Below, piece after piece: positions 1-64,000 of a DNA stretch of 64,000 nucleotides. The notes under the pieces are model-generated. The model saw nothing but the letters and a program-made list of their open reading frames with translations, did not search any database and was not told the origin of the DNA. Made by a program: the position numbers and the translations under genes. The first letter of the stretch is position 1. The number at the start of each line of letters is the position of its first letter. Source of the DNA: Rhodospirillaceae bacterium (GTDB taxonomy: Bacteria; Pseudomonadota; Alphaproteobacteria; Bin65); NCBI GenBank assembly GCA_028819475.1, contig JAPPLJ010000030.1, positions 405,358 to 469,357 of the forward strand. The letters are read 5' to 3'.

Positions 1-986
1 CACGGCTGGGAACCGGCAGCCCCAATTTCTGCTTTGCCGGCCATACGGACGTCGTGCCGGAGGGCGATCCGGCCGACTGGACCCACGATCCCTTTGCCGG
101 TGTCGTCGCTGACGGCATCCTGCACGGCCGCGGCGCGTCCGACATGAAGGGGGCGATCGCCGCCTTCGTCTCCGCCATCTCGGGATTCCTGGACGGCCGC
201 GGCGGCGAATTCGGCGGTTCGATCAGCCTGCTCATCACGGGCGACGAGGAAGGCGACGCGGTCAACGGCACCCGGAAGGTGCTGGAATGGCTCGACGAAA
301 AAGGCGAGCGGCTCGACATGTGCCTCGTCGGCGAGCCGACCAATCCGGAAGCCCTGGGCGACATGATCAAGATCGGCCGGCGCGGCAGCCTGACCGGCCA
401 GGTAACGGTCCACGGAATCCAGGGACACACGGCCTATCCGCATCTTGCCGACAATCCCGTGCACCGGCTGGTGAGAATGCTCGGCGCGATCACCGATACG
501 AAGATCGACGACGGCACCGAGCATTTCCAGGCGACCACCCTGCAGGTCTCGACCGTCGACGTCGGCAATCCCGCCGCCAACGTCATCCCGGCGCGGGCGA
601 GTGCAACCTTCAACGCGCGGTTCAACGATCTGTGGTCCGGCGAAAGCCTCGAAACCTGGGTACGCGAGCGGTTCGACTCCGCCCTCGGCAACGGCGGCGC
701 CTATGACCTGTCCATCCGCGTCTCCGGCGAATCTTTCCTGTGCCCGCCGGGGCCGTTGTCCGACGCCATCGCCGACGCGACCGCCGCCGAACTCGGCCGG
801 CGCCCGGAGCTGAGCACGACCGGCGGCACCTCGGATGCCCGTTTCATCCATCGCTACTGCTCCGTCGCCGAATTCGGCGCGATCGGCAAGACCATGCACA
901 AGGTCGACGAGCAGGTGCCCGTTGCCGACCTGGAAGCGCTGGCGCGGATCTACCGGCGCGTGCTGGACAGGATTTTCCCGGCGTAG
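1..986 (+). CDS. dapE: Succinyl-diaminopimelate desuccinylase, 5'-truncated by the window edge
   Basis: Hydrolyses N-succinyl-LL-2,6-diaminopimelate to succinate and LL-diaminopimelate in cytoplasmic lysine and peptidoglycan precursor synthesis. The reading frame is open from base 3, giving about 327 visible residues of a family protein of about 375, so only the N-terminus is missing. Visible M20-family metal-site motifs are HTDVVP near the left edge, GRGASDMKG, the paired acidic residues in TGDEEGD, and a C-terminal TSDARFIH segment. The GTG at 54 lies inside the HTDVVP motif and is not the start. The gene ends 69 bases before tupB, on the same strand. The assignment to DapE rather than another M20 amidohydrolase rests on these motifs. 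Confidence 0.93.
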
Positions 987-1055
987 CCGGGTGCTCCGGA
1001 ACGCGGGCGGATTGGCCACTGTCCGCGGCCGGGAAAACGCGCAACATTCTCCGCC

Positions 1056-1778
1056 ATGTCCGATCTGACCGAAGGTTTTGCCGCGGCATTCCGGCTGTTG
1101 TTCGGCTTCGACGCCGACCTGTGGGAGATCATCGTCCTGTCGCTGGAGGTGAACCTGGCGGCGGTCGTCCTGTCCTGCCTGATCGGCCTGCCGCTGGGCG
1201 GCGCGCTGGCCGTCTACCGGTTCCGCGGACGCCGGGCGGTCATCGTTCTGGTCAATGCGCTGATGGGCCTGCCGCCGGTCGTCGTCGGCCTGATGGTCTA
1301 TCTCATCCTGTCGCGCAGCGGGCCTCTGGGCAGCCTGAACATCCTCTTCACGCCCGGCGCCATGGTGATCGCCCAGGCCATCCTCGTCACGCCCATCGTC
1401 ACCGCGCTCACCCGCCAGATCATCGAAACCCTGTGGCACGAGTATCGCGAGCAGCTGACGTCGCTGGGCAGCAGCCGGCGGCGCGCCATCCCGACCCTGT
1501 TGTGGGACGGGCGGACCGCCGTTCTGACGGCGATCCTCGCCGGCTTCGGCCGGGCGGCGGCAGAGGTCGGCGCGGTCATCATCGTCGGCGGCAACATCGC
1601 CCACCACACGCGCACCATGACGACGGCGATCGCCCTCGAAACCGGGCGGGGCAACCTGGCCCTGGCGCTGGGCCTCGGCATCGTGCTTGTGACGCTGGCG
1701 ATCGTGCTGAACGCTGCGGCGTGGATGGTGCGCGAACGCAGCACGCCGGAAGCGGCGCTGGTCGCCGCGAGCCGGTAG
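1056..1778 (+). CDS. tupB: Tungstate ABC transporter, permease subunit (TupB-like)
   Basis: 240-residue integral membrane permease that would form the channel of a high-affinity oxyanion importer with the next two genes. It has several hydrophobic helices (about residues 25-55, 65-90, 100-120, 165-185 and 200-230) and the cytoplasmic coupling loop of MetI-like permeases, seen around the EYREQLTSLGSSRR and FGRAAAEVGAV segments. The order permease, ATPase, binding protein matches TupB-TupC-TupA, and the binding protein carries a TupA-type motif. Tungstate specificity is inferred from that partner; molybdate or vanadate cannot be excluded. Confidence 0.85.
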   Translation: MSDLTEGFAAAFRLLFGFDADLWEIIVLSLEVNLAAVVLSCLIGLPLGGALAVYRFRGRRAVIVLVNALMGLPPVVVGLMVYLILSRSGPLGSLNILFTPGAMVIAQAILVTPIVTALTRQIIETLWHEYREQLTSLGSSRRRAIPTLLWDGRTAVLTAILAGFGRAAAEVGAVIIVGGNIAHHTRTMTTAIALETGRGNLALALGLGIVLVTLAIVLNAAAWMVRERSTPEAALVAASR

Positions 1779-1787
1779 GACCGCCCG

Positions 1788-2510
1788 ATGGAAGCCCCGA
1801 GCATCCTGCCGCTGGCGCTGGAGACTATTTCGCTTCGCCACGAAGGGCAGCAAATCCTCGACCGCATCAACATGCTGGTCGCGCGGCGCCGGACGACCGT
1901 CGTCCTGGGACCGAACGGCGCCGGCAAGAGCATGCTGCTCAAGGTCGCCCACGGCCTGATCGCGCCGGACAGCGGCGCGGTTCGCTGGTCCGGCCTGTCC
2001 GGCGCGGCGGCGCATGCGCGCCAGGCTATGGTGTTTCAGAAGCCGGTTCTGCTGAACCGATCTGTGCTGGCCAACATCGTGCACGCGGTCCGCCTGCAGG
2101 GCGTCGCGCGGGCCGTGGCGGTCCACCGGGCGCATACGGCGCTGGACCATGTCGGCCTGGGCGACATGGCGGTGCGGCCGGCGCGCAGCCTGTCGGGCGG
2201 CGAGCAGCAGCGCCTCTCCTTCGCCCGGGCCTGGGCGCGCGATCCGGAAGTCCTGTTCCTCGACGAACCGACGGCGAGCCTGGACCCGGCGGCGAGCTGG
2301 AGCATCGAGCAGATCATCGTCGACCTGCGCCGCGAGGGCCGGACGGCAATCCTGTCGACCCACGACCTCGCCATGGCCCGGCGGCTGGCCGACGATCTGG
2401 TTTTCCTGCACCGCGGCCGCGCGCTGGAAGCCGGCCCGGCGACACAGCTGTTCGCGGATCCGAAGACGCCGGAACTGGCGGCATTCCTCAAAGGGGAATT
2501 GCATTGGTAA
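1788..2510 (+). CDS. tupC: Tungstate ABC transporter, ATP-binding subunit (TupC-like)
   Basis: 240-residue ABC ATPase that powers the TupB permease from the cytoplasmic face. Walker A GPNGAGKS is at residues 41-48, the signature LSGGEQQR near 134-141, and Walker B VLFLDEPT near 155-162, followed by the switch histidine in STHDLAMAR. It starts 10 bases after tupB, and its 3' end overlaps the TTG start of tupA by seven bases, so the three genes look translationally coupled. There is no extra C-terminal regulatory domain of the ModC/MOP type, which fits a Tup-type rather than a Mod-type transporter. Confidence 0.87.
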   Translation: MEAPSILPLALETISLRHEGQQILDRINMLVARRRTTVVLGPNGAGKSMLLKVAHGLIAPDSGAVRWSGLSGAAAHARQAMVFQKPVLLNRSVLANIVHAVRLQGVARAVAVHRAHTALDHVGLGDMAVRPARSLSGGEQQRLSFARAWARDPEVLFLDEPTASLDPAASWSIEQIIVDLRREGRTAILSTHDLAMARRLADDLVFLHRGRALEAGPATQLFADPKTPELAAFLKGELHW

Positions 2511-3322
2511 GGGCGATCGGCGCGGTCTTTCTCGCCGCGGCTATGACGGCCTCCGCCCCCGCGCTGGCCGAAACTATTCGGGTCGCTTCGACGACCTCGA
2601 CCGAGGCCTCCGGCTTCTTCGATTATCTCCTGCCCAGATTTACCGCGGCGACCGGCATCAGGGTCCGCGTGATCGCCGTGGGCACCGGTCAGGCGATCCG
2701 GCTGGCCCGGCGCGGCGACGCCGACGTTCTCCTGGTACACCACCGGCCTTCCGAAGAGGCGTTCGTGCGGGCAGGCTACGGCCTGCGCCGCCATTCCTTG
2801 ATGTACAACGATTTCGTCATCGTCGGGCCGGCGTCCGACCCGGCGGGAGTCCGCGGCGCGACCGACGCGGTCGCGGCATTCAGAAAAATCCACGGCGCCC
2901 GCGCGGTGTTCCTGTCCCGGGGCGACGACAGCGGCACCCACCGGCGCGAGCGCAGCATGTGGCGCGCGTCCGGGATCGCCGCGTCCGAGCGCGCCGGCTG
3001 GTACCGGGAAATCGGCGCCGGCATGGGCCGGACCCTGAACACCGCAGCGGCGATGCCGGCCTATACCCTGGTCGACCGCGGCACCTGGCTGTCGTTCGGA
3101 AACCGCGGGCCGCTGCGGCTTCTGGTGGAGGGCGACCGGCGCCTGCGTAATCCATACGGCGTGATTGCGGTCAGTCCGAAGAAGCATCCGCACGTCAGGG
3201 CGAAGGCGGCCGGGCGCTTCGTAGCCTGGCTGGTCTCTACGGCCGGGCAGCGCGCCATCGGCAATTTCCGAATCGGGGACGAGGTGCTCTTCCACCCGGT
3301 ATCGCCAAAATCCGGCGGATAG
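2504..3322 (+). CDS. tupA: Periplasmic tungstate-binding protein (TupA-like)
   Basis: 272-residue extracytoplasmic solute-binding protein that would deliver tungstate to TupBC. I place the start at the TTG at 2504: an AAGGGGAA Shine-Dalgarno lies about six bases upstream, and this start gives an immediate signal peptide (about residues 1-23, cleaved after ALA). The mature protein begins with a TTSTEASGFFDYLLP segment, the family's TTST-x-x-SG oxyanion-binding motif. It also contains GTGQAIRLARRGDADVLLVH. The frame is open far upstream, but only as an alternative reading of tupBC. The start overlaps the tupC stop. Confidence 0.88.
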   Translation: MVRAIGAVFLAAAMTASAPALAETIRVASTTSTEASGFFDYLLPRFTAATGIRVRVIAVGTGQAIRLARRGDADVLLVHHRPSEEAFVRAGYGLRRHSLMYNDFVIVGPASDPAGVRGATDAVAAFRKIHGARAVFLSRGDDSGTHRRERSMWRASGIAASERAGWYREIGAGMGRTLNTAAAMPAYTLVDRGTWLSFGNRGPLRLLVEGDRRLRNPYGVIAVSPKKHPHVRAKAAGRFVAWLVSTAGQRAIGNFRIGDEVLFHPVSPKSGG

Positions 3323-3373
3323 GCGCGGTTCTGCATCATCGACAGGTGCAACCGAAGCACCTACACCCGCTGC

Positions 3374-3943
3374 ATGGACATTTGGGAAGAGGGCAGACGG
3401 TCGGTACGCGGATCGATCCGCGTGATGAGGCTCGACACCGACGGGCTGACGGCCTTCAACCTCACGCTGGAGGGCTGCTGGCGCTCGTTCTACGCCGCTC
3501 TATTCCTGCTGCCACTGTATTTCCTCTACCTGCTGAACCTTCCTGTGCCCAAAGGCGTGAGCGTCGGCCGTTTCTGGCTGATTGAGGCGATCAACTACCC
3601 GCTGATCTGGACGCTCTGGCCGCTGATGGCCTTCTATGTCTGCCGCGGCGCCGGCGTTCCGGACAGGTACACGACCTACATCACCGTCCACAACTGGTCG
3701 CAGGTCCTGCTTCTGGGCGGCCAGTTGCTCATAATCCTGCTGGCTTTTGCGGTCGATCCTGCGGGGCCGGGCGGCAGCCTGCTGTTCCTGACCTGGCTCG
3801 CAGTGCTGACGGCGGAAACCCTGATCGTCCGCGCCACGCTCGGCGTGCCGTGGCCTCAGGCCGTCATGATCGAGGGGCTCGCTTTCGTGGTCGCCCTGCT
3901 GCTCGGCGCCGCCAAGCAATACGTCATGACCGGGGGCGGCTAA
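3374..3943 (+). CDS. Hypothetical multi-pass membrane protein
   Basis: 189 residues with about five hydrophobic segments (roughly 35-55, 70-90, 110-130, 135-155 and 165-180) and a charged N-terminus. I do not recognise the family. No clear Shine-Dalgarno precedes the ATG at 3374; in-frame GTG at 3422 and ATG at 3425 are alternative starts that would remove about 17 residues and give a product beginning near the LDTDGLTAFN segment. It follows tupA by 51 bases on the same strand, but nothing in it suggests a role in oxyanion uptake. It converges with the aspartic-protease gene, with a gap of 23 bases. Confidence 0.7.
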   Translation: MDIWEEGRRSVRGSIRVMRLDTDGLTAFNLTLEGCWRSFYAALFLLPLYFLYLLNLPVPKGVSVGRFWLIEAINYPLIWTLWPLMAFYVCRGAGVPDRYTTYITVHNWSQVLLLGGQLLIILLAFAVDPAGPGGSLLFLTWLAVLTAETLIVRATLGVPWPQAVMIEGLAFVVALLLGAAKQYVMTGGG

Positions 3944-3966
3944 TTCTGCAGGTCCCGCTCAACCGG

Positions 3967-4731
3967 CTACCATCGCAGGGTCAGCCTGTCGCCGCTGATC
4001 TCGAACGACCGGAACCGCCGGAGAACTGTCACGCCCAGCAACGATATCTGCCCCTGCCGCAGAACCAGTGCCCGCTGGTTGCGGAAAGTCAGCCCGCCGA
4101 CCTGGATCGAGTCCAGGACAGCGTGAGCCGCCAGAGCGGCGCCGTCGGCGGTTTGTACCGGTACGGTATAGCGAAGGCGGCCAACATCGAGTCCGGCCGC
4201 GACGGCGTCGGCCGGCGAGAGGGCCACGCCGGTGGCGCCGGTGTCGACCAGCATCCGCGCCGGCCGGCCGTTCAGGAACACGTCCAGGAAGAAGGCGCCG
4301 CTGCCGGAGGCGCGCACGGTCAGGCTGCGCTCGCCGTAGACCGCCGTACCGGGCGAAAGTTCCCCGGCAACCCGCTGCCAGACCATCGTAAGCTCGTGGC
4401 GGTAGGCATAACCGGCGACCGCGACGAGGCCAATGGCGCTCCAGGCCAGAATGGATTTCAGGATACCGCCGATCCTGTGGCGCCCCCGCATCATCAGGCC
4501 GCCGCCCAGGAAGATCAGAAGCGCGATCAGAAGGCCGGCGTAGAGGCCGTCTTCGGCCGAATCGAACACGCCGAAGGCTTCGCCGAGCAGCCATCCGGCA
4601 GCGGCCAGGCCGCCGAGGATCGCAGCGACGATGAGGAAAGCCGGCAGAAGGTCGCGGACCGTGTCGCCGCTTGCCGAGCCGCGGCCGCGCCGGCGATCGT
4701 CGTTGCCGCCGAAGCCCCAGGGATCCTCCAT
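3967..4731 (-). CDS. Membrane-anchored retropepsin-like aspartic protease
   Basis: 254 residues. The N-terminal third is hydrophobic (about residues 25-110, three or so membrane segments). The C-terminal domain carries the single catalytic motif MLVDTGATGVAL near residue 137 of the clan AA, retropepsin-like family (TIGR02281 type), and would face the periplasm. It lies 36 bases downstream of tldD on the same strand, so the two may be co-transcribed. Family membership is clear from the DTGA motif and the segment around LTFRNQRALVL. The substrate is unknown, and as in retropepsins it would need to dimerise to form an active site. Confidence 0.78.
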   Translation of the reverse strand: MEDPWGFGGNDDRRRGRGSASGDTVRDLLPAFLIVAAILGGLAAAGWLLGEAFGVFDSAEDGLYAGLLIALLIFLGGGLMMRGRHRIGGILKSILAWSAIGLVAVAGYAYRHELTMVWQRVAGELSPGTAVYGERSLTVRASGSGAFFLDVFLNGRPARMLVDTGATGVALSPADAVAAGLDVGRLRYTVPVQTADGAALAAHAVLDSIQVGGLTFRNQRALVLRQGQISLLGVTVLRRFRSFEISGDRLTLRW

Positions 4732-4767
4732 ACCGGTTCGCCTGTCGCGGTGCGCTTCGCCCGCCCG

Positions 4768-6204
4768 TTACACCGCTTCGGTGCCGCCGACCGTGATCGC
4801 GTCGACCCGGACGGTCGGCTGGCCGACCCCGACCGGAACGCCCTGCCCGTTCTTGCCGCAGGTTCCGATCCCGTGGTCGAGCTCGAGATCGTGGCCGATC
4901 ATCGAAACCCGGTTCATCACCTCCGGCCCGTTGCCGATCAGCGTCGCGCCCTTGACCGGGGCGCCGACCTTGCCGCCCTCGATCTTGTAGGCTTCGGTGC
5001 AGCTGAAGGTGAACTTGCCGCTGGTGATATCGACCTGCCCGCCGCCGAAGTGGACGCAGTAGAGCCCCTTGTCGACCGATTTCAGGATGTCTTCCGGCGC
5101 CTCTCCGCCGGCCAGCATGAAGGTGTTGGTCATTCGTGGCATCGGGTGATGGGCATAGCTTTCGCGCCGGCCGTTGCCCGTCGGCGCAACGCCCATGAGC
5201 CGGGCGTTCAGCCGGTCCTGCATATAGCCCTTGAGAATGCCGTCTTCGATCAGCACGGTGCGGCCGGTCGGCGTACCCTCGTCGTCGATGGTAAGCGAGC
5301 CGCGCCGGTCGGCCATCGTGCCGTCGTCGACCACCGTCACGCCGCTGGCTGCGACCTGCTCGCCGATCCGGCCGGAAAAAGTCGAGGTCCGCTTGCGGTT
5401 GAAATCGCCTTCCAGGCCGTGGCCCACTGCCTCGTGCAGCAGCACCCCGGTCCAGCCCGGTCCGAGAACGACCGGCATCTCGCCCGCCGGCGCCGGCACC
5501 GATTCCAAATTGACCAGTGCCTGGCGCAGCGCCTCGTCGACCTGGCCCCGCCAGTTCGCCGGCTCGAACCAGCCGTCGTAGGCCGCGCGCCCGCCCGCCC
5601 CGTCGTAGCCGGCTTCCATGCGGCCGTCCTGCTCCACGACGACCGAAACGTTGAGGCGCACCAGCGGCCGGATATCCGCCGCGCGACGGCCGTCGCCGCG
5701 TACGATCAGCACGGCCTGCCATTCGCCGAGCAGCGAGGCCGAAACCTGGCGGATTCGCCCGTCTTTGGAGCGGGCGTATTCGTCGATCTCCTCGAGCAGC
5801 TTCACCTTGCGCTCGAACGGCATCTCCCGGAGCGGGTTGACCGGTGCGTAGAGCGCCCGGTTCGTGCCCCGCGGGCCATCGGCCTGCGCGCCGCTGTGGC
5901 CGGCGAGAACCGCCCGCACCGTTGTCGATGCCCGCGCGATGGCGTCTTCGGAGAGTTCGGAGGCGTGGGCATAGCCGGTCGCCTCGCCGGCGAGCGCGCG
6001 CAGGCCGAAACCCTGGCTCTCGTCGAAGGTCGCGCTCTTCAGCCGGCCGTCGTCGAATACCAGGCTTTCCGACTGGGTGTATTCCAGGAACAGTTCGCCG
6101 TCGTCGGCGCCGTGCAACGCGTCGCCGACGAGGCGGTCCACCCGCGCACGGTCCATGCCGGTGCGGTCGAAAAACAGGCTGTCTGCCGTTGCGATGTCGC
6201 TCAT
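4768..6204 (-). CDS. tldD: Metalloprotease TldD
   Basis: 478 residues, close to the usual length of about 480. TldD acts with TldE (PmbA) as a cytoplasmic Zn protease that degrades unfolded peptides and matures some ribosomal peptides. The zinc motif HEAVGHGLEGDF is near residue 254; family segments GLRALAGEATGYAHASELSED and GKNGQGVPVGVGQPT are also present. I chose the ATG at 6204, which gives the standard N-terminus MSDIATADSLFF. The same frame continues another 2 kb upstream but is only antisense to rpmI-rplT-pheS. No tldE partner is in the window. Confidence 0.94.
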   Translation of the reverse strand: MSDIATADSLFFDRTGMDRARVDRLVGDALHGADDGELFLEYTQSESLVFDDGRLKSATFDESQGFGLRALAGEATGYAHASELSEDAIARASTTVRAVLAGHSGAQADGPRGTNRALYAPVNPLREMPFERKVKLLEEIDEYARSKDGRIRQVSASLLGEWQAVLIVRGDGRRAADIRPLVRLNVSVVVEQDGRMEAGYDGAGGRAAYDGWFEPANWRGQVDEALRQALVNLESVPAPAGEMPVVLGPGWTGVLLHEAVGHGLEGDFNRKRTSTFSGRIGEQVAASGVTVVDDGTMADRRGSLTIDDEGTPTGRTVLIEDGILKGYMQDRLNARLMGVAPTGNGRRESYAHHPMPRMTNTFMLAGGEAPEDILKSVDKGLYCVHFGGGQVDITSGKFTFSCTEAYKIEGGKVGAPVKGATLIGNGPEVMNRVSMIGHDLELDHGIGTCGKNGQGVPVGVGQPTVRVDAITVGGTEAV

Positions 6205-6360
6205 GGAATTTCCCGTCGAACAAGGTCCACTGCAAGAATGGCGATCGGGAGGCACAGGGTAAAGGGGCCGCGCCGGAAATTTACCCCGGGCGACCGCGGC
6301 GCGCCGGCTTTTTCCGGGTGAAGCCGGCATCCGCCGCGACAAATCCCGCGGTTCCGCCGC
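6205..6360. other. Divergent spacer, tldD side, with one hairpin
   Basis: Together with the rpmI promoter and leader this forms a 350-base gap without coding capacity between tldD and rpmI. The tldD promoter should lie here but I cannot place it convincingly. An eight-base perfect inverted repeat (GCCGGCTT at 6303-6310, AAGCCGGC at 6321-6328) could form a hairpin in either direction. Nothing else stands out. Confidence 0.4.
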
Positions 6361-6389
6361 TTGCCGGCCCGCAGGGGGCTGGCTATATA
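6361..6389 (+). promoter_or_regulatory. Probable sigma-70-type promoter of rpmI-rplT-pheS
   Basis: TTGCCG (6361-6366), a 17-base spacer, and TATATA (6384-6389). Four of six bases match the consensus in each box and the spacing is ideal. Transcription would begin near 6396 and leave an untranslated leader of about 160 bases before rpmI. It is the only well-formed promoter I see in this gap. Confidence 0.55.
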
Positions 6390-6394
6390 GCGCG

Positions 6395-6490
6395 CTCTGC
6401 ATCGCATTGCAGAGGGCAGCGCTGCGGCCTCCGGGTTTGCGGCGTTTTGCTGTGGCGGCCGGGCTCGGAAAGGGCATGCCTCGGGCCGCC
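6395..6490 (+). promoter_or_regulatory. Structured 5' leader of the ribosomal protein operon
   Basis: The predicted transcript starts with a seven-base perfect hairpin (CTCTGCA at 6395-6401, TGCAGAG at 6408-6414) and holds a second stem (GGCGGCC at 6454-6460, GGCCGCC at 6484-6490). In other bacteria rpmI-rplT is repressed by L20 binding a structured leader; these hairpins are candidates for such a site. The link to L20 is inference; the inverted repeats are seen directly. Confidence 0.35.
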
Positions 6491-6555
6491 AAACCGAACG
6501 ATCCTGCGCGGCGAAGATATCCGGCTCGGCCGCGCGCGCTCACGAGAGGACCGAA

Positions 6556-6756
6556 ATGCCCAAGCTCAAGACGAAGAGCTCCGTCAAGAAACGCTTCAAG
6601 CTGACCGGCAGCGGCAAGATCAAACGCAACTTCGCGTTCCGCAGCCACAACCTGACCAAACGAAGCACCAAGATGAAGCGGACCAACCGGGGATCGACCA
6701 TTCTCGACAAGTCGAACGAGAAGATCATCCGGCCGATGATGCCCTACGCCAGGTAA
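6556..6756 (+). CDS. rpmI: 50S ribosomal protein L35
   Basis: 66 residues, the normal length for L35, a small basic protein of the large ribosomal subunit. The N-terminus [15 protein letters not shown] and the segment [17 protein letters not shown] are characteristic. The ATG follows a GAGAGGA Shine-Dalgarno. It is first in rpmI-rplT-pheS, 48 bases before rplT. infC, which often precedes rpmI, is not here. Confidence 0.97.
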
Positions 6757-6804
6757 CGGCGCGGCACCGGTCCTTAATTCCTCGAGAGTCAGGAGTATCG
6801 TTTC

Positions 6805-7161
6805 ATGGCGCGAGTCACACGGGGCGTTACCAGGCACGCCCGCCACAAGAAGATCATCAAGCAGGCCAAGGGCGCGCGGGGGCGGCAGAAAAACACGTTC
6901 CGCGCGGCCAACCAGCGGGTCGAAAAGAACCTGCTGTACGCCTATCGCGACCGCAAGGTGCGCAAGCGCAGCTTCCGCAGCCTGTGGATCCAGCGCATCA
7001 ACGCCGGCGTCCGCGAACACGGCCTGACCTACAGCCAGTTCATTCACGGTCTGAACCGCGCCGGCATCGAACTGGACCGCAAGGTGCTGGCTGACATGGC
7101 CGTCCGGGACACCGAGGCCTTCAAGGCGGTTGTCGACGCGGCGCGGAACGCGCTGGAATAG
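6805..7161 (+). CDS. rplT: 50S ribosomal protein L20
   Basis: 118 residues. L20 binds 23S rRNA directly, is needed for early assembly of the 50S subunit, and in many bacteria is the translational repressor of its own operon. The N-terminal [20 protein letters not shown] basic tail and the RRINAG-like [18 protein letters not shown] segment identify it. It is preceded by a GTCAGGAG Shine-Dalgarno. The rplT-pheS spacer holds a GGCAGG/CCTGCC inverted repeat that could act in processing or attenuation. Confidence 0.97.
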
Positions 7162-7218
7162 CCGGCAGGGCGGCGGCATCCGCGCTTCCTGCCCGCTGAT
7201 CCTCTCCGGACCGGTCCG

Positions 7219-8307
7219 ATGAGCGAGCTCGATACCCTGCGCAACGAATTGCTGGCTGCGGTGGAAGCGGCGGCCGACCTGAAGGCGCTGGACGCCACGC
7301 GGGTCGACGCGCTGGGCAAGAAAGGCCGCATCACCGGCCGGATGAAATCGCTGGGCGGTATGGACCCGGAAGCCCGCAGGGAAGCGGGCCGCGCGCTCAA
7401 CAGCCTGAAAGACGAGATTGCCGGCGCCATCGAGGCGCGCAAGGCGGCGCTGGACGACGCCGCGCTCGACGCGCGTCTTGCCGAAGAGCGGATCGACGTC
7501 TCGCTGCCCGCGCGCTCGACACCGATGGGCCGCATCCATCCGATCAGCCAGACGATCGAGGAAGTCAGTGCGATATTCGGCGACATGGGCTTCTCGGTCG
7601 TCGAGGGTCCGGACATCGAGACCGACTGGCACAACTTCACTGCGCTGAATTTCCCGGAAGGCCATCCGGCGCGGGAGATGCAGGATACCTTCTATCTGCC
7701 GCCCAAGGACGACGGCACCAAAATGGTGCTGCGCACCCACACCTCGCCGGTCCAGGTGCGGACCATGCTGGAGCAGAAGCCGCCGATCCGGATCCTGGTG
7801 CCGGGCCGGACCTACCGGAGCGACTGGGACCAGACCCACACGCCGATGTTCCACCAGTTCGAAGGGCTGGTGATCGACGAAGCGACCCATATGGGCCACC
7901 TGAAGGGCTGCCTGATCGATTTCTGCAAGGCCTATTTCGAGATCGACGACGTCAAGCTGAATTTCCGCCCGTCCTTCTTCCCCTTCACCGAACCGTCGGC
8001 CGAAGTGGACATCGCCTGCAACAAGAAGGACGGCCAGCTCCGCTTCGGCCATTTCGGCGACGGCCACGACGACTGGCTGGAAATTCTCGGCTGCGGCATG
8101 GTCCATCCGAACGTGCTGAAGAATTGCGGCGTCGACCCGGAAGTGCACCAGGGATTCGCCTTCGGCATGGGCTGCGAACGGGTCGCGATGCTGAAATACG
8201 GCATCCCGGACGGCCGCAGCTTCTTCGAGAACGACGTGCGCTGGATGGCGCATTACGGCTTCCTGCCGCTCGACGTTCCGACGCTGACCGGCGGGCTATC
8301 GCTGTAA
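7219..8307 (+). CDS. pheS: Phenylalanyl-tRNA synthetase alpha subunit
   Basis: 362 residues, the catalytic class II subunit that activates phenylalanine; it works as an alpha2-beta2 enzyme with PheT. The N-terminal coiled coil covers about residues 1-85. The catalytic core includes a motif 2 region around [13 protein letters not shown] and [12 protein letters not shown], the Phe-site segment [17 protein letters not shown], and motif 3 [18 protein letters not shown] near the C-terminus. pheT, usually the next gene, is absent: the following gene truA is on the opposite strand, so pheT must lie elsewhere. Confidence 0.97.
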
Positions 8308-8333
8308 CGCCGCCCTCCGGCCGGCAGGCGCTC

Positions 8334-9074
8334 TCAGTACAGCACCTTTTCCAGATACAGCCCGCAGGCGGGGGCGGTGGCGCCGGCCTTCCTGCGGTCC
8401 GCGGCGCGCAGGACCGTGGCCAGCCAGGTGACGGGCTTCTTGCCTTCGCCGACAAGGATGAGCGTACCCACGATATTGCGCACCTGATGGTGCAGGAAGG
8501 ACGGCGCGCGGAGTGCAACCTCGATCTCCCCGCCGTAGCGCGATACCCGGATATCCGTGAGCGTCTTGACCGGCGATTTTGCCTGGCATTCCGCGGCGCG
8601 GAAGCTGGTGAAATCGTGATGGCCAATCAGCGGCAGCGCCGCCTCGTGCATCGCACCGGCGTCAAGCGGCCGGCCGACCTGCCACGCCTTGCCGGCGTCG
8701 AGGGTGAGCGGCGCACGCCGGTTGACGATGCGGTAGCGGTAGCGCCGCTCGACGGCGGAGAAGCGGGCGTGGAAGCCTTCATCCACCGTCTCGGCGTCGG
8801 TCACCGCAATGGGCCGGGGCTTCAGGTGGTAGTTCAGCGCCTCCTTGATCCGGAAGGGCTCGGCCTCGCGCGCGATGTCGACATGCGCGACCTGGGCCAG
8901 CGCGTGGACGCCCGAATCGGTCCGCCCGGCGGCGTAGGCGACGGCCTGCTCGCCGCAGAACTTCTCGACCGCCTCTTCGAGACATTGCTGGACCGAGAGG
9001 CCGTTCTCCTGCCGCTGCCAGCCGACGAACGGCCCGCCATCGTATTCCAGCGTCAGCTTGAAACGGCGGCTCAC
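8334..9074 (-). CDS. truA: tRNA pseudouridine(38-40) synthase TruA
   Basis: 246 residues. TruA converts uridines 38-40 in the anticodon stem-loop of many tRNAs to pseudouridine. The catalytic aspartate is in AAGRTDSGVHA (near residue 52). The N-terminus RFKLTLEYDGGPFVGWQRQ and the C-terminal FLHHQVRNIVGTL are typical. I chose the GTG at 9074: it overlaps the fmt stop (GTGA) and gives the standard N-terminus; upstream codons in this frame only extend into fmt. It is the last gene of def-fmt-truA. Confidence 0.95.
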   Translation of the reverse strand: MSRRFKLTLEYDGGPFVGWQRQENGLSVQQCLEEAVEKFCGEQAVAYAAGRTDSGVHALAQVAHVDIAREAEPFRIKEALNYHLKPRPIAVTDAETVDEGFHARFSAVERRYRYRIVNRRAPLTLDAGKAWQVGRPLDAGAMHEAALPLIGHHDFTSFRAAECQAKSPVKTLTDIRVSRYGGEIEVALRAPSFLHHQVRNIVGTLILVGEGKKPVTWLATVLRAADRRKAGATAPACGLYLEKVLY

Positions 9075-9994
9075 GACAGGATCGTCCCGGCCGGAATGGC
9101 AAAGCCCCGTTGCAAGTCTGCGGCAGCCATCGGGTCCTTGCCCTGGCGCTGCACCCGGAGCGGCCGCAGGGCGCCCTCGCCGCAGGCGACCGTCAGGTTG
9201 CCGTCCAGCACCGTTCCGGGCGCGCCGGCCCCCTCGGAAAGTTCGGCGCACAGAACCCGGATGCGCTGGCCGCCCGCGTCGAAGAAGGCGCCGGGCGCGG
9301 GATCGAAAGCACGCACGGTCCGCTCGATATGCGCCGCCGGTTGCGACCAGTCGATCCGCGCTTCGGACTTGGCGATCTTGCGGGCGTAGGTGGCGCCCGA
9401 CCCGGGCTGAAGCCGCGGTGCGAGATCGCCTGCCGCTGTACCGTCGAGCCAGGCCAGCACCTCCGCCATCGCTTCCGCTCCCAGCGCCGCCAGTTCGTCG
9501 TGCAACCCGCCGGCGGTCGTGCCATCGGAAATCGGAACGCGCCGTTGCATCAGGATCGGCCCGGTATCGAGGCCCGCGTCCATTTGCATGATCGTGATTC
9601 CCGTCTCGGCGTCGCCGGCCTGGATCGCGCGCTGGATCGGCGCCGCGCCGCGCCAGCGCGGCAGCAGCGAGGCATGGATGTTGAGACAGCCGTGCACCGG
9701 CGTATCGAGAACCGCCTGGGGCAGGATCAGTCCGTAGGCGGCGACGATCGCCGCGTCCGCCTTCAGGGCTGTAAATTCCGCCACCGCCTCCTGTTCGGCA
9801 AACGAGGCCGGAGTGCGCACCGGCAGGCCCCGGCTCTCGGCCCAGACCTGGACCGGCGAAGGCCGCAGCGCCTTGCCCCGCCCGGCCCGGCGCGGCGGCC
9901 GGGTATAGACGCCAGCCAGGTCGTGCCCTGCCGCGGCCAGCGCCTTCACGGCCACGAGGGCGAATTCCGGCGTGCCCATGAAGATCAGCCGCAT
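9071..9994 (-). CDS. fmt: Methionyl-tRNA formyltransferase
   Basis: 307 residues. Formylates initiator Met-tRNA using 10-formyl-tetrahydrofolate. It begins MRLIFMGTPEFALVAV. The catalytic region contains NIHASLLPRWRGAAPIQRAI (Asn and His of the active site) and LDTGPIL, followed by the C-terminal OB-like domain that binds tRNA. It lies 55 bases downstream of def, the enzyme that removes the formyl group, and overlaps truA by four bases. Confidence 0.97.
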   Translation of the reverse strand: MRLIFMGTPEFALVAVKALAAAGHDLAGVYTRPPRRAGRGKALRPSPVQVWAESRGLPVRTPASFAEQEAVAEFTALKADAAIVAAYGLILPQAVLDTPVHGCLNIHASLLPRWRGAAPIQRAIQAGDAETGITIMQMDAGLDTGPILMQRRVPISDGTTAGGLHDELAALGAEAMAEVLAWLDGTAAGDLAPRLQPGSGATYARKIAKSEARIDWSQPAAHIERTVRAFDPAPGAFFDAGGQRIRVLCAELSEGAGAPGTVLDGNLTVACGEGALRPLRVQRQGKDPMAAADLQRGFAIPAGTILS

Positions 9995-10049
9995 GGCGGT
10001 TTCCGGGGATCGGTCCGACGCGGCCGGGCCGGCGGCCGGCCGGTCAGGA

Positions 10050-10580
10050 TTATGCGGGCGCCGCCTCTTTCGCGGCGAGCTTCTTCTCTTTCAGCAGCTT
10101 GCGCAGGATCATGTTGCGCTTTAGCGCGCTGATGTGATCGATGAACAGGATGCCGTCCAGATGATCGATTTCGTGCTGGACACAGGTCGCGAGCAGGCCG
10201 TCGGCGTGCAGCTCGCGGCTTGCGCCGTCGCGGTCGAGATAGCGGACCCGGACCTCAGCCGGCCTGACGACGTCGGCATAGTGTTCCGGGACGCTCAGGC
10301 ATCCCTCCTCGTGAGTATTGTCGTGGTCCGAGACCCAGAGGATTTCCGGGTTGGCGAGCACATGCGGCGCGGGCGGGCCATCCTTCTCCGAAACGTCGAC
10401 CACGATCACGCGCTTGAGAACGCCGACCTGTGGCGCAGCCAGGCCGATGCCCGGCGCGGCGTACATGGTCTCGAGCATGTCGTCCATCAGCCTGCGCACG
10501 CCGGCGTCGACCTTCTCGACGGGCCTGGATTTCTTCTTCAGACGCGGGTCGGGCGCGGTCAGGATCGGCAGCAGCGCCAT
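10050..10580 (-). CDS. def: Peptide deformylase
   Basis: 176 residues. Fe/Zn hydrolase that removes the N-formyl group from nascent proteins. All three family motifs are visible: GIGLAAPQ (about residues 45-52), EGCLSVPE (about 92-99; Cys is a metal ligand) and QHEIDHLDG (about 134-142; two His ligands and the catalytic Glu). It is first in def-fmt-truA on the minus strand and divergent from rmuC across 195 bases. Confidence 0.97.
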   Translation of the reverse strand: MALLPILTAPDPRLKKKSRPVEKVDAGVRRLMDDMLETMYAAPGIGLAAPQVGVLKRVIVVDVSEKDGPPAPHVLANPEILWVSDHDNTHEEGCLSVPEHYADVVRPAEVRVRYLDRDGASRELHADGLLATCVQHEIDHLDGILFIDHISALKRNMILRKLLKEKKLAAKEAAPA

Positions 10581-10775
10581 CGCGGAGTCACCCCGGAAAA
10601 GACCGGTTTCAAGCGTTTTTCATCGGGTCGCAGATAGGGCCGGCGGGCCGAAAGGTCAACGAAACGGCGGGCCTGGCCGGCCGGGGCCCGCCGGCGCGAA
10701 TCGCCCGGAAATGCGCCGCAATCCACAAGAAATAAGCATGGCCGGCGCACGGGCTTGTGATAGGAAGTTCGCGCC

Positions 10776-11870
10776 ATGACCGGAGCGGATCCCCTCACCC
10801 TGATCGTTCTGGGCGCAGCGGTTCTTCTTGCGCTGATCGTCCTGTTCGTCGCGCTGCGCGCCAGCCGCGGCCAAGCAGAGATCGCTGCGCAGCTCGGCCG
10901 CATGGCGGAGCAGCAGGACAACATCCGGGACTCCTTCCACACGCGCTTGCAGGAACAGGAACGGGCAATCTCCGAGCGGTTGGAAGGGGTTACCCGGCGG
11001 GTCGGCGCCAGCCTCGAAACCAGTACGGAAAAGACCGGCGAATCCCTGCAACAGATCCGCGAGCGCCTGGCGGTGATGGACCAGGCGCAGAAGAAGATCA
11101 CCGACCTGTCGGAGCAGATGGTTAGCTTGCAAGACATTCTGACCGACAAACAGGCACGCGGCGCGTTCGGCGAAATGCAACTGCGCGACCTGGTCGAGAG
11201 CATCCTTCCGCCGAGCACCTACGCCTTCCAGGCGACACTCGACAACGGCCGGCGGCCCGATTGCCTGCTTAATTTGCCGGACCCGCCCGGCCCGATCGCC
11301 ATCGACGCCAAGTTTCCGCTGGAGAGCTGGCAGAAGTTGCAGAAGGCCGAGACTAAACAAGAGCGCGACCAAGCGGGACGCGATTTCAGCCGGGACATCG
11401 GCAACCACGTCCGCGATATCCGGGAACGATACATCGTGCCCGGCGAGACCGGCGACGCGGCGCTGATGTTCCTGCCGTCGGAGAGCGTCTATGCCGAACT
11501 GCACGCCAACCATGCCAACGCCGTCGAGCAGAGCTTCCGGCAAAAGGTCTTCATCGTCTCGCCGACGACATTGTGGGCGACGCTCAACACGGTGCGCGCC
11601 GTGTTCCGCGACGTGCGGATGCGCGAGCAGGCCCACCTGATCCAGAAAGAGGTCGAGACCATGATTGCCGACGTCGGCCGGCTCGACGACCGGGTCGGCA
11701 AACTGGCGACGCATTTCGACCAGGCGAAGCGGGATATCGACCAAATCCAGATTTCGACGGGCAAGATCGCCAACCGCGGCGAGAAGATCTCCGAACTGGA
11801 CCTCGAGCAGGAGGATGGCGCGGCCGACAGCCAGGCGCCGGGCCGGCTCTCCGCCCCGCCCGCCGGCTGA
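10776..11870 (+). CDS. rmuC: DNA recombination protein RmuC
   Basis: 364 residues. RmuC-family proteins are predicted nucleases that limit inversions at short inverted repeats. It has one N-terminal membrane helix (about residues 8-27), a long coiled coil (about 35-120), and the conserved core with GAFGEMQLRDLVESILPPS, AIDAKFPLESW and MFLPSESVYAEL. The C-terminal third is again helical. The carotenoid-oxygenase gene follows 40 bases later on the same strand. Confidence 0.9.
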   Translation: MTGADPLTLIVLGAAVLLALIVLFVALRASRGQAEIAAQLGRMAEQQDNIRDSFHTRLQEQERAISERLEGVTRRVGASLETSTEKTGESLQQIRERLAVMDQAQKKITDLSEQMVSLQDILTDKQARGAFGEMQLRDLVESILPPSTYAFQATLDNGRRPDCLLNLPDPPGPIAIDAKFPLESWQKLQKAETKQERDQAGRDFSRDIGNHVRDIRERYIVPGETGDAALMFLPSESVYAELHANHANAVEQSFRQKVFIVSPTTLWATLNTVRAVFRDVRMREQAHLIQKEVETMIADVGRLDDRVGKLATHFDQAKRDIDQIQISTGKIANRGEKISELDLEQEDGAADSQAPGRLSAPPAG

Positions 11871-11910
11871 AGCGCCGCGCCGGCAACGGGCCCCGGGCCG
11901 AGGATACGCC

Positions 11911-13329
11911 ATGGACATGACGATCAACGACCTCAATCCTTATCTCCAAGGTCTCTATGCGCCGGTCGAAAGGGAAATCGTGGCGGCGGATCTGGAGGTC
12001 GTGGGCGAAATTCCGCGCGACCTGTTCGGCGGCTACTGCCGCAACGGCCCCAATCCTGCGCGGCCGCCCACCGGCATGCATCACTGGTTCGACGGCGACG
12101 CTATGATCCATGCCGTCTGGTTCGAGGACGGCAGGGCGACCTACCGCAACCGCTATGTCCGGACCAAGGACCATCTCGCCGGGCTTGCCGGGGAATGCGC
12201 AGCCGGGGGAATCCTGGAACCTGCGAGCCGCGGGCGCGACGGAACGGCATACAAGGATACGGCGAACACCGACCTCGTCGTCCACAACGGCGCGCTGATG
12301 GCGCTCTGGTATATCTGCGGCGCGCCGGTCCGGGTCGATCCGCTGACACTCGAGACGATCGGGGAGGAGACCTTCTCCGGCCGGCTGCCGCGCCGGGTCT
12401 CCGCTCACGCCAAGACCGACGGCCGGACCGGCGAGCTCCTGTTCTTCGACTATGCGCTGTACGAGCCGTGGATGTCGTTCGGCGTCGTCGGCGCCGACAA
12501 CGAACTGAAGCATTTCACGCAGATCGAACTGCCCGGCCCGCGCCTGCCGCACGACATGGGCATCACGGAGAATTACGCGATCCTGCACGACCTCCCGGTG
12601 ATCTTCACAGAGCGGGGGATGCTGCAGGGCCTGTGGACCATCCACCAGCCGCGCGACCTGCCGACCCGGTTCGGCGTTCTGCCGCGCACCGGACGCGGCG
12701 ACGAAATCCGGTGGTTCGAGACCGATCCCTGTTACATCTATCATGTGGTCAATTGCTGGGAGGATGGCGACGAGGTCGTCATGCACGCCTGCAGGATGAT
12801 CCCGAACGACCTTGCGCCGGACGCGCAATACGGCGCCTACGCGCCCATGGTGGCGCTGCTGGCGCTGCACGCCGTTCCGGTTGAATGGCGCATGAACCTG
12901 AAGACCGGCGGGATCGCCGAGCGCCAGCTCGACGACCGGCTCGGCGAGTTTCCGGCGGTGAACCAGGACTGGGTCGGCCGCAAGGGCCGCCACTCCTACC
13001 ATGTTTCCCTGGAAGGCTCCGGCATGCTCCTGTTCGACGGGCTGCTGAAATACGACCTGGAAACCGGCGGCTGCGTCGAGCACCGCTTCGCGCCGGGCGT
13101 GTACGGTTCCGAAGCCGTCTTCGCGCCCCGGCCCGGCGCCGCCGAAGAGGATGACGGCTATGTCGTCACCGTCACAGCCGACCGGGCGGACGGCCGCTCC
13201 GAAGCGCAGGTCTTCGACGCGCGGGCGCTCGACGCCGGACCGCTCGCGCGGGTGAAGTTACCGCAGCGCGTGCCACTCGGCTTCCACGCCACCTGGGCGA
13301 GCGGCGAGCGGGTCGGAATCGCGGCATAA
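11911..13329 (+). CDS. Carotenoid oxygenase (RPE65) family dioxygenase
   Basis: 472 residues. The family uses Fe(II) held by four histidines to cleave C=C bonds in carotenoids, apocarotenoids or lignin-type stilbenes. All four His regions can be matched: SAHAKTD (near 165), LPHDMGITENYAILHD (near 215), YHVVNCWEDGDEVVMHA (near 280) and the C-terminal GFHATW (near 460). The N-terminus contains the family's GEIPRDLFGGYCRNGPNPA. I chose the ATG at 11911, which has a GAGGA just upstream; the frame runs further upstream only as a shadow of rmuC. No carotenoid synthesis genes are nearby, so a stilbene- or lignin-derived substrate is as likely as a carotenoid. Confidence 0.87.
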   Translation: MDMTINDLNPYLQGLYAPVEREIVAADLEVVGEIPRDLFGGYCRNGPNPARPPTGMHHWFDGDAMIHAVWFEDGRATYRNRYVRTKDHLAGLAGECAAGGILEPASRGRDGTAYKDTANTDLVVHNGALMALWYICGAPVRVDPLTLETIGEETFSGRLPRRVSAHAKTDGRTGELLFFDYALYEPWMSFGVVGADNELKHFTQIELPGPRLPHDMGITENYAILHDLPVIFTERGMLQGLWTIHQPRDLPTRFGVLPRTGRGDEIRWFETDPCYIYHVVNCWEDGDEVVMHACRMIPNDLAPDAQYGAYAPMVALLALHAVPVEWRMNLKTGGIAERQLDDRLGEFPAVNQDWVGRKGRHSYHVSLEGSGMLLFDGLLKYDLETGGCVEHRFAPGVYGSEAVFAPRPGAAEEDDGYVVTVTADRADGRSEAQVFDARALDAGPLARVKLPQRVPLGFHATWASGERVGIAA

Positions 13330-13456
13330 GGGCGGCCGGGCCGGACAGGCCGGCAACGACCGCCTCATTCACAGGAAGCGCCGCCGCGCAGGCGGCGCAG
13401 CGTGCCGACCCGATTGCCGCGCCGGGCGGATCGCCGGACGAAGGTCGAGGATGCGG

Positions 13457-13741
13457 TCAGCCCGACTTTTCGGTTGTCGGATCGATCATCTTGCCGATGG
13501 CCGTCACCCTGGTCGCCGGGAAGCCGCTGATTTCCGCGTGCTTGTGAATGAGATCCTCGTTCTTCGCCAAGTAGACGCAGAATGTCTTGTCCGCCGCAAC
13601 GTAGTTTTCCACCCACTGGATGTCCGGACCGAGCTGGGCCAGGACCTCGTTCGACTTTGCGGCGGCCTCGGCGAGCTGCTGGCGTTCGAGGGTTCCGACC
13701 TCGGGGATGTCGCGTTCGATGATGAATTTGTTGAGCGCCAT
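13457..13741 (-). CDS. DUF4242 (SCO4226-like) small protein
   Basis: 94 residues resembling the DUF4242 family, whose studied member SCO4226 is a small ferredoxin-like-fold protein that binds nickel. The beginning FIIERDIPEVGTLE and the middle VENYVAADKTFCVYLA match the family pattern, followed by HKHAEISGFPATRV with conserved histidines. It stands alone on the minus strand, 99 bases downstream of the 2-hydroxyacid dehydrogenase gene. The role here is unknown. Confidence 0.75.
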   Translation of the reverse strand: MALNKFIIERDIPEVGTLERQQLAEAAAKSNEVLAQLGPDIQWVENYVAADKTFCVYLAKNEDLIHKHAEISGFPATRVTAIGKMIDPTTEKSG

Positions 13742-13840
13742 GACGTCCTCCTGTGTTTCCGTCTGAAATTACCACAATCCGGTCTGCGGCTCACTCGCAG
13801 CTGATCGCGCAGTTTCAAAACGCGAGGAACGGCCGGGCCG

Positions 13841-14770
13841 CTAATAACCGGCGGTGCGGTCGACTTCCTGAAGCAGCGGCCGGCCGGCCTCGCAGCGCCT
13901 GATGTTGGCGACGATCTGTGGCGCCAGTTGCGCGATGTTTGGGCGTCGCGCGACATGGGGCATGACGGTCACCCCGGGGTGATCCCAGAGCGGGCTGTCC
14001 GGCGGCAGCGGCTCGGGGGAATGCGCATCGAGGGCGGCGTGGCAGAGATGGCCCGAATCCAGTGCCGCGATCAGGTCGCCGGTCACCACATGCTCGCCGC
14101 GGCCGATATTGATGACCATGCCGCCCTCGGGCATTTTTGCAAACGCCGCCGCATTCAGGATGCCGCGGGTCTTCCCGGTCAGGGGCAGCAGGCAGACGAC
14201 GATGTCCGAGCGCTCGAGGATCGCGTCGAACCGGCCGGCGCCGGCGTAGACGGGGATCTCCGCACCGGGCTTGGGCGTCCGCGTCCAGGCGGCGACATCG
14301 AAGCCCATGTCGCGCAGGATACGGGCCGGTTTCCGCGCCATGACCCCGTAGCCGAGGAAGCCGACGGTGCGGTCCTCGGGCCGTTTCTGCCGGATCTCCC
14401 GCCATTCCCTGCGGGCCTGGCGCTCCCGGTAGGTCGGCATGTTGCGATGCAGCCGCAGCACATGCATGACGACGTATTCGGTCATCATCGGATCGCCGTC
14501 TTCCGGCTCCAGTTTGGAGAGAGGAACGTCCGGCAGCCCGGGATGCCCGATGAAGCCGTCGACCCCCGCCTGACGAGTCAGCATCGCCTTAAGGTTCGGG
14601 AATTCCGGCCATTCGTCCGGGGCGGGGCGGGTGAAGGCCAGATACTCGATATCGGCCGGGTCGCCGACATCGGGCCAGAAGCGCACGTCCAGGTCCGGCA
14701 ATTCGGCATTGACGGCCGCTCGCCAGTCCTCGGGCGTTCCCATCTTGAGGTCGATTATCAGCAGCGCCAT
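13841..14770 (-). CDS. Glyoxylate/hydroxypyruvate reductase A-type D-2-hydroxyacid dehydrogenase
   Basis: 309 residues. NAD(P)H-linked reduction of glyoxylate or hydroxypyruvate (GhrA-like) is the likely reaction. The Rossmann segment reads VGFLGYGVMA near residue 135, so the last Gly of the usual GxGxxG is Ala. NIGRGEHVVTGDL (near 225) and the catalytic region ALDAHSPEPLPPDSPLW with a later PHVARRPN (His) are present. The substrate cannot be fixed from sequence, so no gene symbol is given. Confidence 0.82.
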   Translation of the reverse strand: MALLIIDLKMGTPEDWRAAVNAELPDLDVRFWPDVGDPADIEYLAFTRPAPDEWPEFPNLKAMLTRQAGVDGFIGHPGLPDVPLSKLEPEDGDPMMTEYVVMHVLRLHRNMPTYRERQARREWREIRQKRPEDRTVGFLGYGVMARKPARILRDMGFDVAAWTRTPKPGAEIPVYAGAGRFDAILERSDIVVCLLPLTGKTRGILNAAAFAKMPEGGMVINIGRGEHVVTGDLIAALDSGHLCHAALDAHSPEPLPPDSPLWDHPGVTVMPHVARRPNIAQLAPQIVANIRRCEAGRPLLQEVDRTAGY

Positions 14771-14932
14771 GGTCTTTCGCTCCGGCCGGAATGACTGATT
14801 TGATCGACCGTATGTGCGAGCGTGTCAAAAGATAATCGGCGAAGGGTTCAGGACAGCGAAACCGGCGCCACTCCGATCCCGGCGCGGCGCGGGAGGGGCT
14901 CATCCGGGCCCCTGTCCTGTTTCGCCTGCCGC

Positions 14933-15319
14933 TCAGTCCCCGATGTGGGCGGTGGACGCGATCTCGACCAGGAACTCCGGTTTCACCAGATCGGCGCGAA
15001 TGCAGTAGCGGGCCGGCGGATCGGCGGGGAAATACTCCCGGTACACCTCGTTCATTCCGGCATAGTCGCCGAGGTCGCTCAGGAAAATCTGGTTGAAGGT
15101 AATGTCCGCCAAGGACCCTCCGGCCGCTTCCAGGACCGCCTTGATCGCCTCCAGGACGTGCCGCGTCTGCGCCTTCACGTCGCCCGCGCCGACCAGGTTG
15201 CCCCCGGCGTCGAGGGCGACAATACCCGAAACATACACGGCATCGCCGGCGCGCGCGCCGGGCGAATAGGGTGCAAGCGGGGGCGCGGAGCCCTCCGGAA
15301 CGATTATCTCGTATGGCAT
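14933..15319 (-). CDS. RidA/YjgF/Rut C-like family protein
   Basis: 128 residues, the usual length for the trimeric Rid family, whose members hydrolyse reactive enamine/imine intermediates or take part in catabolic pathways. [12 protein letters not shown] near the N-terminus, [20 protein letters not shown] in the middle and the final [14 protein letters not shown] fit. The Arg near residue 105 (ARYCIRADL) occupies the usual substrate-binding position. No rut or pyrimidine-degradation genes are nearby. Same strand as ccoS but separated from it by 119 bases. Confidence 0.85.
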
Positions 15320-15438
15320 GCGTTTCTCTCCTTCTGGTGGTTGGCTCGCAACGGGGCCGCGCGGCGATTATACAGGGCGGCCGGCCCGCAGACAGCTTCC
15401 GCGACACCAACGGCACGGCGCGGGTACCGGGCTGCCGC

Positions 15439-15588
15439 CTACTCCGGTTCGTCGTCGTCGAGCAGAATGCGTTCGGCCGCGCCTTCGGGGTCGTCGAACT
15501 GGCCCGAGCGCGTCGCCCAAAGGAAGCCGATCAGGCCAATCCCGCCGAGCAGCAGCGCGATCGGGATCAGGTAGACCAGCACGCTCAT
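15439..15588 (-). CDS. ccoS: cbb3-type cytochrome oxidase assembly protein CcoS
   Basis: 49-residue single-span membrane protein required for inserting cofactors into cbb3 oxidase. One hydrophobic segment (about residues 4-24, MSVLVYLIPIALLLGGIG) is followed by a short acidic tail with the family's FDDPEGAAERIL. I chose the ATG at 15588, which overlaps the ccoI stop as ATGA; a longer upstream reading only runs into ccoI. It is last of the eight cco genes. Confidence 0.9.
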   Translation of the reverse strand: MSVLVYLIPIALLLGGIGLIGFLWATRSGQFDDPEGAAERILLDDDEPE

Positions 15589-17855
15589 CGGGACGCCTCT
15601 GCCGCCCGGCGCGACCGGCCGGCCAGCCGGATTGCGTTCAGTACAACGACGATGGACGAGCCCGACATGCACAGCGCCGCGACCAACGGCGTGACCAGCC
15701 CGGCGACGGCGAGCGGAACGGCGAACAGGTTGTAGCCGACGGCAAGTCCGATGTTCTGACGGACCAGCGCCTGCGCCCGGCGCGCGACGGTCAGCGCCTC
15801 CGCCACCGGCTGCAGCGACCGGCTCTGGAATACGATGTCTGCGGCGACCTGGGCGATGTCCGCCGCGCCCGACGGTGAGATCGAGGCATGGGCGGCGGCA
15901 AGCGCCGGCGCGTCGTTCAGTCCGTCGCCGACCATCAGGACTCGGGCGCCGGCTTCACGCAGGGACGCCAGCGCCGCCAGCTTGTCCTGTGGCATGCATC
16001 CGCCGCGCCAGTCCTTGATGCCAACGGCGGCGGCGACGGCGGCCACCGCGTCCGGCCGATCGCCGGACAGCAGCACCGGGCGGAGGCCGGCATTGCGCAG
16101 GATCGCGACCGTCCGGGCCGCGTCCGGGCGCAGGGCGTCCTCAAAGCGGAAACGGACCGGCGCCGCTCCGGGCCGGGAGAGCCAGATCTCGCTACCGGGC
16201 GCGGAAGTGCCGCCGGCGGGGTCTTCGGCAATGCCGCACCAGTCCGCCCGGCCGAGCCGGATATCGCCTTGCCCGGTCGCCAGGCTCAGGCCGCAGCCCG
16301 GCGTTTCGGCGACTCCCGCCGCCGGAGCGATAGCGGGCGCGGCGGCGCAGAGCGCGCGCGACAGCGGATGGCGGCTGTTCGCGGCGAGCGAGGCTGCCAG
16401 TTCCAGCGCCTCCCCGGAAACCGCCTCACTATCGACCAGCGCCGGCGCGCCGAGGGTGAGGGTCCCCGTCTTGTCGAAGACGACGGTATCCGCGGCGGCA
16501 AGGCGCTCCAGCGCGTCGCCGGACTTGACGAGCACGCCCCGGCGCAGCAGCCGGCCCGTCGCCACGACCTGGACGACCGGCACGGCCAGGCCGAGCGCGC
16601 AGGGGCAGGTGACGATCAGCACGGCGATGGCGATCAGCAGGGCGGGCTGCCAGGCCATTCCGCCAAGCAGAATCCAGCCGAGAAATGCCAGCAGCGCCAG
16701 CGTGTGGACCACCGGTGCGTAGAGGCGGGACACCCGGTCTGCCAGCGCGACATAGTCCGACTTGCGTTGTTCGGCGGCTTCGGTGAGCCGGACGATATCG
16801 GCCAGCACCGTCCCGTCGCCGGCCGCGGTGACCTCGACCTCGATCGGCCCGGTGAGATTGACGGCGCCGGCATGGACCGCCGCACCGGGCTCAACGGGAA
16901 TGGCTGCAGATTCGCCGGTCATCAGGCTGGCGTCGATCTCCGACCGGCCGCGGCGGACGATGCCGTCGGCGGCCAGCCGCTCGCCCGCCGCTACCGCAAG
17001 CCTCATGCCCGCCGCAAGTTCCGCAGCGGGTATTTGACTGGTCAGCCCGTCCGCACCGATCACCGTTACGCGGCCATCCTGCAGCGCGATCAGCCGGGCC
17101 GCGGCGGACTGCGCCTGACGCCGGGCGCGCCGGTCGAGAAAGCGCCCGATCAGCAGGAAGAACAACAGGGCGATGGCAGAATCGAAATAGGCATGCGGCC
17201 CGCCGCGGATCGTTTCCCACAGGCTGACTCCGGCCGCCAGCGTCACCGCGAGCGCAATCGGCACGTCCATGTTGGTCCGGCCGGCGCGCAGGGCCTTCAG
17301 CGCCGAGCGGAAGAAGGGCCGCCCGGCCCAAGCCAGCGCCGGCAGGGCGATCAGCGCCGAGAACCAGTGGAACAGACTGCGGGTCTCGGCCGCCATGCCT
17401 TCGGCGTGGCCCGTCCAGATCGACAGCGACAGCAGCATGACATTGGCCGCGGCGAAACCGGCGACTGCCATGCAGCGGACCATCTCCCGTTCTTCCGCGG
17501 CGGTCCGGACCGGCAGGCTTTCTGGCACGAGGATCGAGGCGTCATAGCCGGCAGCGCGCAGAGCGGCGACGAAGCGTTCGCCGGAACCCTGGCCTTTGGC
17601 CGAGTCCGGTCCCAATGCGCCGGCCTCCGCGTCGCGCCAGCGGACGCGCACCCGCCCCTGGGTCAGGTTCGCCCGGGCCCAATCGACTCCGGGCAACGCA
17701 GCGAGGGCCCCTTCGACCTTCGCGATGCAGGCGCCGCAATGCATGCCGTCCACATGCAGGCTGACCTCGCGGATCGCGGGTAACGATGCAGGATCGTCGC
17801 GCCCTCCCGGCGCCCGCGGCACGGCGGCTGCGGCCGTATCGGACGAGGCGGCCAT
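15585..17855 (-). CDS. ccoI: Copper-transporting P1B-type ATPase CcoI/FixI
   Basis: 756 residues. Pumps copper across the inner membrane for assembly of the CuB centre of cbb3 oxidase. An N-terminal heavy-metal-binding domain has GMHCGAC (about residues 37-43). The ion path CPC is in TCPCALGLAVP, the phosphorylated Asp in DKTGTLT, and the hinge in VGDGLNDAPALA. I chose the ATG at 17855 because it overlaps the ccoH stop (TGATG). It sits between ccoH and ccoS in the standard ccoGHIS order. Confidence 0.95.
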   Translation of the reverse strand: MAASSDTAAAAVPRAPGGRDDPASLPAIREVSLHVDGMHCGACIAKVEGALAALPGVDWARANLTQGRVRVRWRDAEAGALGPDSAKGQGSGERFVAALRAAGYDASILVPESLPVRTAAEEREMVRCMAVAGFAAANVMLLSLSIWTGHAEGMAAETRSLFHWFSALIALPALAWAGRPFFRSALKALRAGRTNMDVPIALAVTLAAGVSLWETIRGGPHAYFDSAIALLFFLLIGRFLDRRARRQAQSAAARLIALQDGRVTVIGADGLTSQIPAAELAAGMRLAVAAGERLAADGIVRRGRSEIDASLMTGESAAIPVEPGAAVHAGAVNLTGPIEVEVTAAGDGTVLADIVRLTEAAEQRKSDYVALADRVSRLYAPVVHTLALLAFLGWILLGGMAWQPALLIAIAVLIVTCPCALGLAVPVVQVVATGRLLRRGVLVKSGDALERLAAADTVVFDKTGTLTLGAPALVDSEAVSGEALELAASLAANSRHPLSRALCAAAPAIAPAAGVAETPGCGLSLATGQGDIRLGRADWCGIAEDPAGGTSAPGSEIWLSRPGAAPVRFRFEDALRPDAARTVAILRNAGLRPVLLSGDRPDAVAAVAAAVGIKDWRGGCMPQDKLAALASLREAGARVLMVGDGLNDAPALAAAHASISPSGAADIAQVAADIVFQSRSLQPVAEALTVARRAQALVRQNIGLAVGYNLFAVPLAVAGLVTPLVAALCMSGSSIVVVLNAIRLAGRSRRAAEASR

Positions 17856-18355
17856 CAGTCCAGGACGAAGCGGCGCTCGGCCGTTATCCGGTCGCCGCCC
17901 AGCGCAATATGGAACAGGACCTGCCACTGGCCGGCACGCGGCGCGCGGACCGGCGCGACGTAGCGGCCGTCGCCGTGCGGCTTCATCGCTACCGTGAAGT
18001 CGAGCCCCCTTTCGATGGGCCGGCGGAATTCCGCGCGCACGGTCGCCGACGACAGCGGTGCCCCGGCCTTGTCGTGCAGCGCCAGGACCAGGCTCCTCTC
18101 GGCCGCGGCCCCGTCCAGCCGGGCGGCGACATGCCAGCCCAGCGCGGCCGCCTTCCGCTTCGCCGCCAGCTGCTCGTTGAAGCCGAGACCGCGCCGGTAG
18201 GCGTCGTCGGTCGAAACGCCGGTGAAACTGTCGAAGGCGAAAAAGACCATGATGGCGTTCGCCGCCAGGACAACGACGAAGCCCCAGACGAATGTCCAGG
18301 GAATCCAGAGGCTGCGCCTTGCGCGCGCGTCGCCCAGCTTCGGCCGGTCCGTCAT
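17855..18355 (-). CDS. ccoH: cbb3 oxidase assembly protein CcoH/FixH
   Basis: 166 residues. One N-terminal membrane helix (about residues 17-40, IPWTFVWGFVVVLAANAIM) is followed by a periplasmic beta-rich domain. The AFDSFTGVSTDDAYRRGLGFN segment after the helix is typical of FixH. CcoH stabilises the young oxidase complex. The ATG at 18355 overlaps the ccoG stop (ATGA), and its own stop overlaps the ccoI start. Confidence 0.92.
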   Translation of the reverse strand: MTDRPKLGDARARRSLWIPWTFVWGFVVVLAANAIMVFFAFDSFTGVSTDDAYRRGLGFNEQLAAKRKAAALGWHVAARLDGAAAERSLVLALHDKAGAPLSSATVRAEFRRPIERGLDFTVAMKPHGDGRYVAPVRAPRAGQWQVLFHIALGGDRITAERRFVLD

Positions 18356-19875
18356 CGGTTCGCCGCCTTCGGACCCCGGAAGGTGGATTCGCGCACTGTC
18401 GTGCCGCCGTCCTCGCTGGTGACGACGAAACGGATCTTCGTTTCCGGCGCGGTCACGCTCCGTGCCGGCGCGCGGACATGGAGCCGGTATTCGCCCAGAC
18501 CGTCCGGCGGCGCGGTGACGGTCACGCGGGTCGCCGGCCGGGTCGAACGGCCAACAAGGACCATCCGCGCGCCCGGCAGGCCCGCCACGGCAATTTCGAA
18601 GTGTCGTGTCGCCCGCGCCTTGTTCAGCACCTTGAGATCGTAGCTGTTCTGGATCGCCCCGCTCGACAGTTGCACGAACAGGGTCCGGTCGTGCAGCACG
18701 CTGACGCCCTGGTCGTCGCGCGTTGCGAGGGAGACGACCATCAGGCCGGCGACGCCGAGCAGCATGAGGAAATACAGTACGGTACGCGGCCGGATCAGCC
18801 GGTAAGTCAGCGGCTCTTTCGCCGCGCGCTGCGCCATGCGCCGCTCGGTATCGAAGGCGATCAGGTTGGGCGGCAGACCGACTTTCGCCATGATCTCGTT
18901 GCAGGAATCAACGCACAGGCCGCAGCCGATGCATTCGAGCTGGAGGCCGTCGCGGATGTCGATGCCGGTCGGGCAGACCGCGACGCACTGCTTGCAGTCG
19001 ATACAGTGGCCGGTGTCGCCCCATGCCTGGCCCTTTCGGTGCGGGCCGCGCGGCTCGCCGCGATGACGGTTGTAGGTGACGACGAGGGAATCCTCATCGA
19101 GCATCGCCGCCTGGAAGCGCGGCCACGGGCACATGAAGGTGCAGACCTGTTCGCGCGCCATGCCGGCCAGCAGATACGTCGTGGCCGTGAACAGGCCGAC
19201 GAAGAAGTAGACCGATTCCGATGCCGCCCCGGCGAAGAAATCGCGGACCACCGTCGGCGCATCGACGAAATACATGATCCAGGCACCGCCGGTCAGGAAG
19301 GCGATGATGAGCCAGGCGCCGTGCTTGGCCATTTTGCGGCCAATCTTTCCGGCCGACCAAGGCTGTTTGTCGAGCCGGATGCGGGCGCCGCGGTCACCCT
19401 CGACCCGCCGCTCGACCCACATGAACAGGTCAGTCCACACGGTCTGCGGGCAGGCATAGCCGCACCACACGCGGCCGGCGAGGCTGGTCGCGAGGAACAG
19501 GCCAACCGCGGCGAGCACCAAGAGGCCGGTGAGGTAGTAGACCTCCTGGGGCCAGATCTCGATGAAGAAAAAATAGCCGCGCTCGTGGTTGAGATCGACC
19601 AGCACGGCCTGGTCCGGCGCGCCGGGGCCGCGGTCCCAGCGCACCCAGGGCAATACGTAGTACAGGCCGAGCAGGCCGAGCAGCGCCGCCCATTTGAGGC
19701 TGCGGAACCGGCCGCTGACCTTGCGGGGATAGACCTGCGCCCGGCGGGCGTAGAGGTTGAGGGGGCGCGACGGCGCCCCGGCCCCGGCGCGCGCGGCGGC
19801 CTTCTGCTCGCGGACCGAGCGGATGTCGGCAGCGTCGCCGTAGTCGTGAACCGTAGCGCTACCGTCCGGGGACAC
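18352..19875 (-). CDS. ccoG: cbb3 oxidase accessory Fe-S membrane protein CcoG/FixG
   Basis: 507 residues. CcoG is a polytopic membrane protein with two [4Fe-4S] clusters; in other bacteria it reduces Cu(II) to Cu(I) for cbb3 assembly. Visible are CGYACPQTVWTDLFMW, CTFMCPWPRFQAAM, then the paired ferredoxin motif CIDCKQCVAVCPTG and CIGCGLCVDSC, plus about five membrane helices and a C-terminal Ig-like domain. The gene begins 66 bases after ccoP and overlaps ccoH by four bases. Confidence 0.96.
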   Translation of the reverse strand: MSPDGSATVHDYGDAADIRSVREQKAAARAGAGAPSRPLNLYARRAQVYPRKVSGRFRSLKWAALLGLLGLYYVLPWVRWDRGPGAPDQAVLVDLNHERGYFFFIEIWPQEVYYLTGLLVLAAVGLFLATSLAGRVWCGYACPQTVWTDLFMWVERRVEGDRGARIRLDKQPWSAGKIGRKMAKHGAWLIIAFLTGGAWIMYFVDAPTVVRDFFAGAASESVYFFVGLFTATTYLLAGMAREQVCTFMCPWPRFQAAMLDEDSLVVTYNRHRGEPRGPHRKGQAWGDTGHCIDCKQCVAVCPTGIDIRDGLQLECIGCGLCVDSCNEIMAKVGLPPNLIAFDTERRMAQRAAKEPLTYRLIRPRTVLYFLMLLGVAGLMVVSLATRDDQGVSVLHDRTLFVQLSSGAIQNSYDLKVLNKARATRHFEIAVAGLPGARMVLVGRSTRPATRVTVTAPPDGLGEYRLHVRAPARSVTAPETKIRFVVTSEDGGTTVRESTFRGPKAANR

Positions 19876-19941
19876 GATGGCTCTCCCTCAGCCGCCTTTG
19901 CACCGGGTTCCGTTCCCGATGGCCGGTGCCGGCGGGCGCGT

Positions 19942-20820
19942 CTACTCGCCGCCACCCAGGGCGTGGACGTAGACAGCCAGCATTTTGATGGTCTCGGCGT
20001 CCAGCCTGGTGTGCCACGCAGGCATCGCGCCCATGTTCGGCTTGGCGATCTGCGTAACGATTCCCGCCTTCGAGCCGTCCCGCAGCCAGATGGCGTCGCT
20101 CAGACGGGGCGCGCCCTGCTCCCGGTCGCCCCGCCCTGTCGCGCCGTGGCAGGTGGCGCAGTGTTCTTTGTAAAGCGGCGCACCCCGTGCCGACGCCGCG
20201 CTGTCGGTCGAGCGCTTGCTCAGGGACAGGACGAACTCGGCGACATCCGCGATCTGTTCTGGCGAGAGCGTTGCATCCTCTTCGCCGCCGAAAACCGGCA
20301 TTTCCGAGATGCGGGTGTCGTCTTCCTCGTTGCGCACGCCATAGCGAATCGTCTCGTGAATTTCCTCGAGCTTGCCGCCCCACAGCCAGTCGTCGTCGGC
20401 GAGCGAGGGATAGCCGCCGGGATTGCCTGTCCCGCCGACGCCGTGACAGGGCGCACAATTGTCGGCGAAGGCCGCCTTGCCGCCGGCCAGCGCAAAGCGC
20501 AGCAATTGATCGTTCGTGCGGATATCGGCGAGGGAGGAGTCGCGTATGCCCTGCCGGAATTTGCCCTGGGCGGCTCTCGCCGCGGCGATCTTCTGCTCCA
20601 CCTCGACGCGCGAGGAGTAACCGAGCACGCCCTTCGTGTAGCCCGAGAGGCCGGGAATCGCCGGATAGAGAATGAAATAGACGACCGCCCAGGCGATGGT
20701 GGCATAGAGCAGCCAGAGCCACCAGCGCGGTAGCGGGGTGTTCAACTCCTGGATGCCGTCCCATTCATGGCCGGTTGTGGCCTGGCCGGTGTAGAGGTCT
20801 TTCTCGATCTTGCTCGGCAT
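19942..20820 (-). CDS. ccoP: cbb3 oxidase diheme cytochrome c subunit CcoP
   Basis: 292 residues. It carries electrons from soluble cytochrome c or bc1 towards CcoO. One N-terminal membrane helix (about residues 32-55) is followed by two periplasmic cytochrome c domains with CxxCH motifs CAPCH (near 143) and CATCH (near 236). The N-terminus with GHEWDGIQELNTPLPRWW is diagnostic for CcoP. It begins three bases from the ccoQ stop. Confidence 0.96.
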   Translation of the reverse strand: MPSKIEKDLYTGQATTGHEWDGIQELNTPLPRWWLWLLYATIAWAVVYFILYPAIPGLSGYTKGVLGYSSRVEVEQKIAAARAAQGKFRQGIRDSSLADIRTNDQLLRFALAGGKAAFADNCAPCHGVGGTGNPGGYPSLADDDWLWGGKLEEIHETIRYGVRNEEDDTRISEMPVFGGEEDATLSPEQIADVAEFVLSLSKRSTDSAASARGAPLYKEHCATCHGATGRGDREQGAPRLSDAIWLRDGSKAGIVTQIAKPNMGAMPAWHTRLDAETIKMLAVYVHALGGGE

Positions 20821-20823
20821 CGC

Positions 20824-21030
20824 CTAGGCCCCCGGTTTCTCCGACGATCCGGTTTCAGGCGGCGGCGGGGCGGTCTCGGCCGTCCGGTCGTCTTCTCCCA
20901 GCGGGATCCGGGCGGCGCGGCGGAACCGCTCGCGGTTGGACGGCCACAGGACCCAGGCGACAATCCCGAGGAACAGCGCCATCATCCAGACGACCCAGGC
21001 GGAACGGACAAAGGCGTAGAAATCCTCCAC
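20824..21030 (-). CDS. ccoQ: cbb3 oxidase small subunit CcoQ
   Basis: 68 residues with one membrane helix (about 9-29) and a cytoplasmic tail. The segment ALFLGIVAWVLWPSNRERFRRAA is typical of CcoQ, which stabilises the association of CcoP with CcoNO. The C-terminal half is Pro/Glu-rich and probably disordered. It lies between ccoO and ccoP as in the standard ccoNOQP order. Confidence 0.92.
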   Translation of the reverse strand: MEDFYAFVRSAWVVWMMALFLGIVAWVLWPSNRERFRRAARIPLGEDDRTAETAPPPPETGSSEKPGA

Positions 21031-21040
21031 CGCGCGCCTC

Positions 21041-21775
21041 CTACTGCTGCAGGTCCTTGACGGTGTATTTCTTGAAATCCACCATCCGGCCCAGAATCTG
21101 GAGATAGGCCACCAGCGCGTCCATTTCGGTCAGCTCTTCCGGCCTGCCGTCGAAATCGGCGACCATCGCCTTCGGATACCGCTCCAGCAGCCCGTCATGG
21201 TCGTGGTCGCCTTCGGGATCGGCCTGGCCGACCATGTCGGCGTAGGCCGCGGCAATCATCGCTTCGGTATAGGGTACGCCGACCGCCTTGTTGGCCTTCA
21301 GATGGCGGGCGATATCATCGCTGCCCAGCCGGCGCCGCAGCAGGAAACTGTAAGGCGGCATGACGCTGCCCGGCTCGACGCTGCGCGGATCGACCAGATG
21401 CTGGACATGCCAGGCGTTGGAAAATTTGCCGCCGACCCGGGCGAGGTCCGGACCGGTCCGCTTGGAGCCCCACTGGAAGGGATGGTCGTACATGCTCTCG
21501 GCGGCGAGGCTGTAAGGGCCGTAGCGCTCCACCTCGTCGCGGAAGGCGCGGATCATCTGGCTGTGGCAGTTGTAGCAGCCCTCGCGGATGTAGATGTTCC
21601 GCCCGGCGAGTTCGAGCGGCGAATACGGACGGACGCCCTGAACCGGCTCGATCGTCGACTTGATCGTGTAGAGGGGGACGATCTCCACCAGCCCGCCGAT
21701 CGACACGGTGATCAGCGTCGCGATCGCCAGCAGGATGACGTTCTTTTCCAGGATCGCGTGGGAGAATTTCGCCAT
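21041..21775 (-). CDS. ccoO: cbb3 oxidase monoheme cytochrome c subunit CcoO
   Basis: 244 residues. An N-terminal membrane helix (about residues 13-35) is followed by a periplasmic domain with one heme c site [11 protein letters not shown] (near 67-77). The [16 protein letters not shown] block and [17 protein letters not shown] are strongly conserved in CcoO. It starts 12 bases after ccoN. Confidence 0.97.
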
Positions 21776-21787
21776 CTCCTGCGCCCC

Positions 21788-23314
21788 CTACGCGGTCGCC
21801 GCCGCGCCGGCGCCGGACGGCTGAGAGCCCTCGTAGGCGGATACCTGGTCGTCGGCGTAGTTGCCGCGAATCGTGCGGTAAAGATTGTAGATCATCAGCA
21901 GCGCGCCGATCAGGAACAGGATGCCGCCGAACGCCCGGATCACATAGTAGGGGTGCATCGCCTCCACTGTCTCGACGAAGCGGTATTGCAGGAAGCCGAG
22001 ATCGTTATAGGCCCGCCACATCAGCCCCTGCATGATCCCGGAGATCCACATCGAGGTGATGTAGAGCACGATGCCCAGCGTCGCGATCCAGAAATGGTAG
22101 CTGACCAGCTTCAGGCTGAAGAGCTCGCGCCGCCCCCACAGTTTCGGCACCAGGAAATAAAGCGCGCCGAAGCTGATGAAGGCGACCCAGCCGAGCGCGC
22201 CGGAATGGACGTGGCCGACGGTCCAGTCGGTATAGTGGCTGAGCGCGTTGACCGGCTTGATCGACATGACCGGCCCTTCGAAGGTGCTCATGCCGTAGAA
22301 GCCGACCGAGGCGACCAGGAAGCGCAGGACCGGATCGGTCCGCAGCTTGTCCCAAGCGCCGGAGAGCGTCATCAGGCCGTTGATCATGCCGCCCCAGCTC
22401 GGCATCCACAGCATGACCGAGAACATCATGCCGAGGCTCTGCGCCCAGTCGGGCAGGGCGGTGTAGTGCAGATGGTGCGGGCCGGCCCAGATGTAGAGGA
22501 AGATCAGCGACCAGAAGTGGATGACCGACAGCCGGTAGGAGTAGACCGGCCGCTCCGCCCGCTTCGGGACGAAGTAATACATGATCCCCAGGAAGCCGGC
22601 GGTCAGGAAGAAGCCGACCGCGTTGTGGCCGTACCACCACTGGGTCAGCGCGTCCTGCACGCCGGACCACAGGATGTAGCTCTTCGCGCCGACCCAGGAC
22701 ACGGGCACCGCCAGGTTATTGACGATGTGCAGCATCGCCACGGTGATGATGAAGGCGAGGAAGAACCAGTTGGCGACGTAGATGTGCGGCTCTTTCCGGC
22801 GCATGATCGTGCCGCCGTAGACCAGCAGATAGATCACCCAGACGATGGTCAGCCAGATATCGACATACCATTCGGGCTCGGCATACTCCTTGCTCTGGGT
22901 CACGCCCATGACATAGCCGGTGCCGGCCAGCACGATGAATATCTGGTAGCCCCAGAACAGGAAGCTGGCGAGCGCCGGACCGCCCCAGAGCGGCGCCCGG
23001 CAGGTGCGCTGGACGACGTAGAGCGAGGTCGCGAACAGCGCATTGCCGCCGAAGGCGAAGATCGCCGCCGAAGTGTGGAGCGGCCGCAGCCGGCCGAAGC
23101 TCGTCCACGGCAGGTCGAGATTGAGAACGGGGAAGGCAAGCTGCAGGGCGATGATGACGCCGACGAGGAACGCCACAATGCCCCAGAAGGCCGTCGCCAG
23201 CGTGAACTGGCGGACCACGGTCATGTTGTAGGCGGGGTATTGCGCGGTGCGCGCCGTTCCGCCGGCGAGGGCGTCAACGCCGTCCGGTCCCGCTTCGGCA
23301 GTTGCAGCTACCAT
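21788..23314 (-). CDS. ccoN: cbb3 oxidase catalytic subunit CcoN
   Basis: 508 residues, the twelve-helix heme-copper oxidase core that reduces O2 to water with high affinity and pumps protons. Active-site and heme histidines are visible in [31 protein letters not shown] and [17 protein letters not shown]. It is first of eight collinear genes ccoNOQP-GHIS, all with short spacers or overlaps. An FNR/FixK-type box lies 105 bases upstream of its ATG, so low-oxygen induction is expected. Confidence 0.97.
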
Positions 23315-23418
23315 GCCGGTCGGTCGCCCCCGATCTGATGGCTTCGGGCGTCACCGGACTGCATCGAGGCGCCCCCCGGCAACGGATGCATTGGACTCGG
23401 TTGATGTTCGCATAGGCA

Positions 23419-23432
23419 TTGACTTATATCAA
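23419..23432. promoter_or_regulatory. FNR/FixK/Anr-type binding box
   Basis: TTGACTTATATCAA, which matches the CRP/FNR-family pattern TTGAt-N4-aTCAA with both half sites intact apart from one base (TTGAC for TTGAT). It sits in the divergent region between ccoN (minus, start 23314) and the DUF2189-type gene (plus, start 23500), 105 and 67 bases from the two start codons. That distance fits activation of ccoNOQP by an oxygen-sensing FNR or FixK; it may also affect the divergent gene. Confidence 0.8.
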
Positions 23433-23499
23433 TTTGATCCGCCCTTTGCGGACGTAGATTTTTCCGGTTGACCGGTTACCTGTGCGGCGGGGCTGAAAC

Positions 23500-24309
23500 G
23501 TGGCGGTGGCAGAGGCATCGGCGGACAAAAGGACGACGCAAACCCGAACCGTCCCTTTGGGCGCGCCGTGGACCTGGCTTGCTGCCGGGTGGGAGGATCT
23601 CCGCCGGTCGCGCGGCACGAGCCTGGTCTGGGGCGCCCTGTTCGCCGTCGCCGGCCTCGTCATTCTGCTGATCCTGCATCGCTACCGGATGTACAATCTG
23701 GTGCTGCCGCTGGTGGCCGGTTTTATGCTGGTCGCCCCGCTGCTCGCCGTCGGCCTCTATCACGTCAGCCGGGAACTGGAGCAGGACCGGCGCGTCGGTA
23801 TCGGAACCGCGCTGGGCGCGTGGCGCCGCAATGCCGGCCAGGTGGCGCTGCTCGGCTTCGTGCTGGGACTCTTCTTCCTGTTCTGGATCCGCATTGCGAC
23901 GCTGCTGTTCGCCGTGTTCTTCGGCAGCGAACCGCCGCTGGCGTTCGGCTCGGAACCGCCGAACCTCCTCGGCTTCATCGAAACGGTTATCCTGACCGGC
24001 CGGAATCTGGGCTTCCTGGTCGTCGGCTGCCTTGTCGGCGCGGCCCTGGCGACGATCGTTTTTGCCGTTTCCGCCGTGTCCGCGCCCATGCTGATCGACC
24101 GCGACGTGACGGTATTCGAAGCCGTCCTGACCAGCTTGCGTACGGTGGAACGCAACAAATCCGCCATGCTGCTGTGGGCGATCCTGATCGTCCTGTTCAC
24201 CGGAGCGGGCTTCCTTGTCGGATTTATCGGCCTCGCCGTGACGTTGCCGCTCGTCGCCCATGCAACCTGGCACGCCTACCGGGATCTGGTGCCCCCGCAG
24301 GCCTCCTGA
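23500..24309 (+). CDS. DUF2189-type integral membrane protein
   Basis: 269 residues with six or so membrane helices (about 48-65, 70-88, 105-130, 155-185, 195-215 and 225-250). The block GFMLVAPLLAVGLYHVSRELE and the C-terminal LPLVAHATWHAYRDLV are characteristic of the DUF2189 family, often found beside cbb3 oxidase or other low-oxygen genes. The GTG at 23500 is the start that leaves a plausible N-terminus; another in-frame GTG lies six bases downstream. It shares its divergent promoter region and FNR-type box with ccoN. Confidence 0.8.
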   Translation: MAVAEASADKRTTQTRTVPLGAPWTWLAAGWEDLRRSRGTSLVWGALFAVAGLVILLILHRYRMYNLVLPLVAGFMLVAPLLAVGLYHVSRELEQDRRVGIGTALGAWRRNAGQVALLGFVLGLFFLFWIRIATLLFAVFFGSEPPLAFGSEPPNLLGFIETVILTGRNLGFLVVGCLVGAALATIVFAVSAVSAPMLIDRDVTVFEAVLTSLRTVERNKSAMLLWAILIVLFTGAGFLVGFIGLAVTLPLVAHATWHAYRDLVPPQAS

Positions 24310-24323
24310 CAGGAACGCCGCCC

Positions 24324-24485
24324 ATGTCCAATGTCGTCATGATGTTCGTCGGGATACTGGTCGCGCTCGCCGGGCTGTTCATGCTTGCGCGCGCGACCGA
24401 TGACATGTTCGGCTTTGCCGGGGCGGTCTTCACTGCCTTCGGCGTCCTGTTCGCCTTCGGCGTGGTTCGCCGGATGACGGGCTGA
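24324..24485 (+). CDS. Small two-helix membrane protein
   Basis: 53 residues starting at the ATG at 24324, 14 bases after the DUF2189-type gene. Two hydrophobic stretches (about 3-21 and 27-47) are separated by RATDDMFGF. I do not recognise a named family. The tight spacing suggests co-transcription with the upstream gene and so possible control by the FNR-type box. A much longer reading in this frame is only a shadow of the upstream gene. Confidence 0.6.
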   Translation: MSNVVMMFVGILVALAGLFMLARATDDMFGFAGAVFTAFGVLFAFGVVRRMTG

Positions 24486-24640
24486 CGGCCTGCCCGATCC
24501 GCCGTCATGGCTGGTGCAGATCGGCGGTTCCCTTCTGTAATGATCGCCACGGACCTGTAGGCAATCCGGGACGTGCCGGCTTGAATGTCCGGCCGTGCGG
24601 CGCAACTTTCCCGGAAACGCTCGAGACTCGGAGGTGCCTG

Positions 24641-25009
24641 ATGACGAGGCTCCTGTTCATCGCGGTCCTGGCCCTGGGACTCACGACTCCGGTCGCCGGG
24701 GCTCTGGCCCATCACGGCTGGTCGTGGACGACCGGCGGCAACATCGATCTGACCGGCATTATCAAGACCGTCCGCCTGGGCAATCCCCACGGCGTCCTGA
24801 AGGTCGACGTTGAGGGCGAGGAGTGGACGGTCGAGGTCGGCCAACCTTGGCGCAACCGTCGCGCCGGCCTCAGGGACGGCGACCTGGCCGAAGGGGTCGA
24901 GATCCGGGTGATCGGCGAGCCGGCCGCCGATGTGTCGGAAAAACGGGTCAAGGTGGAGCGGCTGTTCCTGGGCAGACGGGAATTCGTTCTATACCCCGGG
25001 CGCAACTGA
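24641..25009 (+). CDS. DUF6152-like exported small protein
   Basis: 122 residues with a signal peptide (about 1-23, ending GALAHH). The mature protein begins HHGWSW and has the pattern GIIKTVRLGNPHGVLKVDV and EEWTVEVGQPWRNRRAGL seen in DUF6152 proteins, a periplasmic beta-rich family of unknown role. The ATG at 24641 follows a CGGAGG Shine-Dalgarno. It is followed immediately by the DUF6644-like gene; the two families often occur together. Confidence 0.72.
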   Translation: MTRLLFIAVLALGLTTPVAGALAHHGWSWTTGGNIDLTGIIKTVRLGNPHGVLKVDVEGEEWTVEVGQPWRNRRAGLRDGDLAEGVEIRVIGEPAADVSEKRVKVERLFLGRREFVLYPGRN

Positions 25010-25013
25010 GACC

Positions 25014-25484
25014 TTGGAATCCCTGTTCGCAGCGATCGAAGGGTCGGCCCTGGCGCAAACCCTGCGGGCTTCCCGCTGGCTCTATGCCGCCGTCAACGGC
25101 GCGCACATCTTCGCAATCGCCCTGCTGATCGGGTCGGTCGTCCCGCTCAACCTGCGGCTTCTCGGCGTGTGGCGGAGCATCTCCCGCGAAGCGGTGGTGC
25201 GGGTGCTCGCACCCGTCGCGGCGAGCGGGCTGATCCTTGCCCTGCTCACGGGACCGCTGCTGTTCGCGGTCCGGGCGCGGGAATACAGCGGTATCGAATT
25301 CCTGCAGCTCAAGCTGGTCTTCATCGCTGTCGGGGTTCTCTCCACGCTCGCCCTGTGCCGGACCCACGGGTTTCTGCTCAAGGACGCTCCTCGCGCGCGC
25401 CTGGCCGGTCACGCCATCCTCTCGACGGTATGCTGGCTGGGCGCACTCGTCTGTGGGCGCTTGATCGCCTTCGCCGGCGATTGA
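25014..25484 (+). CDS. DUF6644-like four-helix membrane protein
   Basis: About 156 residues with four membrane helices (about 25-45, 62-85, 95-115 and 128-150). The pattern VNGAHIFAIALLIGSVVPLNLRLLG and GLILALLTGPLLFAVRAREY resembles small membrane proteins of the DUF6644/DUF2214 group. I chose the TTG at 25014, four bases after the DUF6152-like stop, because it keeps the conserved N-terminal helix; there is no strong Shine-Dalgarno, so the start is uncertain. Function unknown. Confidence 0.62.
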   Translation: MESLFAAIEGSALAQTLRASRWLYAAVNGAHIFAIALLIGSVVPLNLRLLGVWRSISREAVVRVLAPVAASGLILALLTGPLLFAVRAREYSGIEFLQLKLVFIAVGVLSTLALCRTHGFLLKDAPRARLAGHAILSTVCWLGALVCGRLIAFAGD

Positions 25485-25505
25485 CGCCGATACCGTCGGG
25501 CCGGC

Positions 25506-25784
25506 ATGGTCGAATTGATCGATACCGTCGTCCAGCAGAGCGAATGACTCGCCGGCCCCCGTTGGTCGCTGGCCGACGCGGCCATAAAGCCCTTCGCCGA
25601 GCGCCTGCACCAGCTTGGCGGCCTCTGGCTCGCCGGGCGCCCCGCGGCCGACCGGGGGTGGGCGCGCGTCACGGCGCGGCCTTCCTATCAGGCGACCGCC
25701 GAGGTGCAGCGCGACCGGCCGCGCGAAGCCGCCATGCGCGAACGCGGCCGCGCCGCCCTTCCCCGATTGTCGGAGATCGCCTGA
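25506..25784 (+). pseudogene. Remnant of a glutathione S-transferase-like gene (C-terminal part)
   Basis: One frame reads an ATG at 25506, 13 codons, a TGA at 25545-25547, then continues in the same frame for another 78 codons to a TGA at 25782. The second part has LAGPRWSLADAAIKPFAERL and WARVTARPSYQATAEV, the usual C-terminal helical-domain pattern of glutathione S-transferases. The thioredoxin-fold half is missing: the region directly upstream is the intact DUF6644-like gene. I read this as a truncated relic carrying a nonsense mutation. The family call rests on pattern recognition. Confidence 0.6.
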
Positions 25785-25845
25785 CCGAATTGACGGCGGC
25801 TATTTGCCCGCCGGTCCGAGTCGAACCCGCCCCTGAAATACCCGT

Positions 25846-27294
25846 ATGACCGCACCGCCAGCCGAACCGCCCGGTCGAACGGGAAATCATCCCGGAGAGC
25901 GCCCCGATAAGCGGCCCGAAGCGAAAAGGGGCGCCGACGGTCGGCCCTGGCCGTCACTTCGCGAGGCATTCGCCGTCTGGGCGAAGGTCGCGCTGCTGAG
26001 CTTCGGCGGGCCGGCCGGACAGATCGCCGTGATGCACCGCATCCTGGTCCAGGAAAAGCGCTGGCTCGGCGAGGCGCGCTTCCTGCACGCGCTCAATATC
26101 TGCATGCTGCTGCCCGGCCCGGAGGCCCAGCAGCTCGCCACCTACACCGGCTGGCTCATGCACGGCATCCGCGGCGGCTTCATCGCCGGGCTGCTGTTCG
26201 TCCTGCCCGGCGCTGTCGCCATCATGGCGCTCAGCATTGTCTACGCGCTCTACGGCAACGTCGGCGCCGTGGCGGCGCTGTTCTTCGGGCTCAAGGCCGC
26301 GGTGCTCGCCATCGTCGTCCAGGCCGTCGTGCGCATCGGCAGCCGGGCCCTGCGCAACCGGGCAATGCAGGCGATCGCCGCAATCTCCTTCATCGCGATC
26401 TTCTTCTTCGCCGCACCCTTCCCGCTGATCGTGCTGGCCGCTGCGGTCCTTGGCTTCATCGGCGCGCAGTCCGGTTCGGAGATGTTCGCCGGCGGCGGGC
26501 ACGGCGATGAGGCCGAAGCGGAGGCCGACTCCGCGACGATCCTGGGCGACGCGCCGCCGGCCGGCGGCCGGCCGAACCGGCGGCGGCTGTTCCTGACCGC
26601 CGCCCTGCTGCTGGTCCTGTGGCTCGGCCCGGTCGCCGTCCTGTGGGCGATGCTCGGTGGCGGCCATGTCTTCGCCGAAATCGCCGTCTTCTTCAGCAAG
26701 ATGGCTGTCGTCACCTTCGGCGGCGCCTATGCCGTGCTCGCCTGGGTCGCCCAGGCCGGCGTCGAAACCTATGGCTGGCTGCAACCCGGCGAGATGCTGG
26801 ACGGGCTGGGTATGGCGGAGACGACGCCGGGGCCGCTCATCATGGTGACCCAGTTCGTCGGCTTCATGGCCGCCTTCCGCGAGCCCGGTCTGCTGGCCGC
26901 CCTGCCCGCCGGCGTTCTGGGCGGCGCGCTCACGACCTGGGTGACCTTCGCACCCTGCTTCCTGTGGATATTCCTCGGCGCGCCCTTCGTCGAGCGGCTG
27001 CGCGAGAACCGGGCTCTGACCGCCGCTCTCGCCGCGATCACCGCCGCCGTGGTCGGCGTCATCCTGAACCTCGCCCTCTGGTTCGCGCTCCACGCGATCT
27101 TCGGCACGGTCGTCCGGTTCGAGGCGTGGGGCCTATTGGTCGCCGTCCCGCAGCCGGAATCGCTGAACCCCTGGGCGCTTGCCCTTTCGGCCGCGGCGCT
27201 GATCGCCGCCTTCGGCTTCCGCATCGGCGCCGTACCGCTGCTGACGGCTGCGGCGGTGGTAGGGTTGGCGCTGGGAGCTGTGGGGGCGGTGTAG
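25846..27294 (+). CDS. chrA: Chromate transporter, two-domain ChrA
   Basis: 482 residues. ChrA of the CHR superfamily exports chromate. Both CHR domains are present: the first with VALLSFGGPAGQIAVMHR and MLLPGPEAQQLATYTGW (about residues 47-110), the second with KMAVVTFGGAYAVLAWV and GMAETTPGPLIMVTQFVGF (about 285-345), plus about ten membrane helices. A disordered Arg/Pro-rich N-terminus (1-35) precedes the first domain. The linker between domains is acidic. No ChrB regulator is adjacent, so induction by chromate cannot be judged. Confidence 0.92.
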   Translation: MTAPPAEPPGRTGNHPGERPDKRPEAKRGADGRPWPSLREAFAVWAKVALLSFGGPAGQIAVMHRILVQEKRWLGEARFLHALNICMLLPGPEAQQLATYTGWLMHGIRGGFIAGLLFVLPGAVAIMALSIVYALYGNVGAVAALFFGLKAAVLAIVVQAVVRIGSRALRNRAMQAIAAISFIAIFFFAAPFPLIVLAAAVLGFIGAQSGSEMFAGGGHGDEAEAEADSATILGDAPPAGGRPNRRRLFLTAALLLVLWLGPVAVLWAMLGGGHVFAEIAVFFSKMAVVTFGGAYAVLAWVAQAGVETYGWLQPGEMLDGLGMAETTPGPLIMVTQFVGFMAAFREPGLLAALPAGVLGGALTTWVTFAPCFLWIFLGAPFVERLRENRALTAALAAITAAVVGVILNLALWFALHAIFGTVVRFEAWGLLVAVPQPESLNPWALALSAAALIAAFGFRIGAVPLLTAAAVVGLALGAVGAV

Positions 27295-27330
27295 ACAGGG
27301 GCGGTTGCCAACTGTTCCTACACCCTCGCT

Positions 27331-27455
27331 GTCATTCCGACCGGAGCCCCGGATTCAATCCGGGGCGGAGCGGAGGAATCTCGTCGCCGGACTCGGGTCC
27401 TTGTGGGTGAGACCGAGTCGAGATCCCTCCGCTCGCTTTGCTCGGTCGGGATGAC
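27331..27455. repeat. Dispersed intergenic inverted repeat, copy A
   Basis: 125-base element bounded by GTCATTCCGACC (27331-27342) and GGTCGGGATGAC (27444-27455), a 12-base inverted pair with one mismatch. Inside the left arm is a short CCCCGGATTC/ATCCGGGG hairpin followed by GGAGCGGAGGAATC; the right arm has GAGATCCCTCCGCTC. Related copies lie at 55077-55225 and 58523-58653. It sits between chrA and a convergent small gene and could fold as one long hairpin. Confidence 0.8.
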
Positions 27456-27503
27456 GGTTGAAGGGTGATTGGTCGGGATGAAGCCAGAAGAACGTCGGCC
27501 GGC

Positions 27504-27875
27504 CTACTCCCCCGGCTTTTCGAATTCGCGGGCGCAGTCGCGGGTGATCCGGCGCATCGCCGTGTGGACCGTCTTGTCGAGTGCGAGGCGCAGGTTCCGC
27601 GCGCTTTCCTTGTCGCCGGCGGCGACCAGCGCGAATATCTTCGTGACCTTCGGCTTGTCGCCGTCCGGGATTTCGCCCTCTTCGGCGACAGCGTCGGCGA
27701 CACAGGTGCAGAGCGGCGTGCGGTTGGCGACCAGCACCTTCGGCGTTTCCTGGCCGCGCTCCTGCCGCTTGACCAGGCTGTCGGCGCAGGCGGCGGCGAG
27801 TTCCTTCTTCGCACCGTCGGAGAAGGCCGTCAGCGCCAGGAAACAGGCCGGAAGGACAGCGAGGTTTCGAAGCAT
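27504..27875 (-). CDS. Hypothetical exported protein
   Basis: 123 residues. The ATG at 27875 gives an N-terminal signal-like segment (about 1-18, LPACFLALTAFS). The rest is hydrophilic and contains three more cysteines (AACADSL, LCTCVADAV) and one in TRDCAREF, a spacing that could form disulfides in the periplasm. The frame can be read further upstream, but that part has no protein character. Family not recognised. It stands alone between copy A of the repeat and the iorA promoter region. Confidence 0.6.
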   Translation of the reverse strand: MLRNLAVLPACFLALTAFSDGAKKELAAACADSLVKRQERGQETPKVLVANRTPLCTCVADAVAEEGEIPDGDKPKVTKIFALVAAGDKESARNLRLALDKTVHTAMRRITRDCAREFEKPGE

Positions 27876-28119
27876 GGCAGAATTCCGGGATTGGGCTTCG
27901 GACGCGCCCGCGCCGGGCACGGAGATTTCGGCGTCCGCAGGAGGCGTCGATATCGGTAGCGCATGGTGTGGGTGCATGCCGCGTCCGCGCGCGTGTACAT
28001 GCGCGCGGCTAGCCTTGGCGGGAGAAAGACCCTAATATGTCCGGCGGAACGACGCCAGCGCTGACATTCCAACCCGGACATCTTTCCGAACACTCCCCGA
28101 ATCATTCGAAGATACGGTC

Positions 28120-30309
28120 ATGGAACGGTCATTTGCGAAAGAGGTGCAGTCGCTGAAGAAGGGCGACGGCGAGATTTTCGAAGGCGAAGGCATCCTTGCG
28201 GTCACCAAGGCGGCGCTGCAATCCGGCGTCTCCTATGTCGGCGGCTACCAGGGCTCGCCGGTCTCCCATCTGGTCGACGTGCTGAACGACGCCAAGGACA
28301 TCATGGACGAATACGGCGTCCATCTGGAGATCTGCGCCAACGAGGCGGGCGCAGCCGCCATGCTCGGCGCGTCGATCCAGTATCCGATCCGCGGCCTGGT
28401 GACCTGGAAATCGACGGTCGGGACGAACGTCGCCTCGGACGCGCTCTCCAACCTCGGCTCGGTCGGCGTGACCGGCGGCGCCGTGGTCATCCTGGGCGAG
28501 GATTACGGCGAGGGCGCCTCGATCATCCAGGAGCGCAGCCACGCCTATGCGCTGAAATCGACCCTGTGGCTGTTCGATCCGCGGCCCAACCTGACCTCGA
28601 TCGTCAACCTGACCGAGAAGGCCTTCGAGTTGTCCGAAGCCTCCAACCAGCCGGTCATGGTCCAGCTGCGCATCCTGGCCTGCCACGTCCAGGGCCGCTT
28701 CGAGGCCAAGGACAACCAACACGGGCAATTCACCGGCAACCGCAAGCTGGAGAAGCCGAATTTCGACCTGATGAAGATCGCGCTGCCTCCGGGCACCTAC
28801 GCCCAGGAAAAGCACAAGTGGGAAGAGCGCGTGCCGGCCGCGATCGACTTTATCCGCCGGGAAAAGCTGAACGAGACGTTCGACGGCGAGCTCGACGACC
28901 TCGGCATCATCTGCCAGGGCGGCCTGTACAACACGGTGCAGCGATCCCTGAACCATCTCGGCCTCGCCGACATCTACGGCAATTCCCGGGTGCCGATCTA
29001 TTGCATGAACGTCACCTACCCGCTGGTGCCGGAAGAGATCTCCGGCTTCTGCGCCGGCAAGAAGCATGTCCTGGTCGTGGAGGAAGGCCACCCGTCCTAT
29101 ATCGAGGACGACGTCAACGTCATCCTGCGCAAGGCCGACGTCCAGACGAAGGTGCACGGCAAGGGCCCGCTGCCGATGGCCGGCCAGTACACCTCGGACG
29201 TCGTGCAGAACGGCGTTTCCAAATGGATCGACGAGATCGGCCTGCCGGACACCAACAAGGGGAGCGCCGGCGCGCGTATCAAGTACATCGTCGGCCTCAA
29301 GACCAAAGCCACGAAATATCTCGGCAGCCCGGTTCCGCCGCGGCCGCCGACCTTCTGCACCGGCTGCCCGGAACGGCCGGTGTTCAGCGCCATCAAGCTG
29401 ATGGAGAAGGATCTCGGCAAGACGCATATCAGCTGTGATATCGGCTGCCACACCTTCTCGGCCCTGCCGCCCTTCAGCATCGGCCAGACCGTGCTCGGCT
29501 ACGGCCTCGGCCTCGCCAGCTCGACCGGGGTCGCGCCGAATTTCGACAAGCGCGTCATCTCGATCATGGGCGACGGCGGCTTCTGGCATAACGGCCTGAG
29601 CACCGGCGTCGCCAGCTCCGTCTTCAACCGGAACGATTCGATCCTGATCGTGATGAAGAACGGCTACACCTCGGCCACGGGCTGGCAATGGGTGCCGTCG
29701 ACGCCGAAGGAGGGCAATTTCGAACAGTCGCACATGTCGATCGAGGAGACGGTGCGCGCGCTCGGCGTCAAGTGGCAGCGCAAGGTGCGGACCTACAACG
29801 TCTCGAAGATGGTCAAGACCCTGAAGGAGGCGATGACCACGACGCACGAGGGCCTCAAGGTCATCATCGCGGAAAGCGAGTGCATGCTTGCCAAGCAGCG
29901 CCGGGTGAAGGCCGAGCGAACGAAGCTGATCCGCGAGGGCAAGCGCGCCGTGCGGCCGCGTTTCGGCATCGACGACGATGTCTGCACCGGCGACCACAGC
30001 TGCATCCGCCTGTCGGGCTGCCCGTCGCTCACCATCAAGGCGAACCCGGACCCGCTGCGCACCGACCCGATCGCCCATGTCAACACGGGCTGCGTCGGCT
30101 GCGGGCTGTGCGGCGAGGTCGCCCACGCGGCGATCCTGTGCCCGTCCTTCTACAAGGCCGAGATCGTCTACAACGCCGGCGCGTTCGAGCGCTGGCTCGC
30201 CGGCGTGCGCCAGCGCGTCATCGGCATGGTCTACAGCCCGGAGGAACTGCGCCTCGCGCCGCGCCAGGAAGGCGCGATGGAGCAGGAAGACGCAGCAAAG
30301 GCGGCCTGA
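28120..30309 (+). CDS. iorA: Indolepyruvate:ferredoxin oxidoreductase-type alpha subunit
   Basis: 729 residues. With the next gene it would decarboxylate aryl-2-oxoacids (from aromatic amino acids) to acyl-CoA, passing electrons to ferredoxin. An N-terminal pyruvate-oxidoreductase-like domain (GGYQGSPVSHLVDVL, ANEAGAAAMLGAS) precedes the TPP domain with CTGCPERPVFSAI and the TPP-Mg motif GDGGFWHNGLSTGVASSVFNRN (about residues 485-506). Two C-terminal ferredoxin-like clusters follow (CTGDHSC...GCPS and CVGCGLCG...CP). The exact substrate is inferred. Confidence 0.88.
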   Translation: MERSFAKEVQSLKKGDGEIFEGEGILAVTKAALQSGVSYVGGYQGSPVSHLVDVLNDAKDIMDEYGVHLEICANEAGAAAMLGASIQYPIRGLVTWKSTVGTNVASDALSNLGSVGVTGGAVVILGEDYGEGASIIQERSHAYALKSTLWLFDPRPNLTSIVNLTEKAFELSEASNQPVMVQLRILACHVQGRFEAKDNQHGQFTGNRKLEKPNFDLMKIALPPGTYAQEKHKWEERVPAAIDFIRREKLNETFDGELDDLGIICQGGLYNTVQRSLNHLGLADIYGNSRVPIYCMNVTYPLVPEEISGFCAGKKHVLVVEEGHPSYIEDDVNVILRKADVQTKVHGKGPLPMAGQYTSDVVQNGVSKWIDEIGLPDTNKGSAGARIKYIVGLKTKATKYLGSPVPPRPPTFCTGCPERPVFSAIKLMEKDLGKTHISCDIGCHTFSALPPFSIGQTVLGYGLGLASSTGVAPNFDKRVISIMGDGGFWHNGLSTGVASSVFNRNDSILIVMKNGYTSATGWQWVPSTPKEGNFEQSHMSIEETVRALGVKWQRKVRTYNVSKMVKTLKEAMTTTHEGLKVIIAESECMLAKQRRVKAERTKLIREGKRAVRPRFGIDDDVCTGDHSCIRLSGCPSLTIKANPDPLRTDPIAHVNTGCVGCGLCGEVAHAAILCPSFYKAEIVYNAGAFERWLAGVRQRVIGMVYSPEELRLAPRQEGAMEQEDAAKAA

Positions 30310-30311
30310 CC

Positions 30312-31931
30312 GTGGCCAGCGCGAAGAAATCCGGCAAGGCGGCGCCCAAGGCGGCCGCCAAGCCGAAGGCGTCCCGCCGCAAGCCGGCGGAGGAGCGGCC
30401 GGTCACCGTCGTCATCGCGGCGATGGGCGGCGAAGGCGGCGGCGTGCTGACCGCCTGGCTGGTCGATGCGGCGCGCAAGGCCGGCCTGCCGGTGCAGGCG
30501 ACATCGATCCCCGGCGTGGCCCAGCGCACGGGTGCGACGACCTACTATGTCGAGATCGTGCCCAAGCCCTATGCCGAGACCGGCGACATCGAGCCGGTGC
30601 TCGACCTGTATCCGGGCCCGGGCGACATCGACATGATGATCGCGACCGAGCTGATGGAGGTCGGCCGGGCGATGGAGAAGGGCTTCATCAGCCCGGAGAA
30701 GACGACGCTGATCGGCTCGACCCACCGGGTCTACACGCTGGCCGAGAAGATGGCGATGGGCGACGGCCGCTACGACGGCGACAAGATTCTCGACGCCGCC
30801 AGGCAGATGTCGAAGCGGCATATCCTGTTCGATATCGAACGCGCCGCCCAGGACGCCGGCACCATCATCAATTCGGTCCTGCTCGGCGCCATGGCCGGCT
30901 CCGGCGTCTTGCCCATCGAACCCGAGGCCTTCAAGGACGGCATCCGCGATTCGGGCAAGGCGGTCGAGTCCAACCTGGCCGGTTTCGATGTCGGTTTCGC
31001 CTACGCCACGGGCGATGTCGTCGAATTGCAGACCAAACCGGCGCCGCCGAAGGCGCCGGCGCCCCGGCCGGGCGATTCCGTTGGCGACCTGAAGGGGCGA
31101 ATCGAACGGGATTATCCGTCGGAGACCCACGCCGTCGTGCTGGAGGCCTGCGGACGCTGCCTCGATTATCAGGACGCGGCCTACGCCCGGCTCTATCTCG
31201 AACGGCTCGATACGGTCAAAGCGCTCGACGAGGGCCGCGGCGACGGCGATTTCAAGATCACCAACGAGGCGGCGCGCCATCTCGGCCTGCGCATGACCTT
31301 CGAGGACATCATGCGGGTCGCCCAGTTCAAGACCCGCAGGTCGCGCTTCGAGCGGATGCGCCGCGACGTGCAGGCGCAGGACGACCAGCTCGTCCGCACG
31401 ACCGAGCATTTCAAGCCGGGGCCGTACGAGTTCGCCTCCGTGCTGCCGAAGGGTCTGGGCCGCCGGGTCGTCGACTGGGCCGACCGCAACCCGGCCAGGG
31501 CGCGCAAATGGCATTTCGGCCTGCATATCCGCACCGACACCGTCTGGGGCTTCGCCCGGGTGCGGACGCTGGCCGCCATGCGCCGCTTCCGCCGGCGCGG
31601 CTACCGCTATGCCGAGGAACAGGACCTGATCGAGGGCTGGCTCGACCTGGTGCGCAAGGCGGCCGCCGTCAGCAAGCCGATGGCGCTTGAGACCATCGAA
31701 TGCGCCCGGCTGATCAAGGGCTATTCCGAGACCCACAAACGCGGCGTCGGCAACTATCGCCGGATCGTCGCGGAGATCGTCGAGCCGGCGCTGGCGGAAG
31801 GTGTCGACCGCGCCGGCGACATCGCCCAGGCCCGCGCCGCCGCCCTCGCCGACCCGGAAGGCGAGAGCCTGAGCGAGGCTATCGCCGCGATGACCGAAGC
31901 CCGCGCCGGCCCGGCGGTGGCGGCGGAGTAG
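30312..31931 (+). CDS. iorB: Indolepyruvate:ferredoxin oxidoreductase-type beta subunit, long form
   Basis: 539 residues. The N-terminal domain (about 35-230) is the gamma-type pyruvate oxidoreductase domain with VIAAMGGEGGGVLTAW and SIPGVAQRTGATTYYVE. The C-terminal 300 residues resemble the extra domain found in long IorB proteins of aerobic proteobacteria, making this longer than archaeal IorB (about 200). A Lys/Ala-rich low-complexity leader occupies residues 1-30. I chose the GTG at 30312, two bases after the iorA stop. It is certainly co-transcribed with iorA. Confidence 0.87.
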   Translation: MASAKKSGKAAPKAAAKPKASRRKPAEERPVTVVIAAMGGEGGGVLTAWLVDAARKAGLPVQATSIPGVAQRTGATTYYVEIVPKPYAETGDIEPVLDLYPGPGDIDMMIATELMEVGRAMEKGFISPEKTTLIGSTHRVYTLAEKMAMGDGRYDGDKILDAARQMSKRHILFDIERAAQDAGTIINSVLLGAMAGSGVLPIEPEAFKDGIRDSGKAVESNLAGFDVGFAYATGDVVELQTKPAPPKAPAPRPGDSVGDLKGRIERDYPSETHAVVLEACGRCLDYQDAAYARLYLERLDTVKALDEGRGDGDFKITNEAARHLGLRMTFEDIMRVAQFKTRRSRFERMRRDVQAQDDQLVRTTEHFKPGPYEFASVLPKGLGRRVVDWADRNPARARKWHFGLHIRTDTVWGFARVRTLAAMRRFRRRGYRYAEEQDLIEGWLDLVRKAAAVSKPMALETIECARLIKGYSETHKRGVGNYRRIVAEIVEPALAEGVDRAGDIAQARAAALADPEGESLSEAIAAMTEARAGPAVAAE

Positions 31932-32026
31932 CCCACCGCGTTCGGCAGAAGCATCGGCGGGGTCATGCACCGCGAACCTGCCACGCCCGACTCCTGAGTA
32001 ACGACGGAAACCGGGAGGAGCCAACC

Positions 32027-33049
32027 GTGGACGGCATCTCGAAGTTCCGCAGCCCGATGGCAGACCCGATCGTCCTCGAAATGGCGCAGGAGCGCGGTAT
32101 GGAGGAGGTGCCGCTGTTTGCCGACGGCCGGCGCAACATGCCGGCGCAAGCCTGGCGCACGGCCTTCGAGCGATGGGCGGAACTGGCGCCCGAGCGCGAC
32201 GGGCCGGTCAATCCGGAGCGGACCGCCGTCGCGGATCCGGCCGAAATGACCCGGCTGATCAAGGACAAGGCACGGGAGCTGGGCGCCGACGACGTCGGAA
32301 TCTGCGAACTGACGCCTGTCATGATCAACGAGGGCTACAGCTTTCCGCACAAATACGTCATCTCGCTGCTGCTTGAGGAGAAATACCAGGCCGTTCTCGG
32401 CGGCGCGCTCGCGGTCGAGATGGAGACCATCGACGTCTATGTGCGCTGCGCGGAGGTTTCGACCGAACTCGGCAAATTCATCCGCAGCCTCGGCTACCCG
32501 GCCCTAGCCGACCACAACGGCACCATGGAGCTGCAGGCGATCCCGGCCATGGTGGCCGGCGGCCTCGGCGAAATGGGCAAGAACGGTTCGATGCTCCACC
32601 GCCGGTTCGGCGCCAGCTTCCGTCCCGGATTCGTGCTCACCGACCTGCCGCTTGTGCCGGACGAACCCGACCTGTTCGGCGTCCAGGACTACTGCATGAA
32701 TTGCCGGCTGTGCGAGAACAACTGCCCGCCGGCGGCGATTGCGGGCTCGGACGACTATGTGGTGACCGACGGCTACAAGCGCTGGCTGATCGACATTCCG
32801 AAATGCTACGAGGCCAGCCGCCTGCGCGACGAGTACTGCCACCTTTGCGTCGACGTCTGCCCCTATGTGCACAAGGAAAACGGCGATCCGGAGAAGCGCA
32901 GCCTCTACAAGCAGTTCATGGGCAAGCGCCGCAGGGCCGGCTGGCGGACACCGCAATGGTTCCTCGAAGACGAGGACGGCATTCTGAACGGCGGCGGGCG
33001 AAGCGAACCGCTCCCGACCTTGAGATCCGAAGTCCGCTCGCAGACGTGA
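32027..33049 (+). CDS. Reductive-dehalogenase-like / QueG-related Fe-S protein
   Basis: 340 residues. The C-terminal half holds two ferredoxin-type clusters in the arrangement of reductive dehalogenases and epoxyqueuosine reductase: CMNCRLCENNCPPAAI (near residue 224) and a split site C-x11-CHLCVDVCPYV (near 260-276). The middle (about 100-215) fits a corrinoid-binding nitroreductase-like fold. No TAT signal peptide is seen, so it is cytoplasmic, unlike respiratory RdhA. I chose the GTG at 32027, preceded by GGGAGGAG. It follows iorAB by 95 bases on the same strand. The substrate is unknown; it could reduce a halogenated aromatic acid or something unrelated. Confidence 0.72.
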   Translation: MDGISKFRSPMADPIVLEMAQERGMEEVPLFADGRRNMPAQAWRTAFERWAELAPERDGPVNPERTAVADPAEMTRLIKDKARELGADDVGICELTPVMINEGYSFPHKYVISLLLEEKYQAVLGGALAVEMETIDVYVRCAEVSTELGKFIRSLGYPALADHNGTMELQAIPAMVAGGLGEMGKNGSMLHRRFGASFRPGFVLTDLPLVPDEPDLFGVQDYCMNCRLCENNCPPAAIAGSDDYVVTDGYKRWLIDIPKCYEASRLRDEYCHLCVDVCPYVHKENGDPEKRSLYKQFMGKRRRAGWRTPQWFLEDEDGILNGGGRSEPLPTLRSEVRSQT

Positions 33050-33069
33050 CGGTCATCGGGTTGTCGGAC

Positions 33070-33162
33070 ATGCCCGCACGAGCCCTCGATTCGGGCACCG
33101 GCGAACCGCTGTACTCCATGGACGATCGTGCCGCGACGATCACGCTGAACCGATCAAGCGAT
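33070..33162 (+). pseudogene. N-terminal relic of an enoyl-CoA hydratase-like gene
   Basis: An ATG at 33070 opens a frame of about 31 codons containing LYSMDDRAATITLNRS, the standard opening strand-turn of crotonase/enoyl-CoA hydratases. After that the reading loses protein character and enters repeat-like sequence, and nothing of the CoA site or catalytic region follows. I interpret this as the stump of a deleted gene. The short length makes the family call tentative. Confidence 0.5.
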
Positions 33163-33366
33163 ACTGGCGGGGCAGGGTCTCGCTGGGGCAAATCCACGCC
33201 CGGCATCCGGAGCCGCGCCGGACCTGATCCGGCGTCCAGAGCAATTCCTGCGATGCCCGTCCTGTGGCCCTGGCCCCCGGATCGCCGCTTCGCGCCGTCC
33301 GGAGTGACGGGGACGGGGGCGGAACCGAAAGCACGGCCCTGCAAAGCCGCACTTGCCAAATTCTCC
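33163..33366. other. Non-coding spacer with degenerate palindromic sequence
   Basis: Between the crotonase relic and the arsR promoter. It contains a GCCGGACCTGATCCGGC hairpin (in line 33181-33240) and, further on, CCGGATCGCCGCTTCGCG followed by CCGTCCGGAGTGACGG, wording similar to the arms of the intergenic repeats elsewhere in the window but without a clean outer pair. I see no gene here. Confidence 0.4.
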
Positions 33367-33395
33367 TTGACCTTCTCCTTTAATTCGATAATTAT
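33367..33395 (+). promoter_or_regulatory. Probable arsR promoter, leaderless geometry
   Basis: TTGACC (33367-33372), a 17-base spacer and AATTAT (33390-33395). Transcription would start about seven bases downstream, at or next to the A of the arsR ATG at 33402. No Shine-Dalgarno is present in the few bases before the ATG. This suggests a leaderless arsR mRNA. Confidence 0.5.
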
Positions 33396-33399
33396 CGAA
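33384..33399. promoter_or_regulatory. Perfect palindrome, probable ArsR operator
   Basis: TTCGATAATTATCGAA is a perfect 16-base palindrome that covers the proposed -10 box and ends two bases before the arsR start codon. ArsR/SmtB repressors bind such A/T-rich imperfect or perfect palindromes over their own promoters, so this is the likely autoregulatory operator of arsR-arsI-aqpS. Confidence 0.75.
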
Positions 33400-33401
33400 A
33401 T

Positions 33402-33734
33402 ATGGAAATCAATTCAGCCACCGAAGCTTTCGCCGCCCTGTCGCAGGAAACCCGCCTCGCTGCCTTCCGGCTGCTGGTGCGCGCCGGGCCGGCGGGGCTG
33501 CCGGCGGGCGAGATCGCCCGGGCGCTGGGCGCGGCGCCGTCGACGCTCTCGACCCATCTGGGTCTCTTGCAGCGGGCCGGCCTGGTGACGTCGGAGCGGC
33601 GCTCGCGGCTGATCGTCTACCGGGCGGATTTCGACGGCGTCGGGGCGCTGATGCGGTTCCTGATGGAAGACTGCTGCAAGGGCCACAAGATCGTCCGGGC
33701 CGCGGTTCGCGCGGCACTCGAAGACGCGGCCTGA
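33402..33734 (+). CDS. arsR: ArsR-family metalloid-responsive repressor
   Basis: 110 residues. Winged-helix repressor that leaves DNA when it binds As(III)/Sb(III). The helix-turn-helix region is ARALGAAPSTLSTHLGLLQRAGLV (split by the turn at about residues 40-63). A vicinal cysteine pair near the C-terminus (MEDCCKGH, residues about 89-90) is the metal-site pattern of one ArsR type common in alphaproteobacteria. It is first of a three-gene arsenic cluster. Confidence 0.9.
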   Translation: MEINSATEAFAALSQETRLAAFRLLVRAGPAGLPAGEIARALGAAPSTLSTHLGLLQRAGLVTSERRSRLIVYRADFDGVGALMRFLMEDCCKGHKIVRAAVRAALEDAA

Positions 33735-33769
33735 CCGGCCCCGAACGGAAAACGAGAGGAGAAACGGCA

Positions 33770-34210
33770 ATGAAACGCCTGCATGTGCATCTGAACGTCG
33801 CGGACCTGGACAAGACGGTGCAGTTCTACCGGACCCTGTTCGGCGCCGCGCCGGACAAGCTGAAGAACGACTACGCCCAGTGGATGCTCGACGAGCCGGC
33901 GGTCAATTTTGCCGTCTCGACGCAGAAATGCTGCGACGGCGAAGGCGGCGGCGTCTCCCATCTCGGCATCCAGGTCGAGGACGACGACAGCCTGAAGGCG
34001 ATCACCCGCGCGCTGACCGACGCCGAGCAGTCCGTCTTCGAGGAGAAGGAAAACCTCTGCTGCTACGCCAAAGGCAACAAGACCTGGGCGTCTGATCCCG
34101 ACGGCGTGGTCTGGGAAACCTTCCACCGGCTCGCCCATTCCGACACGATCGGCCGCGACGACGCCCGGGACGCGGAAATCGGCGCCCTGCACGACCGGGC
34201 GGCGCTGTAG
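33770..34210 (+). CDS. arsI: ArsI/CadI-like glyoxalase-fold protein, probable organoarsenical lyase
   Basis: 146 residues of the vicinal-oxygen-chelate fold. ArsI cleaves the C-As bond of trivalent methyl- or aryl-arsenicals using Fe(II). The N-terminal MKRLHVHLNVADLDKTVQFYRTLFG, the SHLGIQVEDDDSL strand with the metal His (near residue 63) and the vicinal Cys pair in ENLCCYAKGNKTW (near 94-95, as in ArsI) are all visible, with the last metal Glu in VWETFH. A GAGAGGAGA Shine-Dalgarno precedes the ATG. A CadI-like role in cadmium binding is the alternative. Confidence 0.8.
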   Translation: MKRLHVHLNVADLDKTVQFYRTLFGAAPDKLKNDYAQWMLDEPAVNFAVSTQKCCDGEGGGVSHLGIQVEDDDSLKAITRALTDAEQSVFEEKENLCCYAKGNKTWASDPDGVVWETFHRLAHSDTIGRDDARDAEIGALHDRAAL

Positions 34211-34281
34211 GCGGCCTTTCCGCGGCGCGGCGCACCCCGGCCGGCGGCCCCGCGCCCGAAACGCCCCCAAACGCACGGCCG

Positions 34282-34950
34282 ATGACCTTCTCCCTCGCCC
34301 GGAAACTCGCCGCCGAAGCCCTCGGCACCGCCTTTCTGCTCGCAACGGTCGTCGGCTCGGGAATCATGGCGGAGACGCTGGCCGGCGGCAACGTGGCGCT
34401 CGCCCTGCTGGGCAATACGGTGGCGACGGGCGCGATCCTGATGGTGCTGATCCTGATCTTCGGCCCGGTCTCGGGCGCCCATTTCAACCCGGCGGTCACG
34501 CTCGCCTTCCTGATCCGGCGCGAAATCGGCACGCGCGACGCGGCGGTCTACATCGTTGTCCAGATCGCCGCCGGGCTGGCCGGCGTGCTGGTCGCCCATC
34601 TGATGTTCGGCGAGCCGGCCTTCGCCGCCTCGGTCAACAGCCGGACCGGCATCGGCCAGTGGACCGGCGAGTTCGTCGCCACATTCGGGCTCGTGGCGAC
34701 CATCCTGGGCACGGTCCGCTTCCGCCCGGAGGCGACGGCCTACGCCGTCGGCCTGTTCATCTCGGCCGGCTACTGGTTCACCTCATCGACCTCCTTCGCC
34801 AATCCGGCGGTCACGATCGCCCGCAGCCTGACCGACAGTTTCTCCGGCATCCTGCCGGCCCACGCGCCGGGCTTTATCCTGGCCCAGCTTGCGGGCGCGG
34901 TCGCGGCAACGCTCGTCTTCGGCTGGCTCCTCAAGGAACGCAGCGGCTGA
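34282..34950 (+). CDS. aqpS: Aquaglyceroporin-family channel (AqpS-like)
   Basis: 222 residues, six membrane helices and both family NPA motifs: GAHFNPAVTLAF (near 68-75) and SFANPAVTIAR (near 174-181). In rhizobial ars operons AqpS lets arsenite or methylarsenite move down its gradient. Its place directly after arsR-arsI argues for a role in arsenic rather than in water or glycerol movement. A strong terminator follows 71 bases after the stop. Confidence 0.87.
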   Translation: MTFSLARKLAAEALGTAFLLATVVGSGIMAETLAGGNVALALLGNTVATGAILMVLILIFGPVSGAHFNPAVTLAFLIRREIGTRDAAVYIVVQIAAGLAGVLVAHLMFGEPAFAASVNSRTGIGQWTGEFVATFGLVATILGTVRFRPEATAYAVGLFISAGYWFTSSTSFANPAVTIARSLTDSFSGILPAHAPGFILAQLAGAVAATLVFGWLLKERSG

Positions 34951-35020
34951 ACGAAGGGGAGCGCCGCTGCGGCGCGCTTCCCGTATCGCCGATTGCCGGA
35001 TGGCGCTATAGCTGCGCCCG

Positions 35021-35046
35021 GCGCCGGCTCCGCGGCGCTCTTTTTT
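35021..35046 (+). terminator. Rho-independent terminator of arsR-arsI-aqpS
   Basis: Stem GCGCCG (35021-35026) and CGGCGC (35033-35038) with a six-base loop, followed directly by TCTTTTTT. It lies 71 bases after the aqpS stop and 58 before the next gene. A weaker stem (GGGGAGCGC/GCGCTTCCC, one wobble) lies just after the aqpS stop. Confidence 0.85.
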
Positions 35047-35103
35047 GCGCCGCCCGTTCCCCCGCCCCTCCCGGCCGCTGCCTGTTCCGCCGATGAACGA
35101 TTC

Positions 35104-36339
35104 ATGACCGTCAGAGCCAAAGCGGCCTTTTTCCTGGTCCTGATGCTGATGGCGGCAGCGGGCTCCTTTTCGATGCAGGTCTTCCTGCCGGCGCTACCGG
35201 AAATCCAGCGCTACTTCGGGTCGAGCCAGTCCTTCGTCCAGCTCACGCTCAGCCTGTCGATGGTGGCGATCGCCGTTTCGACCCTGTTCTACGGTCCGTT
35301 GTCCGACCGTTTCGGCCGCAAGCCGGTGCTGGTCGGCGGCATGGGCCTGTTCCTTGCCGGCAGCCTGCTTTCCACTTTCGCGCCGTCGGTCACCCTGCTG
35401 ATCGTGGGGCGGGTCGCGCAGGCCGCCGGCGGCGCTGCCGGCATGGTCCTGAGCCGCGCCATCGTCCGCGATGTCTACGGCGCCGCCGAAGCGCCGAAGG
35501 CGATAAACTACCTGACGATGGCGATGGTGATCGCGCCGATGATCGCGCCGGTGGTCGGCGGGTTTCTCACCGAAGGCTTCGGCTGGCGGGCGAATTTTGC
35601 CGCAACCGCCGTGCTCGCCCTGCTGGTCGGCGCCCTTGTCGTCGGGTTGCTGCACGAGACCTTTCCCTCCGCAGCGCGCGCCCGTTCCCGCGACGGATCG
35701 ATCGTCCGGTCGGCGCTGGGCGGCCTGCGCCAGGTCGCGCGGTCGCGGCGGTTCTGGGGCTATACGCTGATCTCGGCCTTCAGCATGGCGATCTTCTTCG
35801 CCTTCGTCGCCGGCGCGCCCTACCTGATGAACGGGCTGCTGAAACGCCCGCCGAGTGAATACGGTTTGTGGTTCCTGGGCATTCCCGGCATGTTTGCCGT
35901 GGGGAGCTTCACCGCGACACGGCTTCTGAACACGCTGGGCCTCGACCGCTCGGTCATGCTGGGTGCGATTCTGGGCGCGTTGGTCCTGGCCGTCGCGGCC
36001 CTGCTGTTCGGCGTGTTCGCCCTCACGCCGGCCCTGTTGTTCGTGCCGGCCTACGCCATCTCTTTCTTCCAGGGGCTTATCATCCCCAACGGCGTCGCCG
36101 GCGCGATCAATTCCAGCCCCGGCGCCTTCGGCGCGGCGTCCGGCCTGGTCGCGTTCGTCCAGATGACGGTGAGCGCCGCCGCAGCGCAGCTTTCGGGCAC
36201 CGTCACCGGAGACAGCGTCTGGCCGCTCGTCGCCATCATGGCGGCGTGCGCCTGCCTGGTCCTGCTGCTGCTGCCGCTGCTTCGCAGCCGGCCGGCTGTG
36301 GCGGAGCCAGCGGCCGTGTCACCGGCCGACAGCGGCTGA
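35104..36339 (+). CDS. Bcr/CflA-like multidrug exporter (MFS)
   Basis: 411 residues, twelve membrane helices. Major-facilitator motif A is visible as YGPLSDRFGRKPVL (about 62-75), and the drug-exporter pattern as MVLSRAIVRDVYGAAEA near residue 115 and APVVGGFL near 148. These are typical of the Bcr/CflA branch of 12-helix proton-driven exporters. I chose the ATG at 35104; the ATG at 35093 is out of frame. It follows a terminator, so it is probably a separate unit from the ars genes, though an arsenical or toxin export role is possible. Its last 21 bases overlap the opposing gene. Confidence 0.83.
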   Translation: MTVRAKAAFFLVLMLMAAAGSFSMQVFLPALPEIQRYFGSSQSFVQLTLSLSMVAIAVSTLFYGPLSDRFGRKPVLVGGMGLFLAGSLLSTFAPSVTLLIVGRVAQAAGGAAGMVLSRAIVRDVYGAAEAPKAINYLTMAMVIAPMIAPVVGGFLTEGFGWRANFAATAVLALLVGALVVGLLHETFPSAARARSRDGSIVRSALGGLRQVARSRRFWGYTLISAFSMAIFFAFVAGAPYLMNGLLKRPPSEYGLWFLGIPGMFAVGSFTATRLLNTLGLDRSVMLGAILGALVLAVAALLFGVFALTPALLFVPAYAISFFQGLIIPNGVAGAINSSPGAFGAASGLVAFVQMTVSAAAAQLSGTVTGDSVWPLVAIMAACACLVLLLLPLLRSRPAVAEPAAVSPADSG

Positions 36340-37158
36340 AACCGGGACGGTTTTTTCCCAGGCGCCGGCGCCGTCGATCAACGTCACCCGGACGCTGAAG
36401 TCTTTTGGAACCGGGCGCTTGCCCAGGATCGGGATCGAGACGCCGACCCGGCCACCGGCGCCCGCCGTCACCGGGCCGGTCCTGCCCAGCCGAACGCCCC
36501 TTGGCGCTTCGACGAGGATGACCGGCTTGGCGAAAGTTCGACTGCGATGGCGGATTTGCACGCTCAAGGCGCGCCCGCGCCGCTCGGCCCGCCAGACCGC
36601 AAAGCCGTCGCCGGCCTGTTTCGGCACCCGGGCACGCGCCGCAACGATGGCCGGGTGCGGCGCGGCCTTGGGCGGAACGGCGAGCGCGAGCATTGCCTCG
36701 ACCGGGATGCAGACATCCTTGCAGAGCTGGTACAGCACCGCGACGCGCGCTTCCAGGGCGGCGTCCGCATCCCGAACCGTCGCGCGGATCGGCAGGGTGA
36801 AGCGGCCGCCGAAGCCCCGGGCCCGGAAGCCGAAGCTGGTGAAAATCTCCGGCGTCGGCCAGACGATCCGCGCCGATTTCAGGTTCCGGGAACCCTGCCA
36901 GTCCAGGACCGGCGGCAGCCCCGGCGCGCCCGGCGAGCGCCAGAAGATCTTCCAGCCCGGTTTGAGATCCATGGTCAGGCCCAGCCAGCGGCTGTCGCCC
37001 GCACCGCCGCCGCCGACGAGCCGTAGCCGACCCTCCAGCCCGTCTGCCCAAGGCGACTCGGCCGCCGGCGCCGCGGCGGCAGGCATCGCTGCGGCTGCGG
37101 CCAGACCCGCCGCCAGCAGCAGGGCGCGGGGCCATCCCCCCTTTACATATCCGGTCAC
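36319..37158 (-). CDS. DsbD N-terminal-like periplasmic thiol protein
   Basis: 279 residues. An N-terminal hydrophobic signal (about 10-30, with a run of alanines) precedes a periplasmic Ig-like domain similar to the N-terminal (DsbD-alpha) domain of the electron carrier DsbD. A Cys pair is present in YQLCKDVCIPVEA (near residues 140-146), the position of the redox pair. The membrane and C-terminal thioredoxin domains of DsbD are absent, so an independent partner would be needed. The only start that fits the signal is the GTG at 37158. The 3' end overlaps the exporter gene tail to tail. Confidence 0.72.
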   Translation of the reverse strand: MTGYVKGGWPRALLLAAGLAAAAAMPAAAAPAAESPWADGLEGRLRLVGGGGAGDSRWLGLTMDLKPGWKIFWRSPGAPGLPPVLDWQGSRNLKSARIVWPTPEIFTSFGFRARGFGGRFTLPIRATVRDADAALEARVAVLYQLCKDVCIPVEAMLALAVPPKAAPHPAIVAARARVPKQAGDGFAVWRAERRGRALSVQIRHRSRTFAKPVILVEAPRGVRLGRTGPVTAGAGGRVGVSIPILGKRPVPKDFSVRVTLIDGAGAWEKTVPVSAAVGR

Positions 37159-37257
37159 AATTCCCGATTTGCGGGCGGTTTCGCTTGCGCAGCGCGCCGG
37201 TCGGCCTATCTTCGGAAGCGACCGGCTGCGGATAAGGCCGGCGTTCCGCGACGGAGG

Positions 37258-37845
37258 ATGACGATTCCGGGTTCGACCGCAAGCGCCAATCCCTGGCTTA
37301 CCGGACGGCTGCTGATCGCCATGCCCGGCATGGCGGACCCGCGCTTCGCCCACACCGTCATCTACATGTGCGCCCATTCCGGCGACGGCGCCATGGGCCT
37401 CGTCGTCAACAAGCGCTCGGACAGCATCGTCTTCAAGGAACTGCTGGAGCAGGTCGGCGTCGACGACTGCACGATCCAGCGCGACATCCCGGTCCATATC
37501 GGCGGGCCGGTCGAGACGGCGCGCGGATTCGTGCTCCACGGCGGCGGTTACAGCCACACGGGCACGATGGCGGTCAGCGACGGCATCGGCCTCACAGCGT
37601 CGGTCGATATCCTGCGCGAGGTCGCGGCCGGCGGCGGGCCGGATCACTGCCTGCTCGCCCTCGGCTATTCCGGCTGGGGCGCCGGACAGCTCGAACAGGA
37701 AATCCAGCAGAACGGCTGGCTGACCGCCGACGCCGACGTATCCCTGGTCTTCGGCGCCGACCTGGACGAAGACCGCTGGCGCACCGCCATCGGCACGCTC
37801 GGCATCGATCCCAGCATGCTGTCCAGCACCGCCGGCCACGCCTGA
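37258..37845 (+). CDS. YqgE/AlgH family protein (DUF179)
   Basis: 195 residues, usual length. The family block LLIAMPGMADPRFAHTVIYMC and GAMGLVVNKRSD at the N-terminus, HIGGPVETARGFVLH in the middle and LALGYSGWGAGQLEQEIQQNGWL near the C-terminus are unmistakable. The biochemical role is unknown. It is divergent from the DsbD-N-like gene across 99 bases and convergent with the M16 peptidase gene across 19 bases. Confidence 0.92.
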   Translation: MTIPGSTASANPWLTGRLLIAMPGMADPRFAHTVIYMCAHSGDGAMGLVVNKRSDSIVFKELLEQVGVDDCTIQRDIPVHIGGPVETARGFVLHGGGYSHTGTMAVSDGIGLTASVDILREVAAGGGPDHCLLALGYSGWGAGQLEQEIQQNGWLTADADVSLVFGADLDEDRWRTAIGTLGIDPSMLSSTAGHA

Positions 37846-37864
37846 CGTCTCAGGCGGCCCGACG

Positions 37865-39130
37865 TCAAGCAACGAGCCGCGCCGCCATCGCATCGTAAGG
37901 CTCCAGGTCGCCGGCCGGGCCCAGCGCCGCGCAGGTCAGCGGGCCGGCGAGCAGCTTTTCGCCGAACGCGCCGACCGCCGCTTCGTCGACCGCATCGATT
38001 TTCTGCAGGATCTCCGCCGGCGGCAGCGGCCGCCCGTAAACCATCATGTGGTGCGCAAGTTGCTCGCAGCGCGCGCCCGTGCTTTCCCGCGACATCAGCA
38101 GGCCGGCGCGGGCCTGCGCCCTGGCCCGGGCCAGCTCCTCCGGTCCGGCGCCCCGGGCGAGGTCGGCCAGCTGGTCGAGCACGACCGGCGCCAGCTCCGC
38201 CGCCCGGTCGGGTCCGGTGCCGGCATAGATGCCGTAGAGGCCGGTGTCGGCATAGGCGGTGTTGTGGCTGTTGACCGAATAGACCAGCCCGCGCTTTTCC
38301 CGCACCTCCTGGAACAGGCGGGACGACATGCCGCCGCCGAGGATGGCCGAATGCATCATGGCGGCGAAATAATCGTCGTCCGCGTGAGCCGCGCCGCGGA
38401 AACCGAGCAGCAGGTGAAGCTGCTCCAGATCGCGCTCTTCGCGATAGTCGCCCCCGTCGTAGCGTGCCGGTTCGGGCGCGCGCCGGCTGCCGGCCGCCAA
38501 CGCCGCGAACCGGTCTTCGACCATCGCGGCGAAGCTCTCATGCTCCAGGTTGCCGGCGGCGGCCACGACCGCCCGGGGCGCGGTGTAGTTGGACTTGTGA
38601 TAGCCGTCGAGCCGGTCGCGCGGGAAGCTGCCGACGATTGCCGGATCGCCCAGCACGGGCCGGCCGAGCGCCTGGTCCGGATAGGCGGTTCGCTGGAAAT
38701 GGTCGAAGATGATGTCGTCCGGCGTATCCATTGCCTGGCCGATTTCCTGCAGCACGACATCCCGCTCGCGCGCCAGCTCCGCCTCGTCGAACAGGCTGTG
38801 CTGGACGATGTCGCCGAGGATGTCGACGGCGAGCGACAGGTCGCCCTTCAGCGTCTTGCAGAAGAACGCCGTCGCCTCGCGCGACGTCCAGGCGTTGATA
38901 TGGCCGCCGACCGCCTCGATCTCGTCGGCGATATCCTGCGCGCTGCGGCGCGCCGTGCCCTTGAACATCATGTGTTCGAGCAGATGGGACACGCCGTTGA
39001 CCTCGGCCGGCTCGTGGCGCGCGCCGGCGTCGATCCAGACGCCGCAGGACACGGACTCGACCTGGGGCATGGCGTCGGTCGCGATCCGCAGACCGCCGGG
39101 AAGCGTCGTGACCTGCGCGGTTTCTGTCAT
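37865..39130 (-). CDS. M16-family zinc peptidase, mitochondrial-processing-peptidase-like
   Basis: 421 residues, one M16 catalytic half plus inactive half. The inverted zinc motif HLLEHMMFKGT is near residues 48-58 with the distal Glu in RERDVVLQEIGQAMD near 125. The rest (C-terminal half with GLLMSRESTGARCEQLAHH) matches the bacterial MPP-like group. In many alphaproteobacteria this gene sits directly downstream of thrC; here it is separated from thrC by an AT-richer island. Confidence 0.92.
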   Translation of the reverse strand: MTETAQVTTLPGGLRIATDAMPQVESVSCGVWIDAGARHEPAEVNGVSHLLEHMMFKGTARRSAQDIADEIEAVGGHINAWTSREATAFFCKTLKGDLSLAVDILGDIVQHSLFDEAELARERDVVLQEIGQAMDTPDDIIFDHFQRTAYPDQALGRPVLGDPAIVGSFPRDRLDGYHKSNYTAPRAVVAAAGNLEHESFAAMVEDRFAALAAGSRRAPEPARYDGGDYREERDLEQLHLLLGFRGAAHADDDYFAAMMHSAILGGGMSSRLFQEVREKRGLVYSVNSHNTAYADTGLYGIYAGTGPDRAAELAPVVLDQLADLARGAGPEELARARAQARAGLLMSRESTGARCEQLAHHMMVYGRPLPPAEILQKIDAVDEAAVGAFGEKLLAGPLTCAALGPAGDLEPYDAMAARLVA

Positions 39131-39222
39131 ACGATCAGAATTGCGATGTATTTGCGACCATTCTCGATGGCCTTCGAGGTTCTCCCTAGACGATCCATTC
39201 CGTCCTCGTTCGCCAAATTTGG

Positions 39223-40029
39223 CTACTCGGAGGTTTCTTCATCGTAGTAGATGAAGCGAAGGCTTCCTCGGAGCAATTCGATCCATGCATCCTGCTCTGA
39301 TTTTGGCCACATCGTTTTTCGAGGAGGCAGATGTGCAAGTAGCGCGGTGATGACCGGATCAATTTCATCATCGTCGCTTGGCCCGCTAGCGCCATTTCCA
39401 GACTCGCTTCGATTTTGGCGACTTTGCTGTACATGCGAATCGGTGGACACCGATCCGTCGGGCTCCCCGCCCAAATGGCCAGGCATCATCAGTTTGTCGC
39501 GGCCATTTTCAAAGAAGCCGGCTGTTTCGGCAGAACGAAGCAGTACTTGACGTGCGCGGTCAGTTTGCCCGGATGGTACACCAAAGGATTCCATCTGGCG
39601 CCGTAGCGCATCCGGTGGAGGCAGGGTCATCCCAAGATATTCTTCGTAGACCTTTTTGAACAGCGGGATGACAAGGAAGGCTTCTGCCTTTGCCTTGCGT
39701 TCGGTCGAAGCATCAACAGCGCGTAACCCCAAGTCCGTCAAACAAACGAGGTTTGACCCTCGGGCTTTCTGGGTCAGACCAAATAGCCGCGCTGTCGCAA
39801 CCCGGACACGGAAGCCAGAGCTGGTCGGGCTCAAGCTCATCTGTCCTGCCACCTCCTCAAAACGGCATTCGGACGACCCATTGCGTGCATAGACCGCTTG
39901 AGCGAATTCGAGTGCGGATTTCAAGTCCATATATGGAAATGAGATGCCCGACTTCTCGCGCGGGCGTTTTTTTTCAGCGGTCTGTTCGGTCTGGCTTCCC
40001 GAAGTCGCCGCAGCGCCATCTGTTTCCAT
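39223..40029 (-). CDS. Uncharacterised DUF5343-like protein in an AT-richer island
   Basis: 268 residues from the ATG at 40029. The first half (YMDLKSALEFAQAVYARNG, SPTSSGFRVRVATARLFGL, LTDLGLRAVDAS) resembles the winged-helix-like DUF5343 group often found in mobile or defence-adjacent DNA. The second half has an Asp/Glu/Ser-rich linker and an acidic C-terminus. An upstream ATG at 40107 exists, but a promoter lies between it and 40029, so the shorter form is favoured. Base composition is visibly less GC-rich than its neighbours, a sign of transfer. Function unknown. Confidence 0.6.
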   Translation of the reverse strand: METDGAAATSGSQTEQTAEKKRPREKSGISFPYMDLKSALEFAQAVYARNGSSECRFEEVAGQMSLSPTSSGFRVRVATARLFGLTQKARGSNLVCLTDLGLRAVDASTERKAKAEAFLVIPLFKKVYEEYLGMTLPPPDALRRQMESFGVPSGQTDRARQVLLRSAETAGFFENGRDKLMMPGHLGGEPDGSVSTDSHVQQSRQNRSESGNGASGPSDDDEIDPVITALLAHLPPRKTMWPKSEQDAWIELLRGSLRFIYYDEETSE

Positions 40030-40066
40030 AGCTATGATGCTCCAATTGAGGTGCCGGACTGGAGGG

Positions 40067-40095
40067 GTTATGTGTCGCTTTTGTCCATTTGTCAA
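40067..40095 (-). promoter_or_regulatory. Sigma-70-like promoter of the island gene
   Basis: Reading on the minus strand: TTGACA (40095-40090), a 17-base spacer, CATAAC (40072-40067). The -35 box is a perfect consensus and the -10 box matches four of six. Transcription would start near 40060, about 30 bases before the ATG at 40029, with a GGAG between them. An eight-base inverted repeat (CAATTGTT 40097-40104, AACAATTG 40117-40124) lies just upstream and could bind a regulator. Confidence 0.7.
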
Positions 40096-40284
40096 CCAAT
40101 TGTTCATCTAGCGGCAAACAATTGTGGCATTTCTGCAACGGTAAAGGTGTTCAAATGAGCCGGCGCGCACCGTCGGTTGACAAACGTAGAGTGGCGCGGC
40201 AAGTTGCCGATGCCGGGGCGGTGTCGGCCCCGGCATCACGATCATAACCCAGTCTACCGCGGACGCAGAAGAAAGGAGGGTGTG

Positions 40285-40350
40285 GTGATCTGGCAACCGC
40301 CCGGTAGGAGAGGCCGCGACCGTAGCCTACGGGCTGCGGTCAAAGCCTGA
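40285..40350 (+). CDS. Possible 21-residue small protein or leader peptide
   Basis: A near-perfect AAAGGAGG Shine-Dalgarno (40272-40279) stands five bases before a GTG at 40285, opening 21 codons that end at TGA 40348-40350. The product is short and very basic (VIWQPPGRRGRDRSLRA and a few more residues). The second hairpin of the locus falls inside the ORF, and the third, terminator-like hairpin follows its stop by six bases. It may be translated, a leader peptide or chance; the strong ribosome site is the main support. Confidence 0.4.
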   Translation: MIWQPPGRRGRDRSLRAAVKA

Positions 40351-40356
40351 CGGCGG

Positions 40357-40392
40357 GCGGGTCAAGGTTCGTATGCCTTGACCCGCTTTCCT
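40357..40392 (+). terminator. Terminator-like hairpin after the small ORF
   Basis: Perfect 11-base stem (GCGGGTCAAGG at 40357-40367, CCTTGACCCGC at 40376-40386) with an eight-base loop, followed by TTTCCTT. The T-tract is interrupted, so termination would be moderate. It may instead be part of the RNA structure described for this locus. Confidence 0.5.
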
Positions 40393-40561
40393 TAGCACAA
40401 TTGAGCGAATCGGTCCATCATCCAACCCATACCGAAGGTATCTCCCCTGAAACGCACCTTAGATTAGGGTCGGTTTGAAGAGTTCATTATCCAGGCGATG
40501 GAGTGAATCGTCAGTACAGTTCGTAGAAGTCTGCCGGTCCGTCGTTCCGAAACAGTTACCA
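40393..40561. other. AT-richer spacer downstream of thrC
   Basis: 169 bases between the hairpin locus and the thrC stop. I see no gene, no clear terminator for thrC and no strong repeat. Composition is similar to the adjacent island. Confidence 0.4.
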
Positions 40562-41989
40562 TCATCCTCTCGCCGCCTGGGCGTTGGCGAGCACATAGTC
40601 GGTCAGCCGGGCGGCATCCTTCGCCATCGTGACGCACCGCTCTTCGTGATCGTGTAGGTCGGCGAGGTGCGGCGGCAGGGCGGGGCGATGGCCGGTCGCC
40701 CGCTCGACCGCGTCCGGGAACTTCGCCGGATGGGCCGTCGCCAGCACGACGACCTGATCGCCGTCGGCCCGGCATTGCCGCGCCGCGGCCAGGCCGACCG
40801 CCGTGTGCGGGTCGACCTGCCGGCCGGTCCGCTCGTAGACCGCCCGCATCTCGCGGACCGTGCCCTCGTCGTCCAGACTGGCGCCGTCGAACAGGGCGGC
40901 CGCCCGGCGCCAGCGCGCGTCGTCGAGCGGCAGGCAGCCGCCGGTGCGGAATGCGCCGATGGCCGATGCCACGGCCGCGCCGTCGCGGTCCAGCAGGTCG
41001 AACAGCAGGCGCTCGAAATTGCTTGAGACCTGGATGTCCATGCTCGGCGACAGGGTCGGCGTCACGCCGCGGATCTCCATGGCGTTGTGGCGGAAGAAGC
41101 GGGTGAGGATGTCGTTCGCATTGCTGCCGACGATCAGCCGGCCGACCGGCAGGCCGCATTGCCGTGCGGCGTAGCCGGCGAACACGTTGCCGAAATTGCC
41201 GGTCGGCACCGCGAAGCAGACGGGCCACACCGGCGCACCCGCTTGCCCCTGAACGTGCAGCGCGGCGTGAACATAGTAGACAATCTGGCCCATCACCCGG
41301 GCCCAGTTGATCGAGTTCACCGCCGAGAGGTTCACCCGGTCGCGCAGCGCATCGTCGGCGAACAGCGCCTTCACCATGTCCTGGCAATCGTCGAAGGTGC
41401 CCTCGACGGCGATGTTGAAGACGTTGCCGTCCGGCACCGTCGTCATCTGCCGGCGCTGCACTTCCGACGTCCTGCCCTTCGGATGCAGCATGAAGATATC
41501 GATCGCATCGCGGCCGGCGCAGGCGGCAATGCCGGCCGGGCCGGTATCGCCGGACGTCGCGCCGACCACCGTGATGCGCTCGCCGCGCGCGGCCAGCACG
41601 GCATCGAACAGCCGGCCGACCAGTTGCAGGGCATAATCCTTGAAGGCGAGGGTCGGGCCGTGGAACAGTTCCTGGAGAAAGAGGCCGTCGCCGAGATCGG
41701 CCAGCGGTGCCACGGCGGTATCGTCGAAGCCCGCATAGGCGGCTTCGGTCAGCGCCGGCAGGTCCGCCGCGGCGGCGGAGCCCGCCATGAAGGGCGCGCA
41801 GACCTCCGCCGCCAGTCCGGCATAGGACAGGCCCTGCCAGCTGGCGAGGGTCTCCGCCGTCCAGGCGGGCCAGGCTTCGGGCACATACAGGCCGCCGTCG
41901 CGCGCCAGGCCCGACAGCAGGATATCGTCGAACGCGGCCGGCGCCGCCGCGCCGCGGGTGCTGATATAGGGAAAGGCCGGTGCGGTCAT
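40562..41989 (-). CDS. thrC: Threonine synthase
   Basis: 475 residues, the long proteobacterial/fungal-type enzyme that makes threonine from O-phosphohomoserine with PLP. The PLP lysine is in GPTLAFKDYALQL (near residue 113), the phosphate-binding region in VGATSGDTGPAGIAA, and the N-terminus reads YISTRGAAAPAAFDDILL as expected. Its ATG at 41989 overlaps the carbonic anhydrase stop (ATGA), so the two genes are coupled. Confidence 0.95.
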   Translation of the reverse strand: MTAPAFPYISTRGAAAPAAFDDILLSGLARDGGLYVPEAWPAWTAETLASWQGLSYAGLAAEVCAPFMAGSAAAADLPALTEAAYAGFDDTAVAPLADLGDGLFLQELFHGPTLAFKDYALQLVGRLFDAVLAARGERITVVGATSGDTGPAGIAACAGRDAIDIFMLHPKGRTSEVQRRQMTTVPDGNVFNIAVEGTFDDCQDMVKALFADDALRDRVNLSAVNSINWARVMGQIVYYVHAALHVQGQAGAPVWPVCFAVPTGNFGNVFAGYAARQCGLPVGRLIVGSNANDILTRFFRHNAMEIRGVTPTLSPSMDIQVSSNFERLLFDLLDRDGAAVASAIGAFRTGGCLPLDDARWRRAAALFDGASLDDEGTVREMRAVYERTGRQVDPHTAVGLAAARQCRADGDQVVVLATAHPAKFPDAVERATGHRPALPPHLADLHDHEERCVTMAKDAARLTDYVLANAQAARG

Positions 41990-42642
41990 TCCGGCACCGC
42001 GGCATTCCCGCTCGCCGGGTCGAGCACGGTAAGCCGCCCGTCGGCGATCGAGAAATGGGCGCCGTGCAGCTTCAGCCGGCCGGCATCGACCGCCTGCCGG
42101 ACGATCGGGAAGGTCATCAGGTTATCGAGCGAATTCCGGATGGAGGCGTATTCGAACGCCTCTTGCAGGCCCTGCCCTTCCTTCGGCGCGTCGGCGGGCA
42201 GGCGGGCTTCCGCGCCACGGACCGTCGAAATCCATTTGCCGATGAAGCCAGGCGCGCCGGACTCACCGGGCGGGGCGCCCCTGCTCTCGATATAGGCCCG
42301 GATGCCGCCGCACCCGCTGTGGCCAATGACGACGATATCGCCGACGCCGAGGCCCCCGACGGCGAACTCGATGGCCGCCCCGGTGCCGCAGTCGCCGCCG
42401 TCCAGGTCGCAGGGCGGCACCAGATTGGCGACGTTGCGCACGACGAAAAGTTCGCCCGGTCCGGCGTCGAAAATCGCTTCGGGATCGACCCGGCTGTCGC
42501 AGCAGCTGATCACCATGACCGGCGGTTCCTGGCCCTCCGCCAGGGCCCGGTAGGTAGCCTCGTGACGCGGAAAGTCGGTTTCACGGAACCGCGCATAGCC
42601 GTCCGTCAGCAAATCCGGCAATCCGGGCGCGGAATTCCTCAT
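41986..42642 (-). CDS. Beta-class carbonic anhydrase
   Basis: 218 residues. Interconverts CO2 and bicarbonate. Zinc ligands Cys-Asp/Arg are in SCCDSRVDPE (near 51-60), and His plus Cys in GHSGCGGIRAYIE (near 107-119). I favour the ATG at 42642, which has GGGTGAG five bases upstream; a GTG at 42651 overlapping the nudC stop would add three residues. It lies between nudC and thrC, with an overlap to thrC. Confidence 0.93.
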   Translation of the reverse strand: MRNSAPGLPDLLTDGYARFRETDFPRHEATYRALAEGQEPPVMVISCCDSRVDPEAIFDAGPGELFVVRNVANLVPPCDLDGGDCGTGAAIEFAVGGLGVGDIVVIGHSGCGGIRAYIESRGAPPGESGAPGFIGKWISTVRGAEARLPADAPKEGQGLQEAFEYASIRNSLDNLMTFPIVRQAVDAGRLKLHGAHFSIADGRLTVLDPASGNAAVPE

Positions 42643-42647
42643 GCCGC

Positions 42648-43619
42648 TCACCCGGCCCGGCCGGCCAGCCAGTCTTCGCACAACTGCCGGGCGATCGAAT
42701 CCCGGCGCGGCAGCTTGAACGTCTCGCTGCGCTTGCCGATCTGCTCGATCACCCAGTCGCGCCGGAACCAGGCGGCCATTTCGAGTTCTTCGGTGTTGAC
42801 GTCGAGGTCGTCCGACAGCGCCCGGGCATGAAACCCCAGCATGAGCGAGGTCGGGAACGGCCAGGGCTGCGACGAGTGATAGCGCACGTCGTGCACCCGG
42901 ACCCCGGATTCCTCGAAGACCTCGCGCGCGACGGCCATTTCCAGCGTCTCGCCCGGCTCGACGAAGCCGGCAAGCGTGGAGTGCATGCCCGGCGGCCAGA
43001 CCTTCTGGCGCCCGAGCAGGCACTTGTCGCCGTAGGTCACCAGCATGATGACCGCCGGATCGGTGCGCGGGAAATGGCTGGTCCCGCAGTCTTCATCGGA
43101 GCAGACGCGCAGATGGCCGCCGTCCTTCGGCTCGGTCGCCGCGCCGCAGACGCCGCAGAACCTGTGGCGCCGCCGCCAGGTCAGCATCCCGCGGGCATAG
43201 GCCAACAAGTTGCCGTGCTCCCGGTTCATCATCGGCCCGGTGAAGCGCAGGTCGAGAAACTCCGCCCGGTCCGCCCGGACACCGCAGATCAACTCGGCCT
43301 CCGCCTGTTCGAGGTTCGAAAGATCGCTGGCGAAATAGGCCAGTCCGCCGTGCAGGCCGAGGAACAGCGGCGTGTCGCCCCGTTCGAGCAGCGCGCCGAA
43401 CCGCTCGGCCGGCAGCATCGTGGCTTCGGGGGGATCCTCGGGCGGCGCGCCGGGATCGATCAGGTTGCGCGAGCGCCAGACCGGAACCAGGCGGCCCTGC
43501 GGCCCGCGCAGCTGCGCCTCCAGCCACCCGGCGTCGCCGCGCCGGGCCGACGCGCGGTCCAGCGTGCTCCAGGCATAGAAATTGTCGTCGGAACGGGAAA
43601 GGCGCAGGCGGTCTGACAT
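42648..43619 (-). CDS. nudC: NADH pyrophosphatase / deNADding enzyme NudC
   Basis: 323 residues. NudC hydrolyses NAD(H) and removes NAD caps from RNA. The zinc ribbon CGVCGAA...CSDEDCG is near residues 160-185, the Nudix box GFVEPGETLEMAVAREVFEE (continuing to SG) near 218-239, and the NudC-specific SQPWPFPTSLMLGF follows. The N-terminal domain is divergent, as usual. I chose the ATG at 43619. It precedes the carbonic anhydrase gene with close spacing. Confidence 0.93.
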   Translation of the reverse strand: MSDRLRLSRSDDNFYAWSTLDRASARRGDAGWLEAQLRGPQGRLVPVWRSRNLIDPGAPPEDPPEATMLPAERFGALLERGDTPLFLGLHGGLAYFASDLSNLEQAEAELICGVRADRAEFLDLRFTGPMMNREHGNLLAYARGMLTWRRRHRFCGVCGAATEPKDGGHLRVCSDEDCGTSHFPRTDPAVIMLVTYGDKCLLGRQKVWPPGMHSTLAGFVEPGETLEMAVAREVFEESGVRVHDVRYHSSQPWPFPTSLMLGFHARALSDDLDVNTEELEMAAWFRRDWVIEQIGKRSETFKLPRRDSIARQLCEDWLAGRAG

Positions 43620-43701
43620 GGCCGTTAAGTGGCACAGGCGGCGGGCGTCGGCAATCGGCCCTCTGACGGCCCTTCGGCGGACTGCGCCACCGCCGCCGGC
43701 C

Positions 43702-44160
43702 TCAACCCGCGCGCGGATCGCGGCCTTCGAACGCGACGATGGCGTCGATGAGCCGTTCGGAAACCGGCTCGGTCCTGTGGGTCTGCTGATGGGTGTTGAC
43801 CCAGACGATCTCGCCGGTCGCCCGCAGGTCGTCGGCCGAATCCTTCGAATAGATCGCCGGATCGTAGGTGATGCTGGTCCGGCCGATGCGGCGGGTGCGG
43901 ATGCAGATGTCGATTTCGTCGTCGTAGAAGATCGGCGCCCGGAATTCGACGAGCGCCTTGACCAGATGGAAATCGCAGCCGGTCGCCGGATCGCCGCCCA
44001 GCGGATAGTCGTGGCCGATGGCACGCAGATATTCCGTGATCCCGACATCGTACCAGGTGAGGTAATGCGCGTTGTACGCGACCCCCTGGCCGTCGACCTC
44101 CGCATAGCGGACGCGCAGCGGATGGTGGAAGCGGAAATCGGCGCGATTCAGTTTCGTCAT
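43702..44160 (-). CDS. Hotdog-fold acyl-CoA thioesterase (4HBT type)
   Basis: 152 residues. The pattern VRYAEVDGQGVAYNAHYLTWYD near residue 18 holds the catalytic Asp of 4-hydroxybenzoyl-CoA-thioesterase-type enzymes. The segment GCDFHLVKALVEFRAPIFYDDEI is also typical. I chose the ATG at 44160 (MTKLNRADF); the longer reading upstream has no such character. The acyl substrate cannot be told. It lies between nudC and the F0 genes on the same strand. Confidence 0.82.
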   Translation of the reverse strand: MTKLNRADFRFHHPLRVRYAEVDGQGVAYNAHYLTWYDVGITEYLRAIGHDYPLGGDPATGCDFHLVKALVEFRAPIFYDDEIDICIRTRRIGRTSITYDPAIYSKDSADDLRATGEIVWVNTHQQTHRTEPVSERLIDAIVAFEGRDPRAG

Positions 44161-44251
44161 GGGCGGCGGCACTTTCCTTGCAGGCAGCACGGGACAGGAA
44201 GGGATTCCGGCTTCTTCCGCCGGTGCAGCGGCGCGGCGGCCGGTAAAATGC

Positions 44252-44821
44252 TCAGTGCAGTTTGCCGGGCAGCTCGTCGATCGCCCGGTCGACCAGGCCG
44301 GCGGCCTTCTTCTCGTCGAGCCGGTCCTCGAGCAGCTTGCGGGTCGCGGAGACCGCCAGGTCGATCGCGGTGTTGCGCACCTCGGCCTGGGCGGCGGCCT
44401 CGGCCTGGGCGATCCGGTCGAGCGCCTGCTGCTCGCGCCGCTTCAGGGACGCGGCCAGATCCTCTTCCGCCCGGGCGCGCAGCCGGGCCGCCTCTTCCTC
44501 CGCCGCGCGCAGCATGGCCTCGGCCTCCTGGAGGGCGTCGCGCTGCTTGCGCTGATAGTCGGCGAGCAGGCCCTGGGCCTCCTCGCGCAGGCGCTGGGCT
44601 TCCTCGATCTCGCTGCGGATCGCCTCGGCCCGGGCGTCGAGCGCGCCGGTGACCGCGCCGCGCGCCTTCCAGACCATGAAGGCGACGAAAATGACGAAGG
44701 CGATCAGCACCCAGAAGGTTGCGCCGCCGAAATCGAACAGGTCGCCGAGCCAGCCGCCGACCGAAGCGGCCTTGCCGGCGGCGAGCAGGACAGCGGAACC
44801 GGCGACTGCGGAAAGCTCCAT
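44252..44821 (-). CDS. atpF: ATP synthase F0 subunit b
   Basis: 189 residues. One membrane helix (about 33-52) followed by a long charged coiled coil (about 60-175) that forms the peripheral stalk. It is the last gene of the F0 cluster; in alphaproteobacteria two related b-type genes follow atpE, the first b' and the second b. The N-terminal extra segment of about 30 residues is usual for this form. Confidence 0.9.
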   Translation of the reverse strand: MELSAVAGSAVLLAAGKAASVGGWLGDLFDFGGATFWVLIAFVIFVAFMVWKARGAVTGALDARAEAIRSEIEEAQRLREEAQGLLADYQRKQRDALQEAEAMLRAAEEEAARLRARAEEDLAASLKRREQQALDRIAQAEAAAQAEVRNTAIDLAVSATRKLLEDRLDEKKAAGLVDRAIDELPGKLH

Positions 44822-44833
44822 CGCGCCGGCTCC

Positions 44834-45322
44834 CTACCGGTCCGCGACCGCATCGACGGCGTCGGCCGCCGATTTCCGGGCGATTCGCCCGCCGATCAGG
44901 CGCTGGGCGGCGGCCTGCACCACGTCCACGGCGACCTCCCGGATATTGCCGACCGCCTCGTCCCGGGCCGCCGCGATCCGCGCCTCGGCGCCGGCGATGT
45001 CGTCGGCGAGCCGGGCGGCCAGCGCCGCCTGGGTCGTGGCGGCCTGCGCCTTGCCGTCCTCGACCGCGTCGCGGATCACGGACTGGGCCCTGTCGCGCCC
45101 TTCGGCCATCGCCGCGTCGTATTCGGCCAGAACCTGCTCGGCCTCCTGGCGCAGGGTCTGCGCCCGGTCCAGATCGCCCTCGATCCGGTCGCGCCGGGCT
45201 TCCAGTGTCGCCTGGATCTTCGGCAGCGCGATCGTGCGCAGCACGACGAACAGGACGGCGAAGGCGAGCACAAGCCAGACGACCTGCGAGAGGAAGGTAT
45301 CGATCTGTTGCAGTTGCGGCAT
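44834..45322 (-). CDS. atpG: ATP synthase F0 subunit b'
   Basis: 162 residues. One membrane helix (about 11-30, VVWLVLAFAVLFVVLRTIALP) and a coiled-coil stalk rich in Ala, Arg, Asp and Glu. Position directly after atpE identifies it as the b' subunit of alphaproteobacteria and phototrophs, here called by the common symbol atpG (also atpF2). It forms a heterodimer with b. Twelve bases separate it from atpF. Confidence 0.88.
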   Translation of the reverse strand: MPQLQQIDTFLSQVVWLVLAFAVLFVVLRTIALPKIQATLEARRDRIEGDLDRAQTLRQEAEQVLAEYDAAMAEGRDRAQSVIRDAVEDGKAQAATTQAALAARLADDIAGAEARIAAARDEAVGNIREVAVDVVQAAAQRLIGGRIARKSAADAVDAVADR

Positions 45323-45408
45323 CGCCGTTCTCCGCGCCCGGGCCCGTTCGGCCGGTCCCGTCTTCGGGCAGGGCTAACGCAAGCGCGCCTGCCCGGAAAG
45401 GCGGCCTG

Positions 45409-45633
45409 CTATCCGAACAGGATGACGAGCGCGATCACCAGGGCAAACAGCGCGATGGCCTCGACCAGCGCGAAACCCAGCATCGTCATGGTGAAGACCT
45501 CGCCGCGCGCGGCCGGGTTGCGGCCGACCGCGTGGATGAAGGCGGCGAACACGTTGCCGATACCGATACCGGCGCCGATCACGCCGATCACCGCGAGGCC
45601 GGCGCCCAGCAATTTTGCAGCTTCAACTTCCAT
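45409..45633 (-). CDS. atpE: ATP synthase F0 subunit c
   Basis: 74 residues, two membrane helices, forming the rotary c-ring. The polar loop region RNPAARGEVF and the essential proton-carrying Glu in ALVEAIALFALV (near residue 57) are visible. Glycine-rich helix 1 (GAGLAVIGVIGAGIGIG) is typical. It sits between atpB and the b' gene. Confidence 0.96.
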   Translation of the reverse strand: MEVEAAKLLGAGLAVIGVIGAGIGIGNVFAAFIHAVGRNPAARGEVFTMTMLGFALVEAIALFALVIALVILFG

Positions 45634-45674
45634 TCTCGGTTCCTTTCCAGAATCGTTCAGGCGCGCCGCGCGGT

Positions 45675-46409
45675 CTAGTGGAGGTGGAGCGCGTCGTTGA
45701 TGTACAGGCAGGTCAGAATTGTGAAGACGTAGGCCTGCAGGAATGCGATCAGGATTTCCAGCCCGGTCAGCGCAACGATAAAGAGCAGGGGCACGATGCC
45801 CGCGAAGCCCAGCGCGACCACGAAACCGGCAAAAACCTTAAGCAGCGTGTGTCCGGCCAACATATTGGCGAAGAGTCGCACAGAAAGGCTGACCGGGCGC
45901 GAGAGGTAGGAAATCACCTCGATCGGGATGAGCAGCGGCCACATCGCCATCGGGGCGCCCGGCGGCACGAAGAAGCTGAAGAAGCGGAAGCCGTGCTTCA
46001 CGATCGCCAGCAGGGTGACGAATGTGAAGACCGCCAGCGCCATGGCGAAGGTCACGATGATGTGGCTGGTGAAGGTGAAGGCGCTGGGGATCATGCCCAG
46101 CATGTTGCCGAACAGGATGAACATGAACAGGGTGAAGATCCACGGGAAGTAGCGGCGGCCCTCGTTGCCCACCGTCTCCTTCAGCAGCCCGGCGACGAAT
46201 TCGTAGCTCAGCTCCGCCATCGACTGCCACCGGCCCGGCACCAGGCGGCCGCGGCTCATGCCGACGACGAGGAACAGGCTGACCGACGCCACCGTGATCA
46301 GCATCGCCAGCGACGAGTTGGTGAACGACAGGTCGGCGCCGCCGATGTCGATGCTGACCAGCGGCTTGATCGTGAACTGATCGAGCGGACCCTGTTTCTC
46401 GCCGGCCAC
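45675..46409 (-). CDS. atpB: ATP synthase F0 subunit a
   Basis: 244 residues, five to six membrane helices, forming the proton half-channels beside the c-ring. The essential Arg is in VSLSVRLFANMLAGHTLL (near residue 178). The N-terminal FTIKPLV and SMAELSYEFVAGLLKET are typical of alphaproteobacterial AtpB. It starts three bases after atpI. Confidence 0.95.
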   Translation of the reverse strand: MAGEKQGPLDQFTIKPLVSIDIGGADLSFTNSSLAMLITVASVSLFLVVGMSRGRLVPGRWQSMAELSYEFVAGLLKETVGNEGRRYFPWIFTLFMFILFGNMLGMIPSAFTFTSHIIVTFAMALAVFTFVTLLAIVKHGFRFFSFFVPPGAPMAMWPLLIPIEVISYLSRPVSLSVRLFANMLAGHTLLKVFAGFVVALGFAGIVPLLFIVALTGLEILIAFLQAYVFTILTCLYINDALHLH

Positions 46410-46412
46410 CGC

Positions 46413-46805
46413 TCATCCCCCTTCGCGTTCGTCCGGACCCGGCCCGCCGTCGTCTTTCGCGCGGTCCCGGTCGGCATATCCCACCGCGTGGCCCAGGCCG
46501 CTCATCGTCCGGTAGACGTTCACGATCCCGGCGGCCGCGCCGAGGAAGAAAAAGACAATCATCAGCCAGGGCTTCGTCCCCAGCCACCAGTCGAGCCCGA
46601 GCCCTATGGCGACCCCGACGGCGAGCCCCGCCACCAGTTCGGTGCCGATGCGCAGCGCGAGGCCGATACCCCTGCCCCGGTCGGTCCGGTCCCCGGCGTC
46701 CCGCGTGCCGCCGCGCCCCGCCCGATTCCCGTCGCGCCGTTTCTGCGCTGCGCGCAATCGGGCGTCGAGCTGATCGAGGGAGGGAGGACGGTCCTGTTGC
46801 GCCAT
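46413..46805 (-). CDS. atpI: ATP synthase accessory protein AtpI
   Basis: 130 residues. Two membrane helices (about 58-76 and 83-103, with GLDWWLGTKPWLMIVFFFLGAAAG split around the turn). AtpI assists c-ring assembly and is first in the F0 cluster. I chose the ATG at 46805, giving MAQQDRPPSLDQLDARL, which matches alphaproteobacterial AtpI. The N-terminus is charged and the C-terminus Asp/Gly-rich. The F1 genes are not in the window. Confidence 0.88.
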   Translation of the reverse strand: MAQQDRPPSLDQLDARLRAAQKRRDGNRAGRGGTRDAGDRTDRGRGIGLALRIGTELVAGLAVGVAIGLGLDWWLGTKPWLMIVFFFLGAAAGIVNVYRTMSGLGHAVGYADRDRAKDDGGPGPDEREGG

Positions 46806-47022
46806 GGCGCCGCCTCCGCGCGGTGCGGCCCGCGACGGCGGGCCCGGCCGCCGAAGGAACTGCGGGACGGCCGGAAGAAAACCGGCCGGAAACGCCGGCA
46901 AACTAGGGGGAGACCGCGAAAGCTGTCAATCCGGCCGCCAGGCGCAAATGCGCGTCCCGTTGCCGGCCAACCCCCTGATATTCAGCGACAAACCGGGCGA
47001 TGCGACATTATTTTAGGAGCCG

Positions 47023-50496
<3,474 letters not shown>

Positions 50497-50531
50497 CCCG
50501 TCCTTCCCGGCCGCCGGTGCGGGGCGGCCTG

Positions 50532-51203
50532 CTACTTGCCGGCCGCCGCCAGCGCTTCCTTGATGATGCGGTCGAAGGTCTCGAACGGCCGGGCGCCGTC
50601 GACCCGTTTGGCCGCGCCGCTTTCGATCTGCTTCTTCGTGCCGATCAGGAAGGTCGGCACGCTCTGGATCTTGAACCTCGCCGTCGCGTCGTTGACGCTG
50701 TCCGAGATGCCCTTGACGATGTCCTTGCTGTCGAGGCAGGCCTTGAAATCGGCGTCGCTCAGGCCGCCGAGGCGGGCGTAGCGGCCCAGTGCCGTGTAGA
50801 ACTTGTCCCGGCCCAGGAACGCCCACTGCGCTTGGTTGGCGAACAGGATCTCGACCATTCCCTTGGCGCGGGCCGGGCCGAGGCACCGGGCGGTCAGAAT
50901 GCCCAGGAAGCCCTGTGCATTGTGCGGGAAATCGCGCAGCACGAAGCGGACCTTGCCGGTATCGACATAGGTCTTCTTGATGCGCGGCCAGGCGCCGACA
51001 TGGAATTCGCGGCAATGCGGGCAGGACAGGGATTCGAAGCCGTAGATGAGGACCGGCGCCCCGGCCTTGCCGTAGCCGATCTCCTTCAGGGCGTCCTTCA
51101 CCGAGGCGATTTCCGCGCGCGCCGGCAGGGCGAACGCCCCGAATGCAAGGACGAAGGCGGCCAGCAGGACGGGAACGACGGTCAACAAGCGGTTGTGGTT
51201 CAT
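50532..51203 (-). CDS. DsbA-like thiol:disulfide interchange protein
   Basis: 223 residues. A signal peptide (about 1-30, ending ARA) precedes a thioredoxin-like domain with the active site SCPHC (near residues 59-63) and a cis-proline in QSVPTFLIG (near 183). The helical insertion between matches DsbA/Com1-type oxidoreductases. It introduces or isomerises disulfides in the periplasm. The ATG at 51203 is the start that begins a signal peptide. It lies 35 bases before the smc TTG, so the two may share a transcript, an order seen in other alphaproteobacteria. Confidence 0.87.
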   Translation of the reverse strand: MNHNRLLTVVPVLLAAFVLAFGAFALPARAEIASVKDALKEIGYGKAGAPVLIYGFESLSCPHCREFHVGAWPRIKKTYVDTGKVRFVLRDFPHNAQGFLGILTARCLGPARAKGMVEILFANQAQWAFLGRDKFYTALGRYARLGGLSDADFKACLDSKDIVKGISDSVNDATARFKIQSVPTFLIGTKKQIESGAAKRVDGARPFETFDRIIKEALAAAGK

Positions 51204-51320
51204 GTACACCTCGCCACAATATATGGATGATGCGCGAAATTCAAACGCGCGGCAACAGGGTAATCGCGCCTGTGCATAACTGCACAATCACACTGCTGTC
51301 ATGGGCACACTGCTTTCACG

Positions 51321-51368
51321 GGGCTGTCATGGGGGCTGTCATGAGGGCTGTCACGGGGGCCGTCATGG
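51321..51368. repeat. Four tandem copies of a 12-base unit
   Basis: GGGCTGTCATGG, GGGCTGTCATGA, GGGCTGTCACGG and GGGCCGTCATGG follow each other without gaps in the 234-base spacer between the dsbA-like gene and the DUF721 gene. One or two bases differ between copies. The rest of the spacer shows no gene. Confidence 0.9.
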
Positions 51369-51437
51369 CGCCGGAATGCCGTCACTGAAGCGGGAATGCG
51401 CCGGCATTGTGGCACGGTTCGCGCGCGGCGCCGGCGT

Positions 51438-52004
51438 TCAGCCCCGGCCCTGCCGGGCCGCAACCGCCTCGCCGAGCCGTTGCAGGGCGTCGCGCAGGCC
51501 GTCGTCCTCGATTCCGGCGGTCTGCCGGCGCACGGATTCCTTGTCGGCCGGCGCGGCATCGGGCGGCGCAACGCCGGCCCGCCGGTTTTCGGGGCGGGTG
51601 TCGGGGCAGCTGACCGGCGCGTGCAGGATATGCAGCCGGGCGACCGCCCGATAGCCGAAATAGCCGTTCACCTTTTCGATGATCTGCGGCGCCAGATGGG
51701 CGATTTCCGGCGCCAGCGCCGGGCTGCCGACCCGGAGATGGAGGACGCCGGCGTCGCGTCCGCCTTCGGGCAGCGACCGGCCCGCCACCAGCTTCTCCGG
51801 CGCGGTCGCTCCGGCCAGGAAGGCGCCGACGATCCTGTGCCAGTCCGCCAGCACCCCGGCGACCGCCAGCCCGCGCTTGCGCAGCGCCGGGCGCGCCGCG
51901 GCGGCGGCGGCCGGTGCGATATGGCGCATACCGGAGCCGCGCCGGGCGGCGCGTTTCGCCGGCGCAGCGGCGGAGGCGGGGGAGGAAGCGGAACGTCTCG
52001 CCAT
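51438..52004 (-). CDS. DUF721 (DciA-like) protein
   Basis: 188 residues. The DUF721 core is visible as VLADWHRIVGAFLAGATAPE and GVLHLRVGSPALAPEIAHL (about residues 45-110). DciA proteins load the replicative helicase in bacteria that lack DnaC, but only part of this family has been tested. I chose the ATG at 52004 (MARRSASSP). The C-terminal 60 residues are low-complexity. It is divergent from mutY across 105 bases, a common alphaproteobacterial arrangement. Confidence 0.8.
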   Translation of the reverse strand: MARRSASSPASAAAPAKRAARRGSGMRHIAPAAAAAARPALRKRGLAVAGVLADWHRIVGAFLAGATAPEKLVAGRSLPEGGRDAGVLHLRVGSPALAPEIAHLAPQIIEKVNGYFGYRAVARLHILHAPVSCPDTRPENRRAGVAPPDAAPADKESVRRQTAGIEDDGLRDALQRLGEAVAARQGRG

Positions 52005-52109
52005 CGTTCGGGGGCTTCGGGGGCTCGATCTGGCCTTTGCCGGAGGACGGCGATAGCGTAGCCGACCGTTCGGCTCTTCGCCAGCGCTGCTTGCTGCATA
52101 TTGTGACCG

Positions 52110-53315
52110 ATGCCCGATGCCCGCGCCACCGATGCCCTGCTGTCCGCCGCGCTTTCCGCCGCAGGGGCGCGGCTGGAGGCGGGCTTCGGCGGTCCGGCGC
52201 AGGCGTCCGCCGCCCTGCTCGACTGGTACGGCCGGCACGCCCGCGACCTGCCCTGGCGCGTGCCGACCGGCGCCGCCGGACGGCCCGACCCCTACCGGGT
52301 GTGGCTGAGCGAAATCATGCTGCAACAGACCACGGTGGCGGCCGTGGCGGGCTATTTCGCGCGCTTCGTCGCGCGGTGGCCGGCTGTCGGCGACCTGGCC
52401 GCCGCACCGCTGGACGATGTGCTGCACGCCTGGCAGGGCCTGGGCTATTACGCAAGGGCGCGCAACCTGCACCGCTGCGCCAGAGCGATAATGCAGGAGC
52501 ATGGCGGCGTCTTCCCCGATACCGAGGACGCCCTGCGCGCCCTGCCCGGCATCGGCGCCTATACCGCCGCGGCGGTCGCCGCCATCGCCTTTGGCCGGCC
52601 GGCGACGGTGGTGGACGGCAATGTCGAGCGGGTCATGGCCCGGCTGCACGCCGTCGAGACGCCGCTGCCGGCGGCCAAACCGGTCCTGCGCCGGCTCGCG
52701 GCGCTGACGACGCCGGACGGTGGACCGGACGGGCGGCCGGGCGACTATGCCCAAGCGGTGATGGATCTGGGGGCGACGGTATGCACGGCGCGGGCGCCGC
52801 AATGCCTGCTTTGCCCGTGGTCGGCCGGCTGTGCGGCGTATCGTCGGGGCGTGGCCGCGGACCTGCCGCGCCGGGCGCCGAAGAAAGCGAAACCGCTGCG
52901 CCGCGGCATCGTGTGGTGGATCGAGCGGCCGGACGGCCGGGTCCTGCTGCAACGCCGGCCGGAGACCGGCCTGCTCGGCGGCATGATGGAGTTTCCCGGC
53001 ACCGGCTGGACGGAAGCCGGACCGCAGGGGGCCGAACCGAGCGGCCGCCCGCCGGTCGCCGTGACCGCGGAGCGCGACGCCGGCACGGTCGGCCATGTCT
53101 TCACCCATTTCCGGCTCGAACTCGCCGTGCGCACCGCCCGGACCGAAGACCGGACGGGCGAGTCGGCAAGCGGCGCGGTCTGGGAGGACCCGGCCCGCCT
53201 CGACCGGCAGGCCCTGCCGACCGTGATGAAGAAGGTGGCGCGGGCGGCGCTCGGCCGCGATAATCCCCGCGACGATAGGGGGCCGGCGGCGGCCGGGCGG
53301 GGCGAGAGGACGTAG
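52110..53315 (+). CDS. mutY: Adenine DNA glycosylase MutY
   Basis: 401 residues. Removes adenine mispaired with 8-oxoguanine. The helix-hairpin-helix and catalytic region runs through SEIMLQQTTVAAVAGYF (near 68-84) and LPGIGAYTAAAVAAIAFG (near 145-162, followed by catalytic Asp in VVDGNVERV). The [4Fe-4S] motif C-x6-C-x2-C-x5-C is in VCTARAPQCLLCPWSAGC. The C-terminal Nudix-like domain (about 270-395) recognises 8-oxoG. The ATG at 52110 is the only start in the divergent gap. Confidence 0.95.
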   Translation: MPDARATDALLSAALSAAGARLEAGFGGPAQASAALLDWYGRHARDLPWRVPTGAAGRPDPYRVWLSEIMLQQTTVAAVAGYFARFVARWPAVGDLAAAPLDDVLHAWQGLGYYARARNLHRCARAIMQEHGGVFPDTEDALRALPGIGAYTAAAVAAIAFGRPATVVDGNVERVMARLHAVETPLPAAKPVLRRLAALTTPDGGPDGRPGDYAQAVMDLGATVCTARAPQCLLCPWSAGCAAYRRGVAADLPRRAPKKAKPLRRGIVWWIERPDGRVLLQRRPETGLLGGMMEFPGTGWTEAGPQGAEPSGRPPVAVTAERDAGTVGHVFTHFRLELAVRTARTEDRTGESASGAVWEDPARLDRQALPTVMKKVARAALGRDNPRDDRGPAAAGRGERT

Positions 53316-53323
53316 GATCGGCC

Positions 53324-54049
53324 ATGCGGGGCAGGAAGCGGGGCAATATCGTCGTCCTCACCGGGGCGGGCATCTCCAAGGAATCCGGGCTCGACACCTT
53401 CCGCGACGCCGACGGCCTGTGGTCGCGGGTCAACCTGGAGGATGTCGCCACGCCGGAGGGCTTCGCCCGCAACCCGAAGATGGTGCACGATTTCTACAAC
53501 CACCGCCGGCGCGAGCTGCAATCCGACAACGTCCGGGCCAACGCCGCCCATGCCGCCCTCGGCCGCCTCGAGGCCGAATGGCCGGACAGCGTGCTGGTCG
53601 TGACCCAGAATATCGATGCGCTGCACGAAGAAGGCGGCTCGAAGAACCTGATCCACATGCACGGCGAGATGCTGAAGGCGCGCTGCGACCTGTGCGGCGC
53701 GGTGCACGGCTGGACCGGCGACATGGATATCGGGACGGTCTGCCCGGCCTGCGAGCGCGCCGGCGGCATACGCCCCCACGTCGTGTGGTTCGGCGAGATG
53801 CCGTTCGAGATGGAGCGGATCTCCCGCGCCCTGGCGCAATGCAGCCTGTTCGTCTCCATCGGCACCTCCGGCAACGTCTATCCAGCCGCCGGCTTCGTGC
53901 AGGAGGCGATCTTCTCGGCGCGCGCCCACACGGTCGAGCTCAACATGGAGCCGAGCGAGGGCGCGACGATGTTCGCCGAGACGGTCTACGGCCCGGCGAC
54001 CGAGGTCGTGCCGGCCTGGGTCGAGCGCGTCCTCGAAGAAGGCTTTTGA
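53324..54049 (+). CDS. cobB: Sirtuin-type NAD-dependent protein deacylase
   Basis: 241 residues. Removes acetyl, succinyl and similar groups from lysines using NAD. It has GAGISKESGLDTFRDADGLW (near 12-31), TQNIDALHEEGGSKN, the catalytic His in HMHGEML (near 110), a Cys4 zinc site (CDLCG...CPAC) and HVVWFGEMPFEMERI. The Tyr/Arg pair for succinyl-lysine is not obvious, so acyl preference is open. It starts nine bases after mutY and overlaps the next gene. Confidence 0.93.
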   Translation: MRGRKRGNIVVLTGAGISKESGLDTFRDADGLWSRVNLEDVATPEGFARNPKMVHDFYNHRRRELQSDNVRANAAHAALGRLEAEWPDSVLVVTQNIDALHEEGGSKNLIHMHGEMLKARCDLCGAVHGWTGDMDIGTVCPACERAGGIRPHVVWFGEMPFEMERISRALAQCSLFVSIGTSGNVYPAAGFVQEAIFSARAHTVELNMEPSEGATMFAETVYGPATEVVPAWVERVLEEGF

Positions 54050-54678
54050 GCGAAGCGCTGGACGCCCCCGCGTTGGACGCCCTGTGGCGCGAGGTGCGCG
54101 GCTGCACCCTGTGCGCCGCCGACCTGCCGCTCGGCCCGCGCCCGGTTCTGCGGCCCTCGGCGACGGCGCGGCTGCTGATCGTCGGCCAGGCGCCGGGGAC
54201 GAAGGTCCATGAGAGCGGCATCCCGTGGAACGATCCGAGCGGCGACCGGCTGCGCGGCTGGATGGGCATAAGCCGGGAGACCTTCTACGACCGGCGGCGC
54301 ATCGCCATTATGCCGATGGGCTTCTGCTATCCGGGACGGTTGCCGCGCGGCGGCGACGCCCCGCCCCGGCCGGAATGCGCGCCGCACTGGCACGCCGCCC
54401 TGCTGGCGCTGATGCCGGCGGTCGAACTGACCCTGCTGGTCGGCGGCTACGCCCAGGCGCACTATCTGGGCCCGCGGCGCGGCCGGACGTTGACCGAAAC
54501 CGTCGCCCGCTGGCGCGATTTCCTGCCCGGCACCCTGCCGACGCCGCACCCGAGCTGGCGCACCCGCGGCTGGGTCGCCCGCAACCCCTGGTTCGAGGCC
54601 GAACTGCTGCCGGATTTGCGGGCGCGGGTGGCGGCGCTGGTCGGAGCGGAGGCTGGAGAACGGCCGGATTTTGAATAA
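54046..54678 (+). CDS. Uracil-DNA glycosylase superfamily protein
   Basis: 210 residues. The motif GQAPGTKVHESGIPWNDPSG (near residues 46-65) and a C-terminal HPSWRTRGWVARNPWFE (near 170) are those of a UDG-superfamily branch of proteobacteria. CTLC near residue 18 could be part of a metal site, but the full family 4 Fe-S pattern is not complete. I chose the TTG at 54046, which overlaps the cobB stop (TTGA). Activity on uracil is inferred only from the fold. DNA repair fits the neighbour mutY. Confidence 0.78.
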   Translation: MSEALDAPALDALWREVRGCTLCAADLPLGPRPVLRPSATARLLIVGQAPGTKVHESGIPWNDPSGDRLRGWMGISRETFYDRRRIAIMPMGFCYPGRLPRGGDAPPRPECAPHWHAALLALMPAVELTLLVGGYAQAHYLGPRRGRTLTETVARWRDFLPGTLPTPHPSWRTRGWVARNPWFEAELLPDLRARVAALVGAEAGERPDFE

Positions 54679-55076
54679 ATGTTCAAAATCAGTTTGCCTA
54701 AGTCTTTGAAATCGCTCTGTTTTTCTTATTAGACAGACCGGTCTTTCTTACGTGTTTTTTTGCACCCGGCAGCCCTAACCCTTTGGAATCGTTGGAAAGA
54801 CACCTTTCGGAAATGCGCAAAATCAATCCAGATAGGAATTTTTCCAGAATCCCGGCCGGGCGGGAGCGCCGGTCGACACCGGGGGCGGCATCGCCGGGCA
54901 GCAAGGCCCGGCAGAATCGGAGGGTCGAACCGGACGGGGTCCGGCCGTCAAGCCCAGGCGGCGCACAGGGTGGCGCATTGGATGGCGGATCGGATGGCCG
55001 ATCGGCGGCGGCGGGCCGGAAAGCGGGAATACGCATGTTCCCGTATGTTTTCGATTCCTCCGCGAAACCTCTCGTC
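54679..55076. other. Non-coding spacer after the UDG-family gene, first part
   Basis: Part of an 851-base gap up to argG. The first 90 bases are AT-rich with several T-tracts. It then has a palindrome AGACCGGTCT (54735-54744) and two adjacent 12-base units GGATGGCGGATC and GGATGGCCGATC (54980-55003), and a CGGGAA/TTCCCG hairpin near 55024. Short frames here do not look like proteins. Confidence 0.4.
54735..54744. promoter_or_regulatory. Short perfect palindrome, possible operator
   Basis: AGACCGGTCT is a perfect 10-base palindrome in an AT-rich part of the spacer. Such palindromes serve as TetR-type sites elsewhere, but no regulator gene is adjacent, so the function is a guess. Confidence 0.25.
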
Positions 55077-55225
55077 GTCATTCCGACCGGAGCCACGGCC
55101 CTGCGGGCCGGGGCGGAGCGGAGGAATCCCGGCTCGATCCCACCCACAGGAAACCCGTAGTCATGCGTTGAGATTCCTCCGCTACGCGCCCCGGACCAAA
55201 TCCGGGGCGCTCCGGTCGGAATGAC
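55077..55225. repeat. Dispersed intergenic inverted repeat, copy B
   Basis: 149 bases bounded by GTCATTCCGACC (55077-55088) and GGTCGGAATGAC (55214-55225), a perfect 12-base inverted pair. Left arm: GGAGCGGAGGAATC; right arm: GATTCCTCCGCTACGCG followed by a CCCCGGACC/ATCCGGGG hairpin. It shares wording with copies A and C. The rest of the spacer to argG (55226-55529) shows no gene. Confidence 0.85.
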
Positions 55226-55529
55226 GGGAGGGGAGACGGAGAGCGGACGCACGGTCCAGCCCGTTTCGCAGGGGAATCCATGTTTTCGGGGCGTCGGCCG
55301 GCCGCAGCGGGCGCACTTCGGGCGTTGACGGGGCCGATATAGGGCGCGGAAGCTGCCGTGTCAAGGAAAAATGTCGAAAAACAGAAAAATTTTCAAACTT
55401 ACTCCGGCGGACCCGCCGACAAGCGCTGCGGCATGGCGGATTTGACCCCTTGTCCCGGCGCGTACCCCAAGCACATCTGCGGGCACATTCTCAGCGGGAT
55501 GCAAACCCCAGACAGCCGGGACCGGAGCG

Positions 55530-56753
55530 ATGAGCAAGACGAGCGGCGTGAAGAAGGTCGTGCTGGCCTATTCCGGCGGGCTGGACACCTCCGTGATCCT
55601 GCGCTGGCTGCAGGACACCTACGGCTGCGAGGTCGTCACCTTCACCGCCGATCTCGGCCAGGGCGAGGAGCTGGAGCCGGCGCGGCGCAAGGCCGAAATG
55701 CTCGGCATCCGGGAAATCTACGTCGAGGACCTGCGCGAGGACTTCGTCCGCGACTACGTCTTCCCGATGTTCCGGGCCAACGCGGTCTACGAGGGCACCT
55801 ACCTGCTCGGCACCTCGATCGCCCGGCCGCTGATCGCCAAACGCCAGATCGAGATCGCCGAAGAGACCGGCGCCGACGCCGTCGCCCACGGCGCGACCGG
55901 CAAGGGCAACGACCAGGTCCGCTTCGAGCTCACCTATCTCGCCCTCAAGCCGGACATCAGGATCATCGCGCCGTGGCGCGAATGGGACCTGACCAGCCGG
56001 GCCCGGCTCGTCGACTATGCCGAGAAGCACCAGATTCCGGTGCCGCGGGACAAGCGCGGCGAGCCGCCGTTCAGCCAGGACGCCAACCTGCTGCACATTT
56101 CCTCGGAAGGCAAAGTGCTGGAGGACCCGGCCCAGGCGGCGGACCTGGACCTGATCCTGACCCGCATGGTCTCGCCGATGGACGCGCCGGACCGGCCGGC
56201 GGAGATCGAGATCGCCTTCGAGCGCGGCGACCCGGTGGCGATCGACGGCGAGGCGCTGAGCCCGGCCGCGCTGCTGACCCGGCTCAACGAACTGGGCGGC
56301 GCGAACGGCATCGGCGCCATCGACATCGTCGAGAACCGTTTCATCGGCATGAAGAGCCGCGGCGTCTACGAGACGCCGGGCGGCACGATCCTGTTCCACG
56401 CAAGGCGGGCGATGGAATCGATCACGCTGGAGCGCGGCGCGGCCCATCTCAAGGACGAGCTGATGCCGCGCTACGCCGAGCTGGTCTACAACGGCTTCTG
56501 GTTCGCGCCGGAGCGGGAGATGCTCCAGGCCGCCATCGACCATGCCAGCGAGCGGGTGAACGGCACGGTGCGCCTCAAGCTCTACAAGGGCAACGTCATG
56601 GTCACCGGCCGCACGTCGCCGAACAGCCTCTATGACGAAGCCATCGTCACCTTCGAGGAGGACGCCGGCGCCTACGACCAGCGCGACGCCGAAGGCTTCA
56701 TCCGCCTCAACGCCCTGCGCCTGCAACTGCTGGGACGGCAGCGGGGGCGGTAG
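55530..56753 (+). CDS. argG: Argininosuccinate synthase
   Basis: 407 residues, standard length. Joins citrulline and aspartate with ATP in arginine synthesis. The P-loop-like [15 protein letters not shown] (near 13-27), [16 protein letters not shown] (near 120-135) and [18 protein letters not shown] near the C-terminus are all present. The ATG at 55530 has CGGAG just upstream. The gene stands alone, flanked by repeat-rich spacers. Confidence 0.97.
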
Positions 56754-56843
56754 GGGAAGGTTTCAGAGGGAATTATATCTGCGGCCTTGCGTTTGCGGCC
56801 CGCTGCCATTCCGCCGGGCGACGCCGTCAAACCATCCCTCGAT

Positions 56844-56989
56844 GCCGCCCCGGACGGAGCGCAGCGACGATCCGGGGACCAGGGGCCTGCCCCTTCGGCA
56901 AGCTCAGGGCAGGCTCTGAGCTTGTCGAAGGGGCAACAGGCAAACACCTTCCGGGTCGGCCCTGGGCCCCGGATCAGGTCCGGGGCGGC
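56844..56989. repeat. Nested palindromic element between argG and folD
   Basis: The outer pair GCCGCCCCGGAC (56844-56855) and GTCCGGGGCGGC (56978-56989) is a perfect 12-base inverted repeat. Inside lies a longer palindrome: GCCCCTTCGGCAAGCTCAG (56889-56907) and CTGAGCTTGTCGAAGGGGC (56916-56934), 19 bases with one wobble and an eight-base loop. The inner CCCTTCGACAAGCTCAG wording is a widespread proteobacterial intergenic repeat. It looks like one repeat inserted in another. The remaining spacer has no gene. Confidence 0.85.
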
Positions 56990-57041
56990 AATTTTGGTGT
57001 TCGGGCCTCGACGAACGAGCGGCGTTTTCGGTTTTCGCCCC

Positions 57042-57944
57042 CTACCCCGCCGGCTCCTCGATCCCCGCCTGCTGGCAGGCGGCGGTTACGGTGTTGGCGA
57101 GCAGGCAGGCGATGGTCATGGGGCCGACGCCGCCGGGCACCGGGGTGATCGCGCCGGCGACCTCGACCGCCGAGTCGAAATCGACGTCGCCGACCAGGCG
57201 CATCTTCCCTTCCGCTGCGCCGGGCCGATCGTCCGGAATCCGGTTGATGCCGACGTCGATCACCGTGGCGCCCGGCGCGATCCAGTCGCCCGGCACCATG
57301 CGCGGCCGGCCGACGGCGGCGATGAGGATATCGGCGCGGCGGCATTCCCCGGCGAGGTCGCGGGTGCGCGAATGGGCGATGGTCACCGTGCAGTGCTCGC
57401 CGAGCAGCAGCTGGGCCATCGGCTTGCCGACGATGTTGGAGCGGCCGAGCACGAGGGCGCGCAGCCCCTTGAGCTCGCCCAGCCGGTCCTTCAGCATCAT
57501 CAGGCAGCCGCGCGGCGTGCACGGCACCAGCGCCTGGCCGCCGGTCGCCAGCCGGCCGGCGTTGACGACGTGGAAGCCGTCGACATCCTTGTCCGGGTCG
57601 ATGGCGTCGAGCACGGCGGTCTCGGAGACATGATCCGGCAGCGGCAGCTGGACGAGGATGCCGTGGACCGCGGGATCGCCGTTCAGCTGCCGGACGAGCG
57701 CCAGCAGCGTTTCCTGGTCCGTCTCCGGCGGCAGCTTGTGCTCGAAGGAGTTGAGCCCCGCCTCGACGGTCGCCTTGCCCTTGTTGCGGACATAGACCTG
57801 GCTCGCCGGGTCTTCGCCGACCAGAACGACGGCGAGGCCGGGCACGAGGCCGTGTTCCGCCTTCAGGACGGCGGCCTGGCGGGCGACGGTTGCGCGGAGG
57901 CGGGCGGCAAAGGCCTTGCCGTCGATGACGTTCGATCGGTCCAT
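57042..57944 (-). CDS. folD: Bifunctional methylenetetrahydrofolate dehydrogenase/cyclohydrolase
   Basis: 300 residues. Converts 5,10-methylene- to 10-formyl-tetrahydrofolate, the donor used by Fmt. Visible are [14 protein letters not shown] with the catalytic Lys (near 58), [46 protein letters not shown] (NADP site near 165) and the C-terminal [19 protein letters not shown]. It is 60 bases downstream of the yggT-type gene on the same strand. Confidence 0.96.
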
Positions 57945-58004
57945 GGTCGGGCGGTTCCGGATACTGGCAGGTTCGGGGGAAGTTCGGGCTGCGGCGCAGC
58001 CGGT

Positions 58005-58313
58005 CTAGCGGAACGCCATGCCGGTGCAGGCCGGGATAACGGCGTATTCGGCGAGCAGGCTGCGCAGCACCCAAATGCCGAGAAAGACGACGATGGGCGA
58101 GAAATCCAGCGCGCCGGTCTGGGGCAGGAAGCGGCGGATCGGCCCGAGGACCGGCTCGATCAGGCGCTGGAGCCCGTCGAAGACGACGTTGACGAAGCGG
58201 TTGTAGGCGTTGATCACGCCGAACGACAGCAGCAGGCTCAGCACGATGTAGATGATCAGGATCCAGGTGAAGATCCCGAGGATCATGTCGATGAGCTGGA
58301 CAATCGTGCACAT
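58005..58313 (-). CDS. YggT family membrane protein
   Basis: 102 residues. Two hydrophobic helix pairs (about 5-30 and 70-95) with the family segments YIVLSLLLSFGVINAYNRF and VLGPIRRFLPQTGALDFSPI. The role is unknown; relatives in other bacteria are linked to osmotic stress or to cell division. It is followed by folD on the same strand. Confidence 0.88.
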   Translation of the reverse strand: MCTIVQLIDMILGIFTWILIIYIVLSLLLSFGVINAYNRFVNVVFDGLQRLIEPVLGPIRRFLPQTGALDFSPIVVFLGIWVLRSLLAEYAVIPACTGMAFR

Positions 58314-58477
58314 GGACGGGCGGCGGCGGCGGGCTCGTTCGGCGAAAGCGCCGCGACCCTATCGGGGCGGCCGGCGCATGGCAAGAAAATCGGCGACGGG
58401 CCGCCGGCCGGCCGGTCCTGCGCGGCGTTTCGGCAGCCCCGGAACATTTGGCCGGGAAATTCAGCGCTCGGGGCAGT

Positions 58478-58733
58478 GGGTCAGTTTGAATTCCGGCGTC
58501 GGCCGAAGCCGATCCCCTGTCCGTCATTTCGACCGCAGCCCCGGATTTATCCGGGGCGGAGCGGAGAAATCCTTCCGGCGCGAAGCAAGGTCCAAAGCAT
58601 TGTACCGGAAAGATTTCTCCACTCCGCGGCTGCGCCGCTCCGGTCGAAATGACGGACAGTGGCTGGAGAGGGGCGATGGGTGGAAGGATATTTTCGGGTC
58701 GCCGCCACGTCCTCTCCAATTTCAAACTGACCC
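58478..58733. repeat. Nested inverted repeat upstream of tRNA-Ala, including copy C
   Basis: The outer arms GGGTCAGTTTGAA (58478-58490) and TTCAAACTGACCC (58721-58733) are a perfect 13-base pair. Inside lie perfect 19-base arms CTGTCCGTCATTTCGACCG (58517-58535) and CGGTCGAAATGACGGACAG (58641-58659). The inner element is the third copy (C, 58523-58653) of the family seen at 27331 and 55077. The rest of the 559-base gap between the yggT-type gene and the tRNA holds no gene that I can support. Confidence 0.88.
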
Positions 58734-58753
58734 GCTACCGCGCAGAGCCGCGC

Positions 58754-58793
58754 CTTGACTTGCCCCATCTTGACTTGCCGCATCTTGACTTGC
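58754..58793. repeat. Tandem 15-base repeat with TTGACT boxes
   Basis: CTTGACTTGCCCCAT, CTTGACTTGCCGCAT and a partial third CTTGACTTGC follow each other. Each unit contains TTGACT, which resembles a -35 box. The last box, 17 bases before a weak CCATAT, could be the promoter of tRNA-Ala, about 80 bases upstream of it. Confidence 0.7.
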
Positions 58794-58872
58794 AGGGCGG
58801 CGGCACCCCATATGCGCCACCGCAGGCCGGCCCGCGCTTCGGGCCGATGGCCGGACGACACGCCTGTGGTGC

Positions 58873-58948
<76 letters not shown>

Positions 58949-59023
58949 GAACCCGCCTGATCAAGACCCTCTTGGGCAATATTTTCCGTGAATCGCCGGC
59001 GCGCCGCGCGTAAGGAAAGCGGC

Positions 59024-59752
59024 GTGACACAGGATGCCGACACCCTGACGGTCGAGGTCTGGCGCGGCGATGCGCGCGGCGGCGGCTATGTCGCCTATGC
59101 GGTGCCGCGGCGGGAGAGCCAGACGGTCCTCGACGTCGTGACCTGGATCCAGCAGAACGCCGAGCCGGCGCTGGCCTACCGCTTTGCCTGCCGGGTCGGC
59201 ATGTGCGGCTCCTGCGCCATGACGGTGAACGGCGCGCCGCGCTGGACCTGCCGGACCCATGTCCGCCGGGTGGCAAAGGCCGGGCGGCTACACATCGCGC
59301 CGCTGCGCAACCTGCCGGTGATCCGGGACCTTGCCGCCGACCTGGCGCCCTTCTTCGACAAGTGGACGGCGGCAGGCGGCGCCTTCGCCCCGACCGCGAC
59401 CCGCGACGACCCGCCGGCGGAAATTCCGCCGCAAACGCCGGAGCGGGCGGCGGCGGACGCCGGCATCGAATGCATCAACTGCGCGGTCTGCTACGCCGCC
59501 TGCGATACCGTGGCGATGGCGCCGGACTATCTCGGCCCGGCGGCGCTCAACCGGGCCTGGACGCTCGTCAACGACGCGCGGGACGGCGGGCAGGCGGCGC
59601 GGATCGCGGCGGTATCGGGCGGCAACGGCTGCGCCAACTGCCATTCGCACCAGAGCTGCGCCGAGCTGTGCCCGAACGGGCTGAGCCCGACCGCGGCGAT
59701 CGCCGGGCTGAAGCGCGCGGCCGGCCGCGCCTGGCTGCGTGGCGGCGCGTAA
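59024..59752 (+). CDS. Succinate dehydrogenase/fumarate reductase-like iron-sulfur subunit
   Basis: 242 residues. Carries electrons between the flavoprotein and the membrane quinone site. The [2Fe-2S] site CRVGMCGSC...C is near residues 58-80. The second domain has CINCAVCYAAC (near 148) for [4Fe-4S] and CHSHQSCAELCPNGL (near 210) for [3Fe-4S]. I chose the GTG at 59024, which has AAGGAAA five bases upstream; a GTG at 58988 is possible but has no Shine-Dalgarno. First of a six-gene cluster. Confidence 0.88.
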   Translation: MTQDADTLTVEVWRGDARGGGYVAYAVPRRESQTVLDVVTWIQQNAEPALAYRFACRVGMCGSCAMTVNGAPRWTCRTHVRRVAKAGRLHIAPLRNLPVIRDLAADLAPFFDKWTAAGGAFAPTATRDDPPAEIPPQTPERAAADAGIECINCAVCYAACDTVAMAPDYLGPAALNRAWTLVNDARDGGQAARIAAVSGGNGCANCHSHQSCAELCPNGLSPTAAIAGLKRAAGRAWLRGGA

Positions 59753-59756
59753 CGCC

Positions 59757-60086
59757 GTGACGGACATCCGGCTCTACATGCTGCAACGGATCAGCGCCAT
59801 GATCCTCGCGCCGCTGATCGTCGGCCATATCGCGACCATGATCGTCGCGGTGCAGAACGGGCTGAGCGCGGCGGAAATCCTCGGCCGGACCCAGGGCAGC
59901 ATCTGGTGGGGCCTGTTCTATGGCCTGTTCGTCGCCGCGGTGTCGGTCCATGCCGCCATCGGCCTGCGCACGGTCGCCTTCGAATGGCTGAAGCTGAAGG
60001 GCCGCGCGCTCGACCTGCTCGCCTGGGCTGTCTTCGCCGGCCTGCTGATCCTCGGCGCGCGCGCCGTCGCGGCGGTGGTGCTGTGA
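59757..60086 (+). CDS. Membrane anchor subunit, SDH/FRD type (first)
   Basis: 109 residues, three membrane helices (about 12-32, 50-72 and 82-105). Histidines in LIVGHIATM (near 23) and AVSVHAAIGL (near 65) could bind heme b. Starts at a GTG (59757) five bases after the iron-sulfur gene; a GTG at 59739 inside that gene is an alternative. It corresponds to SdhC or FrdC. Confidence 0.8.
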   Translation: MTDIRLYMLQRISAMILAPLIVGHIATMIVAVQNGLSAAEILGRTQGSIWWGLFYGLFVAAVSVHAAIGLRTVAFEWLKLKGRALDLLAWAVFAGLLILGARAVAAVVL

Positions 60087-60472
60087 CGGCTTCATCGGCC
60101 GCGCCGAAGGCCCAGGTTCGCGCCCGAATTCACGCGGGCGCGCATCGCGGCCATCCGCTGTGGATCGCCTGGCTGGTCCACCGCCTGTCCGGTCTCGCCC
60201 TGGCCCTCTTCCTGCCCGCCCACTTTCTCGTGCTCGGCCTGGCGCTCACCGATCCCGCCGCGCTGGACGGCGCGTTGCGCTGGATGGACAACCCCTGGGT
60301 CAAGGCGGCGGAAACCGGCCTCGTCCTGCTGCTCGGCCTGCACCTGTTCGGCGGCCTGCGGCTGCTCGCGCTCGAATTCCTGCCCTGGTCGCCGCGCCAG
60401 AAGACCCTCGCCGCCGCCGCCGTCGCGCTGGCCTGTGCGGTTTCGGTCGGCTTCCTGCTGAGCGCGGTCTGA
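60083..60472 (+). CDS. Membrane anchor subunit, SDH/FRD type (second)
   Basis: 129 residues, three membrane helices (about 30-52, 68-92 and 105-125). WIAWLVHRLSGLALALFLPA has the His-Arg-Ser pattern of SDH/FRD anchors, and LLLGLHLFGGLR holds another candidate heme ligand. Its GTG start overlaps the preceding stop (GTGA). It would form the quinone site with the first anchor. Confidence 0.8.
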   Translation: MTASSAAPKAQVRARIHAGAHRGHPLWIAWLVHRLSGLALALFLPAHFLVLGLALTDPAALDGALRWMDNPWVKAAETGLVLLLGLHLFGGLRLLALEFLPWSPRQKTLAAAAVALACAVSVGFLLSAV

Positions 60473-60495
60473 CCCGTGCCGGGAACGCCCGAAAC

Positions 60496-62265
60496 ATGAT
60501 GGCCGCGGACCTCGAGCGGCACAATGCCGACATCCTGATCGTCGGCGCGGGCGGGGCCGGCCTGTTCGCGGCCCTGCACGCCTGCCGGGCGGCGCCCGAA
60601 CTGTCCGTGACGATCGCCGTCAAGGGCCTGCTCGGCAAGTCCGGCTGCACCCGCATGGTCCAGGGCGGCTACAATGTGGCGCTCGGCCCCGGCGATTCGG
60701 TCGAGCGGCATTTTATGGACACGATCGCCGGCGGCAAGTGGCTGCCGCACCAGGAGATGGCGTGGCGGCTGTGCGAGACCGCGCCGGTGCGCGTCCGCGA
60801 GCTGGAAAACGAGATCGGCTGCTTCTTCGACCGCAACCCGGACGGCACGCTGCACCAGAAGGCCTTCGCCGGCCAGTCCTTCGACCGGACGGTCCACAAG
60901 GGCGACCTGACCGGCATCGAGATCGTCAACCGGCTGATGGAGCAGGTCCTCGCCCGGCCGGTCGACCGGCTGGAGGAACACCGGGCGCTCGCCCTTGTGC
61001 CGGACCGCGCGGGCGGGGCGCTCGCCGGCGTGCTGTTCGCCGACATGCGCAGCGGCGCCTTCCGCTTCGTCCGGGCGCGCGCCGTGCTGCTGGCGACCGG
61101 CGGCGGGCCGACCATGTACCGCTACCACACGCCGTCCGGCGACAAGAGCATGGACGGGCTGGCCATGGCCCTGCGCCGCGGCCTGCCCCTGCGCGACATG
61201 GAAATGGTGCAGTTCCATCCGACCGGCCTGCTCGCCGGACCGGACACGCGCATGACCGGCACGGTGCTGGAGGAAGGGCTGCGCGGCGCCGGCGGCCACC
61301 TGCTGGACGGCGACGGCCGGCGCTTCATGTTCGATCACGACGAGGCGGGCGAGCGCGCGACCCGCGACATCGTCAGCCGGGCGATCTTCGAGGAGATGCG
61401 CAAGGGCCGGACGACGCCCAACGGCGGCGTCTACATCGCCATGAGCCATCTGGGGCCGGAGACGGTGCGCGACCGGTTCGGCGGCATGGTAAGGCGCTGC
61501 GCCGACAGCGGCTTCGATCTCGCCGGCGGGCGGGTCGAGGTCGTGCCGACGGCGCATTATTTCATGGGCGGCCTGGTCTGCGACCCCGATACGCGCACGG
61601 ACCTGCCCGGCCTCTACGTCGCCGGGGAGGACGCCGGCGGCGCCCACGGCGCCAACCGGCTCGGCGGCAACGGGGTGGCCAACTCGACGGTCTTCGGCGG
61701 CATCGCCGGCGACACGATGGCGAGGGACCTGGCCGGCCCGGGCGCGCCCTTCCGCAACCCGGACGAAGACCTGCTGGCGGCGGAAATCGACCGCGCCCTG
61801 CACCCGTTCGGCCGGGCCGGTTCGGGAGGTCCGGCGGGCGATGTGCACGCGCTGCGCCGGCGGCTCATGGACCTGATGTGGGACGATGCCGGCGTCATCC
61901 GGACCGCCGATTGCCTCCGGCGCGCGGTTGCGCAGCTCGGCGAGTTGAAGGCGGAACTGCTGGACACCGGCCTCGCCGATACGGGCCGGGTCTTCAACCT
62001 GACCTGGCACGACTGGCTGAACCTGCGCAGCCTGGTCGAGGTCTCGGAAGCGGTCGCGGCCGCCGCCCTGGCGCGGGAAAACTCCTGCGGCGCCCATTAC
62101 CGGGAGGATTGCCCGGACGAGGGCGACCCGGCCGCCGCCAGCTTCACCGTGATCCGCCGGGACGGCGGCGGCCTTGATGTTTCGCGCCAGCCGGTCAATT
62201 TCTCCATCGTGCAGCCGGGCGAGTCGCTGCTCGGCGAAGACCATGCCACGCTCGCCGCGGTCTGA
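60496..62265 (+). CDS. Succinate dehydrogenase/fumarate reductase-like flavoprotein with atypical FAD site
   Basis: 589 residues. FAD-binding GAGGAG is at residues 17-22. Catalytic residues of the family are visible: QFHPTG (near 239), EGLRGAGG (near 262), PTAHYFMGG (near 354) and GANRLGGNGVANS (near 389). At the place where SdhA has the FAD-linking His (S-H-T before AAQGG), this protein reads G-Cys51-T before RMVQGG, so covalent histidyl FAD is not possible. I chose the ATG at 60496, with another ATG directly after. Substrate may be succinate/fumarate or a related dicarboxylate. Confidence 0.85.
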   Translation: MMAADLERHNADILIVGAGGAGLFAALHACRAAPELSVTIAVKGLLGKSGCTRMVQGGYNVALGPGDSVERHFMDTIAGGKWLPHQEMAWRLCETAPVRVRELENEIGCFFDRNPDGTLHQKAFAGQSFDRTVHKGDLTGIEIVNRLMEQVLARPVDRLEEHRALALVPDRAGGALAGVLFADMRSGAFRFVRARAVLLATGGGPTMYRYHTPSGDKSMDGLAMALRRGLPLRDMEMVQFHPTGLLAGPDTRMTGTVLEEGLRGAGGHLLDGDGRRFMFDHDEAGERATRDIVSRAIFEEMRKGRTTPNGGVYIAMSHLGPETVRDRFGGMVRRCADSGFDLAGGRVEVVPTAHYFMGGLVCDPDTRTDLPGLYVAGEDAGGAHGANRLGGNGVANSTVFGGIAGDTMARDLAGPGAPFRNPDEDLLAAEIDRALHPFGRAGSGGPAGDVHALRRRLMDLMWDDAGVIRTADCLRRAVAQLGELKAELLDTGLADTGRVFNLTWHDWLNLRSLVEVSEAVAAAALARENSCGAHYREDCPDEGDPAAASFTVIRRDGGGLDVSRQPVNFSIVQPGESLLGEDHATLAAV

Positions 62266-62288
62266 CCGGAGATCGGGCTGAAAGAGAC

Positions 62289-63257
62289 ATGCCGATGATC
62301 GCCATCGACAGCATCCACCGCACCGCGCTCACCCTGATGAGCAAGGCGGCGATCGAGATTCCCGACGATTATCTCGACGGGCTGCGCCGGGCCGCCGACG
62401 CGGAGGACGGCGATCTCTCCTCCTTCGTGCTGGAGGCCATGCTGGAGAATTACGACGCCGCCAAGGAGGACGGCCGGGCCATGTGCGGCGATACCGGCTG
62501 CCCGCGCTGGTACGTCAAGCTGGCCAACGAAGCGCAGGTGGAAGGCGGCCCGGTGGCGCTCGAACAGGCGCTGCGCCGGGCGACGGCGGACGCGACGCAC
62601 AACATTCCCCTGCGCCCGAACCGGGTCCACCCACTCTGGCGCACCGACCACGACAACAATGTCGGCATCGCCGCGCCGGAGATCGAGGTCGCCTTCGAGC
62701 CGGACGGCGACTGGATCGACCTCACGACCGTCCACAAGGGCGGCCTGTTCGGCACCGACTACCGGATGCTGTTCCCGTCCGACGGGATCGAGGGCATCAA
62801 GCGCTTCTACCTCGATTCGCTGGTCGCCTTCGGCAAGCGCGGCCTGGCCTGCCAACCGGCGATTATCGGCATCGGCCTGGGCGGCTCCAAGGATGCCTGC
62901 ATGGTGCTCGGCAAGCGCGCGGCCTGCCTGCGCGCGGTCGGCGACCGCAACCCGGACTTGGAGATCGCGGCGCTGGAGCGGGAGTTCATCGAGCTCGGCA
63001 ACAGCATCGGCATGGGTGCCATGGGATTCGTCGGCAAGTCCATGGTCGTCGATTGCCATATCGAGGTCGGCTACTGCCACACCGGCGGCATGCAGATGAG
63101 CGTGCACGCCTTCTGCCTGTCGTCGCGCCGCGCCTGCGCCCGGCTCCACGGCGACGGCCGGGTCGAATACCGCACCGATCCGCTGTGGTTCACGCCGTAC
63201 CAGCGCCGCGAGACGGTCGAGTGGCCGCCGGCCGCGGTTGCAGCGGCGGTCGCATGA
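62289..63257 (+). CDS. Class I fumarate hydratase (or tartrate dehydratase), alpha subunit
   Basis: 322 residues. Two-subunit class I hydro-lyases use an oxygen-sensitive [4Fe-4S] cluster. MCGDTGCPRWYVKLA (near 64-78) holds one cluster Cys, with NIPLRPNRVHPLW following. GIGLGGSKDACMVLGKRA (near 196) and GYCHTGGMQMSVHAFC (near 260) match FumA/TtdA-type enzymes. It starts 23 bases after the flavoprotein. Fumarase is favoured because of the linked SDH/FRD genes, but tartrate dehydratase is related. Confidence 0.85.
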   Translation: MPMIAIDSIHRTALTLMSKAAIEIPDDYLDGLRRAADAEDGDLSSFVLEAMLENYDAAKEDGRAMCGDTGCPRWYVKLANEAQVEGGPVALEQALRRATADATHNIPLRPNRVHPLWRTDHDNNVGIAAPEIEVAFEPDGDWIDLTTVHKGGLFGTDYRMLFPSDGIEGIKRFYLDSLVAFGKRGLACQPAIIGIGLGGSKDACMVLGKRAACLRAVGDRNPDLEIAALEREFIELGNSIGMGAMGFVGKSMVVDCHIEVGYCHTGGMQMSVHAFCLSSRRACARLHGDGRVEYRTDPLWFTPYQRRETVEWPPAAVAAAVA

Positions 63258-63913
63258 ACAAAGTCCGGCTGAGCACGACTCCGGACCGGGCGGCGCTCGC
63301 CGCGCTGTCCCTGGGCGACGTCGTCTATCTGGACGGCACGGTCTACACCGCCCGGGAAGGCGTCTACCGGCGCGTCGTCGAGGACGGCGAGGCCCTGCCG
63401 TTCGACCCGGCGGCCGTGAGCGCCACCAACTTCCACTGCTCACCGGCCGCCACGATCGAGGCCGACGGCAGCTACAGGGTCGGCGCGGTGACGGCGACCG
63501 CCTCCTTCCGCTTCAGCAAATGGATCGGCCCCTGGCTCGACCGCTCCGGCGCGACGCTGATCCTCGGCAAGGGCGGCATGAACCCGGAGGACTACCGCAA
63601 CCATTTCGTGCGCAACGGCGCGGTCTATCTCACCACCGTCGGCTACGGCACCGGCGCCCTGCTCGGCCGCGGCATCCGGCGGGTGAAGGACGTGCACTGG
63701 CGCGAGAAACTCGGCCTCGCCCAGGCGGTCTGGGTCATCGAGGTCGAAAATTTCGGTCCCTTCCTGGTCGAGAGCGACCTTGAGGGCAACAGCCTGTTCG
63801 AGCGCGAGAACGCCAAGATCGCCGCCGGGCTGGACCGGGTCTACGAAGGCACCCGCCCGGCCGTCATGAAACGCTTCGGCGAAACCGACGACCGCCGCGA
63901 CGAGATGATTTGA
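63254..63913 (+). CDS. Class I fumarate hydratase (or tartrate dehydratase), beta subunit
   Basis: 219 residues. LSLGDVVYLDGTVYTARE near residue 20, HCSPAATI near 62 and ATASFRFSKWIGPWLDRSGA near 84 match the beta subunit (FumA C-terminal domain/TtdB). GKGGMNPEDYRNHF and AVYLTTVGYGTGALL are also typical. The ATG overlaps the alpha-subunit stop (ATGA). Last gene of the six-gene cluster; the remaining 87 bases of the window show no gene or terminator. Confidence 0.87.
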   Translation: MNKVRLSTTPDRAALAALSLGDVVYLDGTVYTAREGVYRRVVEDGEALPFDPAAVSATNFHCSPAATIEADGSYRVGAVTATASFRFSKWIGPWLDRSGATLILGKGGMNPEDYRNHFVRNGAVYLTTVGYGTGALLGRGIRRVKDVHWREKLGLAQAVWVIEVENFGPFLVESDLEGNSLFERENAKIAAGLDRVYEGTRPAVMKRFGETDDRRDEMI

Positions 63914-64000
63914 GGCGGGCGGGCGGGCAATTCCGGAACCCTATACCTCCCCCTCTTCAGAGGATTTCTCTGCGAAAGGGGATTCTCAACCTGTCCGTAG

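Follow-up and report, generated by a model that had tools for sequence, protein, structure and literature searches.

A conserved complex II-like operon linked to organosulfonate catabolism, with 3-sulfopropionate as its probable substrate

What does a succinate dehydrogenase-like complex do when it lacks the histidine that links FAD and is encoded together with a fumarase of its own? This question is raised by the last genes of the window, a stretch of 64,000 nucleotides from a Rhodospirillaceae bacterium (contig JAPPLJ010000030.1, positions 405,358 to 469,357); the contig stops where the window stops. A preliminary description had proposed six genes in the order iron-sulfur subunit, two anchors, flavoprotein, fumarase alpha and fumarase beta, and this order is confirmed by the coordinates (59024-63913), the strand and the profile families. 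The first start had been set at 58988, where an in-frame GTG exists, but we placed it at a later GTG.

59024..59752, + strand: iron-sulfur subunit, SdhB/FrdB-like, 242 aa (profile searches; GTG start, GGAAAG upstream)
59739..60086, + strand: first membrane anchor, Sdh_cyt (profile searches; likely start GTG 59757)
60083..60472, + strand: second membrane anchor, Sdh_cyt (profile searches; succ_dehyd_cytB 52.9 bits, cut-off 52.3)
60496..62265, + strand: flavoprotein, 589 aa, FAD_binding_2 and Succ_DH_flav_C, proposed 3-sulfopropionate-oxidising subunit (profile searches; clade support 97/99)
60646..60648, + strand: codon TGC of Cys51, which replaces the FAD-linking His (GCTRMVQGG in 89/89 homologues)
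60652..60654, + strand: codon of Arg53, in place of Val47 of FrdA, Met1 counted (89/89 homologues)
61270..61272, + strand: codon of Glu259, where FrdA/SdhA has the substrate-binding Thr (89/89 homologues; role of FrdA T244 from PMC5773532)
62289..63257, + strand: class I fumarase alpha-type subunit, Fumerase, 322 aa, proposed sulfoacrylate hydratase (profile searches)
63254..63913, + strand: class I fumarase beta-type subunit, Fumerase_C, 219 aa (profile searches; 4-base overlap with the alpha stop)

This gene order is not due to chance, since in 80 genome loci the flavoprotein gene is accompanied by SdhB in 73, fumarase alpha in 71 and fumarase beta in 66. With 35 of these loci spanning less than 13 kb, some of the missing genes correspond to contig ends. 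The six-gene operon is conserved across many bacteria.

The flavoprotein shares with SdhA and FrdA its two domains, the catalytic Arg and, by alignment, the substrate His and Arg residues; the HPTG, EGxRGxGG and GANRLGG motifs and the PTAH histidine listed in the preliminary description were all found. However, EGxRGxGG is preceded by Glu259 instead of the Thr of SdhA/FrdA, a replacement observed in all 89 homologues. In FrdA this Thr, T244, binds and twists the dicarboxylate (PMC5773532). The motif GK[SC]GCTRMVQGG, which includes Cys51, is likewise invariant (89/89). Counted back from QGG, Cys51 is level with the FAD-linking His, one extra residue lying ahead of it, while a MAFFT alignment puts Gly50, not Cys51, under this His. 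With both placements the site lacks a His, and the Gly50-Cys51 pair is present in all 89 homologues, which bears out the earlier claim of a cysteine where SDH/FRD has the flavin-linking residue. In a phylogenetic tree the flavoproteins form a separate clade (support 97/99) that includes haloarchaeal and actinobacterial members. Of the 31 NCBIfam families matched, 25 were listed, and the flavoprotein is below the cut-off of each of these 25. Its best model is the thiol:fumarate reductase TfrA (NF004900), at 462.8 bits for a missed cut-off of 718; TfrA differs in that the present operon has membrane anchors. L-aspartate oxidase NadB was rejected (TIGR00551, 357.8 vs a cut-off of 452.75), as it is soluble and without an Fe-S partner, whereas Fe-S and anchor genes are coupled here.

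The whole complex follows the four-subunit plan of complex II (SQR/QFR, SdhABCD/FrdABCD), with FAD and Fe-S subunits, Cys sets for three predicted clusters and Sdh_cyt anchors with haem-type His. It differs from complex II by the loss of the 8alpha-N3-histidyl-FAD His in favour of Cys51, by the Glu at the substrate Thr, by the gene order B-C-D-A and by the sulfonate-related neighbours of its relatives. Eleven is the usual Cys count of the Fe-S subunit; here 12 are conserved. Among 85 matches each Cys is kept wherever it is covered, save one Ala at 203, the extra position (Cys203 in 83/84 aligned matches). The predicted haem ligands are His30 (85/85 aligned matches) and His71 (86/86) in the first anchor and His47 (88/88) and His87 (87/87) in the second; these four histidines suggest that the anchor may hold two haems. 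The fumarase shares PF05681, PF05683 and three conserved Cys (Cys66, Cys188 and Cys276 of the alpha subunit) with the two-subunit class I fumarases and L-tartrate dehydratases (TtdAB, FumA type). The alpha subunit, the sole PF05681 match in the genome, passes the TIGR00722 subfamily cut-off (208 vs 101) and the beta subunit is below that of TIGR00723 (116 vs 145). The fumarate hydratase equivalog cut-offs of PRK06246 and PRK06043 were not reached (198.7 vs 276 and 120.7 vs 269), and an identity as L-tartrate dehydratase was rejected on the same kind of cut-off.

As the preliminary description had advised, we looked for another succinate dehydrogenase in the same genome. A second, canonical sdhCDAB is present, with the His in RSHT, together with a class II fumarase FumC (781 bits vs a cut-off of 664.75). 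The operon is thus not the sole SDH, and a TCA housekeeping pair is excluded by these separate enzymes. This genome also encodes SuyAB-like proteins and HpsN (664 bits to the solved (R)-DHPS dehydrogenase) on contig C67 and Xsc on C65. At the four loci of the window's genus (L006, L007, L115, L116), none of the searched sulfonate families was detected near the operon, which stands alone.

TauE was found in 26 of the 80 loci, sulfite dehydrogenase in 7 and YeiH in 3, at least one of the three being present in 32; the other 48 have none of these families, in a set that includes the short loci mentioned above. Plasmid copies of the operon accompanied by sulfite genes occur in P. versutus, Pseudomonas MPC6, M. 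nodulans and NT-25. In two genomes (G044 and G128), the operon lies in an island together with SlcC, ComC, a SuyA-like gene and SuyB, and in P. versutus it is found with SlcC-like and ComC-like genes, the latter under the ComC model cut-off (204 vs 500). In two haloarchaea the operon is accompanied by a SuyB-like UxaA pair, TauE and an ArgH-superfamily lyase; the lyase is over the argH cut-off and under that of the XcbC model. The Rhodococcus RHA1 locus yielded neither a sulfite nor a sulfolactate family at E 1e-8. An operon-linked CoA-transferase, a TPP enzyme and a NIPSNAP protein fall outside the sulfonate explanation.

We then compared the occurrence of the flavoprotein and SuyB, assigned by family and context, in 289 alphaproteobacterial genomes. 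SuyB is present in 15/22 genomes with the flavoprotein and in 10/267 without it (p = 1e-13), and in 12/19 vs 10/266 when the window's own genus is left out (p = 5e-11). The own-genome paralogue L003 was too rare to serve as a control (2/289 genomes), so formamidase was used instead (17/289): it is found in 2/22 genomes with the flavoprotein vs 15/267 without (p = 0.38). Xsc showed a weak association, and none once the own genus was excluded (p = 0.10). SuyB is absent from seven of the 22 genomes with the flavoprotein, five of which have no Xsc either. By its linkage and co-occurrence with desulfonation and sulfite genes, found in relatives and not adjacent in the window, the operon fits an organosulfonate catabolic module.

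These data bear on the main reading of the preliminary description, namely that the complex reduces fumarate, or is a second enzyme oxidising succinate, and has a fumarase of its own. The complex II fold families and the conserved catalytic Arg and His are consistent with it, and studied relatives that have lost the histidyl link are better suited to reduction than to succinate oxidation (PMC9557727). However, the invariant Thr-to-Glu change, the sulfonate and sulfite neighbours, the SuyB co-occurrence and the apparently aerobic life of many hosts, judged from organism names, make it improbable to a high degree. Its version as a fumarate-respiration module is unsupported, because many neighbours in relatives and the co-occurring SuyB serve sulfolactate cleavage or sulfite disposal.

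We consider it probable that the operon encodes a membrane 3-sulfopropionate:quinone oxidoreductase, related to complex II, and a sulfoacrylate hydratase, with a putative substrate, direction, hydratase product and haem number. 3-Sulfopropionate is succinate with a sulfonate in place of one carboxylate. The complex would oxidise it to 3-sulfoacrylate, passing the electrons through the three predicted Fe-S clusters and the predicted two-haem anchor to quinone, and the fumarase relative would hydrate sulfoacrylate to sulfolactate; the neighbouring genes seen in 32/80 loci would export or oxidise the sulfite. The operon shares islands or genomes with genes of the sulfolactate branch of C3-sulfonate catabolism (SlcC/ComC racemisation, SuyAB, TauE). 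An alternative in the preliminary description, in which the enzyme acts on a related dicarboxylate and carries a non-covalent or even cysteinyl flavin, came close to this reading; the difference is that a sulfonate counterpart of succinate is the likely substrate.

A larger sulfonated dicarboxylate, such as sulfosuccinate converted through sulfofumarate to oxaloacetate and sulfite, would account equally for the sulfite-handling neighbours and the retained substrate His and Arg. It leaves unexplained SlcC, ComC and SuyAB, which need a sulfolactate intermediate; their presence in shared islands argues for 3-sulfopropionate, and we regard sulfosuccinate as very unlikely. Among the records listed in our literature search, none pointed to sulfosuccinate genes. 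In nine loci (L015, L018, L047, L053, L066, L070, L075, L079, L080) fumA and fumB are separated by a gene for a CaiB-type CoA-transferase, as a methylsuccinate/mesaconate/citramalate pathway with a dehydrogenase, a mesaconase-type class I fumarase and a class III CoA-transferase would have it. The nearest models to this CaiB-type protein are the succinate-glutarate (209 vs 750) and mesaconate (203 vs 700) CoA-transferases, both far below their cut-offs. In the other loci no such gene was detected between the two, and the sulfite and sulfolactate genes would have no explanation, so that this pathway has only the slimmest probability.

The fumarase may also act differently. If the window-type enzyme added water at the sulfonated carbon of sulfoacrylate, the resulting bisulfite adduct would yield malonate semialdehyde and sulfite, and the operon would desulfonate without SuyAB. 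SuyB is present in 7/7 genomes with the other fumarase subtype at the locus and in 8/15 of the remaining flavoprotein genomes (p = 0.05), these 15 including one whose locus was outside the comparison (G274) and one whose locus showed no fumarase (G288). Sulfite-disposal genes adjoin window-type operons; a CoA-acylating (methyl)malonate-semialdehyde dehydrogenase lies directly 3' of fumB in Pseudomonas MPC6 (695 bits vs a cut-off of 448.5), and a 61% homologue is located within 5 kb of the operon in C. necator N-1. In contrast, this dehydrogenase family occurs in just 3/80 loci, at 27-29% identity, the window's genome retains SuyAB-like genes, and the second-hand account of Roseovarius nubinhibens, which has the window fumarase subtype, passes through sulfolactate. 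We judge direct desulfonation unlikely.

That account comes from a thesis, which according to PMC11489063 reports that R. nubinhibens ISM breaks down 3-sulfopropionate via sulfoacrylate and sulfolactate. This strain carries a TTT transporter gene followed by SdhB-C-D-A-fumA-CaiB-fumB, and its fumA is 82% identical to that of the window. In its accessible text, PMC11489063 gives the thesis as the sole report of 3-sulfopropionate degradation; it names Enterococcus gilvus as a producer of the compound from sulfoquinovose and DHPS, and Burkholderia and Cupriavidus as producers from homotaurine, and notes that Bilophila can derive an electron acceptor from it through an unknown pathway. PMC9594981 states that the degradation needs investigation. 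The open literature searched assigns no gene to it; the thesis, preprints or subscription papers may hold one.

Further evidence comes from a Paracoccus cluster. Growth of P. wurundjeri on sulfofucose raises nine proteins of MDP0926751-761 (11 locus numbers); the cluster, in which the TauE homologue is the 7th (757), was ascribed to fumarate and tartrate metabolism and linked to the Krebs cycle (PMC12421959). The P. onubensis locus comprises the six operon genes, TauE as the 7th, a LysR gene and three ABC genes, 11 in total. The two clusters match in gene number and TauE position. Induction by sulfofucose alone does not implicate 3-sulfopropionate.

Relatives with non-covalent FAD are unable to oxidise succinate (PMC9557727). 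Oxidation of 3-sulfopropionate would therefore need the flavin potential to be raised in some other way, which poses a question of flavin chemistry: how does a complex II oxidise its substrate when the histidyl link is missing? It is conceivable, but in our estimate decidedly unlikely, that the invariant Cys51 forms an 8alpha-S-cysteinyl FAD and so lifts the potential enough for the two-haem complex to oxidise 3-sulfopropionate with quinone, while the accompanying fumarase removes the sulfonate from the product through hydration at the sulfonated carbon; this would be a new type of respiratory sulfonate-cleaving system. To our knowledge, a thioether-linked flavin of this kind has not been described in complex II.

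The entries to C3-sulfonate catabolism named so far in PMC9594981, PMC12330013 and PMC12421959 are DHPS, sulfolactaldehyde and sulfolactate; the operon would add 3-sulfopropionate as a further entry to the sulfolactate branch. It also offers another reading of the induced Paracoccus cluster previously tied to the Krebs cycle. If our proposal is correct, genes for 3-sulfopropionate degradation can be named, GCTRMVQGG together with EEG provides a marker to recognise them in genomes, and complex II has been adapted to a sulfonate substrate.

The six-gene set of the preliminary description is present in the order claimed. NCBIfam and Pfam assign its members, at 59024-63913 on the forward strand, as SdhB (the Fe-S subunit), two Sdh_cyt membrane anchors, an SdhA/FrdA-type flavoprotein and the two subunits of a class I fumarase (fumA, alpha; fumB, beta):

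59024 (+), likeliest start of the Fe-S subunit gene
60496 (+), likeliest start of the flavoprotein gene
fumA and fumB (+), 4-base overlap

A tRNA-Ala gene (CGC) lies directly upstream, at 58873-58948. By sequence, SdhA and FrdA are the best solved relatives of the flavoprotein. It matches 31 NCBIfam families and falls under the cut-off for all 25 of them that were listed, the top models among these being TfrA (462.8 bits, cut-off 718) and the SdhA/FrdA subfamily (409.7, cut-off 567.3). The nearest named flavoproteins, among the matches listed, belong to Rhodospirillaceae MAGs, including one named Spongia_Bin9.

The window is the end of its contig in an assembly of 4.48 Mb that is 96% complete. 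The search proposed earlier for a second, canonical SDH found sdhCDAB with the FAD histidine, and FumC scored above its model cut-off; the operon is thus an extra set and not the sole one. A genome profile search for class I fumarase returned no match besides that of the operon. Two paralogues of the flavoprotein were also observed in this genome. The first (locus L003 on contig C13, 1465-3642) is an SdhA-like protein paired with a small 2Fe-2S protein whose sole matches are 2Fe-2S domains; the pair is flanked, by eye, by an apparent cysteine synthase and an ABC permease, and its flavoprotein was found in just 2/289 genomes of the class at E <= 1e-120. The second (L004 on contig C16, 529-3384), also SdhA-like, has an SdhB-like partner and lacks the substrate histidine of HPTG.

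The usual number of cysteines in a complex II-type Fe-S subunit is eleven; here 12 are conserved, Cys203 being the additional one. Its codon (59630-59632) adjoins the usual cluster ligands, and the residue could change the third Fe-S centre. In the anchors, four membrane histidines (30 and 71; 47 and 87) are invariant over 85-88 aligned hits each, which predicts that they hold two b haems instead of one.

We aligned 94 flavoproteins: a group of 89 (the window, 80 genome loci, six proteobacterial plasmid copies and two haloarchaeal sequences) and five references (E. coli SdhA and FrdA, the genome's own SdhA and the two paralogues). The motif GK[SC]GCTRMVQGG occurs in 89/89 group members and 0/5 references. 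The reported replacement of the FAD-linking histidine was confirmed: counting back from QGG, Cys51 stands at its position, with one residue inserted ahead of it. All 89 also carry Arg (53 in the window) for FrdA Val47 and Glu (259) for the Thr of FrdA/SdhA. FrdA T244 lies in the capping domain and, as proposed in PMC5773532, forms a hydrogen bond with fumarate and twists it; we therefore expect a substrate different from that of FrdA/SdhA. According to PMC9557727, the histidyl bond elevates the FAD potential and enables succinate oxidation by complex II, and relatives that bind FAD non-covalently are limited to fumarate reduction. Loss of the histidine thus makes a simple oxidising role less likely, unless the potential is raised by Cys51 or its surroundings. 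In a tree of 30 proteins the group, with Rhodococcus jostii RHA1 and the haloarchaea inside it, forms one side of a branch with 97/99 support; deeper forks are unsure, with long branches outside the group, including FrdA.

Neighbouring genes were searched by tblastn (family representatives as queries, E <= 1e-12, half or more of the query covered) in 80 loci, the best of at least 587 confirmed relatives in the genome collection. As 35/80 loci are shorter than 13 kb, the counts are lower bounds: SdhB 73, fumA 71, fumB 66; LysR 40, TctC 17, TctA 11; TauE 26, sulfite dehydrogenase 7, YeiH 3; TPP enzyme 11, CoA-transferase 9, NIPSNAP 8. At least one of the three sulfite families was found in 32 loci and none in 48. 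Further copies have the following neighbours:

Paracoccus versutus plasmid pTAV3: YeiH, NIPSNAP, TauE, LysR, Ldh-family and hydroxyacid dehydrogenases, TTT transporter
NT-25 plasmid: YeiH, NIPSNAP, TauE, TRAP transporter
Methylobacterium nodulans plasmid: sulfite dehydrogenase, second sulfite-oxidase-family enzyme, sulfate-exporter-family protein, TauE
Pseudomonas MPC6 plasmid: TTT, TauE, sulfate exporter family, sulfite oxidase
Sulfitobacter S190: TTT transporter; no sulfite gene within the stretch read
P. seriniphilus: TTT transporter; YeiH about 7 kb past fumB
Cupriavidus necator N-1: TPP enzyme, semialdehyde dehydrogenase, weak TauE match

A gene annotated 'sulfolactaldehyde 3-reductase' also lies near the NT-25 operon, and a same-genus genome has, by eye, a 3-hydroxyisobutyrate dehydrogenase family gene about 1 kb past fumB (L115, 4982-5956). 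A class III CoA-transferase separates fumA and fumB at L070:8857-10032 and in L015, L018, L047, L053, L066, L075, L079 and L080; NIPSNAP-family genes lie near the operon in 8/80 genome loci (L031, L087, L089, L092 and others) and three plasmid copies. An actinobacterial version (flavoprotein 51%) occurs on RHA1 plasmid pRHL1 (L135, 8318-13089), where tblastn of the locus found no sulfite or sulfolactate family; it may have a different substrate. In two haloarchaea the flavoprotein and the Fe-S subunit are retained; TauE, a UxaA pair and an ArgH-superfamily lyase accompany them, and there is no fumarase among the annotated genes nearby. The lyase passes argH (323, cut-off 279.5) and is below the cut-off of XcbC (260, cut-off 575), which forms sulfoacrylate during coenzyme M synthesis.

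Co-occurrence with sulfolactate cleavage was assessed in 289 alphaproteobacterial genomes by Fisher test (flavoprotein E <= 1e-150; SuyB, queried from the window's genome, E <= 1e-60), the p values serving as a guide only since genomes of one class share kinship. The flavoprotein is in 22, SuyB in 25 and both in 15, that is, SuyB in 15/22 flavoprotein genomes against 10/267 others (p = 1e-13), or 12/19 against 10/266 without the own genus (p = 5e-11). In the own genus, three genomes have both and the fourth, G065, neither. A formamidase whose gene shares a contig with SuyB (17/289 genomes) gave 2/22 against 15/267 (p = 0.38), and Xsc (32/289) gave 7/22 against 25/267 (p = 0.005; 0.10 without the own genus). 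The assignment of SuyB relies on its family (PF04295/PF20629) and its context rather than on a model specific to SuyAB; PF04295 is the family given for SuyAB in PMC9594981. Loci were read in 21/22 flavoprotein genomes (all except G274), and a second subtype of the fumarase was found at seven (G044, G087, G122, G128, G200, G226, G231). All seven have SuyB, against 8/15 of the remainder (p = 0.05), which includes G274 and G288, the latter with no fumarase at its locus. In G044 and G128, SdhB, flavoprotein, second fumarase type, TauE, SuyA-like, SuyB, SlcC and ComC are clustered. The window's genome has SuyAB-like genes on another contig, C67:

L113 (C67:149001-167000), 8528-15955: SuyB- and SuyA-like genes, LacI-like regulator, TRAP transporter, HpsN

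This stretch is likely a module from (R)-DHPS through sulfolactate to pyruvate.

3-Sulfopropionate is succinate with one carboxylate swapped for a sulfonate. The complex II relative would remove two hydrogens from it to give sulfoacrylate, the analogue of fumarate, which the fumarase relative would hydrate to sulfolactate for cleavage by SuyAB. This pathway would give all six genes a reaction typical of their families, and it jointly accounts for the sulfolactate and sulfite neighbours. Sulfosuccinate as the substrate would account for the sulfite genes but leaves the sulfolactate genes unaccounted for. Alternatively, the window-type fumarase may hydrate the sulfonated carbon, yielding malonate semialdehyde and sulfite, a reading suggested by the dehydrogenase genes that Pseudomonas MPC6 and Cupriavidus N-1 have close to the operon. 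The 3-sulfopropionate pathway leaves the linked CoA-transferase, TPP enzyme and NIPSNAP protein without explanation.

We had proposed this substrate from gene context before finding a link in the literature. According to PMC11489063, 3-sulfopropionate is formed biologically, and its degradation is unreported apart from a thesis on Roseovarius nubinhibens ISM, via sulfoacrylate and sulfolactate. That strain is our locus L047, with a TTT transporter, dehydrogenase genes, fumA, CoA-transferase and fumB. In sulfofucose-grown P. wurundjeri, nine proteins of cluster MDP0926751-761 are reported as raised; its authors label the cluster fumarate and tartrate metabolism, perhaps Krebs cycle, and 757 is a TauE homologue (PMC12421959). 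The P. onubensis locus L058 has eleven genes (the six, TauE seventh, LysR, then ABC substrate-binding protein, permease and ATPase), resembling that cluster by gene count and TauE position alone; by 16S, P. onubensis is not the nearest relative of the P. wurundjeri strain.

The fumarate respiration first envisaged is not supported. A sulfonate role for the operon is well supported and very probable, and 3-sulfopropionate as substrate, with hydration of sulfoacrylate, is the best specific reading, which we hold to be somewhat favoured. What is new here is a variant of complex II within a known field.
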